Source: Micromonospora alfalfae (lineage in GTDB: Bacteria; Actinomycetota; Actinomycetes; Mycobacteriales; Micromonosporaceae). Taken from it: DNA of 64,000 bases. Made by a program: the position numbers and the translations under genes. Positions within the stretch are counted from its first letter, which is position 1; every line of letters begins with the position of its first letter. The stretch lies in the NCBI RefSeq assembly GCF_022230925.1, contig NZ_JAKKFH010000013.1:1-64000 (forward strand), given 5' to 3'. This document shows positions 1 through 64,000 of this stretch, piece after piece. The notes beneath the pieces were generated by a model. That model had not been told where the DNA came from. It saw nothing but the letters and a program-made list of their open reading frames with translations, and did not search any database.

Positions 1-65
1 CGGGGCGGGCCGGGCCGGGCCGGGGCGGGCCGGGGCGGGGCGGGGCGGGGCGGGGCGGGGCGGGG
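1..65. repeat. G/C-only low-complexity tandem repeat
   Basis: The first 65 bases contain only G and C and are built mostly from GGGGC and GGGCC pentamers, with a run of about six GGGGC units just before the methyltransferase stop codon. The strand has many closely spaced G4 runs, so quadruplex formation is possible. The repeat continues off the left edge, so its full length is unknown. Slippage or an assembly artefact could alter the copy number. Confidence 0.85.
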
Positions 66-776
66 TCAGGCTGGGACGCGGGCTACGGCGAAGACGGACT
101 GGCCGAAGGGCGGGAGGACCAGCTGCTCGGCGGCCTTGGTGGCGGGCAGGACCAGGGTGTCGTACACCTTGACCATGGGGCCCTCCTTCGGCATCAGCCG
201 GAAGACCTTGGTGGCCATGAAGTAGCCGATGAGCCCGAGCGCGTTGGCGTAGTGCATCTTCTCGATGGTCAGGCCGGCCTCGGTCATCGCCGCCCCGAGC
301 GTCTTCTTCGTGTAGCGGCGGACGTGCCCGGTGGCGATGTCGGCGGGGCCCATCGCGAACTGGAACGCGGGCACGATGATGATCACGGCGCCGCCGGGTC
401 GGACCAGGTCGCGCATGCTCTGAAGCGCGCCCACGTGGTCCTCGATGTGCTCCAGGACGTTGTACGAGACGGCCGCGCTGTAGTCGCCCCGGCCGTTGTG
501 CGGCAGCAGCATCTGCCGGACGTCGATGTTCGGACGGTCGGCGAGGCGCTCCTTGAGCTGCACCAGCCGGTCCGGGTCGGCCTCGGTCGCGGTGAACCGC
601 GGCAGCCGCTCGGACCATTCCAGCGCGTAGTCACCGAGGCCGCTGCCGATCTCGATCGGGTCGTCACCGAGGTACGGCACGGCCAGTTCGATGAACCAGC
701 GACGGTGGTTGACAGCGGTTGCCAGGCCTTCCAGCACCTCGGACTGCACGCGCTGATCCCCAGTGATTTCTGCCAT
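66..776 (-). CDS. Class I SAM-dependent methyltransferase
   Basis: The 236-residue product has a Rossmann-type methyltransferase fold. Motif I is EIGSGLGDY near residues 42-50, an acidic motif II (TEADPDR) lies near 64-70, and NVLEHIEDH near 106-114 is a typical post-motif of small-molecule or lipid/glycan methyltransferases. The substrate cannot be told from the sequence. I chose the ATG at 776 because the open frame upstream to 953 lacks methyltransferase-like sequence and runs into the divergent promoter region. The gene faces away from the membrane protein starting at 989, so the 212-bp gap must hold both promoters. The stop codon abuts the G/C-only repeat at the window edge. Confidence 0.85.
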   Translation of the reverse strand: MAEITGDQRVQSEVLEGLATAVNHRRWFIELAVPYLGDDPIEIGSGLGDYALEWSERLPRFTATEADPDRLVQLKERLADRPNIDVRQMLLPHNGRGDYSAAVSYNVLEHIEDHVGALQSMRDLVRPGGAVIIIVPAFQFAMGPADIATGHVRRYTKKTLGAAMTEAGLTIEKMHYANALGLIGYFMATKVFRLMPKEGPMVKVYDTLVLPATKAAEQLVLPPFGQSVFAVARVPA

Positions 777-988
777 GCGTCGATTCCTCACGATATGAAC
801 TCGACCCGAGCCTGGACCGACAGAGTGAATCATCCGCTGAGACGGCGAAAGAATCGAGGCATCGGGGTGGCCGAATTGTGGTCGGGGGGTGGGTTCGTGA
901 TCGGCGGTCGGCGAACCCGGCACATAGTACGGCAGTACCCCGAAACATGTCACGGCGGTGCCATAGGCTGACTACCCTATGAATTGTC

Positions 989-2824
989 ATGACTACTCCT
1001 GAACCGGACGTGCCCAGCGACAGTGGCGGCCCGGCCGCCGCGTCGTCGGCGGAGGGGGCCTCCGGCGCTGTTCGGCCTTCCCGCAGGGGGATGTGGGCCG
1101 ATCTGGCCGCCGTGCTGAGCTTCGTGCTGCTCGGCTTCTGGGTCACCTGTCGACTCTGGCTGGACCCGGGCAGCGATGTGCGGGACAACCAGTCCGATCA
1201 GTCGCAGTTCGAATGGATGATGGCTCACGGTACGCGAGTCGTCACGCACTTTGCGTACCCGTTCCATTCCAATCAGATGAACGTCCCCGACGGCGTCAAT
1301 CTGATGGCCAATACGTCCGTATTATCCATTTCATTGCCAATGACGCCGATCACAGTGCTGTTTGGGCCGCGGGCGTCATTTCTGATCTTTCTCACCGCCG
1401 GCATGATTGCCACAGCCACGGCCTGGTATTTCCTGCTCTCCCGGGTCCTGATCGGCAGTCGGGGGCCGGCGTGGCTGGGCGCCGGCTTCTGCGCGTTCGC
1501 GCCGGCCATGGTGTCGCACGCCAATGGGCACCCGAACATCGTGTCGCAGTTCGTCGTCCCGTTGATCATTTGGCGCACGCTGCGACTCGCTGAACCGGGC
1601 CGCTGGCTGCGCAACGGGGTCCTCCTCGCGCTGGTCATCGTCTGGCAGGCGTTCCTCAACCTGGAGATCCTGCTGATGACCGCGATCGGGCTCGGCGTGA
1701 TCGTCGGGGTGCTCGCCCTCAGCCGCGCGGATCTACGGTCGAGGGCCCGATCCTTTCTCGCCGGGCTGGCCGTCGCCGCCGGGGTCGCCGGGCTCCTGCT
1801 CGCGTACCCCCTGTACGTCCAGTTCTTCGGACCTGGCGCGTACTCCGGGCTGTCCCGCCTGATCCGCGGCTACTCCAGCGACGTGGCCTCGTTCGTCGCG
1901 TACTCCCGGGAATCGTTGGCCGGTAGCGCGCGCACCGCCGCGGGCCTGGCCAAGAACCCGACCGAGGAGAACAGCTTCTTCGGTTGGGCGCTGGTGGTGC
2001 TGGTGATCGCAGTGGTCTGGTGGCTGCGCCGCTCGATCGTGGTGCTCGCGTTGGCCGCGCTCGGGTTGCTCTTCGCGGTGCTCTCGCTGGGTCGGGAGGT
2101 CCGCTTCGACAACCGGGGTACGGGTGTGCCGGGCCCGTGGGCGGCGCTGGAGAACCTGCCCATCCTGCACTCGGTGGTGCCGACACGCTGGGCGTTGGCG
2201 ATCACCCCGATCATCGGGCTGCTGCTCGCCTACGCTGCCGAACGGGCTCGCGAGTTGGCCGAAGCGCACCCGGCCGCTCGGGGGCAGGTCCGCTTCGTCA
2301 CCGCGACCGTGCTCACGATGGCCCTGTTGCCGATCTTCCCCACCCCGCTGCCCGTGGCCCACCTCGACCCGGTCCCCAGCTTCGTGACCAGTGGGGCGTG
2401 GCGGCCGTACGTGGCCGGTGGGCGCAGTGTGGTGACCCTGCCGTTGCCGGACACCACCTACGCCGAGCCGCTGCGCTGGTCTGCGTCGACCCGGCTGGAC
2501 ATGCCGCTGGCCCGTGGTTACTTCCTCGGCCCGGACACCCGCCCGAACGCCGATCCGCCGAAGGTCGCGTTGTTCGGTGCGACTCCTCGACCCACAAGCA
2601 GCTTCTTCGCCACCATCAGGCGCACCGGGGCGGTGCCGCCGATCACCCCGCAGAGCCGGGTCCGAGCGGTCGACGACCTGCGCTACTGGCGGGCCGGGGT
2701 GGTCATCCTCGGGCCACACGAGCACGAGGAAGCGCTGCGCCGGGGCATGACGGAGCTGACCGGGATCCAACCGGTCTTCACCGGCGGCGTGTGGGTGTGG
2801 GATGTCCGGTCGTTCACCGACTGA
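989..2824 (+). CDS. Polytopic membrane protein, GT-C-glycosyltransferase-like
   Basis: The 611-residue protein has a polar N-terminus of about 35 residues, then roughly ten to twelve hydrophobic segments to about residue 475, and a soluble C-terminal domain of about 130 residues. This layout resembles GT-C-type or PMT-like actinobacterial envelope proteins, which use polyprenyl-linked sugars, but I see no diagnostic catalytic motif, so the enzyme class is inference. Residues near 65-140 are encoded by a patch of lower GC (about 1250-1420) that includes an in-frame TTA leucine codon at 1322. The gene is divergent from the methyltransferase at 66-776 and convergent with the FhuF-like gene. Confidence 0.6.
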   Translation: MTTPEPDVPSDSGGPAAASSAEGASGAVRPSRRGMWADLAAVLSFVLLGFWVTCRLWLDPGSDVRDNQSDQSQFEWMMAHGTRVVTHFAYPFHSNQMNVPDGVNLMANTSVLSISLPMTPITVLFGPRASFLIFLTAGMIATATAWYFLLSRVLIGSRGPAWLGAGFCAFAPAMVSHANGHPNIVSQFVVPLIIWRTLRLAEPGRWLRNGVLLALVIVWQAFLNLEILLMTAIGLGVIVGVLALSRADLRSRARSFLAGLAVAAGVAGLLLAYPLYVQFFGPGAYSGLSRLIRGYSSDVASFVAYSRESLAGSARTAAGLAKNPTEENSFFGWALVVLVIAVVWWLRRSIVVLALAALGLLFAVLSLGREVRFDNRGTGVPGPWAALENLPILHSVVPTRWALAITPIIGLLLAYAAERARELAEAHPAARGQVRFVTATVLTMALLPIFPTPLPVAHLDPVPSFVTSGAWRPYVAGGRSVVTLPLPDTTYAEPLRWSASTRLDMPLARGYFLGPDTRPNADPPKVALFGATPRPTSSFFATIRRTGAVPPITPQSRVRAVDDLRYWRAGVVILGPHEHEEALRRGMTELTGIQPVFTGGVWVWDVRSFTD

Positions 2825-2850
2825 GCGAGCAGTGCCGCCCAGCCTGGCCC

Positions 2851-3015
2851 AGGGCCTGTTTCATAAGAACTGGCCGGCCTGCGGCGGGCCCGGACAACGA
2901 CCGGCGGCGTTGCGGTTTCGTCCGGATACGACACCGGTATCCGGACGGAACCGCGTCTTGCCGGATCGCCGCCCGGACTCCGCCTCGGCTCGACCGCCCT
3001 TATGAGACATGCCCT
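2851..3015. mobile_element. MITE-like element with 17-bp imperfect terminal inverted repeats
   Basis: AGGGCCTGTTTCATAAG at 2851-2867 and CTTATGAGACATGCCCT at 2999-3015 are inverted copies that match at 15 of 17 positions. They bound 165 bp with no coding capacity. The ends resemble termini of IS5-type actinobacterial insertion sequences, but this is from memory. The right end runs into the stop codon of the FhuF-like gene (CTA at 3014-3016). A strong hairpin lies inside. No clear target duplication is visible. Confidence 0.45.
2912..2954. terminator. Strong hairpin between convergent genes
   Basis: An 18-bp stem with one mismatch (2912-2929 against 2937-2954, GCGGTTTCGTCCGGATAC and its complement) encloses a 7-nt loop. 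It lies between two convergent genes, so it could terminate both transcripts. It also sits inside the MITE-like element and may have arrived with it. There is no U-tract, as is usual in high-GC actinomycetes. Confidence 0.5.
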
Positions 3016-3802
3016 AGCGGACGCAGCAGCCCTGGCAGACCTTCGGGCGGGGGAGGGTGAAGGCGAGGCAGCAGGTGCGGCGCTGCACTGTCGGCTCACC
3101 GGTCGGCCCCGGCACCAACTCGATCAGGTCGGCCAGGTCGAGTGCGCCGAGCAGTGTGTCGATGCTCTGCACAGTGGAGCCGGGCAGGGCGTCCGCAGCC
3201 CGCAGGATGCCGTGCGCGATGCCGGAGGCGACAGAGCCGAGCAGCGTCCGGGTGCCCACCCTGACCTCGGACTGGATCGCCGTGATGAGCGGGGCCAGGT
3301 GGGCGTCGAGCAGGGACGCGCGTAGCGCGGCCAGCAGTTCCGCCTCGTCGGCGACGACCCGCACCTCCGGCAGGCCGGCCAGCGCCAGCGGGTCGTTCGG
3401 CAGCACCGCCACCGTGGTGCCCCGGCGCATGCCCATTGTGAGCAGCTGCCGATGGTCCTCGAAGTGGATCAGCAGGTCGGCCGGATCGAGCAGCGGCACC
3501 CGTCGGGCGGAGGCCCAGCCGAGCACCACCGGCAGCGCGGCCCAGTAGCTGTAGGACTTCCAGGCCAGCGCCGCGCAGGCGTGCGGGGTGCCGCCCCAGC
3601 GGACGGCGGCGCCGTTCAGCAACTCCGGCAGTCGGCTGCCGTCGATCAGGGTGGTGGCGGGCGCCCAGCCGAGCTCGTCGTCGACCAGCAGGCCCCGGGC
3701 GAGGCCGGGGAGGTCGTCGGTGCCGAACATGGCCCGGAGCGCCGCGGTGACGGGGGCGAGCGGCGTGGTGGCGGCCTCCCGCCGTGGCATCACCGCTGTC
3801 AC
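3014..3802 (-). CDS. FhuF-type (2Fe-2S) ferric siderophore reductase-like protein
   Basis: The 262-residue product ends in CCLAFTLPRPKVCQGCC. The spacing C-C-x10-C-x2-C is the distinctive 2Fe-2S ligand pattern of the FhuF family, which reduces ferric iron in hydroxamate siderophores in the cytoplasm. The rest of the protein has the usual loosely conserved FhuF-like helical body. I chose GTG at 3802 because AGGGGA lies 8 nt upstream; an ATG 12 nt downstream is the alternative. A 19-bp iron-box-like palindrome lies 67 bp upstream, which predicts repression by an IdeR/DmdR regulator when iron is sufficient. Its stop codon lies at the end of a MITE-like element. Confidence 0.8.
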   Translation of the reverse strand: MTAVMPRREAATTPLAPVTAALRAMFGTDDLPGLARGLLVDDELGWAPATTLIDGSRLPELLNGAAVRWGGTPHACAALAWKSYSYWAALPVVLGWASARRVPLLDPADLLIHFEDHRQLLTMGMRRGTTVAVLPNDPLALAGLPEVRVVADEAELLAALRASLLDAHLAPLITAIQSEVRVGTRTLLGSVASGIAHGILRAADALPGSTVQSIDTLLGALDLADLIELVPGPTGEPTVQRRTCCLAFTLPRPKVCQGCCVR

Positions 3803-3869
3803 CCGAATCGTCCCCTGTCTGTGTGACCGAGGAGTGCGCCCCGGCGGACGAACCAGTGCCGTCCTGAGC

Positions 3870-3888
3870 TAAGGCTAGCCTAACCAAG
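3870..3888 (-). promoter_or_regulatory. Iron box (IdeR/DmdR-type operator)
   Basis: Read on the minus strand this is CTTGGTTAGGCTAGCCTTA, which matches the actinobacterial iron-box consensus TTAGGTTAGGCTAACCTAA at 15 of 19 positions, including the central TTAGGCTA. It stands upstream of the FhuF-like iron-reductase gene, where such control is expected. The rest of the 3803-4116 gap holds the divergent promoter of the HTH-deformylase gene; I see no further gene in it. Confidence 0.7.
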
Positions 3889-4116
3889 CCCGCGGCCGTA
3901 AGGGAAGGCTCACCTTGGTCACATCTCGGAGGCCCAGGTCACCCCGTGTTCGACGGGAGTAGCGCTTCGCGTACTACCCGGAGTCAGTGCTGGGAAACGC
4001 CGCCGCACAATCGATGGCCGTCGGTGAATTGTCAAGCGGTGTGTCGAAAACATGCCACTTGCGTGTGTGCTCGCGTACGGAACGTGAAACTTATAGCCCC
4101 GGCCACGAGGAAGCTG

Positions 4117-5646
4117 ATGACTACCTCACCCCTCGAACGGGCTGCCGACTCCTTCGCGGCCGAACTTGCCCGGCAACGGACCGTGCGCGGGCTGTCCAAG
4201 AAGCAACTGGCCGTCCTGATGGGGTTCGACCCGTCCTACGTGAGTCACGTCGAGGGGCGCCGGCACCGCCCAACCGAGGACTTCGCCCGCCGCGCGGAGG
4301 CCGTCCTGGAGGCGAGCGGCGCGATCTGGCAGCGTTTCCGGGAGTACGACGACCTACGGCACGCCCGGGCGGGTCAGCCGCACCGCGAGCCGTACCTGCC
4401 GGGCCAGTGGCTGCCACCCGGCACCGGCCTGGTCGTGGAACGGGAACTGGCCACCCTCACCCACGCCGACGACGGCTACCGGTGCGTCATCCACCGTGAG
4501 CTGTACAACGCCGGCACAGAGCCGGTCACCCGCTACCTGGTCCGGGTCGCCGTCGACCGCTACCCGAACGACCCCGGCCGCTCCAACCGGCACCATCGGG
4601 AGCATCCCCTCACCTTCGCCGAGCTGCAGATACAGGCCCGTCGAGACGACGGCGGCGGAGACCCGGAGCCGATGCACTGGCGAGCCAAGCACGATCGGGA
4701 CGCGTTCAAGGAGATCTGGCTGCTCTTCGAGAACGGGGAGCGACGCTTCCCCCTCTACCCGGGCGACCGGGCCACCATCGAGTACGCGTACAGCGTCGGG
4801 CACGAGAAGTGGGGCCCCTGGTTCCAGCGAGCCGTCCGACTGCCCACCCGGCAGCTCGCCGTACGCCTGGACCTGCCCGTGGCCCTCGACCCGCAGGTCT
4901 GGGGCGTGGAGACCTCGCTCAGCGCGGAGGAGGGCCCGCTGCGGACGGCGCCGCAGCGTCACGACGAGGGCGAACGGGTGATCTACGACTGGCAGACCGA
5001 CGACCCCCCGTTGAACGCCCGCTACCGGATGCAGTGGCGGTTCCGTGCCCGACCGGACACCGAACCGGACATCGGCCCCGGCGGTGCCCGGGTCCGACCC
5101 AGCGACCGGATGCGCGGCCTCGGCATCGTGCAACGCGGGGACGACCTGCTCCGCCAGCGGGCCCGCCCATTCGACCTGCCCGGGGAGGAACACGTCGCCC
5201 GGGACGTCGTCGACCGGCTCACCATGGCCCTGGCCCGGCTCGACGAGCTGCACCCGTTCAGCAAGGGGGTGGGCGTCGCCGCCCCGCAGTTCGGCATCGG
5301 CCGGGCGGCGGCCGTGGTGCGGCCCCCCGACCGGTCGGCGGATCCGGTCGTCCTGCTCAACCCCCGGGTGGTCGACGCCGACCCGGAGACCGACGAGCAG
5401 TACGAGGGCTGCCTGTCCTTCTTCGACCACCGAGGTCTGGTGCCCCGGCCGCTGCGACTGGACGTGGAACACGCCCAGTGGGACGGCAGCCGGATCATCA
5501 CGTCGTTCGAATTCGGCATGGCCCGGCTGGTCGCACACGAGATCGACCACCTGGAGGGCCGGCTGTACGTCGACCGAATGGCACCCGGCGTGCCACTGGT
5601 GCCGGTGGAGGAGTACCGCGAGACCGGGCGCCCCTGGCGCTACTGA
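4117..5646 (+). CDS. Helix-turn-helix protein fused to a peptide deformylase domain
   Basis: The 509-residue protein has three parts. Residues about 10-75 are an XRE-type helix-turn-helix (LSKKQLAVLMGFDPSYVSHV). Residues about 100-340 form a central region of unknown fold, rich in W, R and D. Residues about 350-505 are a peptide deformylase with all three motifs: GVAAPQFGIG (near 383), EGCLSFF (near 429, with the metal-binding Cys) and HEIDHLEG (near 473, with two metal His and catalytic Glu). Active-site residues are intact, so it could remove N-formyl groups or bind formyl-Met peptides as a sensor. ATG 4117 follows GAGGAAG at good spacing; the upstream extension to 3946 is unlikely. I do not know a characterised protein with this layout. 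Confidence 0.8.
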   Translation: MTTSPLERAADSFAAELARQRTVRGLSKKQLAVLMGFDPSYVSHVEGRRHRPTEDFARRAEAVLEASGAIWQRFREYDDLRHARAGQPHREPYLPGQWLPPGTGLVVERELATLTHADDGYRCVIHRELYNAGTEPVTRYLVRVAVDRYPNDPGRSNRHHREHPLTFAELQIQARRDDGGGDPEPMHWRAKHDRDAFKEIWLLFENGERRFPLYPGDRATIEYAYSVGHEKWGPWFQRAVRLPTRQLAVRLDLPVALDPQVWGVETSLSAEEGPLRTAPQRHDEGERVIYDWQTDDPPLNARYRMQWRFRARPDTEPDIGPGGARVRPSDRMRGLGIVQRGDDLLRQRARPFDLPGEEHVARDVVDRLTMALARLDELHPFSKGVGVAAPQFGIGRAAAVVRPPDRSADPVVLLNPRVVDADPETDEQYEGCLSFFDHRGLVPRPLRLDVEHAQWDGSRIITSFEFGMARLVAHEIDHLEGRLYVDRMAPGVPLVPVEEYRETGRPWRY

Positions 5647-5656
5647 CCAGGAAGGG

Positions 5657-5696
5657 CCGGGGCGCGTGCCCCAGGGGGCAGGGGCACGCGCCCCGG
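5657..5696. terminator. Bidirectional terminator hairpin
   Basis: CCGGGGCGCGTGCCCC at 5657-5672 pairs perfectly with GGGGCACGCGCCCCGG at 5681-5696 across an 8-nt loop. It lies between the convergent deformylase-fusion and globin-reductase genes and probably ends both transcripts. Confidence 0.85.
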
Positions 5697-5713
5697 TGTG
5701 GGGGGAGGAACGT

Positions 5714-6829
5714 CTAGAGGTCACCGAAGGTGTCGTAACGGATGTGCGGCGGCGGCACATCGTCCGCGGCGAGCACCCGCAGGGTGGACCGGACCATCCG
5801 GGCGGCACCGGAGACGAAGCAGTCGTGCGTGGTCCACGGGCCGTACCGGGCCACGACCTCCGGGATCTCGCCCTGCTCGCCGTCGAAGTCCGGATCCTCG
5901 CTGCACGCGGCGGTGACCGACAACCACGGGTGTACGGCCACCAACTCCTGCAACCCGTCCAGGCCGTACAGGTCGGCCGCCTGCCGGGCACCGTAGAAGA
6001 CGTGCACCCACCGGGTCCGGTTGAAGGTGGCCAGCTCCTCCACCAGCGCCTTGATCGGCGCCAGTCCGACGCCGCCGGCCACGCAGAGGATGTCCCGTTC
6101 CGAGGCGCGGTCCAGGGTCATCGACCCCATCGGCGCCGCCAGTCGGAGCAGGTCACCCGGCCGCACCCGCCGCACCAGGGCACCGGACACCCAGCCGGCC
6201 CCCGGAGACCGCACGTGGAACTCCAGGACGTTGTCGTCGTTCGGGGCGTTCGCCACCGAGTAGTTGCGCCACACCCGGGGGTGGAAGCGCGGCACCTCCA
6301 GGCTCACGTACTGCCCCGCCTGCCAGCGCAGCGGATGCTGCAACGCCCGGCAGGTCAGCACGGCGGTGTCCGGGCCGTACCGCTCGTGGGTCAGCACCTC
6401 GGCGTGCCAGAACGGCGGGTCGTCGTCGGAGGCCGCGCCGGCCACCATCAGGGCGGCGATCGCCGCGTACGCCTCCCGCCACGCCTGGTCGTACTCCAGG
6501 TTCCAGCCGTCGCCGGCGGTGCTGCGCAGCGCGTCCAGCAGCGCGACGCCCATCGTGGCGTAGTGCCCCTCGTCGACGTGGTACTTGCGATGGTCGCGGC
6601 CCAGCGCCCGGAGGAACTCGTCGAAGCTCTCCGGGTCGTCGACAGTGTGGATCGCCGTGATGATCGCTTCGAGTAGGCGGTCGCCCTGGCCGGTCATCTG
6701 TACCGGGAAGAGTTGCCGCAGGGCGGGGTCGAGCAGGAACAGCCGAGCGTAGAAGTGACCGCTCAGCCGGACCCGGTCGTCCTCAACCAGGGTCCAGCTT
6801 TCCTTCAGCAACCGCGCGAGGTTGTCCAC
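5714..6829 (-). CDS. Globin fused to FAD/NAD(P)H reductase (flavohemoprotein-like)
   Basis: The 371-residue product has an N-terminal globin (about 1-135), with the FLLDPALRQLFP helix and the proximal-His region LGRDHRKYHVDEGHY near residue 80. A ferredoxin-NADP-reductase-type module follows: RNYSVANAP binds FAD and CVAGGVGLAPIKALVEEL binds the NAD(P)H pyrophosphate. Relatives detoxify nitric oxide to nitrate or reduce oxygen in the cytoplasm. It lacks some features of classical Hmp, so the exact reaction is inference. GTG 6829 is preceded by AAGGAG at 7-nt spacing; the open frame beyond it is out of character. No NO-responsive operator is evident. Confidence 0.88.
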   Translation of the reverse strand: MDNLARLLKESWTLVEDDRVRLSGHFYARLFLLDPALRQLFPVQMTGQGDRLLEAIITAIHTVDDPESFDEFLRALGRDHRKYHVDEGHYATMGVALLDALRSTAGDGWNLEYDQAWREAYAAIAALMVAGAASDDDPPFWHAEVLTHERYGPDTAVLTCRALQHPLRWQAGQYVSLEVPRFHPRVWRNYSVANAPNDDNVLEFHVRSPGAGWVSGALVRRVRPGDLLRLAAPMGSMTLDRASERDILCVAGGVGLAPIKALVEELATFNRTRWVHVFYGARQAADLYGLDGLQELVAVHPWLSVTAACSEDPDFDGEQGEIPEVVARYGPWTTHDCFVSGAARMVRSTLRVLAADDVPPPHIRYDTFGDL

Positions 6830-6973
6830 TGACGCTCCTTCTCCAGACGGCAACGGATCGGGCGCCCATAGAATCTCCACGGAGCGTGTCGACTGGTCGC
6901 ACAGAATGTGCGATCGGCTCATGGTGGCCGGTCGGCCATGCCGCCGGTGCCGTACGTCGGGCAGAGTGGTGCG

Positions 6974-7744
6974 GTGACAGTTGAGCTGACCCGCCCGGTG
7001 TCCCGCCGACTGCTGGGCACCGAGACGCTGCTGGTCCTCGGCCTGTCCCTCGGCCAGTCCGCGATATACGCGGTGGTCTCGATCATCGCGAAGTTGACCG
7101 CCGACGGTCCGCTCTCCAAGCAGACCGCCTCGCTGAACACCTCGGCGTCGGCCCGCCCCTGGCTGGACCTCACGTACCAACTGCTCGGCATCGTGTTCGC
7201 GCTGCTGCCGGTGCTGCTCGCCGTACACCTGCTCAGCCGTGACCCCGGCGACCCGGCGCGGACCCTCGGCCTGGACGCCCGGCGGCCCGGTCAGGACATG
7301 GCGCGCGGCGCCGGCCTGGCGGCGCTCATCGGCCTACCCGGGCTGGCGCTGTTCTGGGTGGCGGCCCACCTGGGCCTCAACGCCACGCTGGTGCCAGCCG
7401 CGCTGCCGGACGTCTGGTGGACGGTTCCGGTGCTGATCCTCGCCGCCGTGCAGAACGCCGTGCTGGAAGAGGTGATCGTGGTCGGTTACCTGGTCACCCG
7501 GCTGCGTCAGCTCCAGTGGCGGCTGGCTGCGATCATCGCGGCCAGTGCGCTGCTGCGCGGCTCGTACCACCTCTACCAGGGCTTCGGCGCGTTCGTCGGC
7601 AACGCGATCATGGGCGTCGTGTTCAGCCTCTTCTACCTGCGCACCCGGCGGGTGATGCCGCTGATCATCGCGCACACGGTGCTCGACGTGTTCGCCTTCG
7701 TCGGCTACGCGCTGCTGCCCCGGGAGTGGTTCGACTGGCTCTGA
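6974..7744 (+). CDS. CPBP-family intramembrane metalloprotease-like protein
   Basis: The 256-residue product has about seven to eight hydrophobic segments and the CPBP (CAAX protease/bacteriocin-processing) motif order: EEVIVVGYLVTRL near residue 160, SYHLYQGFGAFVG near 200 and HTVLDVFAF near 235. The two glutamates and the histidines are present, but the Arg that usually follows EExxx is missing, so catalysis is uncertain. Such proteins act in the membrane on prenylated proteins or peptides, or in self-immunity. The start is uncertain: GTG 6974 begins a typical N-terminus (VTVELTRP), with ATG at 6938 or 6908 as alternatives and no strong ribosome site at any. It is divergent from the globin reductase. 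Confidence 0.8.
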   Translation: MTVELTRPVSRRLLGTETLLVLGLSLGQSAIYAVVSIIAKLTADGPLSKQTASLNTSASARPWLDLTYQLLGIVFALLPVLLAVHLLSRDPGDPARTLGLDARRPGQDMARGAGLAALIGLPGLALFWVAAHLGLNATLVPAALPDVWWTVPVLILAAVQNAVLEEVIVVGYLVTRLRQLQWRLAAIIAASALLRGSYHLYQGFGAFVGNAIMGVVFSLFYLRTRRVMPLIIAHTVLDVFAFVGYALLPREWFDWL

Positions 7745-7748
7745 CCCG

Positions 7749-9011
7749 TCAGCGCCGGTCAGGTCGGTAAACCGCCACCGTTCGGGCCGCGAGCCGGTCG
7801 GCCGCCGCCGCGTCACCCAACGCCGCTGCGAGCACCGCCGCACCCGGCAGCAATCGGGCCACCAGCCGCAACGCCACCCAACCACCGGCCTGCGCCGTGA
7901 GCGGCGCGGCCAACCGCCAAGCCGCCTCCACCGCCCGCGGCCACGCCCCCTCGACCGGGTCACCAGCCGTCTCGGCGGCGGCCAGAGCCGCCGCCGCGCT
8001 CGCCCGATCCGGGTGCACCTGGGTCAGCACCAACAGGTCGACGGCCCGGTCGGGATGCGTCGGATCCTTGCCGTACGCCGCGGCCAGGTGCAGCACCAGC
8101 TCCGAGTGCGTCCACAGCACCGCCACCAACTCGGCCAGCGGCGCGAAGAAGCCAGCCAGCGCGGCGGCCGCCCCACCCGCACCCGCCGAGCGGACGAACC
8201 GCCGGGCCGCCAACCGGGCCAGGCCGTCCGCCGAGGCGTCCGGATACCGGTCGCGCAACCCAGCGGCCCACCCGGCCGCGCCGGGCCCGAACGTCCGCAC
8301 CGCAGCCAGAGCCAACAGCTCCGGTGCGAAGCCAGGGTGGTCGAGCACGCGCGCGGCGACCGCGCGCAGCTCCGATTCCGGGGTACGCCCCAGAGCCGGC
8401 TCAGCCTGTCGCACGGCGGGTGCTGCCGGTGCCAGCTGGGGCTCGGCGGGTGCCGTCTGCTGCTCGGATGGTGCCGCCTGCTGTGCGTGCACGGGTTCGG
8501 GGGTGGGCTCTGTCGGCGTGGTGCTCCTGCGTGGGGTGACCGCGCGTTTGGTGGTCTTCGCGGCGCGCTTGCGCGGCGCCGGCGTGGTCGGGGTCACCTC
8601 TGCGGGCGTCTCGGCTGCCGTCCGAGGGGCAGCCTTGCGAACGGGGGCGGTCCGGGCCTTCGGCGGTGTCCGCGCGACGCCTGTTGCGGGGCCTGCTTGA
8701 TCGCCGTCCGGCTGTTGCGGCTGTTCCGCGCCCGCCTCGGTGGTCAGCTCGGTCGGTGCGCGCCGAGGCTGTCGAGGCAGGGGGCTGTCCGGTTCCGGAG
8801 GCTGAAAGAGCACCGGCGGGGCGGCCTTGGCCCGTCGAGGACGCTGGCCCGCCGGCGCGGCTGAACGCGGTGCCGGCGTCTCAGCCGGCTCCACCGTTTC
8901 GGTGGGCTCCTCGGCCACCGTCGGCGGCCGGAAGGTGGCCCGTGGGGAGCGCTGACGTGCTCGTTCAGCAGGCTCTCGACGGGTCGACTCGCTGGGCGGC
9001 TGCTCCTGCAT
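7749..9011 (-). CDS. EcsC-like protein with long Pro/Ala/Thr-rich N-terminus
   Basis: Residues 1 to about 210 of the 420-residue product are low-complexity, with runs of P, A, T, E and K that suggest a disordered segment. The C-terminal half is alpha-helical and Ala-rich, with AAYGKDPTHPDRAVDLLVL and LTQVHPDRA, the pattern seen in EcsC-like proteins of unknown role. No transmembrane helix is firm, although two hydrophobic stretches occur (LAGFFAPLAELVAVLW and LRLVARLLPGAAVLAAAL). Its stop lies 4 bp from the convergent CPBP gene. The family assignment is by eye and moderate; the function is unknown. Confidence 0.6.
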   Translation of the reverse strand: MQEQPPSESTRREPAERARQRSPRATFRPPTVAEEPTETVEPAETPAPRSAAPAGQRPRRAKAAPPVLFQPPEPDSPLPRQPRRAPTELTTEAGAEQPQQPDGDQAGPATGVARTPPKARTAPVRKAAPRTAAETPAEVTPTTPAPRKRAAKTTKRAVTPRRSTTPTEPTPEPVHAQQAAPSEQQTAPAEPQLAPAAPAVRQAEPALGRTPESELRAVAARVLDHPGFAPELLALAAVRTFGPGAAGWAAGLRDRYPDASADGLARLAARRFVRSAGAGGAAAALAGFFAPLAELVAVLWTHSELVLHLAAAYGKDPTHPDRAVDLLVLTQVHPDRASAAAALAAAETAGDPVEGAWPRAVEAAWRLAAPLTAQAGGWVALRLVARLLPGAAVLAAALGDAAAADRLAARTVAVYRPDRR

Positions 9012-9158
9012 ATCGATGGAGCGTAGTCCCGATCACGCCGGCGCACAGCGTGGAAACACGGAGGGTGGACGGGTCGCGGTGGGCGTACCCCGGAAGTCGT
9101 TTTGCTCCCGGTGGGTGGCGACCTGTATCCTCGGGCGCGGTGGTCTGAGGATCACCAG

Positions 9159-9249
9159 GGAGACTTCGCCTAGTCTGGTCTATGGCGCCGCACTGCTAAT
9201 GCGGTTGGGGTCTTAAAGCCCCTCCCGGGTTCGAATCCCGGAGTCTCCG
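9159..9249 (+). tRNA. tRNA-Ser (GCT)
   Basis: The acceptor stem GGAGACT (9159-9165) pairs with AGTCTCC (9242-9248), followed by discriminator G. The anticodon arm is CCGCA-CTGCTAA-TGCGG, giving anticodon GCT, and a long variable arm (TTGGGGTCTTAAAGCCCCT) shows a class II tRNA. The T arm contains GGGTTCGAATCCC. CCA is not encoded. Confidence 0.95.
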
Positions 9250-9284
9250 CGCGAAAGCCGGGTGTGTAGACTGGCTGAGCACAA

Positions 9285-9357
9285 GCGCCCGTAGCTCAAT
9301 GGATAGAGCATCTGACTACGGATCAGAAGGTTAGGGGTTCGAGTCCCTTCGGGCGCA
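9285..9357 (+). tRNA. tRNA-Arg (ACG)
   Basis: The acceptor stem GCGCCCG (9285-9291) pairs with CGGGCGC (9350-9356). The anticodon arm TCTGA-CTACGGA-TCAGA gives anticodon ACG. The T arm is AGGGGTTCGAGTCCCTT. The 3' half from 9314, with the two following bases, is duplicated exactly at 13006-13051, so this gene served as the integration site of an element. Confidence 0.96.
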
Positions 9358-9359
9358 CA
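9314..9359 (+). repeat. attL: 46-bp repeat in 3' half of tRNA-Arg
   Basis: Bases 9314-9359 are identical to 13006-13051. The repeat starts just before the anticodon loop (GACTACGGATCAGAAGG) and runs through the acceptor end plus two bases. This is the classic core of a tyrosine-recombinase site in a tRNA gene. Confidence 0.9.
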
Positions 9360-9365
9360 AGATCA

Positions 9366-9405
9366 CAAGGGGCCTGACCTGCCAGAATGGCGGTCAGGCC
9401 CCTTG
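9366..9405 (+). terminator. tRNA transcript terminator
   Basis: CAAGGGGCCTGACC at 9366-9379 pairs perfectly with GGTCAGGCCCCTTG at 9392-9405, followed by CTTGTTCC. It stands 8 bp after the tRNA-Arg gene and should end the tRNA transcript. It is inside the element boundary, so it came with the element or was reconstituted by integration. Confidence 0.8.
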
Positions 9406-9429
9406 CTTGTTCCATCCCTTGTGGACAGT

Positions 9430-9447
9430 TGGGTGCTCGGTGGGTGC
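9430..9447 (+). repeat. 18-bp direct repeat, left copy
   Basis: TGGGTGCTCGGTGGGTGC occurs here and again at 12775-12792, both inside the element and each within about 250 bp of an att core. It may be an arm-type recombinase site or a relic of a once longer terminal repeat. Confidence 0.5.
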
Positions 9448-9484
9448 TCGTGCGACGAGCATCCCTTGCGTCCCGCCCTGTCCG

Positions 9485-9739
9485 GTGCCTGCCGGCCCAG
9501 TCCCAATTTCTCCAGCTCCAGCTGGGCAACCTGACGCCGCAACCGGCCCGCTCGTCAGCGGCCAGGTCGCTGGGCCGGTCGCCATCGCGCTCCTGCCGCA
9601 AACGATCGACCCAGTTGCGCAGCGTCTCGTGGTTGACGCCCAACTCCCGGCCTACGTCACGGATCGTGCGACCTGAGTCGAGCACCAGCGCAGCGGCCTG
9701 GCGGCGGAACTCCTCGGGGTACTTGCTCTGTCGAGCCAC
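9485..9739 (-). pseudogene. IS3-family transposase orfA relic, frameshifted
   Basis: The first 65 or so residues are a clear OrfA helix-turn-helix (MARQSKYPEEFRRQAAALVL, then TIRDVGRELGVNHETLRNW). Near base 9550 the frame changes: the ATG frame continues as unrelated sequence, while another frame reads RLRRQVAQLELEKLG, the expected leucine-zipper continuation. The homology fades near 9485 and no orfB follows. The open frame that continues into the tRNA and ends in RPKGLEPLTF is an artefact of reading tRNA DNA. Confidence 0.8.
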
Positions 9740-9916
9740 AGCGGTTTCCTCCTCCTCGGCAGGATGCCAAGTCAGGAGGTGTCCGGTCTCAGGGAGTCAT
9801 TCACCTTTGTGGCTCGCTGCAGGCGATCCAGGTCGCCGCCCGGTCGTAGTCGTTGTACACGGACCAGGCAACGACTCCTTGTCAACTCTGTGGGAGCCAT
9901 GGCCGTCAGCGCTTGG

Positions 9917-10789
9917 TCAGGAGATCTGCCACTCGATCGGGTGCTCGCCCGGAGCCGGGATCAGCGCGGTGAACAGCGGACTGGGCTTTGCGAGGACGGC
10001 GTTACGGAACTCCGCCCAGTAGCCGTCGGCGCCCAGGATCTGCTTGGCCCTGGGAATGGCTGCCGAGTCCGGTGCGGAGTAGTAACGTACCTTGGTGTTG
10101 TCCCCGTCGACGGCGGCTCGGTATACGACGTCGGCGGTGATCGACGGGTCGGAGCCGGTTGGCGCGTTCTTGGAGAAGAACGCATCGATTCCAGCCTGAT
10201 AGTCCGCAGGGACGTCCTGCGCAATGTCGATCTTCGTGAAAATGCGGGTGGAGTGCTGTCCGGGCAGGACGGCCTTGACCGCGATGCCGAAGGCGGCCAC
10301 CTCCAGGCTCATCCCCTCGCTGAGCGCCGCCACGGCTGCCTTGGAGGCGGCGTAGACGGCGCTGTACGGATAACCCTGCTCGGCGGTCAACGAGGAGATG
10401 TTGATGATCGTTCCGGAGCGCTGGGCGCGGAAGATCGGCAGGAAGGCCTGGCTGAGCGCGATCAGTCCGAACACGTTGGTCTGGAACTGCCGGTGGATCT
10501 GGTCCATGCTGCTCACCTCCACCGGCCCCATCTGGTAGAAACCCGCATTGTTGACCAAGACGTCGACCTGTCCGAACTGCTCCACGGCGGTCTGCGCGAA
10601 GGGCCCTGCCGCCTGCTCGTCATCGACGTCCAGCAGCAGCGTCCTGACCCGCTCCAATCCATCGTGCACCGTCAGGTCGGCCTCCTTGCGGACCGTCGCG
10701 ACCACGTTCCAGCCTTCGGAGGCGAACTTTTCGACGATGGCCCGGCCCATTCCAGTTGCGGTACCGGTCACCACGATCGTTTTCGACAT
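9917..10789 (-). CDS. Short-chain dehydrogenase/reductase
   Basis: The 290-residue product is a classical SDR. It has the NAD(P) glycine motif TGTATGMGRAI (residues 8-18), NNAGFYQMG near residue 85, and a catalytic Ser-Tyr-Lys set in NISSLTAEQG and YSAVYAASKAAV near 135-155. It probably reduces or oxidises a small carbonyl or alcohol with NADP(H); the substrate is unknown. It lies inside the tRNA-Arg element and is divergent from an MmyB-type regulator. Such SDR/regulator pairs are common, and the regulator often controls the SDR. Confidence 0.9.
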   Translation of the reverse strand: MSKTIVVTGTATGMGRAIVEKFASEGWNVVATVRKEADLTVHDGLERVRTLLLDVDDEQAAGPFAQTAVEQFGQVDVLVNNAGFYQMGPVEVSSMDQIHRQFQTNVFGLIALSQAFLPIFRAQRSGTIINISSLTAEQGYPYSAVYAASKAAVAALSEGMSLEVAAFGIAVKAVLPGQHSTRIFTKIDIAQDVPADYQAGIDAFFSKNAPTGSDPSITADVVYRAAVDGDNTKVRYYSAPDSAAIPRAKQILGADGYWAEFRNAVLAKPSPLFTALIPAPGEHPIEWQIS

Positions 10790-10920
10790 GGAGGGCTTCC
10801 TCTCCCATTAGTCCCGGCCCGGACATCCGTGCCCTCTATTGGCTTTGCTGCTGTCCGGGCAAGTGGTGGCTTGCTGATGCGTCCAAGTGTCATCGTGGTT
10901 TATCGGGTCGGCCAGGTTCG

Positions 10921-10950
10921 GTTCTTCATGGGAAAGTTCTTCATGGGAAA
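10921..10950. promoter_or_regulatory. Tandem 15-bp repeat in divergent promoter
   Basis: GTTCTTCATGGGAAA occurs twice head to tail (10921-10935 and 10936-10950) in the 206-bp gap between the SDR and the MmyB-like regulator. Its position 46 bp before the regulator start makes it a candidate operator for that regulator. No direct evidence for binding exists in the sequence. Confidence 0.5.
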
Positions 10951-10995
10951 GACAGTCCCAGGTATCCGCCGAGGCCCGGGGGTAGATTGGGTTTC

Positions 10996-11877
10996 ATGTC
11001 CAAGCGCCCGGAGTCCAGCGTGAGCAATCCGCTTGCTGAGTTTCTGCGGGCCAGTCGTGCACGTATCCGGCCGGACGACGTCGGCCTACCCGACGGCGGA
11101 CGGCGGCGCCGCGTTCCCGGGCTGCGCCGTGAAGAGGTCGCCCAGCTGGCCAATGTCAGCGCGGACTATCTGGCCCGGCTCGAGCAGGGACGCGTCACCA
11201 CTGCGTCACCCGAGGTCCTCGACGCCCTCGCGGACGCGCTTGGTCTCGACCGCGACGGCCGGGAGTACTTGCACTCGATCGCAGGGCCGAAACAGCGCCC
11301 AGGATCCCGTACTCAGACCACGTCGCGGGTTGACCCGCAGACCCAGCGATTGCTCGATAGCCTGTACGAAGTTCCCGCCTACGTATTCGGCCGGAGACTG
11401 GACATCCTCGCCTGGAATCCCCTGGCCGCTGCCTTGTTCACCGATTATGGGGCACTGCCGGAGCGGCACCGGAACCTTCTCTGGCTCACTTTTCTCGATC
11501 CGGGTTACCGGGAATTGAACACCGACTGGGCCAGGGCCGCCCAGGAATGCGTCGCCTATCTACGTATGGAGGCCCGGAACTACCCGAGCGATCAGCGCCT
11601 GGCCGAACTTGTCGGGACTCTCTCCGTCAAAGACGCGGACTTTCGCACCTGGTGGGGCGGCCACCTCGTGACCGGCGCCACGCTGCGCCGCAAGATCTAC
11701 CAGCATCCACTGGTCGGTCCGCTCATCCTCGATTCGCAGCAATTCGACGTCAGCGGCAAGTCCGACCAGCACCTCGTGGTGTTCACCGCCGAACCAGACA
11801 GCTCATCCCACGAGGCACTGAAGTTGCTCGCCCAGTGGACGAACACGCCGGTGGCGATGGGACAGAGCCGAATGTGA
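10996..11877 (+). CDS. XRE/MmyB-type transcriptional regulator
   Basis: The 293-residue protein has an N-terminal XRE helix-turn-helix (RREEVAQLANVSADYLARLE, about residues 37-56) and the C-terminal MmyB-like ligand-binding domain (DILAWNPLAAALFTDYG near 135-150, WWGGHLV near 225). In this family the C-terminal domain is thought to bind a fatty-acid-like ligand. ATG 10996 gives the standard MmyB-family length. It is divergent from the SDR at 9917-10789 and probably controls it. The gene lies inside the tRNA-Arg element. Confidence 0.88.
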   Translation: MSKRPESSVSNPLAEFLRASRARIRPDDVGLPDGGRRRRVPGLRREEVAQLANVSADYLARLEQGRVTTASPEVLDALADALGLDRDGREYLHSIAGPKQRPGSRTQTTSRVDPQTQRLLDSLYEVPAYVFGRRLDILAWNPLAAALFTDYGALPERHRNLLWLTFLDPGYRELNTDWARAAQECVAYLRMEARNYPSDQRLAELVGTLSVKDADFRTWWGGHLVTGATLRRKIYQHPLVGPLILDSQQFDVSGKSDQHLVVFTAEPDSSSHEALKLLAQWTNTPVAMGQSRM

Positions 11878-12061
11878 GACAGAGCCGAAGGTCGGACAGT
11901 CCCGTGCCGCGCTGGTCAACCCACCACGCTGCTCAAGTCTGACTCGGGCGGGATCGCGTCGCGCAGGACCGCGACGAGTTTCGCGCCGTTTTTCCAGCAT
12001 GTCCTCGGCGGCTGTCGGCGCAGGGCAGCCGCCTCGCCCGCCACCAAAACCCTTGATCCCC

Positions 12062-12493
12062 TTACTTACCAGGGTCTGAACGATCCGGGTTCTCTGCGAA
12101 GACCTGGGCCGCGACCTGGTAGCCGTCGAACGCGCGCGCTACGCCAGCGTAGGCCGCGACCTGAAGAAAGACTTCGGCGATCTCTTCCTTGGTGGCGCCG
12201 GCGTTGAGCGCGATGCGGAGCTGACCACGGAGGGGCTCCAGGACGCCGAGTGTCGCCGCGATGGTGACGGACACCAGTGCCCGCGTCCGTGTATCTAGGT
12301 GCTCGGTGCGCGGCCAGACGTCGCCGAAGGCGTGCATCGTCGCGATCCGTTTGAAGTCTGCGCCGTTAGCTGGCTCACCAGGGGTGGCGCCAAGAAAGCG
12401 CTCCAAGCGGAAGCCCAGCAGACGCTCAGCCGTGTCCAGCGCGGCGGCGTACCCCGGGTCTGTCGCCGCAGATGCCGGATCGCTCATCGTCAT
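12062..12493 (-). CDS. Carboxymuconolactone decarboxylase-family protein
   Basis: The 143-residue product matches the CMD/AhpD-like fold, with RTEHLDTRTRALVSVTIAA, RGQLRIALNAGATKEEIAEV and a C-terminal AYAGVARAFDGYQVA helix. It lacks the CxxC of AhpD peroxidase-type members, so it is closer to the gamma-carboxymuconolactone decarboxylase type; the substrate is unknown. ATG 12493 is preceded by GGAAGAG at 8 nt; a second ATG lies two codons on. It is the last gene before the right att site. Confidence 0.85.
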   Translation of the reverse strand: MTMSDPASAATDPGYAAALDTAERLLGFRLERFLGATPGEPANGADFKRIATMHAFGDVWPRTEHLDTRTRALVSVTIAATLGVLEPLRGQLRIALNAGATKEEIAEVFLQVAAYAGVARAFDGYQVAAQVFAENPDRSDPGK

Positions 12494-13005
12494 GATGTTC
12501 ACTCTTCCATGTGCAAGGACGAAGCAGGCGAAATCCGGCATTTCGAACGTGACTGAGGGTCGCACCTAGTCAAGCTGATCAAGGAAGAGCGAGCCTGGGC
12601 CCATCACCCCCGACGTAGCTGGCCTCGAACTCAGCCGTCAGCGGACCACTCATGTCGACAGCAGCACTTGCCCAGATGGTGGAACCAGCACGGATCAGAA
12701 TCCCGCTACCACGGGCGCCGCTGCCCTCTCTGCCACGTCAACCCCGGCAATCGGCCCAGGTTGAGGTGGGGCTGTGGGTGCTCGGTGGGTGCACGGACGT
12801 CGGGGAACTGACACGGACGCTCTGGGGACGGGGCCGGACTTCTGGCCGCTTACGAGGCGGGCCAAATTATCGATCAACCTCCATGCGTGACGCTTGCGGG
12901 CTTTGGACCTGCACGGACGCGGTGGGATGCGGCCGGACTGAAGTGGTTGCGGTCGGACAGATCTTGCGATAGAGCCGAGCGTGGGAAGTGGGCGCGTTCA
13001 CTTCG
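12494..13005. other. Element right end without recognisable gene
   Basis: These 512 bp hold the promoter of the carboxymuconolactone decarboxylase-like gene, the right copy of the 18-bp repeat and then the right att core. Several short open frames exist on both strands, but none has a ribosome site, credible codon use or recognisable sequence. It may be decayed integrase or cargo DNA. Confidence 0.6.
12775..12792 (+). repeat. 18-bp direct repeat, right copy
   Basis: This is the second exact copy of the sequence at 9430-9447, in the same orientation, 214 bp inside the right att core. The surrounding bases differ, so it is not part of a longer duplication. Confidence 0.5.
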
Positions 13006-13051
13006 GACTACGGATCAGAAGGTTAGGGGTTCGAGTCCCTTCGGGCGCACA
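13006..13051 (+). repeat. attR: duplicated 3' half of tRNA-Arg
   Basis: This is an exact 46-bp copy of the 3' half of tRNA-Arg(ACG) at 9314-9359. It lacks the 5' half (the preceding sequence cannot form the acceptor and D arms), so it is not a functional tRNA gene. It marks the right edge of the element, 491 bp before the first gene of the biosynthetic cluster. Confidence 0.9.
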
Positions 13052-13542
13052 GAGCAGGGAAAGCCCCCGACCAGCCAAACGGCACTGAGCCAGCATCAAT
13101 GACGCCCCGGATCCTTGCATCTGCGCGCCGCGCAACCGTGCCGCATCGGCAGTGAACAACTGGTGGGGTGTGTGCCAGCAGCCCCCGTTCCCCCGGACGG
13201 GGACCGCCGATGCCAACGAGGTGGCCTACGGCGCCTCGGCCGGCCGACGGACGCGTGGCCGCCCAGCGTGTGCCACCGACCGTTGCAGATGGTGAGAGCT
13301 ACTTCACAGCCGCGCTGTGGGACATCCATTGTCGCCGCTGCGCCGTCGATCTAGGATCCGAACACGGATCGCTGTGGGTCAATCAGACCGTTGCCTTGGA
13401 CTGTTTCCCGCGAGCGTTGTGGTGCCGAACATCGGGGGAAGGGTCGGCGAATGATTCGACATGCGCACTTGACGATGCGAATGGGCGCCCGTGAGGATCG
13501 CCATGCGGGCTTCATTCGGGGTAACGCCGATATGGCGGCCCA
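13052..13542. other. Non-coding stretch before the biosynthetic cluster
   Basis: No open frame here has a ribosome site or recognisable product. GC content falls toward 13280-13560. The stretch probably holds the promoter of the MFS-KASIII operon and the old downstream flank of tRNA-Arg. Open frames that read through the tRNA copy on the minus strand give the familiar APEGTRTPNLLIRSPK artefact. Confidence 0.6.
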
Positions 13543-14859
13543 ATGGAATATGCCCGCCACGATTGTTCGCGGCCAACGGCGTTGAACCGGTTACTCGGAC
13601 TCGACCTGCATCTGATCCGCCGGCTGTCCCGTGGCAGAGCCGCCCGGGCCTTCCTGCTGGCGGTCTTCATCGACGCGGCGGGTCGGGGGATCTTCCTCAC
13701 CGGGTCGATCCTCTTCTACACGCAGGTCATCGGACTGACCAGCACGCAGGTGGGCACCGGCCTGTCGATCGCGGCGCTCTGCGGGCTGGTCTGCGTCGTA
13801 CCCATCAGCCGGCTCGCCGATCGGGTCGGAGCGCCCCGGATGCTCATCGTGCTCCAGTTGTGGCGCGCTGCCGGCTTCTTCGCCTATCCGCTGGTCGACG
13901 ATTTCAGCGGATTCCTGATAGCGGCGTGTTTCATCGGCATGGCCGAGAACGCGGCCACCCCCCTGCTGCAATCCATTGCCGGTTCGATCGCCGAGGACGA
14001 TACGCCGGTCGGGACGATGGCAGCCGTTTCGGTGGTGCGCAACACGGCCTACTCCCTCGCTACGCTGGCAGCCACACTCTTTATCACCCTGGCCGACGCG
14101 TCGGCGTACATCGGATTTGTACTGGTCAACGCAGCGGCTTTCTTGATCACCGCATTCTTGCTGCTGCGGGTGCGCTCGGAGCTACCGCGGGGTGTCGCGG
14201 TACGCGAGCGCGGTGCCAGTGTCGGGGCACTCCCCTGGCGGGACCTGCGTTTCGTGTCGCTGACCCTGCTCAACGGCATTCTGTTCCTGCACGCTGCGAT
14301 CCTGGGTGTCGCGCTGCCGCTGTGGATCGTGACGCAGACGTCGGCGCCCAAGCCGGTCGTCGGAGTCGTGTTGCTCATCAACACCGTCCTTGCCGTTGCG
14401 CTGCAGGTCCGATTCAGCCGTGGTGGTGACGACCTCGGTCATGCCGGTCGGCTCCAGCGCCGCGCGGGTGTGGCCCTCGCGGTGTTCTGCGTCCTGGCCG
14501 CGGTGTCGGGCGGGTTGGGCGACGTGGGCGCGACGGTTGTTCTGCTACTCGCCGCGGTGGCGTTGACCTTCGGGGAGCTGTGGCAGTCGGCCGGAGGATG
14601 GGGCGTGTCCTTCGGGCTGTCCCCGGTTGATCGACGCAATTTCTATCTCGGTCTCTACAACCTTGGCGCGGGTGGCTTCGCGGTCATCGGCCCGGGGCTG
14701 CTCACCGTTGCCGTCGTCGGACGCGGGCCGGTCGGCTGGCTGGTCCTGGGAGCCGTCCTTCTCGTCGCCGGGGTGCTCACATCGGTGCTCACACAGCGTC
14801 CGCCGCGTTCCCGGGAACCCGGTGACGCCGGGGTGCCCAGTCGGGCCGGAGGGGCCTGA
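13543..14859 (+). CDS. MFS transporter, first gene of biosynthetic cluster
   Basis: The 438-residue product has about twelve hydrophobic segments and a degenerate MFS motif A (ISRLADRVGAPRMLIVL near residue 93). It resembles drug or metabolite exporters of actinomycete clusters, so product export or self-resistance is likely. Codon 17 is TTA (13591-13593), a rare codon in this GC-rich context that often signals bldA-type control in relatives. ATG 13543 has no good ribosome site; a TTG at 13582 is the alternative and would still precede the TTA. The KASIII-like gene follows after 37 bp. Confidence 0.82.
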   Translation: MEYARHDCSRPTALNRLLGLDLHLIRRLSRGRAARAFLLAVFIDAAGRGIFLTGSILFYTQVIGLTSTQVGTGLSIAALCGLVCVVPISRLADRVGAPRMLIVLQLWRAAGFFAYPLVDDFSGFLIAACFIGMAENAATPLLQSIAGSIAEDDTPVGTMAAVSVVRNTAYSLATLAATLFITLADASAYIGFVLVNAAAFLITAFLLLRVRSELPRGVAVRERGASVGALPWRDLRFVSLTLLNGILFLHAAILGVALPLWIVTQTSAPKPVVGVVLLINTVLAVALQVRFSRGGDDLGHAGRLQRRAGVALAVFCVLAAVSGGLGDVGATVVLLLAAVALTFGELWQSAGGWGVSFGLSPVDRRNFYLGLYNLGAGGFAVIGPGLLTVAVVGRGPVGWLVLGAVLLVAGVLTSVLTQRPPRSREPGDAGVPSRAGGA

Positions 14860-14896
14860 CCCGAGCGTGGAGTACCGCCACAAGGAAGGAAGTGCC

Positions 14897-15919
14897 ATGC
14901 CGCCCGTGCAATTCGGTGTCGTCTCGCTGGGTGCCGCGTTGGGGGAACCGCAGGATGTCGCTGAGGTGGCACCGAGCTACGTGAAGGATCCCGAGCGTGT
15001 GATGGCGTGGGGCTATCGCACGTTCCATCGGGTCGTCGACGGAACCACGTCGGCGCACCTCGGCGCCCGAGCGGCCGCCCAGGCGTTGGAGCGTGCGCGG
15101 ATCGAGGTCGGCGAGGTCGATCTGCTCGTGGTGGCCGCCAGCGACGTCCCTGACTACCTGCAGTGGGACGTCTCCTCGGCGGTGGCCCGGGAGCTGGGGA
15201 TGGTCGGGACGCCGACCCTGCTGCTCACTCAGGCCTGCGCCGCCACGGTGACGGCGTTCCAGCAGATCGCCGGGACCTTCGCCGTCCGTGACGACGTGCG
15301 GACCGTCCTCCTCGTCGCGATCAACCAGGTCAGTGAGGGGCACGCCAACCGGATGAACACCAACACGTGTGTCTCCAGCGACGGGGCCGCCGCCGCGGTG
15401 TTGAGGCGGAACCACGCGACGTTGCGGTGGCTGGCGACCGACCAGTTCACTGATCCCGAATGCGTCGACTTCTTCCGGGTGGAGTACGGCGGGGCGGCGG
15501 CACCGATCGCCCCGGAGGGCCTCGGCAACCTCGAATTTGACCGGCTCGCCGCCGTCTACCGGCAGTTCCGCCGCGACCCCGACCACTTCACACGGTTCAC
15601 CCGCGAGTTGAACCAGCGGGTCGCTCTGGTCGTGGACAACGCCTTCGCGCGCTCCGGTGTCGACCGGGCCCGGCTGACCCGGCTGATCTACCTCAACGAC
15701 AACTACAAGGCGATGGTCGACGTGGCCGAGGCGGTCGGCTTGCCGCTCGATCGGACCAACTTCGAGCTGGGGGCGTCAATCGGCCACTGTGGCGCCGCTG
15801 ACCAGCTGATCTGCCTGGACACCTATGTCGAGCGCGGCGATCTGCAGAAGGGCGACGTGGTGGCACTGGCCGGCATCGGGTACGGCATGCACTGGTTCTG
15901 TACCCTCCTGGAGGTCTGA
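14897..15919 (+). CDS. KAS III-like ketoacyl synthase/acyltransferase with altered active site
   Basis: The 340-residue product has the thiolase-fold layout of FabH. The nucleophile is Cys114 in TQACAATVTAF, and SSDGAAAAVL matches the usual FGDGAGAxVL. The position of the catalytic His (HQAN in FabH) reads LNDNYKAM, with Asn267, while the usual Asn position (GNTSAAS) reads GHCGAAD, with His297, so the two partners look exchanged. Variants of this type in clusters often act as acyltransferases or use unusual acceptors; the reaction here is inference. ATG 14897 follows AAGGAAG. It is probably co-transcribed with the MFS gene and convergent with the AlaX-like gene. Confidence 0.85.
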   Translation: MPPVQFGVVSLGAALGEPQDVAEVAPSYVKDPERVMAWGYRTFHRVVDGTTSAHLGARAAAQALERARIEVGEVDLLVVAASDVPDYLQWDVSSAVARELGMVGTPTLLLTQACAATVTAFQQIAGTFAVRDDVRTVLLVAINQVSEGHANRMNTNTCVSSDGAAAAVLRRNHATLRWLATDQFTDPECVDFFRVEYGGAAAPIAPEGLGNLEFDRLAAVYRQFRRDPDHFTRFTRELNQRVALVVDNAFARSGVDRARLTRLIYLNDNYKAMVDVAEAVGLPLDRTNFELGASIGHCGAADQLICLDTYVERGDLQKGDVVALAGIGYGMHWFCTLLEV

Positions 15920-15928
15920 CCGCCTCCG

Positions 15929-15956
15929 CTCATCGCGGCAGAGAGGCCGCGATGAG
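15929..15956. terminator. Hairpin between convergent KASIII and AlaX genes
   Basis: CTCATCGCGGC (15929-15939) pairs with GCCGCGATGAG (15946-15956) over a 6-nt loop. It starts 9 bp after the KASIII stop codon and overlaps the last codons of the AlaX-like gene, so it could end the rightward transcript and probably also the leftward operon. Confidence 0.6.
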
Positions 15957-16823
15957 GTGCATCTCCTTCTCCGGCTCCAGGTACTCGGCCCGAATCTCGA
16001 TGGAACGCAGCTGCCCGAGGCTGCTGACATGTGTGCCGCCACACGGCATCGTCGCCACCGGCGAGATCTCACAGCGCCAGACCCGTTCCGCAGTGAAGCT
16101 GTCCGACGATCCGACGAGATGAACCGGGGCATCGGCGGCGACCCAGGAGGCCAGCAGATCGTTGGCGCGAGCGAGGTACGTGTCGAGGCCGGCGAGCATC
16201 CGGGCGTGGTCGAAACCCTTGCGTCGTAAAGACTTGCCCAGGCGGTAGCGGTCCACGCTGCTGCCCAGGTCGTGCCGGCTGTCGATCAGCGCGGCGGCGT
16301 CGAAGTTGCGGCTTCCCCGGGAATCCCGGGGCGCGTCCTTGCTCCACAGTTCTTCGGTGGCCTCGTTGAACGCGTACGCCACCAGATGGCACCCGGTGTG
16401 GGCGGCGCTCAACCACCGACGCCGATGATCGTCCACCGTCAGCTGGGCGGTCCGACCCACCCAGGACTCCTCCGGTTGCTTGACGATGAGGTGAGCGACA
16501 GCGAACACGTGCTCGGTGTCGCCACGGCGTGCGGTCACCTCAGGCCCGATGGACACGGCACCGTCGGCCGGCCGGAACGTGACGATCTGGGTGTCGACGA
16601 CCGGGGTGACCTGATCGCCCACGGTCAGGTTGCCGTGATCTCCCGGTTGGTCCGGCCAGGCGGCGTCGACCGGGTGGAACGGGGTCTCGTCGGTGACGAC
16701 GGCCCAGCGCCCGGAGCCGGCCGGCAGGACCGCCTCGATCTGCGCTTCAGCGGCAATGTCACCCCGGTGATAGGAGATCCGGGTCTCGGTGATCTCGTAC
16801 AAGGCTTCTCCATCGAGCAACAT
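15930..16823 (-). CDS. AlaX-like alanyl-tRNA trans-editing protein
   Basis: The 297-residue product resembles the second additional (editing) domain of alanyl/threonyl-tRNA synthetases. An N-terminal beta-rich part of about 110 residues precedes HTGCH (His142, His146) and CGGTH (Cys261, His265), the HxxxH and CxxxH zinc ligands of AlaX. Known relatives hydrolyse Ser- or Gly-tRNA(Ala). Placed in a biosynthetic operon it may clear tRNA mischarged with a product-like amino acid, or take part in chemistry on an aminoacyl ester; both are inference. ATG 16823 has GAAGG at 8 nt. It is the last gene of the leftward operon, 28 bp after the PfkB-like gene. Confidence 0.82.
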   Translation of the reverse strand: MLLDGEALYEITETRISYHRGDIAAEAQIEAVLPAGSGRWAVVTDETPFHPVDAAWPDQPGDHGNLTVGDQVTPVVDTQIVTFRPADGAVSIGPEVTARRGDTEHVFAVAHLIVKQPEESWVGRTAQLTVDDHRRRWLSAAHTGCHLVAYAFNEATEELWSKDAPRDSRGSRNFDAAALIDSRHDLGSSVDRYRLGKSLRRKGFDHARMLAGLDTYLARANDLLASWVAADAPVHLVGSSDSFTAERVWRCEISPVATMPCGGTHVSSLGQLRSIEIRAEYLEPEKEMHLIAASLPR

Positions 16824-16851
16824 GTGCGCAGTGCCTTCGACAGTGGGGCGT

Positions 16852-17844
16852 TCAGCTGGCGTTGGTGCGGCCGACGGCCGTACGCACGGCATCGGCCAGG
16901 TCGATACGGTAATGCTTGGCGAGCTCGGCGCAGAGCTGTTCGACAGTCACGTCGTATTGTTGACCACCTTCGTGTTGCAGGGCGTACCAGGCGAGCTGAC
17001 ATCCGATCGCGGCGGCGTCGATGTGCGACAGGCCCCAGTCGATGCCGGCGAAGAATCCGGCTCGGAAGGCGTCGCCACCGCCGGTGGGGTCGACCACCAC
17101 CGGGACCGACGCGGCGGGCACCGTGGCGTCGCCGTTTTCGTCGCGGATCCGTACGCCTCGCGGGCCGAGTGTGGTCACCACGGTGCCGACCAGCCCGAGC
17201 AGACCCTTCTTGGTCAGTTCGCACTTCTCCAGAAGCAGGTCGAACTCGTATTCGTTGGTCAACAGGTAGCGGGCCCCCGTGATGAAGGCACGCAGTTGCT
17301 CACCCGGCATCCCGGCGATCTGCTGCGACGGGTCGGCCGCGAAGGGCCAGCCGGCCTGCCGGCAGCAGGCTGCGTGTCTCAGCATGGCGACCGGCGAGTC
17401 GGGCGAGATGATCACCAGGTCCGGTGCGGCTCGGTCGGCACCGACGACGGCGGCCAGGTCCAGGCGATGGGCCTCGGCCATCGCGCCGGGATAGAAGGAC
17501 GCGATCTGGCACTGCTGCTCGTCAGTGGTGCAGATGAAACGGGCCGTGTGCTCGCCATCGACGACGAGCACTGGCGAGCAATCGACGCCGTGCCGTTCCA
17601 GGAACGATCGGTAGTCGGCGAAGTCGCGCCCGACCGCGCCGACCAGGCTCGGTCGTAGACCGAGCCTGCTCATGCCGTACGCGATGTTGGCGGCAACGCC
17701 ACCACGACGGATCACCAGTTCATCGACCAGGAAGGACAGCGACACCGCGTGCAGGCGGTCCGCGATGAACTGATCGGAGAAGCGGCCGGGGAAACGCATC
17801 AGGTGATCCGTGGCGATCGATCCGGTGACGTAGAGCCGCCCCAT
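16852..17844 (-). CDS. PfkB-family carbohydrate kinase, adenosine-kinase-like
   Basis: The 330-residue product has the ribokinase fold, with an N-terminal GGVAANIAYGMSRLGLRPSL glycine-rich motif (about residues 48-67) and DPTGGGDAFRAGF near 250, which holds the catalytic Asp and anion hole. It looks most like the bacterial adenosine-kinase-type members, which phosphorylate a nucleoside with ATP in the cytoplasm. It starts one base after the metK stop, so translation is coupled. With metK this suggests SAM supply with recovery of adenosine from spent S-adenosylhomocysteine. A sugar substrate is the alternative. Confidence 0.82.
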   Translation of the reverse strand: MGRLYVTGSIATDHLMRFPGRFSDQFIADRLHAVSLSFLVDELVIRRGGVAANIAYGMSRLGLRPSLVGAVGRDFADYRSFLERHGVDCSPVLVVDGEHTARFICTTDEQQCQIASFYPGAMAEAHRLDLAAVVGADRAAPDLVIISPDSPVAMLRHAACCRQAGWPFAADPSQQIAGMPGEQLRAFITGARYLLTNEYEFDLLLEKCELTKKGLLGLVGTVVTTLGPRGVRIRDENGDATVPAASVPVVVDPTGGGDAFRAGFFAGIDWGLSHIDAAAIGCQLAWYALQHEGGQQYDVTVEQLCAELAKHYRIDLADAVRTAVGRTNAS

Positions 17845-17845
17845 G

Positions 17846-19039
17846 TCAGTTGGTCGCCGCGCTCTTCAGGTCGGCGGCGCGGTCAGTGCGCTCCCACGTC
17901 AGGTCCGGCAGCTCACGGCCGAAGTGGCCGTACGCTGCGGTCTGCTGGTAGATCGGACGCAGCAGGTCCAGGTCGCGGATGATCGCGGCCGGACGCAGGT
18001 CGAACACCTCCTTGATCGCCTTTTCGATCCGCTCGGCCGGCACGTTCTCGGTCCCGAACGTCTCCACGAACAAGCTCACCGGGTGGGCCTTGCCGATCGC
18101 GTAGGCCACCTGCACCTCGCACCGCTCGGCCAAGCCGGCCGCAACCACGTTCTTGGCGACCCAGCGGGTCGCGTACGCCGCCGAACGATCCACCTTCGAC
18201 GGGTCCTTGCCGGAGAACGCACCACCACCGTGACGGGCGTAACCGCCGTACGTGTCGACAATGATCTTCCGGCCGGTCAGGCCCGCGTCACCCATCGGAC
18301 CGCCGATCTCGAATCGCCCCGTGGGGTTCACCAGCAGCCGGTAGCCCTCGACGTCCAGGCCGAGGGCCTCCAGCTCGGGAGCGATGACGTGGTCGCTGAC
18401 GTCCGGCGTCAGCAGCGACTCCAACGAGATGTCGGCGGCGTGCTGCGACGACACCACCACCGTGTCCAGACGCACCGGACGCAGACCGTCGTACTCGATG
18501 GTGACCTGCGTCTTGCCGTCGGGACGCAGGTAGGGGATCGTCCCGTCCTTACGGGCGGCAGACAGCCGGCGGGCCAGGCGGTGCGCCAGCGCGATCGGCA
18601 GCGGCATCAGCTCCGGCGTCTCCGAGCAGGCGAACCCGAACATCATGCCCTGGTCCCCGGCGCCCTGGCTGTCCAGCGAGTCGCCGGTCCCACCCTCGCG
18701 CTTCTCGATGGCGGCATCGACACCCTGCGCGATGTCGGGCGACTGCGAGCCGATGGAGACGCTCACGCCGCAGGAGGCGCCGTCGAAGCCCTTCTTCGAC
18801 GAGTCGTAACCGATCCGCAGGATCGTGTCGCGAACGATGCCGGGAATGTTGGCGTAGGCCTGCGTGGTGACCTCGCCCGCCACGTGCACCTGGCCCGTGG
18901 TGATCAGGGTCTCCACCGCGACGCGGCTCCGCGGGTCCTGTGCGAGCAGGGCGTCGAGAATTCCGTCGCTGATCTGGTCAGCGATCTTGTCCGGGTGGCC
19001 TTCCGTGACCGACTCGGAGGTGAACAGGCGGCGTGCCAC
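17846..19039 (-). CDS. metK: S-adenosylmethionine synthetase
   Basis: The 397-residue product is a full-length MetK, which makes SAM from methionine and ATP. It has [19 protein letters not shown] at the N-terminus, the [20 protein letters not shown] segment, [10 protein letters not shown] (ATP site) and [19 protein letters not shown] (phosphate-binding loop). GTG 19039 follows AAAGGAC at suitable spacing; the frame upstream to 19582 is antisense to the TPP gene and not real. Being inside a biosynthetic operon suggests a dedicated copy that boosts SAM for the cluster methyltransferase, but it could be the only metK of the genome. Confidence 0.97.
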
Positions 19040-19101
19040 GACGTGTCCTTTCGATATCGGCGCGTTCCAGGTCAGGCGCGCCGGCGGAGGGGCGAAGGTC
19101 C

Positions 19102-20835
19102 TCAGTGGATCGGGCGCTGCGTGGCGGTGCCGGCGATTGCTGCCTGCCACGCCTCCACCGGCGGCGGATTGTCCATGTGCTCGGGAACCCGGACGTGGAT
19201 GACGGACGGACCACTCCCGGTGGCCGCCTCCTTGATCATCACGCTGAGCTGTTCCGGGTCGAACGCTCGTGCCGCGGGCAGTCCCATGCCGTTGGCGAGC
19301 AGGACGGGGTCGATACGTCCGGGGTCGACCGCGAAATAGCGCCCGCCGGCGTAAAGGTGCTGGATCATCTTGATCCAGCCGAGGGAGGTGTTGTCCAGGA
19401 CCACGTAGGTGATCGGCAGCCCGAGCCGGCCGGCCGTCTCCCAGTCGCCGAGACCCATCGCCACGCTGCCCTCTGTGGTGAGGCAGAGGATCCGCTCGCC
19501 GGGGTGCGCCACGGCAACGCCGATCGCGGCCGAGATGGCGAAGCCCAGTGGCCCGTGCCCGCGAGGAATGACGACTCGCCACCCGTCGCCGGACGATTCC
19601 CAGAACGAGGCGAGGAACGGCGTGGGAGTTCCGGCGTCCGCCACGACCCAGGTGAACCCGCCGAATTCGGCATGCAGCGCACGAACCACGTCCCGCGGCT
19701 GAAGCCGCTGGTCACCGGGGTCCGGCAGTGGCGACGAGTTCGCCGTGACCCACAGTTGCCGGGCGGTGGCGAGAGCCTGGATCCGATCGTCGCGCGTCTG
19801 CTCGTCGGCGGCGGGTAGCGCCTGGCGGAGCTGGTCGAGAGCCGTCCCGACGTCCGCGATCAGGGGCGTGCTTCCGGGGTAGTTGCGTCCGGCCCGCTGC
19901 GGAGAGAGGTCGATGTGCGCGATCCGGGTGCCGGAGCGTGGGGGTGCCGTGAAACTGGCCGTATCGGTGGCGTTCGCGCGGGTTCCCGCGAAGAGGACGA
20001 AGTCGGAGTTGCGTAGATAGTCGTTGGCGTACTCCCGGGCGCCGTTGGCGCCGACGACGCCGAGGGCGAGTGGGTGGTCCTCGGCGAGGGCGCCCTTGCC
20101 GTGGATGGAGGTGCCGACCGGAATGGCCGCGTGCTCCGCGAGGTCGGTGAGGGCGCGCCAGGCACCGGACAGGTGTACGCCGCCGCCGACGACGATCGCG
20201 GGGCGTGCGGCCTGTGCGATCTGTCCGGCCACCGTGTTCACTGCCTCGGTCGGGGCGAGGGGGCGTGCGGCGGGAACCGTGCTGCTGCCGGTGCCGACGG
20301 GCAGGTCGGCGGTCTCCTCCAGAACGTTCTCCGGGATGATCAGCACTACCGGGCCGGGACGGCCGCTCGTCGCTGCGGCGACGGCCTCCGCGACCGCGCC
20401 GGGCAGGTCAGCTGCCTGGTCCACGGTTCGCCGCCACTTGGTCACGCCGCTGAACAGTGCCATCTGGTCGATCTCACTGATGGCGCTGGTGCCCCGGCTG
20501 CCATGCGGGTTGTCGGTGCTGATCGCCAGGATCGGGATGCCGGAAGCGAAGGCCTCGCCCAGACCGCTGGCCAGATAGACGGCGCCCGCGCCGCTGGGCG
20601 CTTCGCAGACCCCGAGGCGGCGGAGGGTACGGGCGTAGCCGTCAGCCATGTACGCCGCGTGGCGTTCGTCGCGGGCCAGCACGTGCCGGACGTCCTGCGG
20701 GCGCCTCGCGATGACGTCGTAGAAGTGGATGCTGGTGTCTCCGGGGAAGCCGAAGATCGTGTTGACACCGTGCCGCACCAGCGCTTCGACCAGAAGTTCC
20801 GCGCCGGCGCGCGCCGCACCCTCAGCTGCGCTCAT
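19102..20835 (-). CDS. Thiamine diphosphate-dependent enzyme, acetolactate-synthase-like
   Basis: The 577-residue protein has the three-domain ThDP layout. The N-terminal Pyr domain has [13 protein letters not shown] and the catalytic Glu-type region [18 protein letters not shown] central Rossmann domain ([15 protein letters not shown]) follows, and the C-terminal PP domain has [20 protein letters not shown], a variant of GDGxxxx-N with Glu in place of the first Asp. Such enzymes decarboxylate 2-oxoacids and transfer the acyl anion to another carbonyl. A carboligation in the cluster is plausible; donor and acceptor are unknown. ATG 20835 has GGAGAG upstream; ATG 20847 is an alternative. Confidence 0.85.
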
Positions 20836-20855
20836 TGATCTCTCCATGGGAGTCG

Positions 20856-21230
20856 CTAGGCGAATGGGACGAAGAAGAAGGTCCGGCGGTAAGAGAACCG
20901 GCCGGATCCGGAAACGGTGAAGAAGTCGGCGAAGCCGATTGTCGAGTGCTGCCCGTCCAGGGTGATCCGGTCCGCAGTGCCGTGCACTGCCACCTCCGGC
21001 CCTTCTATGATCAAGGAGGAAAGGTTGTGCCGGCGGCTACGAATAGGTGGCTGGGAACGGTAGAACGCAGATATGGCCGATCGCCCGATAATGGACTTCT
21101 GGCCTGGCCTGTCGTAAATGGAGTCCGGTTCGAAGAGAAGCATCATCCCATCGATGTCATCGGCGTCGACCCGACGGTAGTAGGTGCGCACCACGTCGTC
21201 GAGGTGAATCCGATTCATCATTTGCGGCAC
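20856..21230 (-). CDS. SnoaL-like/NTF2-fold small protein
   Basis: The product of about 124 residues has the NTF2-like pattern of SnoaL and limonene-epoxide-hydrolase relatives: an N-terminal helix (DDVVRTYYRRVDADDIDGMM), LFEPDSIYDRPG, then IIGRSAISAFYRS and a C-terminal beta sheet. These folds act as cyclases, epoxide hydrolases or dehydratases in clusters; catalytic residues cannot be assigned. GTG 21230 has GGAG at 6 nt and is my choice; ATG 21236 and TTG 21245 in the same frame are possible. It is the first gene of the leftward operon, 20 bp before the ThDP enzyme. Confidence 0.7.
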   Translation of the reverse strand: MPQMMNRIHLDDVVRTYYRRVDADDIDGMMLLFEPDSIYDRPGQKSIIGRSAISAFYRSQPPIRSRRHNLSSLIIEGPEVAVHGTADRITLDGQHSTIGFADFFTVSGSGRFSYRRTFFFVPFA

Positions 21231-21889
21231 GGACATCTCCGGCAATTATTCGCGGCTCACCACAGAGCGGCTCCGGTCGTGGTGATCACCGGTCAGGGAG
21301 GGGTGACGGGCTGACGCGTTAGTGGACGAAATGCATGATCCGACATCATCCTCACATTCGTTGCCCCGCTACGTGTGGCGCTCGTCACAGACGGTGCTCG
21401 TCGGGGGCGGCGGTGGCGTGGGGCGAGGTGACGCGGTGCCTCCATTGGCATCGATGCAAGTGATCTTAAAAGGTGGCGTTTCGTGTGCTGGGACGACATG
21501 TGTACGCGGCGGCCAAGGAGCTGCGACTTTGCAGGAATGTCACCCGCCGGACCTTCGGCACGATAGCTCATCGCGCGTCCGGTGTGGGGTACGTGGAGCG
21601 TTCTCCAGTCGCTGATCGGCATTTAGCCTGGGCGTCGAGTCGCCGTTCCCACATCTTAGGAAACATTGCTTGCACAGCTAGGGGTGCATGTGCTTGCATC
21701 GATCTCTGTCGGGCTGGGGTCCGAACTGGCGAGAGTGGCCTGGTGCTTCCTGGTCGTCTCGATGCATACGGGGATTCTGACTAATCACTTGAACCGCCAA
21801 GACGATACGACGCGTCGATGTGTGCCATTGTGCACGCGGTCGTACTCGTCACGTGATTCTGTGAACAACCGGTAGCAAACGGGGGGAAA
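21231..21889. promoter_or_regulatory. Divergent promoter region of the cluster
   Basis: This 659-bp gap separates the leftward (SnoaL-like to AlaX) and rightward (methyltransferase to LysE) operons and contains no convincing gene. GC content is clearly lower than around it. Near 21667-21701 the hexamer CTTGCA appears twice, around a GGGGTGCATG segment, a possible operator or promoter element. The main control of both operons should act here, but the cluster encodes no recognisable regulator. Confidence 0.55.
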
Positions 21890-22585
21890 ATGAGCACGGA
21901 AAGTCGGCAGAACACGGAACTTCTGGATTTTTATCGCCCGCAGGGCGACGGAGAGCCGAATCTCTTCGAGATCTGGGAGAAGGGCGGAGCCCGTGGCGAC
22001 TCGGTGACGCCGTCGACCTACTCCAGCGAGTACCGCCGCTGGATGACGGGCGTCCTGGTGAACCAGTTGCGGAGCAACAAGGCCACCGGCCTGCTCAGCC
22101 TCGGCTGCGGAAACGCCGTGGTGGAGGCGGACACCGCCAAGGCCGGCTTCCGCGTGTATGCGGTGGACGCGTTGGAGGAGGCGGTCGATCTCGCTCGGGC
22201 CAAGGGCCTTGAGGCGCAGCAGGCGGACCTGAACACCTGGACGCCTGACGAGAAGTGGTCGGTCATCTACATGGACGGCGTGCTCGGGCATCTGTACGAC
22301 CCCGAGAACGGACTTCAGCCGATCCTGAAGCGCATCCACTCGTGGCTCGAACCGGGACCTGCCGGCGTGGCGTCGTTCGTGGCGTCCAACGACGACACCC
22401 AGAACGACTCCTGGGTGCAGGCGGCCTCGAACGTCAAGGGCTTCTACTGGCTGTCCACCGGCTACCTCGGTGAGCAGGCGCTCGCTGCGGGCTTCGACCG
22501 AGTCGAGATCCAGCACTTCCACTACCAGCGCCCGCAGTCGGGTCCGCGCCGGCGGTCCGTGGTCGTAGCACAGCTGCACGCCTGA
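21890..22585 (+). CDS. Class I SAM-dependent methyltransferase of the cluster
   Basis: The 231-residue product has motif I LLSLGCGNAVVEADTAKAGF (about residues 68-87), motif II VYAVDALEEAVDLA near 90, and the post-motif VIYMDGVLGHLYDPENG near 123. It is a stand-alone small-molecule methyltransferase (O-, N- or C-; not determinable) that would use the SAM made by the metK of the divergent operon. ATG 21890 follows GGGGGGAAA. It opens the long rightward operon, 15 bp before the Lys1-like gene. Confidence 0.85.
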   Translation: MSTESRQNTELLDFYRPQGDGEPNLFEIWEKGGARGDSVTPSTYSSEYRRWMTGVLVNQLRSNKATGLLSLGCGNAVVEADTAKAGFRVYAVDALEEAVDLARAKGLEAQQADLNTWTPDEKWSVIYMDGVLGHLYDPENGLQPILKRIHSWLEPGPAGVASFVASNDDTQNDSWVQAASNVKGFYWLSTGYLGEQALAAGFDRVEIQHFHYQRPQSGPRRRSVVVAQLHA

Positions 22586-22599
22586 TCGGGAAGCGTGTG

Positions 22600-23649
22600 A
22601 TGAGCGTTCTTGAGCTGTGGTTACGCGAAGAGATCAACCCGGACGAGCACCGTACCGTCCTGACCCCTGATGACGCCCGGGTGCTGATCGCCGACGGCGT
22701 GCGGCTGACCGTCGAGGAGTCGGCGCACCGAATCTTCGACACCGGGGAGTACGCGGCGGCCGGTGCCCGGATCGTCGCGGCCGGCACCTGGCCGGAGGCG
22801 TCGGCCGAGACCGTCATCGTGGGGCTCAAGGCCCCTGCCGACGAGCCGGAGCCGCTGCGCCACCGGCACATCTTCTTCGGGCACGCCTACAAGGGTCAGC
22901 GCGACGGGGCGGCGCTGCTGCGCCGCTTCCGGGCCGGTGGAACTCTGCTGGACCTGGAATACCTGACCGACGACACGGGCCGTCGGGTCGCCGCGTTCGG
23001 CTACTGGGCCGGTTACGTGGGCGCGGCGTTGGCGCTCCTGCATTTCCGGGGCCGGCTCGTCCCGCCCCTACGGACGATGAGCCGCCCGGAACTGGACGAG
23101 GCTCTCGTCGCGTCCGGGAACGCCCGTGTACGGGCCTTGGTGATCGGTGCGCTGGGCCGGTGCGGCCGGGGCGCGCGAGACGCGCTGTCAGTGGGCGGAG
23201 TCGAGCCAACGGCGTGGGACGTCGCCGAGACCCGCGATCTCGACCGCCGGGCGATCCTCGACCACGATGTGCTGGTCAACACCGTGCTGTCGAACGAACT
23301 CGCGCCTCCGTTCGTGCGCCCGGAGGATCTCGACGACCCGGCTCGCAAGTTGTCAGTGATCAGCGATGTGACCTGCGACGTGACGTCCGAGTTCAACCTG
23401 CTGCCGATCTACCGGAACCCGACCGACTGGGCCCGGCCGGTGCACCACCTGCGTGCCGAGCCCGCGCTCGACCTGCTCGCCATCGACAACCTGCCTTCGT
23501 TGCTGCCGCGTGAGGCGAGTGCGGCCTTCTCCGCCGACCTGCTGCCGCACCTGCGCACCCTGCCGGACGACACGCCGGTCTGGCGACGGGCGTACGACCG
23601 GTTCGCCGCCGCGACATCTGAACTCGACCTGATGGGAAGCCCGTCGTGA
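22600..23649 (+). CDS. Saccharopine dehydrogenase (Lys1-type, L-lysine-forming)
   Basis: The 349-residue product matches the Lys1 family well: WLREEINPDEHRTVLTP at the N-terminus, then HRIFDTGEYAAAGARI, HIFFGHAYKGQRDG with the conserved His-Lys region near residue 90, and LLDLEYLTDDTGRRVAAFGY. The family interconverts L-lysine plus 2-oxoglutarate and saccharopine with NAD(H). Here it probably works toward saccharopine, in tandem with the next gene. Codon 8 is TTA (22621), inside the conserved N-terminus, so it is truly translated. Start ATG 22600; a GTG directly precedes it. The stop overlaps the next start. Confidence 0.9.
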   Translation: MSVLELWLREEINPDEHRTVLTPDDARVLIADGVRLTVEESAHRIFDTGEYAAAGARIVAAGTWPEASAETVIVGLKAPADEPEPLRHRHIFFGHAYKGQRDGAALLRRFRAGGTLLDLEYLTDDTGRRVAAFGYWAGYVGAALALLHFRGRLVPPLRTMSRPELDEALVASGNARVRALVIGALGRCGRGARDALSVGGVEPTAWDVAETRDLDRRAILDHDVLVNTVLSNELAPPFVRPEDLDDPARKLSVISDVTCDVTSEFNLLPIYRNPTDWARPVHHLRAEPALDLLAIDNLPSLLPREASAAFSADLLPHLRTLPDDTPVWRRAYDRFAAATSELDLMGSPS

Positions 23650-24797
23650 CATCCACCCTCACTGAGCCGACCGGACGGGTTCACTGGCTCGGCACCGGTC
23701 TGTCGACCGGGAGCGGGCTCGCCCTGGTCTGCGCCACCGCTACCGGCACCACGGTCTGGGGACGCAGCCGCGAGAAGGCGCAGGCCTGTCTCGACCGGCT
23801 CGGGCTCACCGGCCAGGCCGACGCGCGGGAACTCGGCTGGGAAGCCCTCGCCGACGCCGTACGCCCTGGTGATCTCGTGGTCTCCATGCTGCCGGCCGCG
23901 GAGCACCCGACAGTGCTGCGGCTCTGCCTGCGCCAGTCGGCGCACTTCGCCAGTTCCAGTTACGTCTCCGCGGAGGTCGCCGAGCTGGCCGCCGACGCGC
24001 GACGAGCCGGGCTCGTGGTGCTGACCGACGCGGGGCTCGACCCCGGAATCGATCATCTGCTGGCTCATCGGCTCGTTCAGGCCGCAGAGAAGGCCCTCGG
24101 CGATACTCCGGCGACTGTGTCGTTCACGTCGTACTGCGGGAGCTTCCCCGCGGTGCCGAACGACTTCCGCTACCGGTTCAGCTGGGCGCCGCGGGGTGTC
24201 CTGACCGCCCTCGGCACCCCCGCCCGCTTCGTGGAGGGTGGCCGCGAGCTGACCGTCGACCGGCCGTACCGCGCTGCGGAGAAGCTTGTCCTGGGTGGCG
24301 AACCATTCGAGGTCTACGCGAACAGGGACAGTATCCCCTACATCACCACATATCAGTTCCCTAAGTCCTGGGAGGTTGACACCTTCGTTCGCGGCACGGT
24401 CCGGCTCGACGGATGGACCGACGCCTGGCAGCCGGTCTTCGCTCAGCTGGAGAACGGCACCGCCGACGAGATCACCGCTCTGGCCGCGCGGCTGGCCGAG
24501 CAGTACCCGGCCACCAGCGAGGACCATGACCGGGTGGTCATGTTCGTACGGCTGGAGGCGGTTGCCGGCGACGGAGCGCGCTGGGCCGGCGAATACACGA
24601 TGGACGTCCAGGGGGATGCCACCGAGAACGCGACACCTCGCCTGGTCTCCGTGGCCCTCGCCGGCGGGCTCGCCGAGTTGCTGGCCGGACGGATGTCTCC
24701 CGGTCTGCACCAGGCGACCTCCGACCCCGGGTCGATCGACAGCTGGTTGGACTTCCTGTCCGCCAACGGCGTCGCCTGCCAGGAATATCTGCCATAG
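23646..24797 (+). CDS. Saccharopine reductase/dehydrogenase (Lys9-type, glutamate-forming)
   Basis: The 383-residue product has an N-terminal Rossmann domain (WLGTGLSTGSGLALV and SMLPAAEHPTVLRLC) and the hallmark VLTDAGLDPGIDHLLAHRL near residue 125, as in Lys9/LOR saccharopine reductases, which cleave saccharopine to L-2-aminoadipate 6-semialdehyde and glutamate. The glycine motif is atypical (GTGLSTGSG). GTG 23646 overlaps the Lys1 stop by 4 bp. With Lys1 it makes a complete lysine-to-aminoadipate-semialdehyde route, rare in bacteria as a dedicated pair and probably supplying a C6 precursor. Confidence 0.85.
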   Translation: MTSTLTEPTGRVHWLGTGLSTGSGLALVCATATGTTVWGRSREKAQACLDRLGLTGQADARELGWEALADAVRPGDLVVSMLPAAEHPTVLRLCLRQSAHFASSSYVSAEVAELAADARRAGLVVLTDAGLDPGIDHLLAHRLVQAAEKALGDTPATVSFTSYCGSFPAVPNDFRYRFSWAPRGVLTALGTPARFVEGGRELTVDRPYRAAEKLVLGGEPFEVYANRDSIPYITTYQFPKSWEVDTFVRGTVRLDGWTDAWQPVFAQLENGTADEITALAARLAEQYPATSEDHDRVVMFVRLEAVAGDGARWAGEYTMDVQGDATENATPRLVSVALAGGLAELLAGRMSPGLHQATSDPGSIDSWLDFLSANGVACQEYLP

Positions 24798-24906
24798 GCC
24801 GATGATCTGGTACATGGTTGGAATTCGATCGCCTCATGGTGTTCCGAAGTAAGTACACTTCGGACGGTCTGGCGCGGTTCACAGCCAGTTACGGGGAGGC
24901 CAGGAC

Positions 24907-25896
24907 ATGGCGCAGCAGTCGGAGACCGGGCAATCGGCGACGATTCGGCGTGGCATTCTGCCGCTGCTGATCTTCGCCGCGTTGACCGCCGCGATGGACG
25001 TGTACGGCAGCAACCGACTGCAGGTGGTCAGCCCGGAAAGCCTCACCGCGGTCTCCTTTACGCTGACGGCGGTCTTCTTCCTCGTCCTGGAGGTCGTGCG
25101 TAACGGCACAGCGTTCCTGACCATGCTGCGTGATTCACGTCACGACGTCATCGCCATCAACATCACCACCGCCGTGACGTGGCTCGCCACCTTCTACGCC
25201 CTCCGCAACCTGGAGCCGGCGGTAGTGAACGTGGTCGGCCTGGCCCTCGGTCCGGTGTTCATCCTCGTGACCGGCGCGATCCTGCGCCGGGGGGCGTCCG
25301 TCATCGCTGCGGAGGTCGTGGTCGCGTTGGGGATCTGCGTGTTCCTCAGCGTCCTGGTGTGGGGCTCCTTCACCGGTGAGACCGCCGTCGGGGAAATCGG
25401 TGAGAGCACCGCCGCCTGGGGACTCTTCTTCTCGGTGGTGTGCGCGATCGGATCGGCGGCCAACATCACCTACATGAAGCGGCTCAGCGATCGCGGTCGC
25501 AGCCCGCAGGAGGTGCTGGCGGTGCGGTTCTTCCTGATGATCGCGATCGGGTGGGCGATGACCGCGACGAGTTCGCTGGACGAGGTGCGGGCCGCGCTCG
25601 TGCCCGGCGCCGTGGTGGCCGTCATCGGCATCGGGCTCCCGATCTACGTACTGCAGATCGGGATCAGGCACACCGAGCCCATCACCACGGCACTGATCGT
25701 CTCGCTGTCACCGATCTTCGCCTACTTCATGCAGTTCCTGGACGGCCGGCTGCAACCCTCACCACTGACCATCGTGGGAATCGTGGGCATCGTGGCACTC
25801 GCGACCGCCGGGACCCTGGCCCGGGCCCGCCACGACGGCCGATTGGTAACTGCGACCGTGCCGTCGGCGTACGACACCGACGGAGTCCGCCGATGA
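24907..25896 (+). CDS. DMT/EamA-family transporter
   Basis: The 329-residue protein has about ten hydrophobic segments in two repeats of five (breaks near residues 150-180), the EamA pattern, with RNLEPAVVNVVGLALGPVF in the first repeat and RHTEPITTALIVSLSPIFAYF in the second. Members export amino acids and other metabolites across the plasma membrane. It starts 109 bp after the Lys9-like gene and overlaps the ATG context of the ATP-grasp gene. It probably exports the product or an intermediate. Confidence 0.88.
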   Translation: MAQQSETGQSATIRRGILPLLIFAALTAAMDVYGSNRLQVVSPESLTAVSFTLTAVFFLVLEVVRNGTAFLTMLRDSRHDVIAINITTAVTWLATFYALRNLEPAVVNVVGLALGPVFILVTGAILRRGASVIAAEVVVALGICVFLSVLVWGSFTGETAVGEIGESTAAWGLFFSVVCAIGSAANITYMKRLSDRGRSPQEVLAVRFFLMIAIGWAMTATSSLDEVRAALVPGAVVAVIGIGLPIYVLQIGIRHTEPITTALIVSLSPIFAYFMQFLDGRLQPSPLTIVGIVGIVALATAGTLARARHDGRLVTATVPSAYDTDGVRR

Positions 25897-25907
25897 AGGA
25901 GTCCTCC

Positions 25908-27131
25908 ATGAAATGCGCCATCGTCGACGCGTACGGCGCGGGCCGGCACCTGCCGGCAGCGCTGCGGCGTCGCGGCATTGAATTCATCCACATCCGCTCT
26001 GACGCTCCCGACTGGCGGCTCAGCTACCGGCCCGAGGAATTCACAGTCGACCTGAAGCACGAGGGTGACCTCGACGCCACAGTCGCCCGGCTCCGGGAGC
26101 ACGACGTCGGCATCGTCGTGGCCGGCGCCGAGTCCGGGGTGTTGCTGGCCGACCAGATGTCCGCCGCCCTGGGCACATCGGGCAACGGCATGCGGAATCC
26201 CCTGGCGCGGCGCGACAAGTTCGCCATGCACGAGTCGATCCGCGACGCCGGCCTGGCCGCCGCCGACGGCTTCCGGGCCGAGTCGGTCGACGAGATCCTC
26301 GGCTGGGCGGGTGACCGGGGGCAATGGCCGGTGGTTCTCAAGCCGCCGTCCAGTGCGGGCGGGGACAACGTCTACGTCTGCCACTCCCCTGACGAGATCA
26401 GGGACGCGTACGCGCGGATCACCGGCAACATCGACCGGTACGGCCGCCAGAACCGCCTCGTTCTGGTGCAACAGTTCCTGGCCGGCACCGAGTACTACGT
26501 CAACTCGGTCAGCCGGGCCGGTGTGCACCGGATCGTGGAGGTTTGGCGCTATCACAAGCGCTCCACCGGCGGTCGGACCATCTACGACTACGAGGACCTG
26601 CTGGCCTGGGATGACAGTGCGGCCCGGCAGATCGCCGACTACACCCTGGCGGTGCTGGACGCGCTTGAGATCCGTACCGGCGCAGGGCACACGGAGGTCA
26701 TGCTGACCGCGTCCGGACCGGTTCTGGTCGAGTGCGGCGCCCGCCTCGGCGGCGGCCAGATGCCTGAGCTGTTGACCCGGTGCACCGGCACCAACCAGGT
26801 CGACAGCCTCGCCCTGGCGATCGCCGACCCTGAGGTCTTCACGCGTCAGGGGACCAGCGGTTATCGGCTCGACGCCAATTTGCGCTGCGTCAACCTGATC
26901 ACCGAGCGCGACGGCGTCATGCCGGGTGCCGACGCCTGGGCGGCCGTCCGGGCGCTCCCGTCCTTCGACAGCCTGGTGCTCAACATCCCGGAGGGCACCC
27001 TCCTGTCGCCCACCACCGACATGGCCACCTGCCCGGGCACGCTCTACCTGTGTGCCCCCGACCGGCAGCAGGTCATCGCCGACTACGACCGGCTGCGCTC
27101 GCTGGAACTCGCCGGCCTCTACGGCAACTGA
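25908..27131 (+). CDS. ATP-grasp ligase
   Basis: The 407-residue product is a stand-alone ATP-grasp enzyme, with PVVLKPPSSAGGDNVYVCHS (the nucleotide lysine and glycine loop, near residue 143), LVLVQQFLAGTEYYVNSV, and the magnesium-binding HTEVMLTASGPVLVECGARLGG near 265-285. It would activate a carboxylate as acyl phosphate and join it to an amine or thiol. In butirosin assembly an ATP-grasp enzyme, BtrJ, loads Glu on the ACP and adds a gamma-glutamyl cap, a role that fits the neighbouring ACPs and BtrH-like genes (inference). ATG 25908 has AAGGAG at 7 nt; ATG 25893 overlaps the DMT stop. Confidence 0.88.
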   Translation: MKCAIVDAYGAGRHLPAALRRRGIEFIHIRSDAPDWRLSYRPEEFTVDLKHEGDLDATVARLREHDVGIVVAGAESGVLLADQMSAALGTSGNGMRNPLARRDKFAMHESIRDAGLAAADGFRAESVDEILGWAGDRGQWPVVLKPPSSAGGDNVYVCHSPDEIRDAYARITGNIDRYGRQNRLVLVQQFLAGTEYYVNSVSRAGVHRIVEVWRYHKRSTGGRTIYDYEDLLAWDDSAARQIADYTLAVLDALEIRTGAGHTEVMLTASGPVLVECGARLGGGQMPELLTRCTGTNQVDSLALAIADPEVFTRQGTSGYRLDANLRCVNLITERDGVMPGADAWAAVRALPSFDSLVLNIPEGTLLSPTTDMATCPGTLYLCAPDRQQVIADYDRLRSLELAGLYGN

Positions 27132-27145
27132 TCAACACGTCTTCG

Positions 27146-27179
27146 CCTCGCCGCGGCACAGCACGACGCCGCGGTGAGG
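27146..27179 (+). terminator. Intra-operon hairpin
   Basis: CCTCGCCGCGGC (27146-27157) pairs with GCCGCGGTGAGG (27168-27179) with one mismatch. It lies in the 107-bp gap between the ATP-grasp and ACP genes and may attenuate read-through or mark a processing point. Confidence 0.4.
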
Positions 27180-27238
27180 TACGGGGGTGCCCGCTGGCCT
27201 GATCCGGCACCGCCGTCCACTCGGGAAGGAGCGACAGA

Positions 27239-27511
27239 GTGCCCACCGGAACCGCCGACCGCGCCGCAGTTGCGGCCACCGTCAAGCGGGTCGTCATCGC
27301 ACAGTCCCAGCTGACGATCAGCGCCGGTCGGATCACCGAGACAGAGCCGCTCACCGGGCCGCTGCTGGACGTGACCTCGCTGGGCCTGCTCGCCGTAATG
27401 CTCAAGATCGAAGAAGAGCTCGGTGTCACGCTGCCCGACGATCTGTTCTCCGCCCCCCTGCCGCGCACCGTGGGCGACCTGGTCGACCTCGTGCAGCGGG
27501 CCGCCCGATGA
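27239..27511 (+). CDS. Acyl/aminoacyl carrier protein 1
   Basis: The 90-residue product has the four-helix ACP pattern. LLDVTSLGLLAVMLKIEEELG holds the candidate phosphopantetheine Ser47; the usual DSL reads TSL here, so the residue before Ser is Thr rather than Asp. LPDDLFSAPLPRTVGDLVDLV is the typical C-terminal part. GTG 27239 follows GGAAGGAG at 7 nt. The TGA stop overlaps the ATG of the BtrH-like gene, so the two are made together. Confidence 0.85.
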   Translation: MPTGTADRAAVAATVKRVVIAQSQLTISAGRITETEPLTGPLLDVTSLGLLAVMLKIEEELGVTLPDDLFSAPLPRTVGDLVDLVQRAAR

Positions 27512-28614
27512 GCGGCCCCGCCGCCGGATTCGGCGCGGCCCTCGATGCGCTGCCCGCCGACCTGTTCGACTGCGTGCAGGTCAACCTCGCGCTGCTGGCC
27601 GACGTGCGGCACGGACCCGGCACCCATCTGCGCCTCGGCGCGCGGCTCGCCTTCCGGCCCCGGCTCGACGACGGTTGGTGGACAGTCGAACCCGTTCCTG
27701 CCGACCAGGTGGATCACTCGGCCGGGCTCCTCGGCCTCGCAGTCGCCGAGCGCTGGGACGCCTGCCCGGCGGACCGGGTGCCCGAGTTGATCGCCGGGCG
27801 CGAGCCGCTCTACGTCGTCGCCGACGCCTACCACCTGCCGTGGCTTCCCTACGCCGGGCAGGAGCACATGCGGCACAGCTTCCTTGTGCACTCCCACGAT
27901 GACGGCGTACGTGTCTGGGACGCCTACCGCAACGACACCCGATGGGGGCCGGCAGTACCGGGACACTGGGACCTGAACGTGAAGGACCTGGTCACGGCAC
28001 TCGGCGACACCGCCGACGTGATCAGCTTCGGCGCGGCGGCGCTGCCCGACCCGCGGCCGACGGTCGAGCTCGACGACCCGACCGAATACCTGGCCGCGTA
28101 CGCCGACGCCCCGGACCCCGCTGCCGCGCTCGCCCGCCTGACCCTGCAGACCTGGCTGCTCGCACGGTCCCGGCTGCTGCACGCCACCAGCCGCGGAATG
28201 GAACTCCAGGAACATCTCGGGGCCTGGCAGGGGCTGGTTCAGCAGACCTACGTCGCGTGGCGGATGGCGCAGCGCGGCCGGCCGGCGTCGGAGGCCCCGC
28301 TGCGGCGACTTGGTGAGCTGCTGCACCGGGACCAGGCGCTCTTCGCCGTACCGGCGGCCGGCGGGCAGCAGTGGCGGCAGCACGTCGCCGAGGCTGCCGC
28401 GTCCGTCCTCCGCCTGCCCGTGCCAGTGGTGCTGGGCGGCGCCCGGTTCGACACCTCCCCCGAGTACGGCTCGTTGCGGATCGTCGAGATCGTCGAGCTG
28501 GTGGAACGGGTGGTCGGTGTGGAGTTGTCCGCCGACGATCTCGTGCCGGAGAACCTGCAGGACCTCGACGGCCTGTGCCGGATCGTCGCCCGCGCCGGGA
28601 CCGGCGCCCGATGA
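27508..28614 (+). CDS. BtrH-like acyltransferase fused to a C-terminal carrier domain
   Basis: The 368-residue product has two domains. Residues about 15-200 resemble the BtrH N-terminal, C39-peptidase-like fold: Cys22 in FDCVQVNLALLADV, His123 in EHMRHSFLVHSH and Asp138 in RVWDAY form a likely Cys-His-Asp triad, and LYVVADAYHLPWLPY matches the family. BtrH moves an aminoacyl group from an ACP to the butirosin aminoglycoside amine. Residues about 300-365 look like a carrier domain, EYGSLRIVEIVELVERV, with Ser322 as the pantetheine site and VPENLQDLDGLCRIV after it. The start and stop overlap the neighbouring genes (ATGA). Domain calls are by eye; the fusion is unusual. Confidence 0.72.
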   Translation: MSGPAAGFGAALDALPADLFDCVQVNLALLADVRHGPGTHLRLGARLAFRPRLDDGWWTVEPVPADQVDHSAGLLGLAVAERWDACPADRVPELIAGREPLYVVADAYHLPWLPYAGQEHMRHSFLVHSHDDGVRVWDAYRNDTRWGPAVPGHWDLNVKDLVTALGDTADVISFGAAALPDPRPTVELDDPTEYLAAYADAPDPAAALARLTLQTWLLARSRLLHATSRGMELQEHLGAWQGLVQQTYVAWRMAQRGRPASEAPLRRLGELLHRDQALFAVPAAGGQQWRQHVAEAAASVLRLPVPVVLGGARFDTSPEYGSLRIVEIVELVERVVGVELSADDLVPENLQDLDGLCRIVARAGTGAR

Positions 28615-30086
28615 CCCTTCTGCACGAGCTCTTCGACACGGCGGCCCGGCGTGCCCCCGACGACGTGGCCGTCACCGCGGGCCCGGACCGGACCACCTTC
28701 GCCGAGGTGGTGACATCGGGTCGCCGGATCGCGGCCGGGCTGCTCGGGGCGGGGCTGCGCCGCGGTGACCGGCTGGTGATCGTGTCACCGCCGTCGGTGG
28801 TCCTGCCCGCCGTCCTGTACGCCGCGGCCCGCGTCGGCGTCATCTTCGTCGTCCTGCACGAACAGCTCCGCGGCGATCCGTTGCGACATGTGCTCGATGA
28901 CTGTGAGCCGGCCCTGGTCCTCAGCGATGACGCGGAGGTCAGAGTCCTGGCGGCCGAGTCCGGGTCCGCAGCGGGCGACCTCAGCGGACTGGTGGCGCGG
29001 GCACCGCTGGACGGCCTGCCGCCGGGTGGTGAGCCGCTGACAGTGGACCCGGTGTGTCTTGTCTACACCTCCGGTTCCACGGCTCGACCCAACGCGGTGG
29101 TCTCCACCCACCAGCAGATGCTGTTCGCTGTCGCGGCCATTCAGGATGCCGTTGGCTATCGCCGCGACGACGTGGTGTTCTGCCCGTCACCGGTCTCCTT
29201 CGACTACGGGCTGTACCAGCTCTTCCTCTGTGCGCTCAGCGGCGCTCGGATACACCTGGCCGGTCTGACCGTCACCGGGCCCGGCCTGACGGCGGCGCTC
29301 ACCGCGACCGGCGCGACAGTGCTCGCGGCAGTCCCGTCGACGGCCGAGATGCTGGCCCGGCTGCTGGGCCGTGGCGGTGAGCCGCCGGAACTGCGGCTGC
29401 TCACCACCACCGGCGCGGCGATGCCCGTGGACCTGCTGCAGACGCTGCGGGCCCGGATGCCGAATCTGCGGACCCAGGTGATGTACGGCCTGACCGAATG
29501 CAAGCGGGTCGCCATCATGCCCCCGGACGGTGATCGGGAGCGGCCCGGGTCGAGCGGCCGGCCGCTGGCCGGGACGGAAGTGTTCGCCATCGACAGTAAG
29601 GGACGTCGTCTGCCCGACGGTGCCGTCGGTGAGCTGGTGGTCCGCGGCCCGCATGTGATGTCCGGCTATTGGCGGCGTCCGGAGCTGACCGCCGACCGGT
29701 TCCGGGTGGAGGAGGGCCTCACCACCCAGCTGCGCACCGGCGACCAGGGCCGGGTGGAGACCGGGGGATGGGTCTACGTCGACGGTCGTACCGACGACAT
29801 CTACAAGGAACGCGGATACCGGGTGAGCGCCACCGAGGTGGAGGCCGCGGCTCGCCGGATACCGCGGGTCACGTCCGTCGCGGTCCTGCCACCGCGCGAC
29901 GGCGTGCGGTCGGTGCTGGTCGCCGTCACGGAGCTGGCGGCGGAGACGGTGCTGGACCAGCTGCGCGACCATCTCGAGGTCTTCAAGATCCCGCAACGGT
30001 GCGTGGTGGTCGACGGTCTGCCGCTTACCCACAACGGCAAGATCGACCGCAAGGCCCTGACCACCCTGGTGGCCGAGAGTGCTTGA
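28611..30086 (+). CDS. AMP-dependent acyl/aminoacyl ligase 1 with altered P-loop
   Basis: The 491-residue product is an ANL-superfamily adenylating enzyme. The A3 core reads YTSGSTARPNAVVSTH, so the usual GxPKG is changed to ARPNA and the lysine is lost. Later cores are normal: MYGLTECKR (A5), TGDQGRVETGGWVYVDGR (A7-A8) and LTHNGKIDRKAL (A10) with the catalytic Lys. It probably still adenylates a carboxylate and loads an ACP, but the substrate is unknown. It is coupled by overlaps of 4 bp with the BtrH-ACP gene and 8 bp with the decarboxylase. Confidence 0.88.
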   Translation: MTLLHELFDTAARRAPDDVAVTAGPDRTTFAEVVTSGRRIAAGLLGAGLRRGDRLVIVSPPSVVLPAVLYAAARVGVIFVVLHEQLRGDPLRHVLDDCEPALVLSDDAEVRVLAAESGSAAGDLSGLVARAPLDGLPPGGEPLTVDPVCLVYTSGSTARPNAVVSTHQQMLFAVAAIQDAVGYRRDDVVFCPSPVSFDYGLYQLFLCALSGARIHLAGLTVTGPGLTAALTATGATVLAAVPSTAEMLARLLGRGGEPPELRLLTTTGAAMPVDLLQTLRARMPNLRTQVMYGLTECKRVAIMPPDGDRERPGSSGRPLAGTEVFAIDSKGRRLPDGAVGELVVRGPHVMSGYWRRPELTADRFRVEEGLTTQLRTGDQGRVETGGWVYVDGRTDDIYKERGYRVSATEVEAAARRIPRVTSVAVLPPRDGVRSVLVAVTELAAETVLDQLRDHLEVFKIPQRCVVVDGLPLTHNGKIDRKALTTLVAESA

Positions 30087-31353
30087 CCACGAGCTGGCCC
30101 GCCACGTCGCGGCCACTGCCGGAACCCCGGCTTACGTGTACGACCTGGCAGCCGCGCGGGACAACCTCGCCGCCCTGCGCATCGCCCTGCCCGAGGGGAC
30201 CGACACGTACTACTCGGTGAAGGCCAACCGGCACCCGGAAATGCTGCGCGCGCTGCGCGACGCCGGCAGTCGTGCCGAGGTCTGCTCGCCGGGCGAACTC
30301 AGCGCCGCTCTGGCGGCCGGCTGGGATCCCGGCACCATCCTGTACGCCGGTCCCGGCAAACGTGACGTCGACCTGCGCACCGCGCTTGCCGGGGGCGTGC
30401 GGCACTTCTCGGTGGACTCGCCGAACGCCCTGGACCAGCTGAACCGGTGTGCGGAAGCGGCTGGCGTGCCGGTGTGGTGCCTGCTGCGGATCAACGCCGA
30501 CGCGCCCGCGTCCCGGCCCGGCCTGACCATGACCGGGGTGTCGTCGCCGTTCGGTGCCGACGCCCGCTGGGTGGCGACCGCCCCGGAGCGGTTCGGGCAC
30601 CGGCCGCACGTGACAGTGACCGGGCTGCACCTCTACATGGGCACCAACCTGACCACCGTCGACGATCTGCTCGCCCAGTTCACCAGCAGCCTGCGCACCG
30701 CCGCCGACCTGCGCGAGGTGCTGCGCGCCCAAGGGGTACGCCTGGACGTGCTCGACCTCGGCGGCGGGTTCGGTGCGCCGTTCGGCCGGGCCGGCGGTCG
30801 CCTCGACCTGTCCGGGCTGCGTGAGCCGCTCACCGCCCTGCTGGACGCGGAGGTACCGGACTGGCGGGACGGCCGACCCCGGATTGCCTTTGAATCGGGC
30901 CGCTACCTCGTCGGTACCGCCGGCACCCTGCTCACCCGGGTCCTCGACGCGAAATCGTCGCACGGCAGCTACCTGGTCGTCCTCGAGTCAGGCATCAACC
31001 ACCTCGGCGGCCTGTCGGGGCTGCGCCGCCTCCCACCGCTGGTGCCGAGCCTGATCCCGGTCGACGCTGCGGCACCCACAGCGGTCACGGTGCCGACCAC
31101 CGTGTGCGGCCCGCTGTGCACTCCGCTGGACGTATGGGCGCGGGGCGTCGAACTGCCCCGGCTCGAACCCGGCGACCTGCTGGCTGTACCAAACGTCGGC
31201 GCCTATGGCCTGGACGCGAGCCTGCTCGCCTTCCTGGGCCACCCGCTGCCGGCCGAGGTGGTTCTCGACTCCACCGCCCCGGAACCGGCCACCTGGCACG
31301 TGTCCCGGATGGACCTGGTCCGTACCCCGATCTCCCTGGGAGAGCCGCTGTGA
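30079..31353 (+). CDS. Fold-type III PLP decarboxylase, BtrK/VinO-like
   Basis: The 424-residue product belongs to the ornithine/diaminopimelate decarboxylase fold. Lys49 or nearby in YYSVKANRHPEML carries PLP; LDLGGGFGAPF binds phosphate; AFESGRYLVG and CGPLCTPLDVW hold the substrate-side residues, followed by GAYGLDASLLAFLGHPLP. The GPLCTPLD form is typical of cluster enzymes such as BtrK and VinO, which decarboxylate amino acids while bound to an ACP. Flanked by a ligase and an ACP, it fits that role here. GTG 30079 overlaps the ligase end; the stop overlaps the ACP start (GTGA). Confidence 0.87.
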   Translation: MLDHELARHVAATAGTPAYVYDLAAARDNLAALRIALPEGTDTYYSVKANRHPEMLRALRDAGSRAEVCSPGELSAALAAGWDPGTILYAGPGKRDVDLRTALAGGVRHFSVDSPNALDQLNRCAEAAGVPVWCLLRINADAPASRPGLTMTGVSSPFGADARWVATAPERFGHRPHVTVTGLHLYMGTNLTTVDDLLAQFTSSLRTAADLREVLRAQGVRLDVLDLGGGFGAPFGRAGGRLDLSGLREPLTALLDAEVPDWRDGRPRIAFESGRYLVGTAGTLLTRVLDAKSSHGSYLVVLESGINHLGGLSGLRRLPPLVPSLIPVDAAAPTAVTVPTTVCGPLCTPLDVWARGVELPRLEPGDLLAVPNVGAYGLDASLLAFLGHPLPAEVVLDSTAPEPATWHVSRMDLVRTPISLGEPL

Positions 31354-31589
31354 ATCCGGAGTTCGTCGCGCTGCTGTCGCGTTTCCTCAAGTACGCCACC
31401 CCCGACCAGATCACCGCCGACGCCTCACTGCACGATCTGGGCCTGGACTCGATGCAGTCGATCGAACTGCTCTTCGCCATCGAGGACGACTGTGGTGTCA
31501 GCCTTCCCGACGAGGCGTTGACCGAGAGCACGTTCGCCACTGCCGGAAGCCTCTGGGCGGCCGTGCGCAACGCTCGCGGTGACGCCTGA
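31350..31589 (+). CDS. Acyl carrier protein 3, canonical DSM type
   Basis: The 79-residue product has LHDLGLDSMQSIELLFAIED, with Ser34 as phosphopantetheine site in a classical LGxDSM motif, and a normal C-terminal helix region. GTG 31350 overlaps the decarboxylase stop and the TGA shares a base with the next ATG. Its place directly after the decarboxylase makes it the best candidate for the carrier on which decarboxylation and later oxidation take place. Confidence 0.92.
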   Translation: MNPEFVALLSRFLKYATPDQITADASLHDLGLDSMQSIELLFAIEDDCGVSLPDEALTESTFATAGSLWAAVRNARGDA

Positions 31590-32767
31590 TGACGGCGGTG
31601 GCGGCTACGGTCGTCGACCTGGCCGGGCGGGTGGAACGGGTCGCGGCGGTGGCCCGGGAACATGCCCGGCGTACCGACGACGAGGCGGTCTTCCCCACCG
31701 AGGCGCTGGCCGAACTGCGCGCATCCGGGCTGCTGGCGCTGGTCGTGCCGGCCGCGTACGGCGGGCTGGGCGGCGGCCCGGCGGAACTGATCGACTGCGC
31801 CGAGTCGCTGGCCCGCGCCGATCTGTCGGTGGCTCTGATCTTCGCGATGCACTGCCAGCAGGTCGCCACCGTCGCCAGGTATGGCGGCGATGAGCTGCGG
31901 GCGACTCTTCTGCCGCGCATCGCCGCTGGCGAACGCTATCTGGCGTCGGTGACCACCGCCGCGGGCACCGGTGGTCACCTGTTGTCCGCGAGCGCGCCGC
32001 TGCGGGACACGGAGGAGGGACTGCTGATCGAGCGGTTCGCGCCGATCGTCACCGGCGGTGCCCACGCCGACGGCTTCCTCATCACCATGGGCAGCCCCGG
32101 CGCCGACGTACCCGGACAGGTCTGCCTCGTCTATGCCGAGCGCGAGCAGTTGGAGATCACCGAGTCGGGCCAGTGGCAACCGATGGGCATGCGGGCCAGC
32201 CACAGTGTGGCGCTACGGCTCACCGGTACGGTCCCCCGCCACCAGCTGATCGGCGCGGAGCACGGGTTCCGGGAGATCTCGTTGGCCCTCTTCTCGCCGC
32301 TGGCCCACCTCGGTTGGGCCGCCTGCTGGCTGGGTGCCGCCGCCGGGGCGCTGTCGCGGGTGGCGACCCTGCTGCGCAGCCCCGACGGCCGGCGCCGATT
32401 CGACCATCAGTCCGAGTTGCTCCTGACCCGTCTGGGTCGGGCCCGCCATCGGATCGACGCCGTCCACGCGCTGCTGCGGCACACCCAGCGCATCGTCGAG
32501 GACGGCGGTGACCTGTCGACCGCGCCGGTGCAGATGCTGCTCAACGGCCTGAAGGTGACCGCGGCGGAGTCGTGCCGGCAGGCCGTCGAGGAACTCGTCG
32601 ACGCGGTCGGGTTGCGGCACGGCTACTTCAAGGACTCGGACACCTACCTCGAACGGGTCCTGCGGGATCTGCGGTCGGCGTCGCTCAACTACCACAACGA
32701 CCGGCTCGACCTCGCCGACGGACGGCACGTGCTGCTCGACCGGAAAGTCACCCATGTTGGTGGGTGA
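31589..32767 (+). CDS. Acyl-CoA dehydrogenase-like flavoprotein 1
   Basis: The 392-residue protein has the acyl-CoA dehydrogenase layout: an alpha-helical N-terminus with ELRASGLLALVVPAAYGGLG, a central beta domain (SVTTAAGTGGHLLSASAP, WQPMGMRASHSVALRLTG) and a C-terminal helical domain. The TTAAGT segment and MGMRAS resemble DszC/hydroxylase-type members, so it could oxidise or hydroxylate an ACP-bound substrate with FAD or FMN. It starts on the last base of the ACP stop codon and overlaps the second dehydrogenase by 14 bp. Confidence 0.85.
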   Translation: MTAVAATVVDLAGRVERVAAVAREHARRTDDEAVFPTEALAELRASGLLALVVPAAYGGLGGGPAELIDCAESLARADLSVALIFAMHCQQVATVARYGGDELRATLLPRIAAGERYLASVTTAAGTGGHLLSASAPLRDTEEGLLIERFAPIVTGGAHADGFLITMGSPGADVPGQVCLVYAEREQLEITESGQWQPMGMRASHSVALRLTGTVPRHQLIGAEHGFREISLALFSPLAHLGWAACWLGAAAGALSRVATLLRSPDGRRRFDHQSELLLTRLGRARHRIDAVHALLRHTQRIVEDGGDLSTAPVQMLLNGLKVTAAESCRQAVEELVDAVGLRHGYFKDSDTYLERVLRDLRSASLNYHNDRLDLADGRHVLLDRKVTHVGG

Positions 32768-33839
32768 GCGGACGACAGGGTCCGGCGACGCGCTGGCCCG
32801 GGCCCTCACCGGTGACCGTCCGGTGTGGCCCGCTCTGGGGGCGTCCGGCGTCATCGCGTCCCTCTACGAGCCGGACGGACGCGTCAGTCCGGAACGGCTC
32901 GGCCGGCTGCTGGCCGCGGTGGACGCGTCCCAGCCGATCGGGGTCACACTGGGCGTCTGTGTGCAGGTCGCGGCGGCACTTCCGCTGCTGCGTACAGCCC
33001 TGCCGGATCATCCGCTGACCGCCGAGGTGACCGCCGGGCGGGCGGTGCTGGCGCTTGCCGCCACCGACAGCGGCCGTGGTTCGCAGCTGAGCTCGCTGGG
33101 CAGCGGCTACCGGATCGACGGCGACCGGCTCACCCTGACCGGCACGAAACGGTGGATCACCAACGCGCGTACCGCCGACGCGTTCCTCGTGCTGGCCCGG
33201 CACGAGGAGGGCAGGCACTTCACCAGCTTCAGCTTCGTGCTGGTCCCGGCCGGCGCTCCCGGTGTAACTGTGACCCCGGCCCGCACCGAGTTGTTCGACG
33301 GGGCCGGGCTCGGCGACGTGACGTTCACCGGCGTACAGCTCCCCGCCACCGCCGTCGTCGGCGGCCGTGGCCGGGGGATGGCACTGTTCGCCCGGCACAT
33401 CGCCACCGAACGGCTGGCCGGTGGTCTGTGGGCGGTCGCCCTGTGCCGGCGTGTGCTGACCGACACCGTGGAACGCCTGCGCCGGCCCGACGACGGCGGC
33501 ACCTCTCTCTGGCACGACCCGGGCGTACGGCGGCACGTGGCCGGATGCCTGGCCCGCGTCCACGAACTCCGCGCGGTGTGCGTGACCGCCGGCCCGCTGG
33601 TCGCCACGCGGCACGATCCCGCAGCCGCGGCCCGGGTGAAGATCGCCACCGCCGACACCGTCGACCACGTGCTCGGTGAATGCGCCCGGCTGCACGGCGC
33701 GGACGGGTTCGTCGACGACGGCGTCCAGCGGCTGCGTACGGAGGCGGCGGTGTTCGGCATCGGTGGCGGTGTCGGCGAGGTGGCCCGTGAGCTGCTCGCC
33801 GACCGGGTCGACGACCTCCTGCACGGTCTCGCATGGTGA
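32754..33839 (+). CDS. Acyl-CoA dehydrogenase-like flavoprotein 2
   Basis: The 361-residue product has LALAATDSGRGSQLSSLGSGY, then LTLTGTKRWITNARTADAFLV (typical flavin-contacting segment), ELFDGAGLGDVTFTGVQLP and a C-terminal helical bundle with LHGADGFVDDGVQRL. It lacks the longest N-terminal helices of the family. Two adjacent, divergent family members suggest either a heteromer or two sequential oxidations of a tethered acyl chain, as in pathways that form unsaturated aminoacyl-ACPs. Start ATG 32754 lies inside the preceding gene. Confidence 0.85.
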   Translation: MLVGERTTGSGDALARALTGDRPVWPALGASGVIASLYEPDGRVSPERLGRLLAAVDASQPIGVTLGVCVQVAAALPLLRTALPDHPLTAEVTAGRAVLALAATDSGRGSQLSSLGSGYRIDGDRLTLTGTKRWITNARTADAFLVLARHEEGRHFTSFSFVLVPAGAPGVTVTPARTELFDGAGLGDVTFTGVQLPATAVVGGRGRGMALFARHIATERLAGGLWAVALCRRVLTDTVERLRRPDDGGTSLWHDPGVRRHVAGCLARVHELRAVCVTAGPLVATRHDPAAAARVKIATADTVDHVLGECARLHGADGFVDDGVQRLRTEAAVFGIGGGVGEVARELLADRVDDLLHGLAW

Positions 33840-33862
33840 CGGTGGTCCGGGAAGGGGGAACG

Positions 33863-34732
33863 ATGACGAACTGGGCGGATCTGAGCTGCTACACCAGCAA
33901 CCTGGCCGCCTACCTGGCACCCGGGCGGCCGCACCTGCGGTCCGAACTGGCCGACGCGGTTCGTCTCGCGGTCCTCCCCGCGACGACGGCACTGTCGCAC
34001 CACAGCCGTATCGACGGTGGCAGCCTGGGATATGTCGGGACGGGCCGGTGGGCGGAGGCCACGGCCGGGATCGCCGCTGAGCTGGAGACCCACGGCAAGG
34101 TCCTGGCGGTCGCGAACACCGAACAGCTGCAGTGGTCTCCCGAGTACCAGCGCCGCGCGACGCCGCACTGGGTGCTGCTGACCGGCCGGCCCGGAGGCGG
34201 CTGGCAGGTGGAGGACCACTTCGCCGCGACGACCCCGCACGGCGATCATCGGCCGTACCACGGGCAGGTCACCGAGGACGAGCTGAAGGTGCTGCTCTCG
34301 CCGGTCACCACGGCGTCCGGTGAGGTCGCCAACCGCGATCGGCACGCCCTCGGCGAGCCCGTCGAGGTGCCACCGCCATCGCAGTACCGCTGGCTGGCCC
34401 GTACCGCTGCGGTGCGTACTCCCGTGGAGCCGGGGTGGCTCACCGGCTCGGACGCGGTGACGCATCTCGCCGCGGTGGTCGAGGACCGGGCAAGGCTCGC
34501 CGCTCTGGCCGACGACCTGTGGGCGGCCAGCCGGCACCAGCTCTTCCGCCACCGGGTCCGGTCGGCCGCCGGGCTGACCGACCCGGCGGCCGCCGCTGCC
34601 GCTGTCTCCGCGTGGGAGGAACTCCCACGGGCTCTGCGGTTCGCCGTGGAGTCGGCCGACCGTGGGCGGCCCCGGCCGGGTGTGGTCCGTGCCGCGTTCG
34701 ACCGGATCATCACCGAGGGGGCGACCGCGTGA
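33863..34732 (+). CDS. Second BtrH-like Cys-dependent acyltransferase candidate
   Basis: The 289-residue product begins NWADLSCYTSNLAAYLAP, with Cys9 placed like Cys22 of the BtrH-ACP fusion, and continues with ATPHWVLLTGRPGGGWQVED, where His102 and Asp118 could complete a Cys-His-Asp triad. The C-terminal 100 residues are helical and different from the first protein, and there is no carrier domain. I infer a distant C39/BtrH-like transferase; the match is weak and the protein may be family-unassigned. ATG 33863 follows GAAGGGGGAA; ATG 33833 is an alternative. GTGA overlap with the next ligase. Confidence 0.5.
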   Translation: MTNWADLSCYTSNLAAYLAPGRPHLRSELADAVRLAVLPATTALSHHSRIDGGSLGYVGTGRWAEATAGIAAELETHGKVLAVANTEQLQWSPEYQRRATPHWVLLTGRPGGGWQVEDHFAATTPHGDHRPYHGQVTEDELKVLLSPVTTASGEVANRDRHALGEPVEVPPPSQYRWLARTAAVRTPVEPGWLTGSDAVTHLAAVVEDRARLAALADDLWAASRHQLFRHRVRSAAGLTDPAAAAAAVSAWEELPRALRFAVESADRGRPRPGVVRAAFDRIITEGATA

Positions 34733-36378
34733 ACACGCTGTACGACTGGTTCGCCGAGTCCGCCGCCCAGCATCGGGATCGGATCGCGCTGGACCTGGGC
34801 GTCAACCGGCTCCGGTACGGGGAACTCGACGATCTCGCCGGCCGGGTCGCCGCTGCGGTGGTGCGCCGGCTCGGACAGCCCCCGAACCGGCTGGGGCTGC
34901 TCGCGGCTCGCAGCGCCGGTGCGTACGCCGGATATCTCGCCGCGTACCGGCTGAATGCCACGGTCGTGCCGCTCAATCCGGCGTATCCGCCTGCGCGGAC
35001 CGCGGCCGTCGCCACGGCGGCCGAGCTGGACCTGGTCCTCGCCGACGCCGGTGGCAGCGCCGGTGCGGTGCCGGTGCTACCTGTCGACGACAGTGCTCTC
35101 GCCGCGCTCCCACCTGCCAACGGGGTGGCCGCACATTGGGCGGACGCGGCCCGTCCGGCGTACATCATGTTCACCTCCGGGTCGACCGGGACGCCGAAAG
35201 GCGTGCCGGTGACCCATGCCAACGTGCTCGCCTTCCTGCGGGCCGTGGCCGGACGCGCGGAGCTGACCAGCGACGCCCGGGTGTCCCAGATGTTCGACCT
35301 CACCTTCGACCCGTCGATCTTCGACCTGTTCGCCACCTGGGGCGCCGGAGCGACGGTGGTGGTGCCGCAACCGGCCGACCTGTTGGCGGCGGTCCGGTTC
35401 GTCCGGCAACGCGAGATCACCCATTGGAGTTCGGTGCCGTCGGTGATCGCCATCGCGCGGCGGCTACGGCAGCTGGGCCCGGACCGGATGCCGACGTTGC
35501 GATGGAGCATGTTCTGCGGCGAGCCGCTGTCCGTCGACGCTGCGGCCGCCTGGCAGGGTGCCGCGCCGAACAGCGTCATCGAGAACATGTACGGACCCAC
35601 CGAACTCACGGTCACCTGCACCGGCTACCGCCTGCCGGCATCGCCCGCCGACTGGCCGGCCACCACGAACGGCACCGTGCCCATCGGGGAGCCCTACCCG
35701 GCAGTCGCCTGGCTACTGCTCGACGAGGACCTGCGCCCCGCAGCCGAGGGAGAGCTGTGCGTCAGGGGCCCGCAGCGGTTCCCGGGTTATCTCGACCCGG
35801 CGGACGACAGCGAGCGGTTCGTCACCGAAGCCTCCGGCAGTTACCGGCTCCGCCATGGCACGCCGTCCGGATCGGACTGGTACCGGACCGGAGACCGGGT
35901 CCGCCACGAGAACGGCCGGTTGATCCACCTCGGCCGGCTGGACCACCAGGTGAAGGTGTCCGGATACCGCGTCGAACTCGGCGAGATCGAGGCGGTCGCC
36001 CGGCGACACCCGGAGGTGGCGCAGGCTGTCGCCCTGGCCCTCGCCGTGCCGACGGGCGGTGTGGAGCTGCACCTCGCCTACGAGGGGCCGGTGGTCGACG
36101 AGGAGCAGCTGCTGGCCATGCTGCGGGCCACGCTCGCTCCGTTCATGGTGCCCCGCCGGCTCACGCGGTTCGAGGCTCTGCCGCTCACCGCCAACGGCAA
36201 GATCGACCGGGGCCTGCTCGGCCGTGTCCTGCGGTCAGTTCAACTTCCGGGACAGGGCCCGGGTGGCGCGTCGCATCAGCTGCCGAACGGCGGGGGACCG
36301 GTCGCCGGCCCGGACGGTGGCGCGGATCTGTCGGTTCGGGCATCTATTGTCCCGAGTGTGGGCGGCATGCCAACCTGA
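34729..36378 (+). CDS. AMP-dependent ligase 2 (amino-acid adenylation-domain type)
   Basis: The 549-residue protein is closest to NRPS-like or D-Ala-carrier-ligase adenylation domains: MFTSGSTGTPKGVPVTH (A3), FDLTFDPSIFDLF (A4), NMYGPTELTVTCTGY (A5), DWYRTGDRVRHENGRLIHLG (A7), DHQVKVSGYRVELGEIE (A8) and LTANGKIDRGLL (A10 Lys). The A4 Asp that binds an alpha-amino group is present (SIFDLF), so an amino acid substrate is likely. It has no fused carrier domain and must load one of the separate ACPs. A tail of about 45 residues after A10 is Gly/Pro-rich. Confidence 0.9.
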   Translation: MNTLYDWFAESAAQHRDRIALDLGVNRLRYGELDDLAGRVAAAVVRRLGQPPNRLGLLAARSAGAYAGYLAAYRLNATVVPLNPAYPPARTAAVATAAELDLVLADAGGSAGAVPVLPVDDSALAALPPANGVAAHWADAARPAYIMFTSGSTGTPKGVPVTHANVLAFLRAVAGRAELTSDARVSQMFDLTFDPSIFDLFATWGAGATVVVPQPADLLAAVRFVRQREITHWSSVPSVIAIARRLRQLGPDRMPTLRWSMFCGEPLSVDAAAAWQGAAPNSVIENMYGPTELTVTCTGYRLPASPADWPATTNGTVPIGEPYPAVAWLLLDEDLRPAAEGELCVRGPQRFPGYLDPADDSERFVTEASGSYRLRHGTPSGSDWYRTGDRVRHENGRLIHLGRLDHQVKVSGYRVELGEIEAVARRHPEVAQAVALALAVPTGGVELHLAYEGPVVDEEQLLAMLRATLAPFMVPRRLTRFEALPLTANGKIDRGLLGRVLRSVQLPGQGPGGASHQLPNGGGPVAGPDGGADLSVRASIVPSVGGMPT

Positions 36379-36382
36379 CTGG

Positions 36383-37009
36383 GTGCCACTGGATCCGCGG
36401 CTGCTCGCCGCGTTCACGCTCGCCACTGTCGTCGCTACGCTGGCGCCGGGCCCGGACATGCTGTTCGTACTCGGTTCCGGGATGCGTGGTGGCCCACGTA
36501 CCGGGCTGCTCGCCACTGCCGGCATCGCGACCGGCGAGGCCATCCACGTCATCGCTGCGGCCGCCGGGCTCAGCGCGCTGTTCACGGCGGTGCCCGAGGC
36601 GTTCACCGCGTTGCGCCTCGCTGGTGCCGTCTACCTGGCCTACCTGGGCATCCAGATGATCCGGCAGTCCGGTGACCTGGTGGTGTCCACCGGTGACGGC
36701 GCGCCCATCTCGGCTCGCCGTGCCTACCTCACGGGCTTCCTCACGAATCTGTCCAACCCGAAGATGATCATCTTCTCGGTCGCGTTTCTTCCGCAGTTCG
36801 TCGATCCGTCGCTGGGGTCGGTGTGGATCCAGTTCGCTGTGCTCGGCGCCATCCTGATCTGCCTGGAGTTCCTGATCGACGGTGGGGTGGGCGTCTTCGC
36901 CGGTCGGGTCGGAGGTTGGCTGAGACGCCGTCGTACCGTGCGCCGTTGGGTCGACACCGGTACCGGCGGCATCCTGATCGCGCTGGGACTGCGGCTGGCG
37001 GTGGAGTAG
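36383..37009 (+). CDS. LysE/RhtB-family exporter
   Basis: The 208-residue protein has about six hydrophobic segments and the LysE signature APGPDMLFVLGSGMRGGPRTG near residue 22, with FLTNLSNPKMIIFSVAFLPQF near 120. The family exports amino acids such as lysine, threonine or homoserine lactone. As the last gene of the rightward operon, 4 bp after the ligase stop, it could export the product or relieve a lysine-derived intermediate. GTG 36383 is the likely start; no strong ribosome site is seen, so coupling to the ligase is probable. Confidence 0.88.
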   Translation: MPLDPRLLAAFTLATVVATLAPGPDMLFVLGSGMRGGPRTGLLATAGIATGEAIHVIAAAAGLSALFTAVPEAFTALRLAGAVYLAYLGIQMIRQSGDLVVSTGDGAPISARRAYLTGFLTNLSNPKMIIFSVAFLPQFVDPSLGSVWIQFAVLGAILICLEFLIDGGVGVFAGRVGGWLRRRRTVRRWVDTGTGGILIALGLRLAVE

Positions 37010-37040
37010 CAGCGCGTCGTCGCGCGTTCGTCCGCTGGAA

Positions 37041-37100
37041 GGCATCCGGTCCCGCAACGGGTCCGGTCTGCGTGACCGAACCAGTGCGGGACCGGATGCC
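37041..37100 (+). terminator. Long hairpin after the biosynthetic operon
   Basis: GGCATCCGGTCCCGCA (37041-37056) is perfectly complementary to TGCGGGACCGGATGCC (37085-37100), with a 28-nt loop that can itself pair in part (GGTC with GACC). It lies 32 bp after the LysE stop and 37 bp before the end of the convergent beta-helix gene, and marks the right border of the cluster. Confidence 0.75.
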
Positions 37101-37136
37101 TGTCTCCTGTTACCCGGGTGCGGGGCGAGCGGGTGA

Positions 37137-38690
37137 TCAGCCGAAGCAGTTGGGCACCGGCGGTGAGCTGGGTGTGCAGTTGGTGGGCCGGTTGCCGGTG
37201 ATGGCCGTCTTCTGGTCCACCGTGACCTGGCCGCCGTCGTTGAAGATCCCGCCGGGTGCCAGGGTGGAGATGTTGTCGGTGACCTTGCTTTCGGTGAGGG
37301 TGAGCGTGGCGTTGTTGTAGATGCCGCCGCCCTGCGAGCTGGAGCCGATGGCCCTGTTCCGGTCGACGTGCGTGCGGCGCAGTACGACGGTGCCGCTGCC
37401 GTTGTAGACGCCACCGCCGTGTTCGATGGTGCTGTTCGTGCTGGCGACGTTCTCGCTGATCCGGCTCTCTTCGGCCACGAACTGGTTGATCTGGTTGAAC
37501 ACGCCGCCGCCGCGTTGGCCGGCCTCGTTGTGGTGGACGTTGCCGTGCTTGAGGCGGAAGTCGCCGTCGGTGAAGATTCCGCCGCCCTCGCTGCCGGCTC
37601 GGTTGTCGTTGATCTCGACGTTCCTGGCCTCGGTGGTGGAGTTGAGGCCGCCGCGGATGCCACCGCCGCGGAAGCCCGCGGTGTTGTTGTCCAGGTGGAC
37701 GTTGTCGAGCACCGCGACCTGGCTGTTCGACAACCCGCCGCCAGCGCCGCCGATCGGCACGATGTTGAAGGTGCCGATCGTGTTGTTGTAGCTCAGTCGG
37801 GTGTTCTGCACTGTGAGGTTGCCGTTGTTGTAGATGCCTCCGCCGTCGAACACGGCGCTGTTGTTGCTGATGGTGCTGGCGCGGTCCTTCTTCCCGTCCT
37901 TGTCCTTGCTGTCCCAGTCCTTGCCGTTGCCGTGGTCGTTCCCGCCGAGGATCTTCGTGACGCCGTAGTTGGCGATGCCGCCACCCGGGCCGTTGGTGTG
38001 GTTGTAGACCACCTCGGTGTTCTCGATGACGGCCCTGCCGCCGATGTCGATCCGGATGCCACCGCCGCCCTGGCCGATCCCACCCTCGGCCAGGCCGCCC
38101 TTGATGGTGGCGTCGCGCAGCGTCAGGTCGCCGCCGGTTCCGACTTCGAGGATCCGGAACGGGGTGGCATTGGCCGCGCGGACGATTGTGGATCCGTTTC
38201 CGTCGATCACGACCTGCTGGGTGATGATCGGTAGGCCGACCGCGCCGAAGGGCACCGGTGGCTGGGGTGCCGACCTGTTGAGCGTGTAGGTGCACTTCTC
38301 GGCGAGGCGGAGCTTCGCCCCGGAGTCGGCGTTCGCGCGGACGATCGCCGCGATCAGCTCGTCGGCGTTGCAGGGTACGGACCGGAAGTCGTCGCGATGG
38401 TCGTCCTCTTTCTTGTGGTCCCTGCCGTCGCGGCCACCCGGGTCCTGGCCTCCGTGGTCGTCGCCACTGCCCCGGCTGCCGTCGGCGAGGACCTGCGCTC
38501 CGGCGTTCGACGGGCTGCCGTCGTTCTTCCCGGCTGCCCCGCTCACTCCCGCCGAGGTGAAGGCGGCCAGACCGAGCACTCCGGTCAACCCGGCCGCCCC
38601 GGCGACGAGCCAACGCGCCCGGCGCCTCTTCGGCAGCGGGGCCTGGTCGGCCGCCACTTCGCTCATCTTCGGGTGTAGATAGTTGGACAT
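37137..38690 (-). CDS. Secreted right-handed beta-helix (Pmp-like) protein
   Basis: The 517-residue product has a basic N-terminus and hydrophobic signal-anchor (RWLVAGAAGLTGVLGLAAF, about residues 24-42), a charged Asp/His/Lys linker (about 60-105), and then many irregular repeats with GGGI and N-N patterns such as NNSAVFDGGGIYNNGNLTV and GSEGGGIFTDGDFRL. This is the parallel beta-helix seen in polymorphic outer-membrane-type repeats and some pectate-lyase-like enzymes. No catalytic residues are evident, so adhesion or glycan binding is as likely as lyase activity. ATG 38690 is chosen because upstream sequence is not signal-like; the open frame continues to 38774. Confidence 0.75.
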   Translation of the reverse strand: MSNYLHPKMSEVAADQAPLPKRRRARWLVAGAAGLTGVLGLAAFTSAGVSGAAGKNDGSPSNAGAQVLADGSRGSGDDHGGQDPGGRDGRDHKKEDDHRDDFRSVPCNADELIAAIVRANADSGAKLRLAEKCTYTLNRSAPQPPVPFGAVGLPIITQQVVIDGNGSTIVRAANATPFRILEVGTGGDLTLRDATIKGGLAEGGIGQGGGGIRIDIGGRAVIENTEVVYNHTNGPGGGIANYGVTKILGGNDHGNGKDWDSKDKDGKKDRASTISNNSAVFDGGGIYNNGNLTVQNTRLSYNNTIGTFNIVPIGGAGGGLSNSQVAVLDNVHLDNNTAGFRGGGIRGGLNSTTEARNVEINDNRAGSEGGGIFTDGDFRLKHGNVHHNEAGQRGGGVFNQINQFVAEESRISENVASTNSTIEHGGGVYNGSGTVVLRRTHVDRNRAIGSSSQGGGIYNNATLTLTESKVTDNISTLAPGGIFNDGGQVTVDQKTAITGNRPTNCTPSSPPVPNCFG

Positions 38691-40333
<1,643 letters not shown>

Positions 40334-40350
40334 CCTGTGCGGCGGCGCCG

Positions 40351-40380
40351 GGTGGTCGGATCGCTGACGGTCCGACCACC
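40351..40380 (+). terminator. Terminator hairpin after SGNH gene
   Basis: GGTGGTCGGA (40351-40360) pairs perfectly with TCCGACCACC (40371-40380) around a 10-nt loop, 17 bp after the stop codon of the SGNH hydrolase gene. Confidence 0.7.
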
Positions 40381-40532
40381 GTCGTCCCCTGCCGCCCACT
40401 CTCCGGACGGCATCGACCGGGTTCGGTGGGCGGACGATAGGCTGCGGCCGGCATCGGAGTGACCTGAGGGGAACGGGTACGGGTGATGGGCGGAACGGCT
40501 CGCGCGGTGGTCGCGCTCTGCGGGCATCTGGC

Positions 40533-42149
40533 GTGAGCGACGGGTTGCGTCTCGGTGACCCGACACGCCTTGGTGGGTACGAGGTGCTCGACCGGCTCGG
40601 CGACGGGGGCATGGGCAGTGTCTTCCTGGCCCGTTCACCGCAGGGTCGGCTGGTGGCGGTCAAGGTCGTCCGTGCCGAACTCTCCCACGACGAGGAGTTC
40701 CGGGGTCGGTTCCGTAGTGAGGTGAACCGCGCCCGCCAGGTTCCACCGTTCTGCACAGCCGAGGTCCTGGACGCCGACCCGGACCATGACCCGCCGTATC
40801 TGGTGGTGGAGTACGTCGATGGCCCCAGCCTGGCCGAGGTGGTTCGAACGCAGGGCCCGCTGGAGGCGGCGCGGCTGCACAGCATCGCGGTTGGGGTGGC
40901 CACCGCGCTCACCGCCATCCACGGCGCTGCGGTGATCCATCGCGACCTGAAGCCGGCGAACGTCCTGGTCGCACCGGGTGGGATCAAGGTCATCGACTTC
41001 GGCATCGCCCGAGCGTTCGAGGCGACGAGCCAGCACACCCGGACCAACCAGATGGTCGGGACCCTCTCGTACATGGCTCCGGAGCGGTTCGACACGACTT
41101 CCGGCCGTCCGGCGGGCCCGGCCGCGGACATCTTCGCCTGGGGTGCCCTGGTCGCCTACGCCGCGACCGGGCGCAGCCCGTTCGGGGGCGACTCACCTAC
41201 CGCCACCGCCATGCGAATCCTCACTCAACCACCGGACCTGACCGGGCTCGATGGGCCGTTGCGGGAGTTGGTCTCCCGCGCGTTGGAGAAGGACCCCGCT
41301 GCCCGGCCCACCGCCCGGGAGTTGCTCGACGGGTTGTTGACGGCAGCGTCTCCGGTGGGCGCCGGCGGGCCGGCCGAGCTCCCGGGCGCGACGCCGTCGA
41401 ATGTGCCGCCCGCTCCCGGTGGTGATGATCAGGGCGCGGGGTCGATGCCATCGGGTCTGGCCACTGGCGGTCGCGGGGGTTCACGCGGGCGTGGCTGGCT
41501 CATCGCTCTGGGCGCGACCGCTGCGGTGATCGCCGTGCTGGTGCCCGCTGTCCTGTTCGGTCCGAAACTGTTCGACGGGCAGTCCAAAGCGGACCTGGCC
41601 GGCTCGCCGCCGAGCGGTGGCCCGGAGACGAGCGGTCCGGCGGCCACGGCGTCCACGCCCGCGTCGGGCAAGCCGTCCGCCTCAGCGTCGGCCAGCACGG
41701 ACCCGACCCACGCCATGCTGGCTGGTCAGCGGCGAATCCTGCTGCACGTGGTGGAGATCGACCGTGACCTGTCGCTGCCGTCTCACGGCGAGCTCGAGGT
41801 CGGCAACGGAACCGGCAAGGACGCGCTCTTCGTGCTTGAACCAGTCGGTGTCGACTACATGATCAAATCGGTGAACCCGGAGATCGCCCACCGACCCTGT
41901 CTTGGCGTCAAGGTCGATTCAGAAGGGTACTCGGCGCTGGTGGGAGCCGACTGTCGGCCGACCAAGGCAACTCTGTTCGCGATGAGCCGTGAGGGCAGGG
42001 ACGACAAGGGGCGCCCCTCCTACGCCATCATCAGCGAAGAGTACGGCCCGGTGCAGTGGAGCCCGACCAAGAAGGAGATCTTCGTCGAGTTTCTCGGCGA
42101 CGCGCCGCTGAACACCACGTTCAGCCTTGTCGATCGAGGCGCTGTCTGA
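40533..42149 (+). CDS. Membrane Ser/Thr protein kinase
   Basis: The 538-residue protein has a Hanks-type kinase domain (about 10-270): LGDGGMGSVFLAR (P-loop), AVKVV (catalytic Lys), HRDLKPANVLV (catalytic loop), DFGIARAFE and the activation segment ending GTLSYMAPERF. A Pro/Gly-rich linker, one transmembrane helix (WLIALGATAAVIAVLVPAVLF, about 325-345) and an extracytoplasmic domain of about 150 residues follow. There are no PASTA repeats, so the ligand is unknown. GTG 40533 is in a weak ribosome context. Confidence 0.93.
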   Translation: MSDGLRLGDPTRLGGYEVLDRLGDGGMGSVFLARSPQGRLVAVKVVRAELSHDEEFRGRFRSEVNRARQVPPFCTAEVLDADPDHDPPYLVVEYVDGPSLAEVVRTQGPLEAARLHSIAVGVATALTAIHGAAVIHRDLKPANVLVAPGGIKVIDFGIARAFEATSQHTRTNQMVGTLSYMAPERFDTTSGRPAGPAADIFAWGALVAYAATGRSPFGGDSPTATAMRILTQPPDLTGLDGPLRELVSRALEKDPAARPTARELLDGLLTAASPVGAGGPAELPGATPSNVPPAPGGDDQGAGSMPSGLATGGRGGSRGRGWLIALGATAAVIAVLVPAVLFGPKLFDGQSKADLAGSPPSGGPETSGPAATASTPASGKPSASASASTDPTHAMLAGQRRILLHVVEIDRDLSLPSHGELEVGNGTGKDALFVLEPVGVDYMIKSVNPEIAHRPCLGVKVDSEGYSALVGADCRPTKATLFAMSREGRDDKGRPSYAIISEEYGPVQWSPTKKEIFVEFLGDAPLNTTFSLVDRGAV

Positions 42150-42671
42150 CTCGGACGTACCCGGCCCCTGCGGGCCAGCCACCGCCGGCTCTGATTCGCA
42201 GGTGATCGCTTTCTGACCGTCGCCGCGCCAGCGCTCCTGCCGGTCGTCCCGTCAGGCTGCGTTCATCGGCACCGCCAGCAAGCTGCGGGCGATGGGCAGC
42301 CGTCGATGTTAACGCGCTCGTGGGGCCTCCTCAAGGGCTCGTCGGTGGTCCCTGCGGGGGATCTGGGTCGATGCCTGCGGGAATGCGGTTCAAGTCGTTT
42401 CACCCCAAGATCCGCGGCCCGGCAGCGGCAGATGTTCCCAGCGCATTACGTCTTGACGAACGGCATGTTATCGCTCACAGTCGATGCCTAAGGACGACGA
42501 GACCTCGGCTTTCCGGGCAAGCCCTGCTTCGTCGATCTCGAATCAGGCGTGCGCCACAGCTCGCCGGCGTCTTGTTAACGCTAACTATCTGACGTCTGCG
42601 CGCTCGGCCACGCGTCGCGGTACGCCCATCCTCGGGCAGGCCGTTCGGCTCTTGGTCACTGGAGGAGGATC
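42150..42671. promoter_or_regulatory. Promoter region upstream of GH62 gene
   Basis: The 522-bp gap contains no convincing gene. It is relatively AT-rich from 42440 on and holds the operator candidate at 42574-42585, and a half-site GTTAACGC near 42308. The ribosome site GGAGGAGGA precedes the GH62 start. Confidence 0.6.
42574..42585 (+). promoter_or_regulatory. LacI-type operator candidate GTTAACGCTAAC
   Basis: This 12-mer is the exact reverse complement of the element at 39110-39121 and lies 87 bp before the GH62 arabinofuranosidase start. Sharing it suggests one sugar-responsive regulator for both secreted enzymes. Confidence 0.55.
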
Positions 42672-44216
42672 ATGTCTGCCCTCGATAGGTCTCCATCGAT
42701 CGCAACGCCGTCACGGCGGCGACGGTGGTGGTTGCCCCGCATCCTCGCCGCCAGCGCTGCGGCGTTGATGGTCGGTGGTGCCGCCGTAACTGTGGTGTCG
42801 TCACCCGCCGCCGCGGCGACGGTCGACACGAACGCGTGGTACGTGTTGGTCAACCGCAACAGCGGCAAGGCCCTGGACGTCTACAACCTGGCCACGAATG
42901 ACGGTGCCCGGATCACCCAGTGGGCCCGCAACAACGGCAACCAGCAACAGTGGCAGTTCGTCGACTCCGGTGGTGGCTACTACCGGGTGAAGTCGCGGCT
43001 GTCCGGCAAGGTGCTGGACGTCTCGGGCTTCTCGACCGCCAACGGTGGCAGCATCGTGCAGTGGAGTGATCTCAACGGCACCAACCAGCAGTTCCGGCTG
43101 GCCGACTCGGACAGCGGCTACGTCCGGTTGATCAACCGGAACAGCAACAAGGTGATGGAGGTGCAGGGCGCCTCGACCGCCGACGGCGGAAACATCGTGC
43201 AGTACGACGACTGGAACGGCGCGAACCAGCAGTGGCAGTTCGTCCGCGTCGGCGGTGGGACCGACCCCACCACGCCGCCGCCGACCACCCCGCCGCCGGG
43301 CGGCACGTGTGACCTGCCCTCGACGTACCGGTGGTCCTCCACCGGGGTGTTGGCGAACCCGAAGTCGGGTTGGGTGTCGCTGAAGGACTTCACGGTCGCC
43401 CCGTACAACGGCCAGCAGCTGGTCTACGCCACCACGCACGACTTCGGTAGCAGCTGGGGCTCGATGAACTTCAGCCTCTTCTCGAACTACTCACAGATGG
43501 CCTCGGCCACCCAGAACACGATGAACTCCGGGACTGTCGCGCCGTCGCTGTTCTACTTCGCGCCGAAGAACATCTGGGTGCTCACCTACCAGTGGGGTGG
43601 CACGGCGTTCTCCTACCGGACCTCGACCAACCCCACCAACGCGAACGGTTGGTCCGCGGCGCAGCCGCTGTTCACCGGGAGCATCACCGGCTCCGGTACC
43701 GGTCCGATCGATCAGACGATCATCGGTGACGGTACGAACATGTACCTCTTCTTCGCCGGCGACAACGGCAAGATCTACCGGGCCAGCATGCCGATCGGGA
43801 ACTTCCCGGGCAACTTCGGCAGTAGCTACACGACCATCATGAGCGACACCACCAACAACCTGTTCGAGGCCGTTCAGGTCTACAAGCTGCAGGGTCTGAA
43901 CAAGTACCTCATGATCGTCGAGGCGATCGGCTCGACGGGCCGCTACTTCCGTTCGTTCACGGCGACCAGCCTGAACGGTTCGTGGACGCCGCAGGCCGCG
44001 TCCCAGAGCAACCCGTTCGCGGGCAAGGTCAACAGCGGTGCGACCTGGACCAACGACATCAGCCACGGTGAGCTGCTGCGCACCAACGCCGACCAGACGA
44101 TGACCGTCGACGCCTGCAACCTGCAACTGCTCTACCAGGGTCGTTCCCCCAGCTCCGACGGCGTCGACTACGGCCTGCTGCCGTACCGGCCGGGCCTGCT
44201 GACCCTGCAACGCTGA
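42672..44216 (+). CDS. Secreted GH62 alpha-L-arabinofuranosidase with ricin-type lectin
   Basis: The 514-residue precursor has a twin-arginine-like or Sec signal ([20 protein letters not shown], cleavage after AAAA near residue 52). A ricin-type lectin (about 55-195) with NQQWQFV repeats and a [10 protein letters not shown] linker precede the GH62 domain (about 215-514), recognised by [53 protein letters not shown] and [15 protein letters not shown]62 enzymes release arabinose from arabinoxylan by inversion. ATG 42672 follows GGAGGAGGA. It stands alone, with a terminator after it. Confidence 0.95.
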
Positions 44217-44246
44217 CCGATTTGAACAAGCTCGACTGACCCGGAA

Positions 44247-44279
44247 CGGGCGGGCTCGGCGTCACGCCGAGCCCGCCCG
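44247..44279. terminator. Terminator hairpin after GH62 gene
   Basis: A perfect 15-bp stem (44247-44261 with 44265-44279, CGGGCGGGCTCGGCG) with a 3-nt loop lies 30 bp after the GH62 stop and 31 bp before the end of the convergent methyltransferase gene. It probably serves both. Confidence 0.85.
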
Positions 44280-44309
44280 GCTCATGTCAACGCTGCGACA
44301 GGCCCAGGC

Positions 44310-44909
44310 TCACCGGATCAGCGTGCCGGTGACACAGGTCAGCACCTGGCCCTGACCACGGGTGGCGCTCGACGTGGACGTGGCGAAACCGTGGGTTTCG
44401 AGCAGTAGTTCGGTCGCGGCGAGGTTCGCGGTGGCGTGCGCTTCGGTAGGGCGCTCGCCAACGACGTAGAGCCGTCCTCCCGGCGCCAGCAGGCTGCGCA
44501 CCCGAGCGATCTGCTGCGCCGCGTCGCCCAACCAGAAGAGGCTGACGTTCACCGCGAAGATCTTGGTGAAGTGGTCGGTAGGCAGGTCGGCAGACTCGAA
44601 CCCTGCTCGCCGGATCTCGGCCCTGCCGGCATCGATGTGGCTCAGGTTCCGTTCGGTAGCGAGCCGCACCATCGTCGCGGCACGGTCGATGGCGACGATT
44701 CGACCGGTGGTGAGTTGGTCGGCGACCAGGGAGACGGCGGCTCCCCGACCGCAGCCGATCTCCAGCACCTGGTCGTCGGGCGCGACAGCCATAATCTGCA
44801 CCGCCCAGCGCTGCCGGTGGGCGGGCGTCACCCGGATCGATTCGTTTGCCGCCGGCGTCGCGTCACCGCTGGACGAACCCGGATCGCGGGTCGAAAGGGT
44901 GGACCTCAC
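44310..44909 (-). CDS. Class I SAM-dependent methyltransferase
   Basis: The 199-residue product has DQVLEIGCGRGAAVSLVAD (motif I, about 47-65), RIVAIDRAATMVRLA (motif II) and FAVNVSLFWLGDAAQQIARV (post-motif, near 120). It resembles ubiquinone/menaquinone-type or small-molecule methyltransferases; the substrate is unknown. It faces GH62 tail to tail and is not part of an evident operon; the DHA2 transporter ends 110 bp upstream on the same strand. Confidence 0.85.
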   Translation of the reverse strand: MRSTLSTRDPGSSSGDATPAANESIRVTPAHRQRWAVQIMAVAPDDQVLEIGCGRGAAVSLVADQLTTGRIVAIDRAATMVRLATERNLSHIDAGRAEIRRAGFESADLPTDHFTKIFAVNVSLFWLGDAAQQIARVRSLLAPGGRLYVVGERPTEAHATANLAATELLLETHGFATSTSSATRGQGQVLTCVTGTLIR

Positions 44910-45019
44910 GACGTCACTCGCCGGTGCCTTCTCTGCTCACATCACTGATTCCACCCTCTCGGCGGAGTCAGTGCACCGTGTCCTCGGTCACCGGACCGGA
45001 TCGACACGTGCGACAGCTG

Positions 45020-46507
45020 TCAGTGCACGGGCACCGGGCTGACGTCCCCGAGGGCGTCCGTCGGGGCCGGGACGTGCTTCGGGGCGTCGGCGTTCACCAT
45101 GGCCACGGAGACGAGGGCCGCCGCGAGCACGAAGCCGACGGCGACCCAGTACGCGACCGAGTAGCCGTGCATCAGAGCCTCGTTCCGCTGCTGGGCCTGC
45201 GCCGCCGGGCCACCGTGTGAAACCAGGTAGGTGGCTGCCGAGTTGGTCGCGATGGTGTTCAGCAGGGCGGTGCCGATCGACCCGCCGACCTGCTGCGATG
45301 AGCTGATCATCGCGGAGGCGACACCGGCGTCCTTGGGCTCGACGCCGTGGGTGGAGATGCTCATCGCGGGCATGAAGGCGGTGCCGATGCCGAGCCCGAT
45401 CACGGCTTCGGCGAACGCGATCTCCAGGAAGCCACTGTCCGCGTCGAGCACTGCCAGCAGCACCAGACCCACCGCTGTGACGAGATACCCACTGACCATG
45501 ATCGGCCGGGGGGCGATCCGGTGCGCGAGTCGAGCGCCGATCTGCGTGGCCCCGATCGCCTGCGGCACTGCCATCGGCATGAACGCCAGACCGGCCAGCA
45601 CCGGCGACCATCCCTTGACCTGCTGGAAGTAGTAACTGAGCAGGAGGAACATCCCGAACATGCTGACGATCGCAAGTCCAACCGAGAGGTACGCGGCGGC
45701 CCGGTTGCGTTCGGTCAGGACGCGCAGTGGCAACAGCGGGGACTTGACCCGCGCCTGCACCACGACGAAGGTCGCCAGCAGCAGCACCCCGGCGGTGAAC
45801 GACCCGATGGTCACCCCGGCCGACCATCCGTGGCTCTCGGCGACACCGAACCCGTAGACCAGGCCGACGAGTCCGGAGCTGGCCAGCAGCACGCCGGGCA
45901 GGTCGAGTCGGGCGCGGTGCCGCTCGCCGTCGTCGTGGACGGTGCGACTGGCGCCCAGTATCCCGATGACCGCGATCGGCACGAGGACGAACATCGCGAA
46001 GCGCCAGTTCAGGTACTGGGTGAGCAGCCCTCCCACGATCAGGCCGACAGCGCCGCCGGCGATCGAGACCGCGCTGAACACGCCGAACGCCTTCGCGCGT
46101 TCCCTCGGTTGGGTGAAGGACAGGGACAGCAACGAGAGCGCGGCCGGCGCGAGCAGAGCCGCGAACACACCCTGGAGTGCTCGGGCGAGCAGCAGCATCG
46201 CGGCGTTGACGGCCAGGCCGCCGATGGCCGAGGCGATCGCGAAGCCGGCCAGCGCGATCAGGAAGGTGCGCTTGCGCCCGACCATGTCGCCGATCCGGCC
46301 GCCGACAAGCAGCAGACCGCCGAAGGCCAGACCGTACGCGGTCACCACCCACTGCCTGCTTCCGTCGGTGAAGTGCAGCGCCTGTTGCGCCGAGGGGAGC
46401 GCGATGTTCATGACCGCCCCGTCGAGCACCACCATCAGTTGAGCGATGGAGATGAACAACAGAGCCTTCCACCGCTGGGACTCCGGGGCGGCGCGACCTG
46501 TGGGCAT
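45020..46507 (-). CDS. DHA2-type MFS multidrug exporter
   Basis: The 495-residue protein has about fourteen hydrophobic segments. It shows the DHA2 helix-1 motif VVLDGAVMNIALPSAQ, motif A GGRIGDMVGRKRTFLIA and the helix-5 LQGVFAALLAPAALSL. Relatives use the proton gradient to pump drugs or endogenous antibiotics out. A 26-bp palindrome lies 134 bp upstream, between this gene and the divergent SDR, and may be the operator of a TetR- or MarR-type regulator encoded elsewhere. Confidence 0.92.
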   Translation of the reverse strand: MPTGRAAPESQRWKALLFISIAQLMVVLDGAVMNIALPSAQQALHFTDGSRQWVVTAYGLAFGGLLLVGGRIGDMVGRKRTFLIALAGFAIASAIGGLAVNAAMLLLARALQGVFAALLAPAALSLLSLSFTQPRERAKAFGVFSAVSIAGGAVGLIVGGLLTQYLNWRFAMFVLVPIAVIGILGASRTVHDDGERHRARLDLPGVLLASSGLVGLVYGFGVAESHGWSAGVTIGSFTAGVLLLATFVVVQARVKSPLLPLRVLTERNRAAAYLSVGLAIVSMFGMFLLLSYYFQQVKGWSPVLAGLAFMPMAVPQAIGATQIGARLAHRIAPRPIMVSGYLVTAVGLVLLAVLDADSGFLEIAFAEAVIGLGIGTAFMPAMSISTHGVEPKDAGVASAMISSSQQVGGSIGTALLNTIATNSAATYLVSHGGPAAQAQQRNEALMHGYSVAYWVAVGFVLAAALVSVAMVNADAPKHVPAPTDALGDVSPVPVH

Positions 46508-46640
46508 GAGTGATCCTTAAGAGAGTTTTGTGAGGATTCGAGCGACTCGCCCAACGTTAACCACGTTGTGGAACGGTCGCCAAAGAATGTGCCGGCGATT
46601 ACAGGGCCGCCGCGAGGTGACTCACCGGTCCTTACGGCCG

Positions 46641-46666
46641 GATTTGTCGGCTAGAGCCGACAAATC
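46641..46666. promoter_or_regulatory. 26-bp perfect palindromic operator candidate
   Basis: Two 12-bp half sites, GATTTGTCGGCT and AGCCGACAAATC, are perfect inverted copies separated by AG. The element is in the 302-bp gap (46508-46809) between the divergent DHA2 exporter and SDR genes, which otherwise holds no gene. Such near-continuous palindromes are typical TetR- or MarR-family operators. Confidence 0.65.
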
Positions 46667-46809
46667 GGGAGGAAACAGGGCCGGCAGAGGCGTCACCTGT
46701 GAGTGCCGTTACTTTGTCGAACGTTCCAGAAAAGGCTAGCGTTCCGTCTCACGAAGAGCCCCACGGGCCCCCCGTGGCGGCTCACCAGTCGAAGTGGATG
46801 TGAGACGAG

Positions 46810-47565
46810 ATGTCTGGACGGTTGGAAGCAAAGGTGCTGATCGTGACCGGTGGCACGCAGGGCATGGGCCTGGCGTTCGCCCAGCGGGCGGCCACGGAAG
46901 GGGCCCGCGTCGTCATCGGCGCCCGGGACAAGGACCGGGGCGAGGAGGTCGCCGCGCGGATCAGGAACGCGGGCGGCAGCGCCCTCTTCGTGCCCACCGA
47001 CGTGACTGTCGAAGAGGACATGGCGCGGCTCGTCGACGCCGCCGTGACGGAGTACGGGCGGCTGGACGGCGCGTTCAACAACGCCGGCGGTGGCCCGATG
47101 GCCAGCGTGCGCGAGACCGACAGCGACAACTGGCACCGGTCGCTCGCCCTCAACCTGACAAGCGTCTTCTACGGCCTCAAGTACGAGCTGCCGGCGATCA
47201 TCGCCTCCGGCGGTGGCGCGGTCGTCAACAACGCCTCGGTCTCCGGCGTGAAGGGCGACGGGACCCAGGCCGCCTACAACGCGGCGAAGCACGGGGTCAT
47301 CGGTCTGACGCGCTCGGCGGCTCTGGACGTGGCGCGCTCCGGTGTGCGGGTCAACGCCCTGGTCACCGGTCTGATCGACACCCCGCTCTGGCAGGGCGTG
47401 GTCAGCCAGGCCCCGGAGATCGCCGAGCGCCACCTGTCGGCGCAGCCGACCGGACGAGCCGGCACCTCCGACGAGGTCGCCGCGCTCACCGCGTTCCTGC
47501 TCAGCGACGAGGCCACCTTCATCAGCGGCGCGTCCATCGCCATCGACGGCGCCCTCACCGCCTGA
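46810..47565 (+). CDS. Short-chain dehydrogenase/reductase
   Basis: The 251-residue product is a classical SDR, with VTGGTQGMGLAFAQRA (cofactor glycine motif), NNAGGGPMAS near residue 89, and the catalytic Ser-Tyr-Lys in NNASVSGVKGDGTQ and AYNAAKHGVIG near 140-160. The C-terminal FISGASIAIDGALTA is also typical. The substrate is unknown. Divergent from the exporter with a shared palindrome between them, it may modify the compound the exporter removes. Confidence 0.92.
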   Translation: MSGRLEAKVLIVTGGTQGMGLAFAQRAATEGARVVIGARDKDRGEEVAARIRNAGGSALFVPTDVTVEEDMARLVDAAVTEYGRLDGAFNNAGGGPMASVRETDSDNWHRSLALNLTSVFYGLKYELPAIIASGGGAVVNNASVSGVKGDGTQAAYNAAKHGVIGLTRSAALDVARSGVRVNALVTGLIDTPLWQGVVSQAPEIAERHLSAQPTGRAGTSDEVAALTAFLLSDEATFISGASIAIDGALTA

Positions 47566-47592
47566 GGCGTCGAGGCACCGAGGCACCGAGGT

Positions 47593-47635
47593 CCGGTCCG
47601 GGGTGGCGGCTCCAGCAGCCGCCACCCCGGACCGG
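47593..47635. terminator. Bidirectional terminator hairpin
   Basis: A perfect 19-bp stem (47593-47611 with 47617-47635, CCGGTCCGGGGTGGCGGCT) and a 5-nt loop lie between the convergent SDR and S8 protease genes. Confidence 0.9.
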
Positions 47636-47643
47636 GCAATGCG

Positions 47644-50600
47644 TCAGGCGATCCGGTAGGCCCGCTGGATCGTCTGCGTGACGGTGTTGCCGGCGGTGTC
47701 GGTGGCGGTCAGTCGCAGCGAGACGAATCCGGCCCGTCGCGGATGACTGATCAGCGCGACGTTCCGGATCACCGGCAAGGCGACCCACGTCCGGCCGTCG
47801 TCGAACGACGCGGACACGGCGAGCATCCGGTTGGGTGCGGCCTTCGAGCCGGCCTGCCGATCCAGCGCCACCGGGATCTTCATGACCCGGCCGGCCCGTG
47901 CCGTGTTGCTGTCGTCGAGCACTGGCGTCGCGCGAGCCGTGGTCAGAGGCACCCGCTCCGGCGACGTGGTGTGCGCCGAGGTGAAGGTCCAGGCCACCGA
48001 GACCGACGTCGACAGGGTGTCCGGTGCGCTGCGGGTGGCCGTCGCCTCCAGCCGGTAGGTGGCCTTCCCGGCGGGCACCGCGAACTCGGCCCACGGGCTG
48101 TCCGAGGTGCCGATCTCCTTACCGTCGCGCAGCAGCCGGAACCGCACCGGCTGGTCGTCACGGCTCGCGGGGCGACCGGTCGCGTCGCCGAACAGGGGCA
48201 CCGACGCGATCGAGATGGTGTCGCCGTCGCGGCCCGCGTACCCCAGGGGTGACAGGGTCGGCGCCTGGGTCACGGAGGGCCCGAAGGGGGCCGCGTTCCA
48301 GGTCTGGGTGTACGTACGCCCCGACCTGAAGGTCGAATCCTGCGTCGTGAGGTTGTCCCCCTCGACGAACGTGGACGTCCAGACGATGCCGCCGTCGGTG
48401 TTGTAGTACTCGGTGCCCTTGAACGGCAGGTCGACAGGCGTGTTCGACCCGATCGGGCCCGCGCCTCCGGGCGCCGACGCGCGGTGGAACCGGGTGGCCG
48501 TCGCCGTCGTGGACTGGCTGCGGTAGGTCGTCCTGACCGTGGCGAGGTTCTTCGGTGACAGCTTCCTGGTCAGGCCGGTGAACATGTCGCCATTGGCGAC
48601 GTACGCCAGGTCGTAGGTGTAGGGGCTGTTCCGGAAGGTGCCGTCCCTGCCCGGTCGGGCGAGCCCGACGCCCAGCGTCGCGGTGAACTCGGGTGCCGCG
48701 ACGGCGGGCCCGAGTCGGCCGAAGAAGACGTCGGTGAAGGAGACTCCGCTGAGCTGGACGCCCGGGTAGCGCATGCCGTCGTCCCAGTTGGCGCTCACGT
48801 TGATCGAGATCGGCGCGGCGTCGCGCTGCGGCACTGTCACCGCGACAGGCTTGGCGTTGCGGGCGTCGACAGCCTCGGTGACCGGGCCGCGTACGTCGAG
48901 GACCGGCTGCGCGAGCAGGGTCGACACGCCACCCTCGTGGATGGTGCTGTACAACGCGTACCGCCCCTTGGGCAGCCGCAGGACGCCGCCGCCCGGTGTG
49001 GTGGGGAGGGTGCTGAACTCGCCGGTGGCCAGGTTCGCCGCCACTGTCGTGTACTCGGTGGCCGGCTTGCCGTCGCGTCCGGTGTGGTTGAGCCGCACGC
49101 CGTAGCTCTCGATCTCACGGTTCAGCACGAATGGCGTCCGTACCCGCAGGTCGCCGGGGGCGGTAGCGGTCAGCGCGCCCTGGTAGACGCCGTCCGGGGC
49201 GTCCACCCTGGTGTCCACCGTGATCGTCGCCTCGGCGCGGCCACCGGCCGGCACCACAAGCGTGGCCGGGCTGACGGTGAGCATGCCGGCCGGGGCCGGA
49301 GCGATGGCCAGCGTCAGTGTGACCGGCACGGTCCCCGTGTTGCGGTAGCCGACGACCTGGGTGATCGGGCTGTCGTCGGCGTGCGGCCAACGCTGCACCG
49401 GAAAGTCGATGGCGGCGACGTCGGCGGCGACCGGCTGGGCGACAGCGCGGGCGATGTCCACCCGGCCGGCGCCCTGCTCGTAGATGGTGTCCTCGCCGGT
49501 CGGCTTTGCCGAGTCCATCAGGGCGGCCTTGAGCTGCGGGCCGGTCCAGTCCGGATGCTGCCCGGCGAGAATCGCTGCGGTGCCGGCCACGTGCGGGGTC
49601 GCCATCGACGTACCCGACATGGTGGCGTAGTCGCCGCCGGGGGCGGCGGCCACGATGTCGACGCCCGGCGCGCTGATCTCGGGCTTGATGTGGTTGTCGC
49701 CGACGCGCGGACCCCGGCTGGAGAAGTAGGCCCGCTGGTCGTCGGCGTCCACGGCGGCGACGGCGAGAGCGTCGTCGGCGGAGGCCGGCGAGGAGACCGA
49801 CTTCGGCTTCCCCTCGTTACCGGCCGCGACAACGAAGAGGGTGCCGTACCGGTGGCTCAGCTCCTGGACCGCGGTCTCCAGCGGGTCGAGGCCGGGTGCG
49901 TCGTCGCCGCCCACGCTCAGGTTGACAACCCGGGTCTGCGGCGCGAGCCACTGCATGCCGGTGATGATGTCCGAGTCCTGGCACTCGGTGGTGGCGCAGA
50001 CCTTGCCGACGAGCAGCTTCGCCCCCGGTGCCACACCGCGGTACCTGCCTTCGGAGGCGGCGCCGCTGCCGACGATCGTCGACGCCACGTGGGTGCCGTG
50101 GCCGACCGAGTCGGCGGGGTCGTTGCCGCCGGTGAAGTCCCGGACCTCGGCGAGGTGGCCGGCGAAGTCGGGGTGGCTGGCGTCGATCCCGGTGTCCAGC
50201 ACTCCGACGGTGACGCCGGTGCCGTCGAAACCGGCCTGCCACGCCGCCGGGGCACCGATCTGCGGCACGCTGCGATCGAGGGAGACAGTGCGCTTACCGT
50301 CCAGCCAGATGTGGGTGACCCCCGCGGTGAGGGTGCGCGCGGACGGCGTACCTCGGGTGAGTGACGTCCAGAGGGTCACCCGGTCGTCCCGGTCCGCCCG
50401 GACCGCGAGCGCGTGCGCGGCCGGGAGGTCGGCCCGCACCCGCCCGGCACCCCCGGTGGTCGCGGTCCGTGCCCGCGCCGCCATGTTCTCGGGGTACGCG
50501 ACCAGCAGCGGCAGTTCGGCTGCCCGGTCGTCGTAGCCGAACTTGCCGAGCGTGCTGAGGTCGAACAGGCGTCGATCGAGCCGTCCGTCCCGCACCAGCG

Positions 50601-50874
50601 GCATCGCGTCCACCGGGATGACGTACTGGTGACCGTCCTCCCGGCTGCTCACGAACCGCATTCCGGCCCGACCCGGCCCGCGCTGGATCTGTGGTCGTCC
50701 CGCCGCGTCCAGCGAAACCCGGTCACCGGTGATCAGGGTGAATGTTCCGTGGGTGCCAGGGGCCGTGGGCGTCGGCGTTTCCTGCGCGTTCGCCGGTTGG
50801 GCGATCAGGCCCGCCGCAACCAGCGCTGTCGCGAGTACGCCGGCTGTCAGGGCGCGTCGTTGCCGTCGTCGCAC
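47644..50874 (-). CDS. Large secreted subtilisin-family (S8) serine protease
   Basis: The 1076-residue precursor has a signal peptide (RRALTAGVLATALVAAGLIA, cleavage after ANA near residue 28) and a propeptide of about 180 residues. The catalytic domain has Asp in GVLDTGIDASHPDF, His in SVGHGTHVAST, and Ser in GTSMATPHVAGTAAIL. About 550 further residues form beta-rich domains, including a CARDB/Fn3-like segment and a C-terminal Ig-like part, as in streptomycete exported subtilases. GTG 50874 (VRRRQRR) has GGAGAGGA at good spacing; the extension to 51048 is out of character. It is divergent from the ECF sigma gene. Confidence 0.93.
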   Translation of the reverse strand: MRRRQRRALTAGVLATALVAAGLIAQPANAQETPTPTAPGTHGTFTLITGDRVSLDAAGRPQIQRGPGRAGMRFVSSREDGHQYVIPVDAMPLVRDGRLDRRLFDLSTLGKFGYDDRAAELPLLVAYPENMAARARTATTGGAGRVRADLPAAHALAVRADRDDRVTLWTSLTRGTPSARTLTAGVTHIWLDGKRTVSLDRSVPQIGAPAAWQAGFDGTGVTVGVLDTGIDASHPDFAGHLAEVRDFTGGNDPADSVGHGTHVASTIVGSGAASEGRYRGVAPGAKLLVGKVCATTECQDSDIITGMQWLAPQTRVVNLSVGGDDAPGLDPLETAVQELSHRYGTLFVVAAGNEGKPKSVSSPASADDALAVAAVDADDQRAYFSSRGPRVGDNHIKPEISAPGVDIVAAAPGGDYATMSGTSMATPHVAGTAAILAGQHPDWTGPQLKAALMDSAKPTGEDTIYEQGAGRVDIARAVAQPVAADVAAIDFPVQRWPHADDSPITQVVGYRNTGTVPVTLTLAIAPAPAGMLTVSPATLVVPAGGRAEATITVDTRVDAPDGVYQGALTATAPGDLRVRTPFVLNREIESYGVRLNHTGRDGKPATEYTTVAANLATGEFSTLPTTPGGGVLRLPKGRYALYSTIHEGGVSTLLAQPVLDVRGPVTEAVDARNAKPVAVTVPQRDAAPISINVSANWDDGMRYPGVQLSGVSFTDVFFGRLGPAVAAPEFTATLGVGLARPGRDGTFRNSPYTYDLAYVANGDMFTGLTRKLSPKNLATVRTTYRSQSTTATATRFHRASAPGGAGPIGSNTPVDLPFKGTEYYNTDGGIVWTSTFVEGDNLTTQDSTFRSGRTYTQTWNAAPFGPSVTQAPTLSPLGYAGRDGDTISIASVPLFGDATGRPASRDDQPVRFRLLRDGKEIGTSDSPWAEFAVPAGKATYRLEATATRSAPDTLSTSVSVAWTFTSAHTTSPERVPLTTARATPVLDDSNTARAGRVMKIPVALDRQAGSKAAPNRMLAVSASFDDGRTWVALPVIRNVALISHPRRAGFVSLRLTATDTAGNTVTQTIQRAYRIA

Positions 50875-51055
50875 ATCGTCCTCTCCGCCACGGGCGTCTC
50901 CCGGGTCGGCACGATGACGCCCGGCCGGGTCGTCAGGTTGATCACAGTGATGTGACAGAGGCCACAATCGCGCCCCGCGCCGACGTGACCGGTCCACCCT
51001 GGCGAGTTCCATGCGGCGGTGACCAGGGGACGAGGCATGGGAGGGCACCGGTCGG

Positions 51056-51556
51056 ATGCGTGACGCCGAAGAGTTCGACGCCCTCTACGCGGCCTGTGCG
51101 GGTCGGGTCGTGGGTCACGTGTACGCGCTCACCGGCAACCGCGCCGAGGCGGAGGACGCCGTCGCCGAGGCGTTCATGCGGGCCTGGCAGCGATGGGCGA
51201 CGGTGCGGGAGACGGACAGTCCGGAGGCGTGGGTCCGTCGGGTGGCCTCCCGGATCGCTGTGAGCAGCTGGCGCAAGGCGTTCAACCGGGTACGCGCGCA
51301 CCGCCGGGCAGCGGTCGACCAGGGCGTGCCCGGGCTGAACGAGGACCACGTCGCGCTGTTGCAGGCGCTGCAACGGCTGAGCGCCAACGAGCGGCGGGCT
51401 GTCGTGCTGCACCATCTCAACGACCTCAGCGTCGCGGAGGTGGCAGCCGAGATGCAGGCCCCCGTCGGAACCGTGAAGACGTACCTCGCCCGTGGTCGGA
51501 GAGCGATGGCCGGGTTGCTGACCGATGCGCACCAGGAGGAGACCTCCCATGGCTGA
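51056..51556 (+). CDS. SigE-family ECF RNA polymerase sigma factor
   Basis: The 166-residue product has sigma region 2 (FDALYAACAGRVVGHVYALTG, AEDAVAEAFMRAWQRW) and region 4 (LSANERRAVVLHHLNDLSVAEVAAEM, VGTVKTYLARGRRAM). It belongs to the small actinobacterial SigE-type ECFs. Its stop overlaps the next gene, a single-pass membrane protein that may be its cognate anti-sigma. The promoter it recognises is not evident. Confidence 0.92.
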   Translation: MRDAEEFDALYAACAGRVVGHVYALTGNRAEAEDAVAEAFMRAWQRWATVRETDSPEAWVRRVASRIAVSSWRKAFNRVRAHRRAAVDQGVPGLNEDHVALLQALQRLSANERRAVVLHHLNDLSVAEVAAEMQAPVGTVKTYLARGRRAMAGLLTDAHQEETSHG

Positions 51557-52238
51557 TCCGCGCGACGATCTCACCGCGATCGTGGACGAGGTCCGGCGAG
51601 TCACCACGCTGCCGGGGGCACAGGCGTTGCGGCACCGCAGCGACAGGCGTCGGCGGCGTCGGGCGGCCGTCGGTGCAGTTGGACTGGCCGTGGTGGCCCT
51701 CGCCGCCGGCACCGCTGTGGTGCAGGTGCGCGACACCGTCGAGACGCCTGGCGGCGGTCCGGCCTCCCAGGCCGCACCGCCAGTGGTCCCTTCCGCGACC
51801 GCTTCGGCGGGACCGCAGGAGATCCTCGGCGGACGGCGGCAGGTCCAGATCGTGCTGCCCGGCATGCGTGGGGCAGCGTTGGCGATCGACAGCGACGGCG
51901 ATCAGGTGCGGGCCACCACCGAACAGGGCATCGACGATCGGGCGCTGTGGGTGCTGCGTCCCGAGGGCGACAGGTACCGGATCCTCCTGGCGTCCGGTGC
52001 CGACGCGATCTGCCTGACAGTCGTGCACGACGCCGCGCCGGGCAGCGTGCGCGGCCGGGCGTGTGATGCCGCCGCCTCGACGCAGCTCTTCCGGATCGAT
52101 CAGGTTCCGGACGGCAGCTACTCGATCTTCCAGGGCAAGCGTTACGTCCAGGTGGTCGACGGCACCAACGCGCTGGTCCCCGACCTGCCCGAGGGCCTGA
52201 CCACCACGTACGAGTTCCTGGACCGCGGGCCGAGGTGA
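51549..52238 (+). CDS. Single-pass membrane protein, possible anti-sigma partner
   Basis: The 229-residue product has a cytoplasmic N-terminus of about 38 residues ending in an Arg cluster, one transmembrane helix (AVGAVGLAVVALAAGTAVV, about 39-57) and an extracytoplasmic domain of about 160 residues that recalls a lectin-like beta-trefoil or the kinase sensor domain at 42149. There is no zinc-binding HxxxCxxC motif of ZAS-type anti-sigmas. The role is inferred only from the 8-bp overlap with the sigma gene, which is typical of sigma/anti-sigma pairs. Confidence 0.6.
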   Translation: MADPRDDLTAIVDEVRRVTTLPGAQALRHRSDRRRRRRAAVGAVGLAVVALAAGTAVVQVRDTVETPGGGPASQAAPPVVPSATASAGPQEILGGRRQVQIVLPGMRGAALAIDSDGDQVRATTEQGIDDRALWVLRPEGDRYRILLASGADAICLTVVHDAAPGSVRGRACDAAASTQLFRIDQVPDGSYSIFQGKRYVQVVDGTNALVPDLPEGLTTTYEFLDRGPR

Positions 52239-52340
52239 GCGGCCCCGCCAGCGGGCCATGATCGTGCCGTCGGTGCGCGGCGAACCTGATGCCGGCCGTC
52301 GAGCCGGATGCTGGCGTCGAAAGGTTTCGATGCGCCAGGG

Positions 52341-52353
52341 CCGAAACTTTCGG
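52341..52353. promoter_or_regulatory. CGAAACTTTCG-type operator candidate
   Basis: The 13-bp CCGAAACTTTCGG is palindromic around its central base and lies 8 bp before a TTGACA -35-like hexamer at 52361, upstream of the glucuronoyl esterase gene. It resembles the CGAAA-x-TTTCG elements known upstream of streptomycete xylanase genes (from memory). A xylan-responsive regulator is likely. Confidence 0.6.
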
Positions 52354-52466
52354 AAAAACATTGACACTTAGCGATGAGCCGACTCAGGCTTGACGTGGCT
52401 GGCAATCGTGATCATCGATCTCGCTTCGTCCCTTTCCGTAACCATCACCTCGGAAGGAGACCTCTA

Positions 52467-54116
52467 GTGACCATCCCCTCGGGCCGTTCCAGAACCCGGT
52501 TCCTGGTCGTCGTGCTGGCGCTGGCAGCGCTCACTGTCGCCGGATCGGTATCGGTAGTGACACGAACGACCAATGCTCAAGCCGCAGCAGGCACGCTGGC
52601 CGCGGCAGTGGAGGACGAGGGCGTCGACTGCGCCGTGTCCGGTCTGCCTGACCTGGGCTCGCTGCCCACCAACGCCAAGCTTCCCGATCCCTTCAAGAAG
52701 CTGAACGGGACGACCATCACCACCAGGTCCGACTGGCGCTGCCGGCGGGCGGAGATCAAGGAGCTTGCCGAGAAGTTCGTCTTCGGCGAGAAGCCCGCCA
52801 AACCCGCGACGGTCACCGGGACGGTGTCCAACAGCACCGTCACTGTCAACGTGGCACACAACGGTAGGAGCAGCAGCTTCTCGGCGCGGGTCGACCTGCC
52901 GAGCGGCACCGGTCCCTTCCCGGCCGTCGTGGTGGTCGGCGGGTTCGGCGCCGACACGGCCACCATCAAGGCCGCCGGCGCTGCCGTGATCAGCTACGAC
53001 CCATTGGCAGTTGGCCGCGAGGGCACTCCCCGGAACAACAAGCAGGGCGCGTTCTACAGCATCTACGGCGCATCGAGCAGCACCGGGCTGCTCGCCGCCT
53101 GGGGGTGGGGCGTCAGCCGGATCATCGACGTCATCGAGCAGTCCGACGGCAGGATCCTCAAGGCGGACGCGATGGGCGTCACCGGTTGCTCCCGTTATGG
53201 CAAGGGTGCCTTCGCGATCGGTGTGTTCGACCAGCGCATCGCCCTGACCATGCCGATCGAGTCGGGCAGCGCTGGCGTCCCCATCTTCCGGGGTATCCCG
53301 GGTGAGGGCGCGCAGAGCCTGAGCAGCGCGTACGGAGAGCAACCCTGGCTGGGTGACGCGTTCGGCTCCTTCACCAGCAGTCCGAACCGGCTCCCGGTGG
53401 ACACCCACGAGATGGTCGCCATGGTGGCGCCGCGCGGACTGTTCATCATGGACAACCCGCACATCGCCAACCTCGGCCCCCGGTCGGCGAGTGTCGCGGC
53501 CCTCGGCGGTGCCGAGGTCTACAAGGCGCTCGGCGCCGGTGACAACATCACCTACTGGTCCGACGTGCAGGACGGCAGCCACTGCGCCAACCGCCCCGAG
53601 TGGCGTACCCCGTTGCAGAACAACATCCGCAAGTTCCTGCTGAAGACGGGCAACGAGCCGGGTGTGATCCGGATTTCCAGCAAGGCGCTCGGCCGGCTGG
53701 CCGACTGGCGGGACTGGCCGACCCCGGTCCTGGCTGACGGCCCGACCACCCCGCCGCCGACCACGCCGCCGCCGACCACGCCGCCGCCGACCACGCCGCC
53801 CCCGACCACGCCGCCGCCGACCGGTGGTGGCTGTGCGGCGACGGTGTCGGTCAACCAGTGGACTGGCGGTTTCGTCGCCACGGTGCGGGTGAGCGCCGGC
53901 ACCGCGCCAGTGAACGGTTGGACGGTCACCATGACTCTGCCGTCGGGTGCCAGCATCACCAGCATCTGGAGCGCCAACCGGAGCGGCAGCACCGGGACCG
54001 TTCAGTTCACCAATGTCGACTACAACGGCTCCATCGCGGCCGGGCAGTCGACCGAGTTCGGTTACCAGGGCAACGGCACCGGTGCGGGGATGACTCCCAC
54101 CTGTTCGACAGGGTGA
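52467..54116 (+). CDS. Secreted CE15 glucuronoyl esterase with CBM2
   Basis: The 549-residue precursor has a signal peptide (RFLVVVLALAALTVAGSVS), a CE15 alpha/beta-hydrolase domain (about 50-425) with the signature GCSRYGKGA, where Ser242 is the nucleophile, and a conserved HEMVAMVAPRGLFIMDNP segment; the catalytic His is in DGSHCANRPEW. A (TTPPP)n linker follows (about 427-452), then a CBM2 (about 455-549) with VNQWTGGFVATVRVS and NGWTVTMTLP. CE15 enzymes cut the ester between glucuronic acid of xylan and lignin. GTG 52467 follows GGAAGGAGA. Confidence 0.93.
   Translation: MTIPSGRSRTRFLVVVLALAALTVAGSVSVVTRTTNAQAAAGTLAAAVEDEGVDCAVSGLPDLGSLPTNAKLPDPFKKLNGTTITTRSDWRCRRAEIKELAEKFVFGEKPAKPATVTGTVSNSTVTVNVAHNGRSSSFSARVDLPSGTGPFPAVVVVGGFGADTATIKAAGAAVISYDPLAVGREGTPRNNKQGAFYSIYGASSSTGLLAAWGWGVSRIIDVIEQSDGRILKADAMGVTGCSRYGKGAFAIGVFDQRIALTMPIESGSAGVPIFRGIPGEGAQSLSSAYGEQPWLGDAFGSFTSSPNRLPVDTHEMVAMVAPRGLFIMDNPHIANLGPRSASVAALGGAEVYKALGAGDNITYWSDVQDGSHCANRPEWRTPLQNNIRKFLLKTGNEPGVIRISSKALGRLADWRDWPTPVLADGPTTPPPTTPPPTTPPPTTPPPTTPPPTGGGCAATVSVNQWTGGFVATVRVSAGTAPVNGWTVTMTLPSGASITSIWSANRSGSTGTVQFTNVDYNGSIAAGQSTEFGYQGNGTGAGMTPTCSTG
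53745..53819 (+). repeat. Five 15-bp units coding for Thr/Pro linker
   Basis: The unit ACCACGCCGCCGCCG is repeated five times with two base changes, coding for TTPPP. It is the linker between the CE15 and CBM2 domains and may vary in copy number by slippage. Confidence 0.95.
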
Positions 54117-54122
54117 CCCGCA

Positions 54123-54159
54123 GGCCCGGTGCGGAGGTGCGCAGCCTCCGCACCGGGCC
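54123..54159. terminator. Bidirectional terminator hairpin
   Basis: GGCCCGGTGCGGAGG (54123-54137) pairs perfectly with CCTCCGCACCGGGCC (54145-54159), between the convergent CE15 and lipoprotein genes. Confidence 0.85.
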
Positions 54160-54186
54160 GCGCGGCCGTGCGGCGGAGCCCGAGCG

Positions 54187-54849
54187 TCAGAGCCAGACCA
54201 CGAGCCCGGTCAGATCGTTGAGGACCGCGGCGACGCCCGCCCGGATGGCCGCCGCGCACCGGTCCGCTGTGAACGAGTTCGGGTCGTACGTCGAGGACAT
54301 CCCGAGCCCTTCGCCACGGAACGACGCGCCGTCCCAGTCGACAGCTGTGACGTTGTGGGTGGGCTCGGCGAGTTCTGCGCCGACCACGAGGAACTTCTCG
54401 TCCAGGTGGTTCGGGGTGACCAGCGCGAGCCCGTCGATGAGGTCGTTGCCCGCGCTGACGATGAGGTCCGGGCCCATCTCCATCGCCTTGGCGATGCTGG
54501 GAACGGCGTCGTGCGCATTGCCGACGACGATGGTCCTCAGATCGACGTGCTCGTCGTCGGCCCACTCCTTCACCGCCGTCACGAGGGCCTTGGTCGGGTT
54601 GTCCGCACCGCTGGTCAGCAGGACGACCCGGTAGTCCTTCGGCGGGTGGACGTCGGCCCACGAGCCGGGCTGCGGGGTGATGGTCGCCTCCGGCGCGGGC
54701 TTCGTCGAGGGGTCGACGAACCCGCTGCCGAGAGTGCCGATGGCGCTGGGCGCCGGACGTGGCTCGGACCAGTCGTCGCTGGAGTTGCAGGCGGTGACCA
54801 GCGCGGCGGTCGCGGCCAGCATGGCAACGGCCCGAAGCGGGGGGCGCAA
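54187..54849 (-). CDS. Lipoprotein resembling BMP/PnrA substrate-binding fold
   Basis: The 220-residue precursor has a lipobox VTAC (Cys near 21) after AVAMLAATAAL, so it is anchored outside the membrane. The body has VVLLTSGADNPTKALVTAV, VVGNAHDAVPSIAKAMEMGPDLIVSAGNDLID and LVVGAELAEPTHNVTAVDW, which recall the alternating alpha/beta fold of BMP-type nucleoside-binding proteins. At 220 residues it is shorter than a full BMP protein (about 330), and the second lobe is reduced. No transporter genes follow. Substrate unknown. Confidence 0.65.
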   Translation of the reverse strand: MRPPLRAVAMLAATAALVTACNSSDDWSEPRPAPSAIGTLGSGFVDPSTKPAPEATITPQPGSWADVHPPKDYRVVLLTSGADNPTKALVTAVKEWADDEHVDLRTIVVGNAHDAVPSIAKAMEMGPDLIVSAGNDLIDGLALVTPNHLDEKFLVVGAELAEPTHNVTAVDWDGASFRGEGLGMSSTYDPNSFTADRCAAAIRAGVAAVLNDLTGLVVWL

Positions 54850-55030
54850 GGTGATCGTCCTCCGGGTGGTGGCGGAAAGTGCACGTACTTCTTCGTATTC
54901 CTATCTCAATTCCGGTCACCGGTAATCGGTGGGCGGTCGTTCGGGGAAGTTGTTCTCCGGCGGTTCGTCGGTGCGCGGGTTGGTGTTCACCCACGACATG
55001 CAACGTGCACTGGCCAACCGAGGGAGTCGA

Positions 55031-56248
55031 ATGTCAGGCCGCATCCGTCGTACCGTTATCGTCGCCGCTGTCGGGTTCGCCGCAGCGGTTGTTCCGTTTC
55101 TGGGCACCTCACCGGCGTCCGCGCACGGCTTCTCGTCGACTGTGTACGCGAAAATTGCAGCGGGAGATGAGGGTCACATTCGGACCGGCGTGGAGCTCGA
55201 ATACGACCTCCTCGTCGTCTCCGCCGCGGATGCCGGCGACGACGACCCGCTCTTCCGGGCGGGAACCGCCGCGTTCGAGGCGGGCGACACCGCCGCCCAG
55301 GCCGCCGCACTGAAGGGTCACGCGTCGGCGGTTCTCCGGTACGTCTCCGACCGGTTCGCGGTGAGTTCCCGGGGTGCGGCCTGCCTGCCGACGCAGGTGG
55401 GTGACGCGACGATCGGTGAGCGCGAGGGCGTGCCGTACGCGAACCTGCTGCTCGACTGGACCTGCCCGGAGCGGGTCGACGAGCACGTGGTGCGCAGTGG
55501 CCTCTTTCCCGATGGCGAGGGCTACGTCAAGGGCACGAAGACGATCGTCACCTACGAGATCGACGGCCGTTCGGGCAGTGCGGCGCTGGACGCCGCCAAC
55601 ACGTCCTTCTCGACCGCACAGGCCTGGTACGAGCGGTTCGGCGAGTTCTTCCTCCTGGGTGCCGAGCATCTGCTGACCGGGATCGACCACATCCTGTTCC
55701 TGCTGGCGCTCATCGCCGGGTCTCGGCGGCTTCGGGAGATCGTGCTCGCGGCCACCAGCTTCACACTGGCGCACTCGGTGACGTTCCTGCTCGCCGCGCT
55801 CGGCCTGGTCGAGGTGCCGGGGGCGATCGTGGAGCCGATCATCGCGTTGTCGATCGCCGTCGTCGCCGGTTGGCACCTGTGGGGCATCTGGCGGCGCGGT
55901 GAGCACGCGACCGACCTGGAGACGGCCGGGCGCGGCCACTTCGGCCTGGATCAGGCCGGCTGGATCCGCCTCGGCGTGGTGTTCTGCTTCGGCCTCGTGC
56001 ACGGCCTCGGATTCGCGGGCGCGTTGGGTATCGACGAGGCGTGGTCGTGGACCCTGCTGTGGTCGTTGCTGGTGTTCAACGTCGGCATCGAGGTCGTTCA
56101 GTTGACGATTATCGCTCTCGTCTTTCCGCTGCTGTTCGTGCTGCGCCGTCGTGCGCCGAAAGCCGGCCTCTGGGCGACCGGGGCCGTTTCTGCGGGGGTG
56201 TCCATTATGGGGTTGATCTGGTTTGTGCAGCGCATTTCTGGATCATGA
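55031..56248 (+). CDS. HupE/UreJ-2-like membrane protein
   Basis: The 405-residue protein has a signal peptide (TVIVAAVGFAAAVVPFLG), an exposed domain of about 180 residues beginning HGFSSTVYA, and six to seven hydrophobic segments. The second half carries LTGIDHILFLLALIAG, SFTLAHSVTFLLAALG and VHGLGFAGALG, the His-rich metal-site pattern of HupE/UreJ-2 nickel or cobalt permease-like proteins. Metal transport is inferred by family. ATG 55031 follows GAGGGAG. No urease or hydrogenase gene is nearby. Confidence 0.82.
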   Translation: MSGRIRRTVIVAAVGFAAAVVPFLGTSPASAHGFSSTVYAKIAAGDEGHIRTGVELEYDLLVVSAADAGDDDPLFRAGTAAFEAGDTAAQAAALKGHASAVLRYVSDRFAVSSRGAACLPTQVGDATIGEREGVPYANLLLDWTCPERVDEHVVRSGLFPDGEGYVKGTKTIVTYEIDGRSGSAALDAANTSFSTAQAWYERFGEFFLLGAEHLLTGIDHILFLLALIAGSRRLREIVLAATSFTLAHSVTFLLAALGLVEVPGAIVEPIIALSIAVVAGWHLWGIWRRGEHATDLETAGRGHFGLDQAGWIRLGVVFCFGLVHGLGFAGALGIDEAWSWTLLWSLLVFNVGIEVVQLTIIALVFPLLFVLRRRAPKAGLWATGAVSAGVSIMGLIWFVQRISGS

Positions 56249-56386
56249 GCAGGGCTAAGTAGTTCGTGAAGTGCAGTCTTTCGCAAGATCACGTTCATGA
56301 TCGGTTCATCGGGCGACGAAACCGTGGAACTGCTTCCCCAGCGTCGGGTGAAGGCACAATCCATTTCTCTATTTGAAAAGGGAACA

Positions 56387-58366
56387 ATGTCGATGACATT
56401 GAGCACCTCGACACGGGCCTCCGCGCTCGTGCGGCGGCGCCTGGTCGCCGGGGTCGCAGCCGGTTTCCTCGGAATGGGCGCGGCCCTCGGCAGTGGCCTG
56501 ATGGCCACCGCGAGCGCGGCCGAGTCCACCACGATCACCGGTGTGGTCCTCGGCGTCGGCGCCAACGAGACCCAGCGCATCGTGAGCTGGTACTCCTCCG
56601 CCGACACCGCGCAGAAGATCCAGCTCGCCCCGACCGCCGAGATCGTCAACGGCGAGTTCCCGGCCGGCGCGGTCAGCTTCGACGCCGTCGGTGCCGCGAA
56701 CACCTCGACCACCGGCTTCAACCGGCACGCCACGATCAGCAACCTGCGTGAGAAGACGGCGTACTCGTACCGGGTCGGCGCCGAGGGCAGCTGGTCCCCG
56801 GCGTACGCCTTCAAGACGCAGGACTTCGAGGGCGACTACGACTTCCTGTTCTTCGGCGACCCGCAGATCGGCTCCTCCGGGGACCGGCTGAAGGACCAGG
56901 CCGGCTGGGAGGACACCCTGAAGGTCGCCACCGCGGCCAACCCGAACGCCGAGCTGCTCGTCTCCGCCGGCGACCACGTCGAGAGCGCCAACGACGAGGG
57001 TCAGTGGACCTCGTTCCTGGCCCCCGAGCAGCTGCGTCAGATTCCCCTCGTCGCGACCATCGGCAACCACGACGTCGGCGGCAAGTCCTACGAGCAGCAC
57101 CACTTCACCCCGAACACCGACCGTTCGTCCCAGTACTACAACGGGGACCAGGCGACCCGGTCCGGCGGCGACTACTGGTTCATCCACAAGGATGTGCTGT
57201 TCATCGACCTGAACAGCAACAGCTACGTCAACCCGGCGGACGGCTCGGCCGGCGGCGACGCGGCGCACGTCGCGTACGTCACCGACGTCATCAACAAGCA
57301 CGGCTCCGAGGCCAAGTGGAAGGTGCTGGTCTACCACCACTCCATCTACTCGCCGGCCAGCCACGCGACCGACACCGACAACAAGCAGCGGCGGGAAGAC
57401 TTCACCACCGCGTTCTCCAACCTCGGCGTCGACATGGTCCTGCAGGGCCACGACCACAGCTACACCCGCAGCTACTCCATCAAGAACGGCCAGAAGGAGA
57501 ACCCGGCCGAGCAGCCGGGTGCTGCCGACGTGTTCCCCGGCCCGGGCGGCGTCATCTACGTGACAGCCAACTCGGCCTCCGGCTCGAAGTACTACGACAT
57601 CAAGAAGCCGGACACCACCGGCACCGGCATCCGTGGCAACGGCCCGGACCCGCTGGACCCGAACAAGTACTGGTACAACTCCGTGCAGAACCAGGAGCAC
57701 GTGCGCAGCTACGTCAAGGTGCAGGTTCGCGGCGACAAGCTGGTTCTCGCGAACGTTCGCAGCGGCACCTGCGCCGCGCCGAACGCGGCCGTCGAGAAGG
57801 GCCTCTCCTGCGTCAACACCCCTGACGGTCAGCCGGTCGGCTCGATCGTCGACAACGTGACGGTGCACCCGTTCCACGGTGACGGCCAGGCCATCCAGGT
57901 CAACGTGCCGAACCCGGCTCCGGGCGAGTTCGGCTGGACGATCGACGGCTACAACGGCCTCGTCGACCTGGGTACCGCGCAGGAGCGCAACGGCACCTAC
58001 TTCCAGGCCAACGGCAAGATCAACCCGATCCTCGTGTCCGACAGCCGCCGGTCGCTCGCCCCGTGGTCGATCTCGGCCAACGTCGGCGACTTCTCCGACG
58101 CCGACAAGAAGTTCTCCGGCTCCTACCTCGGTTGGAACCCGTACGTGCTCGACGCCGGCGCGGGCGCCGAGGCCGGCGCCCCGGTCCTGTCGTCCCTCGA
58201 CGACCAGGGCAAGGGCCTCTCAGTCTCCAGCGCGCTCGCCGCAGCCGCGCAGGGTCACCCGCGTGGTGGCGCCAAGCTCGGCGCTGACCTGGACCTGAAG
58301 ATCCCGGACAGCATCGCGAAGGGCAGCTACCGCACCACCCTCACGATCACTGCCTTGAGCAGCTGA
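56387..58366 (+). CDS. Secreted metallophosphoesterase (purple-acid-phosphatase-like)
   Basis: The 659-residue precursor has a signal peptide (cleavage after ASA near 43), an Fn3-like N-terminal domain (about 50-145) and a calcineurin-type domain (about 150-395): FFGDPQIG, SAGDHVESA, ATIGNHDVGG, VYHHSIYS and LQGHDHSYTRS hold the metal ligands. About 250 further beta-rich residues follow. It probably releases phosphate from extracellular esters or nucleotides. The ATG follows AAAAGGGA in a low-GC leader. The next gene may be co-regulated but has its own promoter, as a terminator intervenes. Confidence 0.9.
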   Translation: MSMTLSTSTRASALVRRRLVAGVAAGFLGMGAALGSGLMATASAAESTTITGVVLGVGANETQRIVSWYSSADTAQKIQLAPTAEIVNGEFPAGAVSFDAVGAANTSTTGFNRHATISNLREKTAYSYRVGAEGSWSPAYAFKTQDFEGDYDFLFFGDPQIGSSGDRLKDQAGWEDTLKVATAANPNAELLVSAGDHVESANDEGQWTSFLAPEQLRQIPLVATIGNHDVGGKSYEQHHFTPNTDRSSQYYNGDQATRSGGDYWFIHKDVLFIDLNSNSYVNPADGSAGGDAAHVAYVTDVINKHGSEAKWKVLVYHHSIYSPASHATDTDNKQRREDFTTAFSNLGVDMVLQGHDHSYTRSYSIKNGQKENPAEQPGAADVFPGPGGVIYVTANSASGSKYYDIKKPDTTGTGIRGNGPDPLDPNKYWYNSVQNQEHVRSYVKVQVRGDKLVLANVRSGTCAAPNAAVEKGLSCVNTPDGQPVGSIVDNVTVHPFHGDGQAIQVNVPNPAPGEFGWTIDGYNGLVDLGTAQERNGTYFQANGKINPILVSDSRRSLAPWSISANVGDFSDADKKFSGSYLGWNPYVLDAGAGAEAGAPVLSSLDDQGKGLSVSSALAAAAQGHPRGGAKLGADLDLKIPDSIAKGSYRTTLTITALSS

Positions 58367-58382
58367 CCGGACTGTTCCATTC

Positions 58383-58415
58383 GGCGGGGTAGGCACCTTC
58401 GGGGCCTACCCCGCC
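58383..58415 (+). terminator. Terminator hairpin after phosphoesterase gene
   Basis: GGCGGGGTAGGC (58383-58394) pairs perfectly with GCCTACCCCGCC (58404-58415), 17 bp after the stop codon. Confidence 0.8.
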
Positions 58416-58455
58416 ACCGGTTCACCCACTACCAAGATCACCACAAGGACTTGAG

Positions 58456-59523
58456 ATGCAACCGTCCGTAACGCGCTGGAAGACAGCCCTTCGTACCACC
58501 GCACTGTCCCTGCTCGCCGTCGTCGCGGCCGTCGGTGTCGGCGCCGGCCCCGCCCTGGCGGCGGACGGTAACGTCGCCTGGACGGTCCGGACGGCCTCCA
58601 ACGGCTACGGCGAGGCCCGGTCCAGCTACAGCTACAACGTCAACCCGGGCGGCGCCGTCGAGGACGCCATGGTGGTGGCCAACCGCGGCCCGGCACCGCT
58701 GACCCTCTCCGTGTACGCGGCCGACGGCTTCACCACCGACGCCGGCCAGCTCGACCTGCTCACCAAGGACAAGAAGTCGATCGCGATCGGCGCCTGGGTG
58801 AAGCCGAACGCCGGCAGCGTGGTGATCCAGCCCGGAAAGACCGCCCAGGTCCCCTTCGCCGTCAACGTTCCGGAGAACGCCACGCCCGGGGATTACGTCG
58901 GTGGCATCCTCACCACGCTGACGCAGGCCGACCAGGCTGAGGGGATCAACGTCGACCGGCGCCTCGGTATCCGGATCAAGTTGCGGGTGGGCGGTGAGCT
59001 GAAGCCCAACCTCGCGATCGAGAACCTCCACGTCACGTACGCCGGGCCGACCAACCCGTTCAGCAAGGGTGACGCCACCATCACCTACAAGGTCCACAAC
59101 GTCGGCAACGCGGCTCTGTCCGGCAAGCAGGCGGTCACCGTCTCGGGCCCGTTCGGCCTGCTGCGGGTGCGGGCCGAGGACGTCGCCGCGCCGCCGGAAC
59201 TGCTTCCGGGTGAGAGCTGGGACGTGACGGTGCCCGTACACGGGGTGGCTCCCACCATCTCGCTGGCCGCGACGGCGACAGTGACACCCCTGCTCACCGA
59301 CGCCTCGGGCTCCACCACCTCGCTCAAGCCGGTCGAGGTCACCGCGCACGGCTGGGCCCTGCCCTGGATGCTGGTGCTGGTGCTCGTCGTGCTGATCGCC
59401 GTGCTCGTCGGGGGGTACCTGTACCGACGCCGCAACCGGGCGCAGAGCAAGGCGCGCGAGGACGCCCGCGTACGCGACGCCGTCGAGCAGGCGCTTCGGG
59501 GCCCGGAGCCGCAGACCTCCTGA
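58456..59523 (+). CDS. Exported DUF916-like protein with C-terminal membrane anchor
   Basis: The 355-residue product has a signal peptide (TTALSLLAVVAAVGVG, cleavage after ALA near 35), an extracellular beta-sandwich region of about 260 residues (YNVNPGGAVEDAMVVANRG, QVPFAVNVPENATPGDYVGG), a transmembrane helix (LPWMLVLVLVVLIAVLVGGYLY, about 300-322) and a basic tail. The pattern matches DUF916/WxL-associated wall-binding proteins of Gram-positives. Its function here is unknown; it may hold an enzyme such as the preceding phosphoesterase at the cell wall (inference). Confidence 0.75.
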   Translation: MQPSVTRWKTALRTTALSLLAVVAAVGVGAGPALAADGNVAWTVRTASNGYGEARSSYSYNVNPGGAVEDAMVVANRGPAPLTLSVYAADGFTTDAGQLDLLTKDKKSIAIGAWVKPNAGSVVIQPGKTAQVPFAVNVPENATPGDYVGGILTTLTQADQAEGINVDRRLGIRIKLRVGGELKPNLAIENLHVTYAGPTNPFSKGDATITYKVHNVGNAALSGKQAVTVSGPFGLLRVRAEDVAAPPELLPGESWDVTVPVHGVAPTISLAATATVTPLLTDASGSTTSLKPVEVTAHGWALPWMLVLVLVVLIAVLVGGYLYRRRNRAQSKAREDARVRDAVEQALRGPEPQTS

Positions 59524-59535
59524 CCGCGGCTCCGC

Positions 59536-60231
59536 TCACCTCGGCTGGCTTTGGCCGGCGGCGGTTCCCACCCGCTGGGTCAGGCCGATCGCGAGCGCGA
59601 TCACGGCTATCACCAGCACCGCCGCCGGCACGGATGCCCAGGTCGGGGCCGTACGCAGCACCACGGTGCCGAGCACGGCGCCGACCACCAGCCCCGCCAG
59701 CCGGCCGACGCCACCCACGTCGGCGAACCGGTGCGGGTCGACGACGCGACGCCTGACCAACTCGGTCAGCGAGCCGGTCAGGTAGGTGGTCGACGCACCC
59801 CGTACGCCAGCGGCCACGGTGATCACGCTCTGGATGCCGCTCGACACGGCCGCCATCGCCAGCAGCACGAGCCCGAAGCCGTACCCGGGACGTGCCGAGC
59901 AGGCGAACCAGCCCACAGTGAAGCCGAGCAGCAGCACCGCCTCGGCCGACGTCACCACAGCGGTACGGCGGTTCCAACCCGGCGGGGTGTGGCGCAACGG
60001 CACGGTGGCAGCGGCCACGCCCGCCGCGTACCCGCCAACCGCCACCACCGCCCCGGCGAGCGACCTGGTGTCGGCGGTGGCGAGCGCGTGGCCGAAGTGC
60101 ACGAGGTTGCCGGTGATCACGCTGGCGAAGTAGCCGTTGAGCTTGGTCAGACAGATCACGTCGAGGCAGCCGGAGGCCGTGGCGAGTGCCACCAGGAGCC
60201 AGGCCGTGGCCCGCGTCGACGGAGCGTGCAC
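59536..60231 (-). CDS. YoaK-family (DUF1275) membrane protein
   Basis: The 231-residue protein has about six hydrophobic segments and the family N-terminus SGCLDVICLTKLNGYFASVITGNLVHFG (first part near residues 21-40), then VSSGIQSVITVAAGVRGASTTYLTGSL near 115. The function of the family is not known. It is divergent from the quinone oxidoreductase-like gene. Confidence 0.85.
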   Translation of the reverse strand: MHAPSTRATAWLLVALATASGCLDVICLTKLNGYFASVITGNLVHFGHALATADTRSLAGAVVAVGGYAAGVAAATVPLRHTPPGWNRRTAVVTSAEAVLLLGFTVGWFACSARPGYGFGLVLLAMAAVSSGIQSVITVAAGVRGASTTYLTGSLTELVRRRVVDPHRFADVGGVGRLAGLVVGAVLGTVVLRTAPTWASVPAAVLVIAVIALAIGLTQRVGTAAGQSQPR

Positions 60232-60468
60232 GATGCCCCTTCCGTCGGTCCTGCGGCCAGCGCGACGCGCCCGGCCTCAACGTCGAACGCGCCGGCGCTC
60301 GCGCCCGGCGGGTACGCGGCCATTCCCGTGCCCACCCCGGTTACGCCCGGCCGGGCCCACCAGACGCGGGCGTTCGTCCTTGTGGGTGAACGACGCTCGG
60401 CCCCGGGCCACGCCCGTTCCCGAGCCGGCATGCTGCGACGGTGACGCCGGCACGGAGAGGGAATCCAC

Positions 60469-61440
60469 ATGGTTGACGGGGATGTGCCAGAGCGGATGCA
60501 GGCCGCGGCCTTCGACGAGTTCGGCGGGCCGGAGGTGATCACCCTGCGGAAGCTGCCGATCCCGCAGGTCGCCGACGACGAAGTGTTGATCAAGGTCTTG
60601 AGCGCCGGCGTCGGGGTGTGGGACGCGTACGAGCGTGAGGGTGTGCTGGTGCCGGAGGGCTCGGCGCTCCCGATCGTGCCCGGCTCCGACGGTGCCGGAA
60701 CGGTCATCGCCGCCGGCAGCAAGGTGACCGGTCTGGTGGTGGGTGACCTGGTCTACGTCTCCGCCACCACCCGTCCGAAGGGTGGCTTCTACGCCGAGTA
60801 CGCGTCGGTCAAGGCGGAGTACGCGGCGAAGATGCCCGACGGTGTGCCCGCCGAGCACGCCGGAGCCATGCCCACCGATGCGCTGACCGCGCTGGCCGGA
60901 CTCGACGCGATCAGCCTGTCGGCCGGCGACTGGCTGCTGATCTTCGGTGCGAGCGGCGGTCAGGGGCACCTGGCCGTGCAGTTGGCGAAGCGGCAGGGGC
61001 TGAACGTGATCGCCGTGGCGTCCGGGGCGGACGGCGTCGCGCTGGTGACCAGGCTCGGCGCCGACGTGTCCCTCGACGGCCACGGCGACATGACCGACGT
61101 GCTGACCCGGATCCGGGACGCCGCGCCGGGCGGGGTGAACGCCATCCTGGCGATGGCCGGCGGCGCGACGCTGGACCGGCTCACCGAGGCGCTGGCCGAC
61201 GGCGGTGTGGTCGCGTTCGCCCACGGGGTGCGGCCGGAGCCGCAGGAGCGGCCGGGCGTCATGGTCCGGGCGTACGACGGCGAATCGAGCCCTCGACAGT
61301 TGCAGCGCCTCAACGAACTCATCGAGGCCGGACCGTTCGTCGTGCACGTCGCGGAGAAGTTCCCGCTGGGCAAGGTGCGGGACGCGCACCAGCGCCTACA
61401 GACGTCCTACGCCGGCAAGCTCCTGCTGACTGTCGCCTGA
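60469..61440 (+). CDS. Zinc-independent MDR-family NADPH:quinone oxidoreductase-like
   Basis: The 323-residue product has the medium-chain reductase layout: GroES-like N-terminus (AFDEFGGPEVITLRKLPIP, GSDGAGTVIAAGSKVTG) and Rossmann domain with LLIFGASGGQGHLAVQLAKR near residue 165. The zinc-binding Cys/His set of alcohol dehydrogenases is absent. It probably reduces quinones or enones with NADPH. ATG 60469 follows GGAGAGGGA; an inner ATG at 60496 is possible. Convergent with the HAD gene at 61445. Confidence 0.88.
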   Translation: MVDGDVPERMQAAAFDEFGGPEVITLRKLPIPQVADDEVLIKVLSAGVGVWDAYEREGVLVPEGSALPIVPGSDGAGTVIAAGSKVTGLVVGDLVYVSATTRPKGGFYAEYASVKAEYAAKMPDGVPAEHAGAMPTDALTALAGLDAISLSAGDWLLIFGASGGQGHLAVQLAKRQGLNVIAVASGADGVALVTRLGADVSLDGHGDMTDVLTRIRDAAPGGVNAILAMAGGATLDRLTEALADGGVVAFAHGVRPEPQERPGVMVRAYDGESSPRQLQRLNELIEAGPFVVHVAEKFPLGKVRDAHQRLQTSYAGKLLLTVA

Positions 61441-61444
61441 GACG

Positions 61445-62035
61445 TCAGGGCGTGCGCTGCTGCGGCACGCGTACCGAAGCCATGCCGGCCGCCGTCGCGG
61501 CCTGGATGCCCAGGTCGGTGTCCTCGAAGACCAGGCAGGACTCCGGGGGTACGCCGAGCTGCTCCGCAGCGAGCAGGAACGCCTGCGGGTCGGGCTTGGC
61601 CCGGGTGTAGTCGTCGGCGCAGACCAGCACGTCGAACCGGTCCAGCAGGCCGAGCGCCTCCAGGGAGGCGGTGACCGACGCGCGGGTGCTGCCCGAGACG
61701 ACGGCGAACGGGACCCGTCGGTGTGCGTCGTGGATGTGCGCCAGCACCTCGGGCACGGCGGCGAGCTGCGGCAGCAACTCCTGGTAATAGATCTCCCGGC
61801 GCTCGACGACGGCCGCCACCGGCATGGCAAGACCCTGCTGCTCGTTCAGCGCGACGATGATGTCGGCGGTGGGCCGTCCACCCCACGCGTAGAAGAGGTC
61901 CTCGGGGAACTCGCAGTCCCACTCCGCCAGGGCCCGCTGCCAGGCCAGGTAGTGCAGCGGCATCGAGTCGACGATGGTGCCGTCGCAGTCGAACAGGTAC
62001 GCGGCGAACGGTCCGGGAGGCAGCGGCAGACTCAC
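61445..62035 (-). CDS. HAD-superfamily phosphatase (beta-phosphoglucomutase-like)
   Basis: The 196-residue product has motif I LFDCDGTIVDSMPLHY, a cap of the beta-PGM type, motif II VVSGSTRASV, and motifs III/IV near KPDPQAFLLAAEQLGV and VFEDTDLGIQAATAAGM. It would dephosphorylate or isomerise a sugar phosphate in the cytoplasm. GTG 62035 is the predicted start. It ends 4 bp after the oxidoreductase. Confidence 0.9.
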   Translation of the reverse strand: MSLPLPPGPFAAYLFDCDGTIVDSMPLHYLAWQRALAEWDCEFPEDLFYAWGGRPTADIIVALNEQQGLAMPVAAVVERREIYYQELLPQLAAVPEVLAHIHDAHRRVPFAVVSGSTRASVTASLEALGLLDRFDVLVCADDYTRAKPDPQAFLLAAEQLGVPPESCLVFEDTDLGIQAATAAGMASVRVPQQRTP

Positions 62036-62051
62036 CCGGGAAGGGTACAGC

Positions 62052-63308
62052 TCACTCGCTGGTGACGGCTCTCAGCTGGCTGAGCAGGTACGCGCGCTCC
62101 GGTTCGGTGCCGACCAGCGTCAACGCGCTGCGGTACGCGGCAGCGGCCTCGTCGTACCGGCCGAGCCGGCGCAGCAGGTCGGCCCGCGCCGCCGGATAGG
62201 GGTGGTAGCCGCGCAGCCGGGGCTCGTCGGCCAACTCGTCGAGTAGCGCGAGCCCCGCCGCCGGCCCGTCCCGCATGGCCACCGCGGCGGCCCGGTTGAG
62301 CGCCACGATCGGTGAGGGCACCAGACCGAGCAGCACGTCGTAGAGTGCCACCACCTGCGGCCAGTCGGTGCTGGCCACGTCGGCGGCCTCGTCGTGGAGC
62401 GCGGCGATGGCGGCCTGCACGCCGTACGGGCCGGGCGCTCGGCCGGTCAGCGCGACCACCACCAGCCCGCGCCCCTCCTCGATCATCTGACGGTCCCAGC
62501 GTTTCCGATCCTGGTCGTCGAGAAGGATCATGGCGCCGTCCGGCCCGGTACGCGCGTCCCGCCGGGCGTGGACCAGCAGCATCAGACCGAGCAGCCCGGC
62601 GACCTCCCGCTCTGCCGGCAGCAGCCGGCGCAGGATCCGGCCGAGCCGGATGGCCTCCTCGGCCAGGTCGATCCGTTGCAGATCCGGGCCGGAGCTGGCC
62701 GCATACCCCTCGGTGAAGACCGAGTAGACGGCCTGGAGCACAGTGGGTAGACGACCGGGCAGCTCGTCGGGTCCCGGCACCCGGAACGGGATACGCGCGT
62801 CGCGGATCCTCCGTTTGGCGCGGACGAGTCGTTGGGCCATGGTGGCGGGCGGCACCAGAAAGGCCCGCGCGACCTCGGTGGTGGTGAGGCCGGCCAGGAA
62901 CCGCAGGGTGAGCGCGCCGCGATCCTGCGCCGCCAGCGCCGGGTGCGCACAGGTGAAGAAGAGCGCCAACCGGTCGTCGGGCAGGTCGCGGTCCGCGTCG
63001 GCGGGTGGCGCGTGATCGGCCCGCTCGGCCTCCGCCTGCAGTACGGCGAGCCGGATCGCCAGCACCCGGTCCCGCCGAAGCCGGTCCACGGCCCGACGCC
63101 GAGCCGTGGTGAGCAGCCAGGCGCCCGGCCGGCTCGGGACGCCGTCGGCCGGCCAGTGCGTCAGCGCCGCCTCGATGGCCTCGGAGGTGACCTCCTCGGC
63201 CAGGTCGAGGTCGCCGAAGCGGCGCACGAGCGAGGCGAGCAGCCGACCGCGTTCCTCCCGAAACACCGCCTCCACCGACGACCCGACGGCTGCCCCCTCG
63301 CCCTGCAC
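62052..63308 (-). CDS. ECF42-type RNA polymerase sigma factor with C-terminal extension
   Basis: The 418-residue product has sigma region 2 (SVEAVFREERGRLLASLVRRFG, DLDLAEEVTSEAIEAALTHW), region 4 (LAALQDRGALTLRFLAGLTTTEVARAFLV-like; MAQRLVRAKRRI) and a long helical, TPR-like C-terminus ending YLLSQLRAVTSE. This length and the paired YCII gene are typical of group ECF42. GTG 63308 lies 2 bp inside the stop region of the YCII gene, so translation is coupled; the extension to 63392 would overlap that gene out of frame. Confidence 0.9.
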   Translation of the reverse strand: MQGEGAAVGSSVEAVFREERGRLLASLVRRFGDLDLAEEVTSEAIEAALTHWPADGVPSRPGAWLLTTARRRAVDRLRRDRVLAIRLAVLQAEAERADHAPPADADRDLPDDRLALFFTCAHPALAAQDRGALTLRFLAGLTTTEVARAFLVPPATMAQRLVRAKRRIRDARIPFRVPGPDELPGRLPTVLQAVYSVFTEGYAASSGPDLQRIDLAEEAIRLGRILRRLLPAEREVAGLLGLMLLVHARRDARTGPDGAMILLDDQDRKRWDRQMIEEGRGLVVVALTGRAPGPYGVQAAIAALHDEAADVASTDWPQVVALYDVLLGLVPSPIVALNRAAAVAMRDGPAAGLALLDELADEPRLRGYHPYPAARADLLRRLGRYDEAAAAYRSALTLVGTEPERAYLLSQLRAVTSE

Positions 63309-63310
63309 TG

Positions 63311-63667
63311 TCAGACCTGCGCGTCGATCTCGAAGATCGGACGGACCTGAACCGATCCGGTAGCGACGGCTCCGGGACTGCGGGCCGCCCACTCCAGCGC
63401 GGCGTCGAGGTCCGGCACGTCGATGACGTCGTACCCGCCGAGCAGCTCACGGGTCTCGGCGAACGGCCCGTCGGTGATGGTGCGCTCGCCGTCCGGGTTG
63501 ACCTGCACCGTGGTGCAGGTGGTCAGGTCCTGCAAGGGATGTCCGGAGACCCAGACTCCGGCGTCCTTCATCTCCCGGTCGTAGCGGATCCAGTCCTCGA
63601 AGCTGCACCCGTTGTCGACGACCTCCCCGTCAACCATTGGGCTCATGAACAGCAGCATGTACTTCAC
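63311..63667 (-). CDS. YCII/DGPF-domain protein
   Basis: The 118-residue product is a YCII-family protein with MKYMLLFMSP at the N-terminus and the hallmark DGPFAETRELLGGYDVIDV near residue 65. These proteins are genomic partners of ECF42 sigma factors and may modulate them or act as small enzymes. It lies directly upstream of the sigma gene in one operon. Confidence 0.93.
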   Translation of the reverse strand: MKYMLLFMSPMVDGEVVDNGCSFEDWIRYDREMKDAGVWVSGHPLQDLTTCTTVQVNPDGERTITDGPFAETRELLGGYDVIDVPDLDAALEWAARSPGAVATGSVQVRPIFEIDAQV

Positions 63668-63778
63668 GTTTCGGCTCCTCTCGGTGCGGCGGGTCGCCGT
63701 ACAGCATGACGACGAACGCGGGTCGGTGATATCGACACGGCGTGGCAGATCTTTTTGGCCGGGCCGTGTCGGCTGTGC

Positions 63779-64000
63779 TCAGGAGAGGCGCGGTTGCGCC
63801 GGGTCGGGTCGTTCGGCGCGTCCGTCCAGCCGTCGTTCGAACCAGGTCACTCCGACCAGAAGGGCGGTCAGCACTGTGAGCGCCGCCAGTGGCGGCACGG
63901 ATCTGCCGATGGGCAGCACCGCCAGCGGCAGCAGCCCGGCGACGATCTGCGTCGGATACACCGCGCCAACCGTCAGCCTGCGGAAGACCAACCTGCTGAG
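63779..64000 (-). CDS. Partial membrane protein at window edge
   Basis: The frame is open from the right edge of the window to the stop at 63779. The visible 74 residues contain two hydrophobic segments (IVAGLLPLAVLPIG and LAALTVLTALLVGVTWF) followed by a short basic tail. I do not recognise the family. A TTG at 63991 could be a start, but the frame continues upstream without a stop, so the gene is probably truncated by the window. Confidence 0.5.
   Translation of the reverse strand, partial: LSRLVFRRLTVGAVYPTQIVAGLLPLAVLPIGRSVPPLAALTVLTALLVGVTWFERRLDGRAERPDPAQPRLS

Follow-up and report, generated by a model that had tools for sequence, protein, structure and literature searches.

A predicted papain/C39-like amide synthase domain fused to a predicted acyl carrier protein in a Micromonospora gene cluster and in its actinobacterial relatives

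Papain-fold amide synthases, such as BtrH, CcbD, and CtaG, join carrier-bound acyl groups to amines without a condensation domain. In butirosin biosynthesis, the acyl carrier protein (ACP), BtrI, is a separate protein, and BtrH itself probably has a Cys-His-Asp triad. CcbD takes proline from a carrier protein onto its cysteine in a ping-pong reaction and has a Cys-His-Glu triad, according to the available text of the source (PMC12945683). A carrier fused to the condensing protein was considered by the lincosamide authors, who showed otherwise, as far as the accessible part of their article goes (PMC4351081). For CtaG of closthioamide, the authors proposed, in the text available, that an acyl group is moved from one carrier to β-alanine held on another, forming an amide (PMC6772006). 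Two further pathways concern β-alanine and its dehydro form: deletion of bolQ in the bolagladin pathway led to a β-alanine analogue (PMC7756342, available text), and AfcQ, AfcK, and AfcP of the AFC-BC11 pathway have been reconstituted, the authors arguing that the free enamine would be unstable (PMC12186527, available text). Our search of the open-licence PMC literature retrieved no description of a fusion between a BtrH/CcbD-type protein and an ACP, or of a gene set like the operon described here.

The stretch of Micromonospora DNA analyzed (64,000 nucleotides, hereafter the window) contains an open reading frame at positions 27508-28614 (ATG at 27508, stop at 28612-28614, 368 aa), which is a real gene; all features described below lie on the + strand. 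Both of its halves have a codon-position G+C content typical of coding sequence (0.81/0.50/0.88 and 0.81/0.45/0.93), a sister gene is 85% identical, and further relatives are about 37-39% identical over both domains, excluding a chance or mis-framed reading frame. The first-pass annotation had read this frame as a BtrH-like transferase fused to its own carrier and next to a separate ACP overlapping it by 4 bp. The overlap is present as an ATGA shared with the upstream gene for this protein, here ACP1 (27239-27511; PF00550 25.3 bits, which is above the cut-off; AmcB-like under the cut-off), and a second 4-bp ATGA overlap joins the didomain gene to the downstream ligase gene (28611-30086). The fusion in one frame likewise recurs in relatives that span both domains.

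The N-terminal part (residues 1-284, 27508-28359) is assigned as a papain/C39-like amide synthase, or acyltransferase, domain from AlphaFold2 modelling, VIA-align, and hhalign. In the AlphaFold2 model, blocks of ten residues mostly reach pLDDT 91-98 up to residue 280, and residues ~10-285 adopt the papain/C39-like amide synthase fold. Structural alignment with VIA-align over ~255 residues placed CcbD (Z 17.4, 255 residues, 3.3 A), CtaG (17.2), and AziU3/U2 (17.1) first, PCAT1 being the next papain-like fold at Z 11.3. The predicted nucleophile Cys22 (27571-27573), catalytic base His123 (27874-27876), and third triad member Asp138 (27919-27921) are invariant in 45 of 45 aligned homologues. The BtrH/C39-type domain with this triad, as originally annotated, is upheld, and the three residues are presumably catalytic. 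The relation to BtrH itself is of moderate strength: the profile of the N-terminal part aligned by hhalign with BtrH_N/DUF4872 proteins with a probability of 85.1 (E 6.2e-6, 234 columns), the protein scores 12 bits against BtrH_N (Pfam gathering cut-off 29.7), and BtrH_N reaches E<=0.01 in 5 of 45 didomain homologues, the best at 0.0019. The sequence search of the PDB gave no relative with the didomain protein, and chance matches only with the N-terminal profile. The window protein alone passes no family cut-off and would singly rate as "unknown". Equating the C-terminal domain with BtrH's DUF4872-like helical tail was ruled out, as that tail corresponds to residues ~190-280 and the ACP is additional.

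By E-value, the top Foldseek match of the N-terminal domain is AziU3/U2 (5.6e-06, 18% identity), which belongs to an aziridine-forming system, so the fold is no proof of acyl transfer. This match would fit a domain that performs other chemistry on a carrier-bound substrate, either cyclization as in AziU3 or thioester hydrolysis. Such a role is distinctly improbable, however, given that CcbD and CtaG score as well as AziU3/U2 by Z and that the operon's recognized amide-forming enzymes are otherwise only an adenylation enzyme (Aden2), a second BtrH-like protein, and an ATP-grasp enzyme. The invariant Cys-His-Asp also resembles the triad of CcbD, an enzyme that transfers acyl groups, as given in the text available (PMC12945683).

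The second BtrH-like protein (33833-34732) lies in the same operon, lacks an ACP, and has a Cys/His/Asp triad at residues 19, 112, and 128 that is conserved in 25 of 25 sequences. Its AlphaFold2 model (pLDDT 92) aligns with AziU3, CtaG, and CcbD at Z 16-17, and hhalign relates it to the N-terminal part of the didomain protein (probability 98.2, E 3e-14); Pfam gave no match for it. This protein was not part of the first-pass annotation, and neither were the conserved family nor the clade with a separate ACP gene, both described below.

The C-terminal part (residues 287-368, 28366-28611) is predicted to be an ACP domain, with helices at 287-301, 322-336, 347-350, and 353-367. The earlier expectation that the last 70 residues would model as a four-helix ACP is borne out by the prediction: residues ~285-368 fold as a four-helix ACP in the AlphaFold2 model, with helix II beginning at Ser322, and VIA-align superposes the domain on labelled ACPs with Z 10-12.1 and an rmsd of about 2 A over ~80 residues. 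Ser322 (28471-28473), the predicted 4'-phosphopantetheine attachment site, is present in 41 of 41 ACP-bearing homologues and was aligned with the conserved serine of solved ACPs when the family profile was compared with the PDB. In that search, carried to E 10, the C-terminal part matched carrier proteins (best 2lki, E 2e-4), which make up nearly all of the best 60 of 61 matches. PF00550 (PP-binding) gave no match at E<=1 with the window protein alone, and it matches 31 of 45 homologues singly at E<=0.01 (best 4.8e-8). Judging from the model, the PDB profile matches, and PF00550 in the homologues, the likeness of the predicted domain to a carrier is no chance resemblance. Glycine precedes Ser322 in the window protein, instead of the usual aspartate, as in 4 of the 41 homologues. 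A degenerate pseudo-ACP (GS for DS) was ruled out, because the preceding residue varies family-wide (S11 N10 T8 D8 G4), the serine is invariant, and the dN/dS against the sister gene is not raised in the ACP part (0.38, compared with 0.46 in the N-terminal part). The didomain protein is very probably an acyltransferase with a functional ACP, and this carrier domain probably holds a building block of the amide-forming enzyme. A tblastn search with the phosphopantetheinyl transferase (PPTase) of another genome in the set (G085) as query detected no such enzyme in the window or in the ~60 kb surrounding the sister gene (best E 0.048).

Related loci were not recovered from contigs with the single protein as query (0), and the alignment as query gave 47. 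These 47 loci were found through two short patterns, around Ser322 and around Cys22, which favours fused forms, so the retention of the fusion in 41 of 45 aligned homologues from many genera is not an unbiased frequency. The alignment of 45 excludes L069, L081, which has a disturbed frame, and L089, which contains runs of N. All four residues, Cys22, His123, Asp138, and Ser322, were already invariant in the first 15 of 15 relatives. The remaining four homologues form one Streptomyces clade with the ACP as a separate gene in the same cluster; this split clade is nested inside the fused forms with support of 100/100. In these four loci and in genome G040, the synthase and the ACP are separate genes, and the lone ACP stands beside ACDH1 and Aden2. 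A whole-genome search at E<=1e-5 matched 17 of 201 genomes, counting the source genome; in G040 the match has no ACP in frame with it, and in G039 it is partial. A phylum-wide draw gave 2 of 396 genomes at E<=1e-10, again counting the source genome. Among ordinary actinobacterial BtrH_N proteins, a scan of 28 showed no match to a carrier domain. From these sequence comparisons, the predicted amide synthase-carrier didomain is a conserved family in dozens of actinomycetes and not specific to the window. As the fusion exists here and is conserved, the use of the carrier in cis or in trans becomes testable on one polypeptide.

The genes around the didomain gene encode a VinN-like ligase, ACPs, a BtrK-like decarboxylase, and acyl-CoA-dehydrogenase-family proteins, all present in the window operon. 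The VinN-like adenylating ligase (28611-30086) has its best PDB match in 3wvn (E 1.5e-100), which we take to be VinN, consistent with the residue numbering. Of the VinN substrate residues, Asp230 and Arg331 are conserved and Ser299 is replaced by Thr, and the enzyme is predicted to load the β-carboxyl of an aspartate-like amino acid. It is followed by the BtrK-like PLP decarboxylase (30079-31353; best PDB matches 2j66, BtrK, and 7ru7, an L-glutamyl-BtrI decarboxylase, E ~1e-50), a further ACP, ACP2 (31350-31589; PF00550 46.3 bits), the flavoprotein ACDH1 (31589-32767; Acyl-CoA_dh_N 68 bits), and ACDH2 (32754-33839; Acyl-CoA_dh_1 70.7 bits, Acyl-CoA_dh_M 65.3 bits), in which Glu219-Arg220 is invariant in 41 aligned sequences. 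Aden2 (34729-36378; PF00501 218.6 bits, PDB E 1e-87) is a stand-alone adenylation enzyme whose nearest solved structure is 8k4r, presumably VinM, and among single-domain chains 6akd, presumably IdnL7. Upstream lie an AlaDH/PNT-family dehydrogenase (22597-23649; AlaDh_PNT_N 78.4 bits), possibly of saccharopine/lysine type, a saccharopine-dehydrogenase-family protein (23646-24797; Sacchrp_dh_C 117.9 bits), the ATP-grasp ligase (25908-27131; NCBIfam PRK07206-type, above its cut-off), and a KAS III-like protein (14897-15919), which is 93% conserved in the sister cluster (G106). The cluster product is probably an unusual peptide-like compound.

By predicted function, the operon matches the published (dehydro-)β-alanine route, with the second BtrH-like protein and Aden2 as additions. 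The dehydro-β-alanine set with both ACDHs occurs at 31 of the 47 related loci (29 with ligase and decarboxylase at at least 45% identity), which offers a sizeable set of clusters, none assigned to a product in the literature searched, for the discovery of products with a β-alanine-derived enamide. ACP2, ACDH1, and ACDH2 are each present at 41 of 47 loci. Aden2 had appeared to be the most constant partner, with 44 of 47 loci by plain tblastn; that candidate was dropped, as several of these hits are NRPS adenylation domains at 31-35% identity, and 40 of 47 loci remain at at least 40%. It is absent from L045, L052, and L089 (short loci), and also from L054, L057, L064, and L075 (19-21 kb). One neighbouring gene in L023 (4616-5929) was labelled radical-SAM/lysine-aminomutase by eye; Pfam gave no family for it at E<=0.001.

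Elements known from published relatives, namely the cysteine ping-pong of CcbD, the carrier-to-carrier amide formation of CtaG, and the conversion of aspartate via β-alanine to dehydro-β-alanine, could be combined by analogy into a working model. Ser322 would first be armed by a PPTase encoded outside the window, since none was seen there, and an adenylation enzyme, perhaps Aden2, would load an acyl or amino acid onto the fused ACP. The group would then move onto Cys22 of the papain-like domain, assisted by His123 and Asp138, and form an amide with a β-aminoacyl group held by another carrier. Finally, the ACDH pair would desaturate the N-acyl-β-alanyl thioester to the enamide (dehydro-β-alanine), N-acylation presumably preceding desaturation. 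Our confidence in this model as a whole falls a little short of an even balance. The role of the fused ACP as donor carrier is nearly as probable as its opposite; the weight given to it was lowered slightly, from an even balance, because of the Aden2 recount. The two further carriers in the cluster (ACP1 and ACP2) are possible alternative donors and count against it. β-Alanyl-ACP2 is proposed as the acceptor only tentatively. At L077, L079, L088, and L090, the didomain gene occurs with stand-alone Aden2-like enzymes (43-52% identity), and no ACP2, ACDH, VinN-like, or BtrK-like genes were seen within 19-21 kb, which hints that such an enzyme can charge the fused ACP.

Either role, donor or acceptor, is conceivable for the fused ACP, because the closest functional analogues differ: CcbD passes a carrier-bound acyl group to a free amine, and CtaG is proposed to pass it to an amine on a second carrier. 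As an acceptor, it might resemble the loading system of vicenistatin: Aden2, like VinM, would add an amino acid to the β-aminoacyl-ACP2, and the papain-like domain would move the (dehydro)dipeptidyl group onto its own ACP by thioester exchange. The closest solved structures to the ligase (3wvn) and to Aden2 (8k4r) would suit this reading, and AT-ACP loading modules offer a parallel for fusion to an acceptor carrier. In vicenistatin biosynthesis, VinM acts on β-aminoacyl-VinL and VinK transfers the dipeptide to the PKS loading ACP, according to the available text (PMC11284099). However, the papain-fold relatives CcbD and, as proposed, CtaG make amides and not thioesters, no PKS gene was recognized beside the operon in the part of the window scanned with family models, and the four loci above retain the didomain without ACP2; we consider this loading role unlikely.

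A further point against the working model is geometric. The linker between the two parts has 10 residues in the window protein, compared with a family median of 21, and the AlphaFold2 model has a pTM of 0.79, so the reach from Ser322 to Cys22 of the same chain is uncertain. A short linker would suit an ACP that is merely a scaffold or a partner in trans: in a didomain dimer, it would work with the other subunit or with the second BtrH-like protein, the fusion only keeping stoichiometry. The tolerated split into separate genes points the same way, as does the lincosamide carrier, which forms part of proteins with no relation to condensation in the text available (PMC4351081). This arrangement is nonetheless improbable, with the fusion so widely kept among the aligned homologues, although the search favoured fused forms, and with the second BtrH-like gene absent from 21 of 47 loci in the stretch covered, some of which are short. 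A broader reading would make the didomain a self-contained elongation unit of the NRPS kind, a "Cys-protease-type C-T module": the papain-fold amide synthase would stand in for a condensation domain and act in cis on its own carrier. It would build N-acyl dehydro-β-amino acid (enamide) blocks in a large family of actinobacterial pathways, of which the literature searched gave no description, and in many of these pathways the second, carrier-free paralogue would form another amide bond; this reading is rather unlikely.

Compared with the described systems, the didomain protein shares with CcbD/LmbD the fold of its N-terminal part, a predicted cysteine nucleophile, and, if the fused ACP is the donor, a carrier-bound donor such as that of CcbD (PMC12945683, available text). 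However, CcbD itself contains no carrier, which resides instead on CcbZ (or LmbN), as the accessible text reports (PMC4351081). The two proteins are ~12% identical, and Glu completes the triad of CcbD in the available description (PMC12945683), whereas Asp does so in the didomain family. BtrH (PF14399 BtrH_N plus PF16169 DUF4872) shows profile homology over the aligned columns, and the window decarboxylase is BtrK-like; the didomain protein differs in lying under the BtrH_N cut-off and in its carrier, absent from the BtrH_N proteins scanned. CtaG is similar in fold and acts in a β-alanine pathway, according to the text available (PMC6772006), but it is about 10% identical and lacks its own carrier, CtaH and CtaE being separate carriers. 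The sets BolO-BolC-BolN-BolQ and AfcQ-AfcK-AfcP-AfcE resemble the window operon in a VinN-like ligase, a free ACP, a PLP decarboxylase (BtrK-like in bolagladin), and an acyl-CoA-/acyl-ACP-dehydrogenase-like enzyme; N-acylation is attributed to a fatty acyl-AMP ligase in AFC-BC11 and, as a proposal, to homologues of KAS III in bolagladin, and the available parts of both articles mention no BtrH-like didomain (PMC7756342, PMC12186527). In contrast to both, the window operon has two ACDH and two BtrH-like genes. The vicenistatin set (VinN, VinL, VinO, VinM, VinK) offers a corresponding ligase, carrier, decarboxylase, and second adenylation enzyme, but its acyl transfer is carried out by VinK, named an acyltransferase and a dipeptidyltransferase, and feeds a type I PKS, and the text available mentions no desaturase pair or papain-fold enzyme (PMC11284099).

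The didomain gene occupies positions 27508-28614 of the plus strand, encodes 368 residues and shares 4 bp both with the upstream carrier-protein gene (27239-27511) and with the downstream ligase gene (28611-30086); codon-position G+C resembles that of genuine genes in each half of the frame. Its product is nearly invisible to single-sequence searches: with the protein alone, Pfam gave 12 bits against BtrH_N (cut-off 29.7) and no PP-binding match, NCBIfam gave a single match, to the AmcB carrier protein over residues 322-362 (E 0.033, under the cut-off), and the PDB sequence search returned no match. A profile built from 15 aligned sequences matched PDB carrier proteins over its C-terminal part (300-380; best 2lki, E 2e-4), with Ser322 aligned on their conserved serine. 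The AlphaFold2 model derived from a larger, 45-row alignment (pLDDT 94.1, pTM 0.79) places C-terminal helices at 287-301, 322-336, 347-350 and 353-367, Ser322 starting one long helix as in ACPs. When this predicted model was compared by VIA-align, residues ~10-285 matched CcbD (Z 17.4), CtaG (17.2) and AziU3/U2 (17.1), the next papain-like folds scoring far lower (PCAT1, 11.3), and residues ~284-368 matched carrier proteins with Z up to 12.1 (7auf) as well as 8xks, an 85-residue chain without a carrier label (Z 12.8). The top Foldseek E-value was for AziU3/U2 (5.6e-06).

Within a set of 201 genomes (the window's own plus 200 relatives), a didomain match was present in 17; the closest sister gene shows 85% identity, 13 further relatives show about 37-39% across both domains (tblastn), the match in genome G040 has no ACP in frame and that in G039 is partial only. 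Cys22, His123, Asp138 and Ser322 are each invariant in the 15 aligned sequences. A scan of genome contigs based on this alignment yielded 47 loci spanning Streptomyces, Amycolatopsis, Micromonospora, Salinispora, Dactylosporangium, Actinoplanes, Saccharothrix, Actinomadura, Kribbella and others. In the 45-row alignment the predicted triad is invariant (45/45), as is Ser322 in the ACP-bearing rows (41/41), where it is preceded by S (11), N (10), T (8), D (8) or G (4). Scanned singly at E<=0.01, 31 of these 45 homologues matched PF00550 and five matched BtrH_N.

Located 3' of the didomain gene are a VinN-like ligase (3wvn, E 1.5e-100), which keeps VinN Asp230 and Arg331 with Ser299 replaced by Thr, and a BtrK-like decarboxylase (30079-31353; 2j66, E 1.3e-50). 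These are followed by a carrier protein (ACP2, 31350-31589), two acyl-CoA-dehydrogenase-family genes (ACDH1, 31589-32767; ACDH2, 32754-33839), a second BtrH-like gene (33833-34732) and an adenylation enzyme (Aden2, 34729-36378). Among the solved structures closest to Aden2 are 8k4r and 6akd, which we take to be VinM and IdnL7. The ligase, decarboxylase, ACP2, both ACDHs and Aden2 lie beside the didomain in 14 of 16 regions of 15-20 kb from related genomes, G040 and the distant G039 being without the full set. The ligase, decarboxylase, ACP2 and both ACDHs occur together in 31 of the 47 loci, and Aden2 is found at 40% identity or more in 40. The second BtrH-like gene occurs in 26/47, each time with ACP2, ACDH1 and ACDH2; its product is homologous to the didomain N-terminal part (prob 98.2, E 3e-14), shares its predicted fold and has invariant Cys19/His112/Asp128 (25/25). 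At L085:17150-19657 this gene is in frame with the next adenylation enzyme (836-aa ORF), possibly a further fusion or a missed stop. ACDH1 and ACDH2 (31589-33839) differ in conserved residues: Glu219-Arg220 of ACDH2 is kept in 41 aligned sequences, and Glu355 is the only invariant Glu of ACDH1 (42 sequences). Glu219 is perhaps a catalytic Glu of the isovaleryl-CoA-dehydrogenase type, and the two proteins may form a heteromer.

Other cluster types were also observed. In four loci (L077, L079, L088 and L090) the didomain is accompanied by stand-alone Aden2-like enzymes and an NRPS, and three of the four also give a PPTase match; the 19-21 kb covered there contain neither ACP2 nor an ACDH nor a second BtrH-like gene. 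With L025:15945-16637, a PPTase by Pfam, as query, matches were found in 34/47 loci and none in the window. Upstream of the NRPS and didomain genes of Dactylosporangium vinaceum (L077:1343-5403), a cupin gene and a class I (M-type) tRNA-synthetase-like gene (Pfam) are joined by a lysine-N-oxygenase-like gene (by eye), a set presumably known from hydrazine-forming pathways. Such a set is described in PMC2922099. In one cluster type (L068, L071-L073, L078, L080, L082 and L086) the core is accompanied by myo-inositol-1-phosphate-synthase-family and inositol-monophosphatase-family genes (labels from Pfam for L031) and a Gfo/Idh-like dehydrogenase (by eye), a combination hinting at a cyclitol-type acceptor. 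In the window, two genes at 15930-17844, one matching tRNA_SAD weakly and below its cut-off and the other encoding a PfkB kinase, lie within a stretch otherwise collinear with the sister-cluster genome G106, whose gene calls hold no counterpart.

The two domains are not fused everywhere. In G040, synthase (286 aa) and ACP (88 aa) are two genes with about 6.5 kb between them, and in L062, L065, L066 and L091 they are also split, the lone ACP gene adjoining the ACDH1 and Aden2 genes; in the N-domain tree, rooted by midpoint only, these four form a single clade (100/100) nested among fused forms. Since split loci carry a lone ACP gene, the C-terminal domain acts like an ACP able to stand alone yet kept in the cluster. 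On the chromosome of Streptomyces seoulensis A01 (CP054936.1), about 70 kb separate a fused copy (L047) from a split one (L062); the two may belong to a single large region. In Streptomyces himastatinicus (L081:9947-11443) the didomain gene looks frame-shifted, its frame continuing into ACP2, through sequencing error or decay.

In bolagladin biosynthesis, as described in PMC7756342, the proposed route loads aspartate via its beta-carboxyl and then decarboxylates, N-acylates and desaturates it, and a bolQ deletion yields the beta-alanine analogue; the VinN-like/ACP/BtrK-like/ACDH set of the window is the same as that described there. In the AFC-BC11 work, which reconstituted both loading and decarboxylation, the authors argue for the instability of a free enamine, and this favours N-acylation as the earlier step (PMC12186527). 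CcbD, of the fold predicted for the didomain N-terminal part, illustrates amide formation from a carrier-bound acyl via Cys to the amine (PMC12945683), and CtaG has been proposed to pass the acyl group of one carrier on to beta-alanine bound to a second (PMC6772006). Taken together, these accounts suggest that the didomain most likely N-acylates beta-aminoacyl-ACP, or another amine, with an acyl group that its own ACP would supply. Alternatively, it may transfer a group onto its own ACP in a VinK-like manner, which fits the VinN/VinM resemblance of the ligase and Aden2 (PMC11284099). For N-acylation from the fused ACP, the charging of that ACP is the weakest link, Aden2 being a candidate only, since four longer loci are without it. 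Given the short linker of the window protein (10 residues; family median 21), the fused ACP may be used either in cis or across a dimer.

Across the phylum, PF14399 matches were found in 28 of 296 genomes, the window genome not among them. The BtrH comparison covered 30 loci, of which 28 with the full frame were kept (L117 and L118 left out). The didomain N-terminal part is related to these ordinary BtrH proteins (hhalign prob 85.1, E 6.2e-6), which matched BtrH_N (28/28) and DUF4872 (27/28); however, the didomain has a carrier domain attached, whereas PP-binding matched 0/28 of them (all at E<=0.01). In the lincosamide work, the authors reasoned that the condensing protein might bear the carrier as a fusion; the carrier turned out to be joined to unrelated sugar enzymes instead (PMC4351081). 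A 2010 survey reported BtrH-family proteins, ACPs, acyl-CoA dehydrogenases and saccharopine dehydrogenase in other bacterial operons, and a BtrH-ACP fusion was met neither in the available text of that survey (PMC2922099) nor in the open-licence papers searched. The didomain is filed as a papain-fold, carrier-dependent amide synthase of a known kind, in which the attached carrier is what is new.
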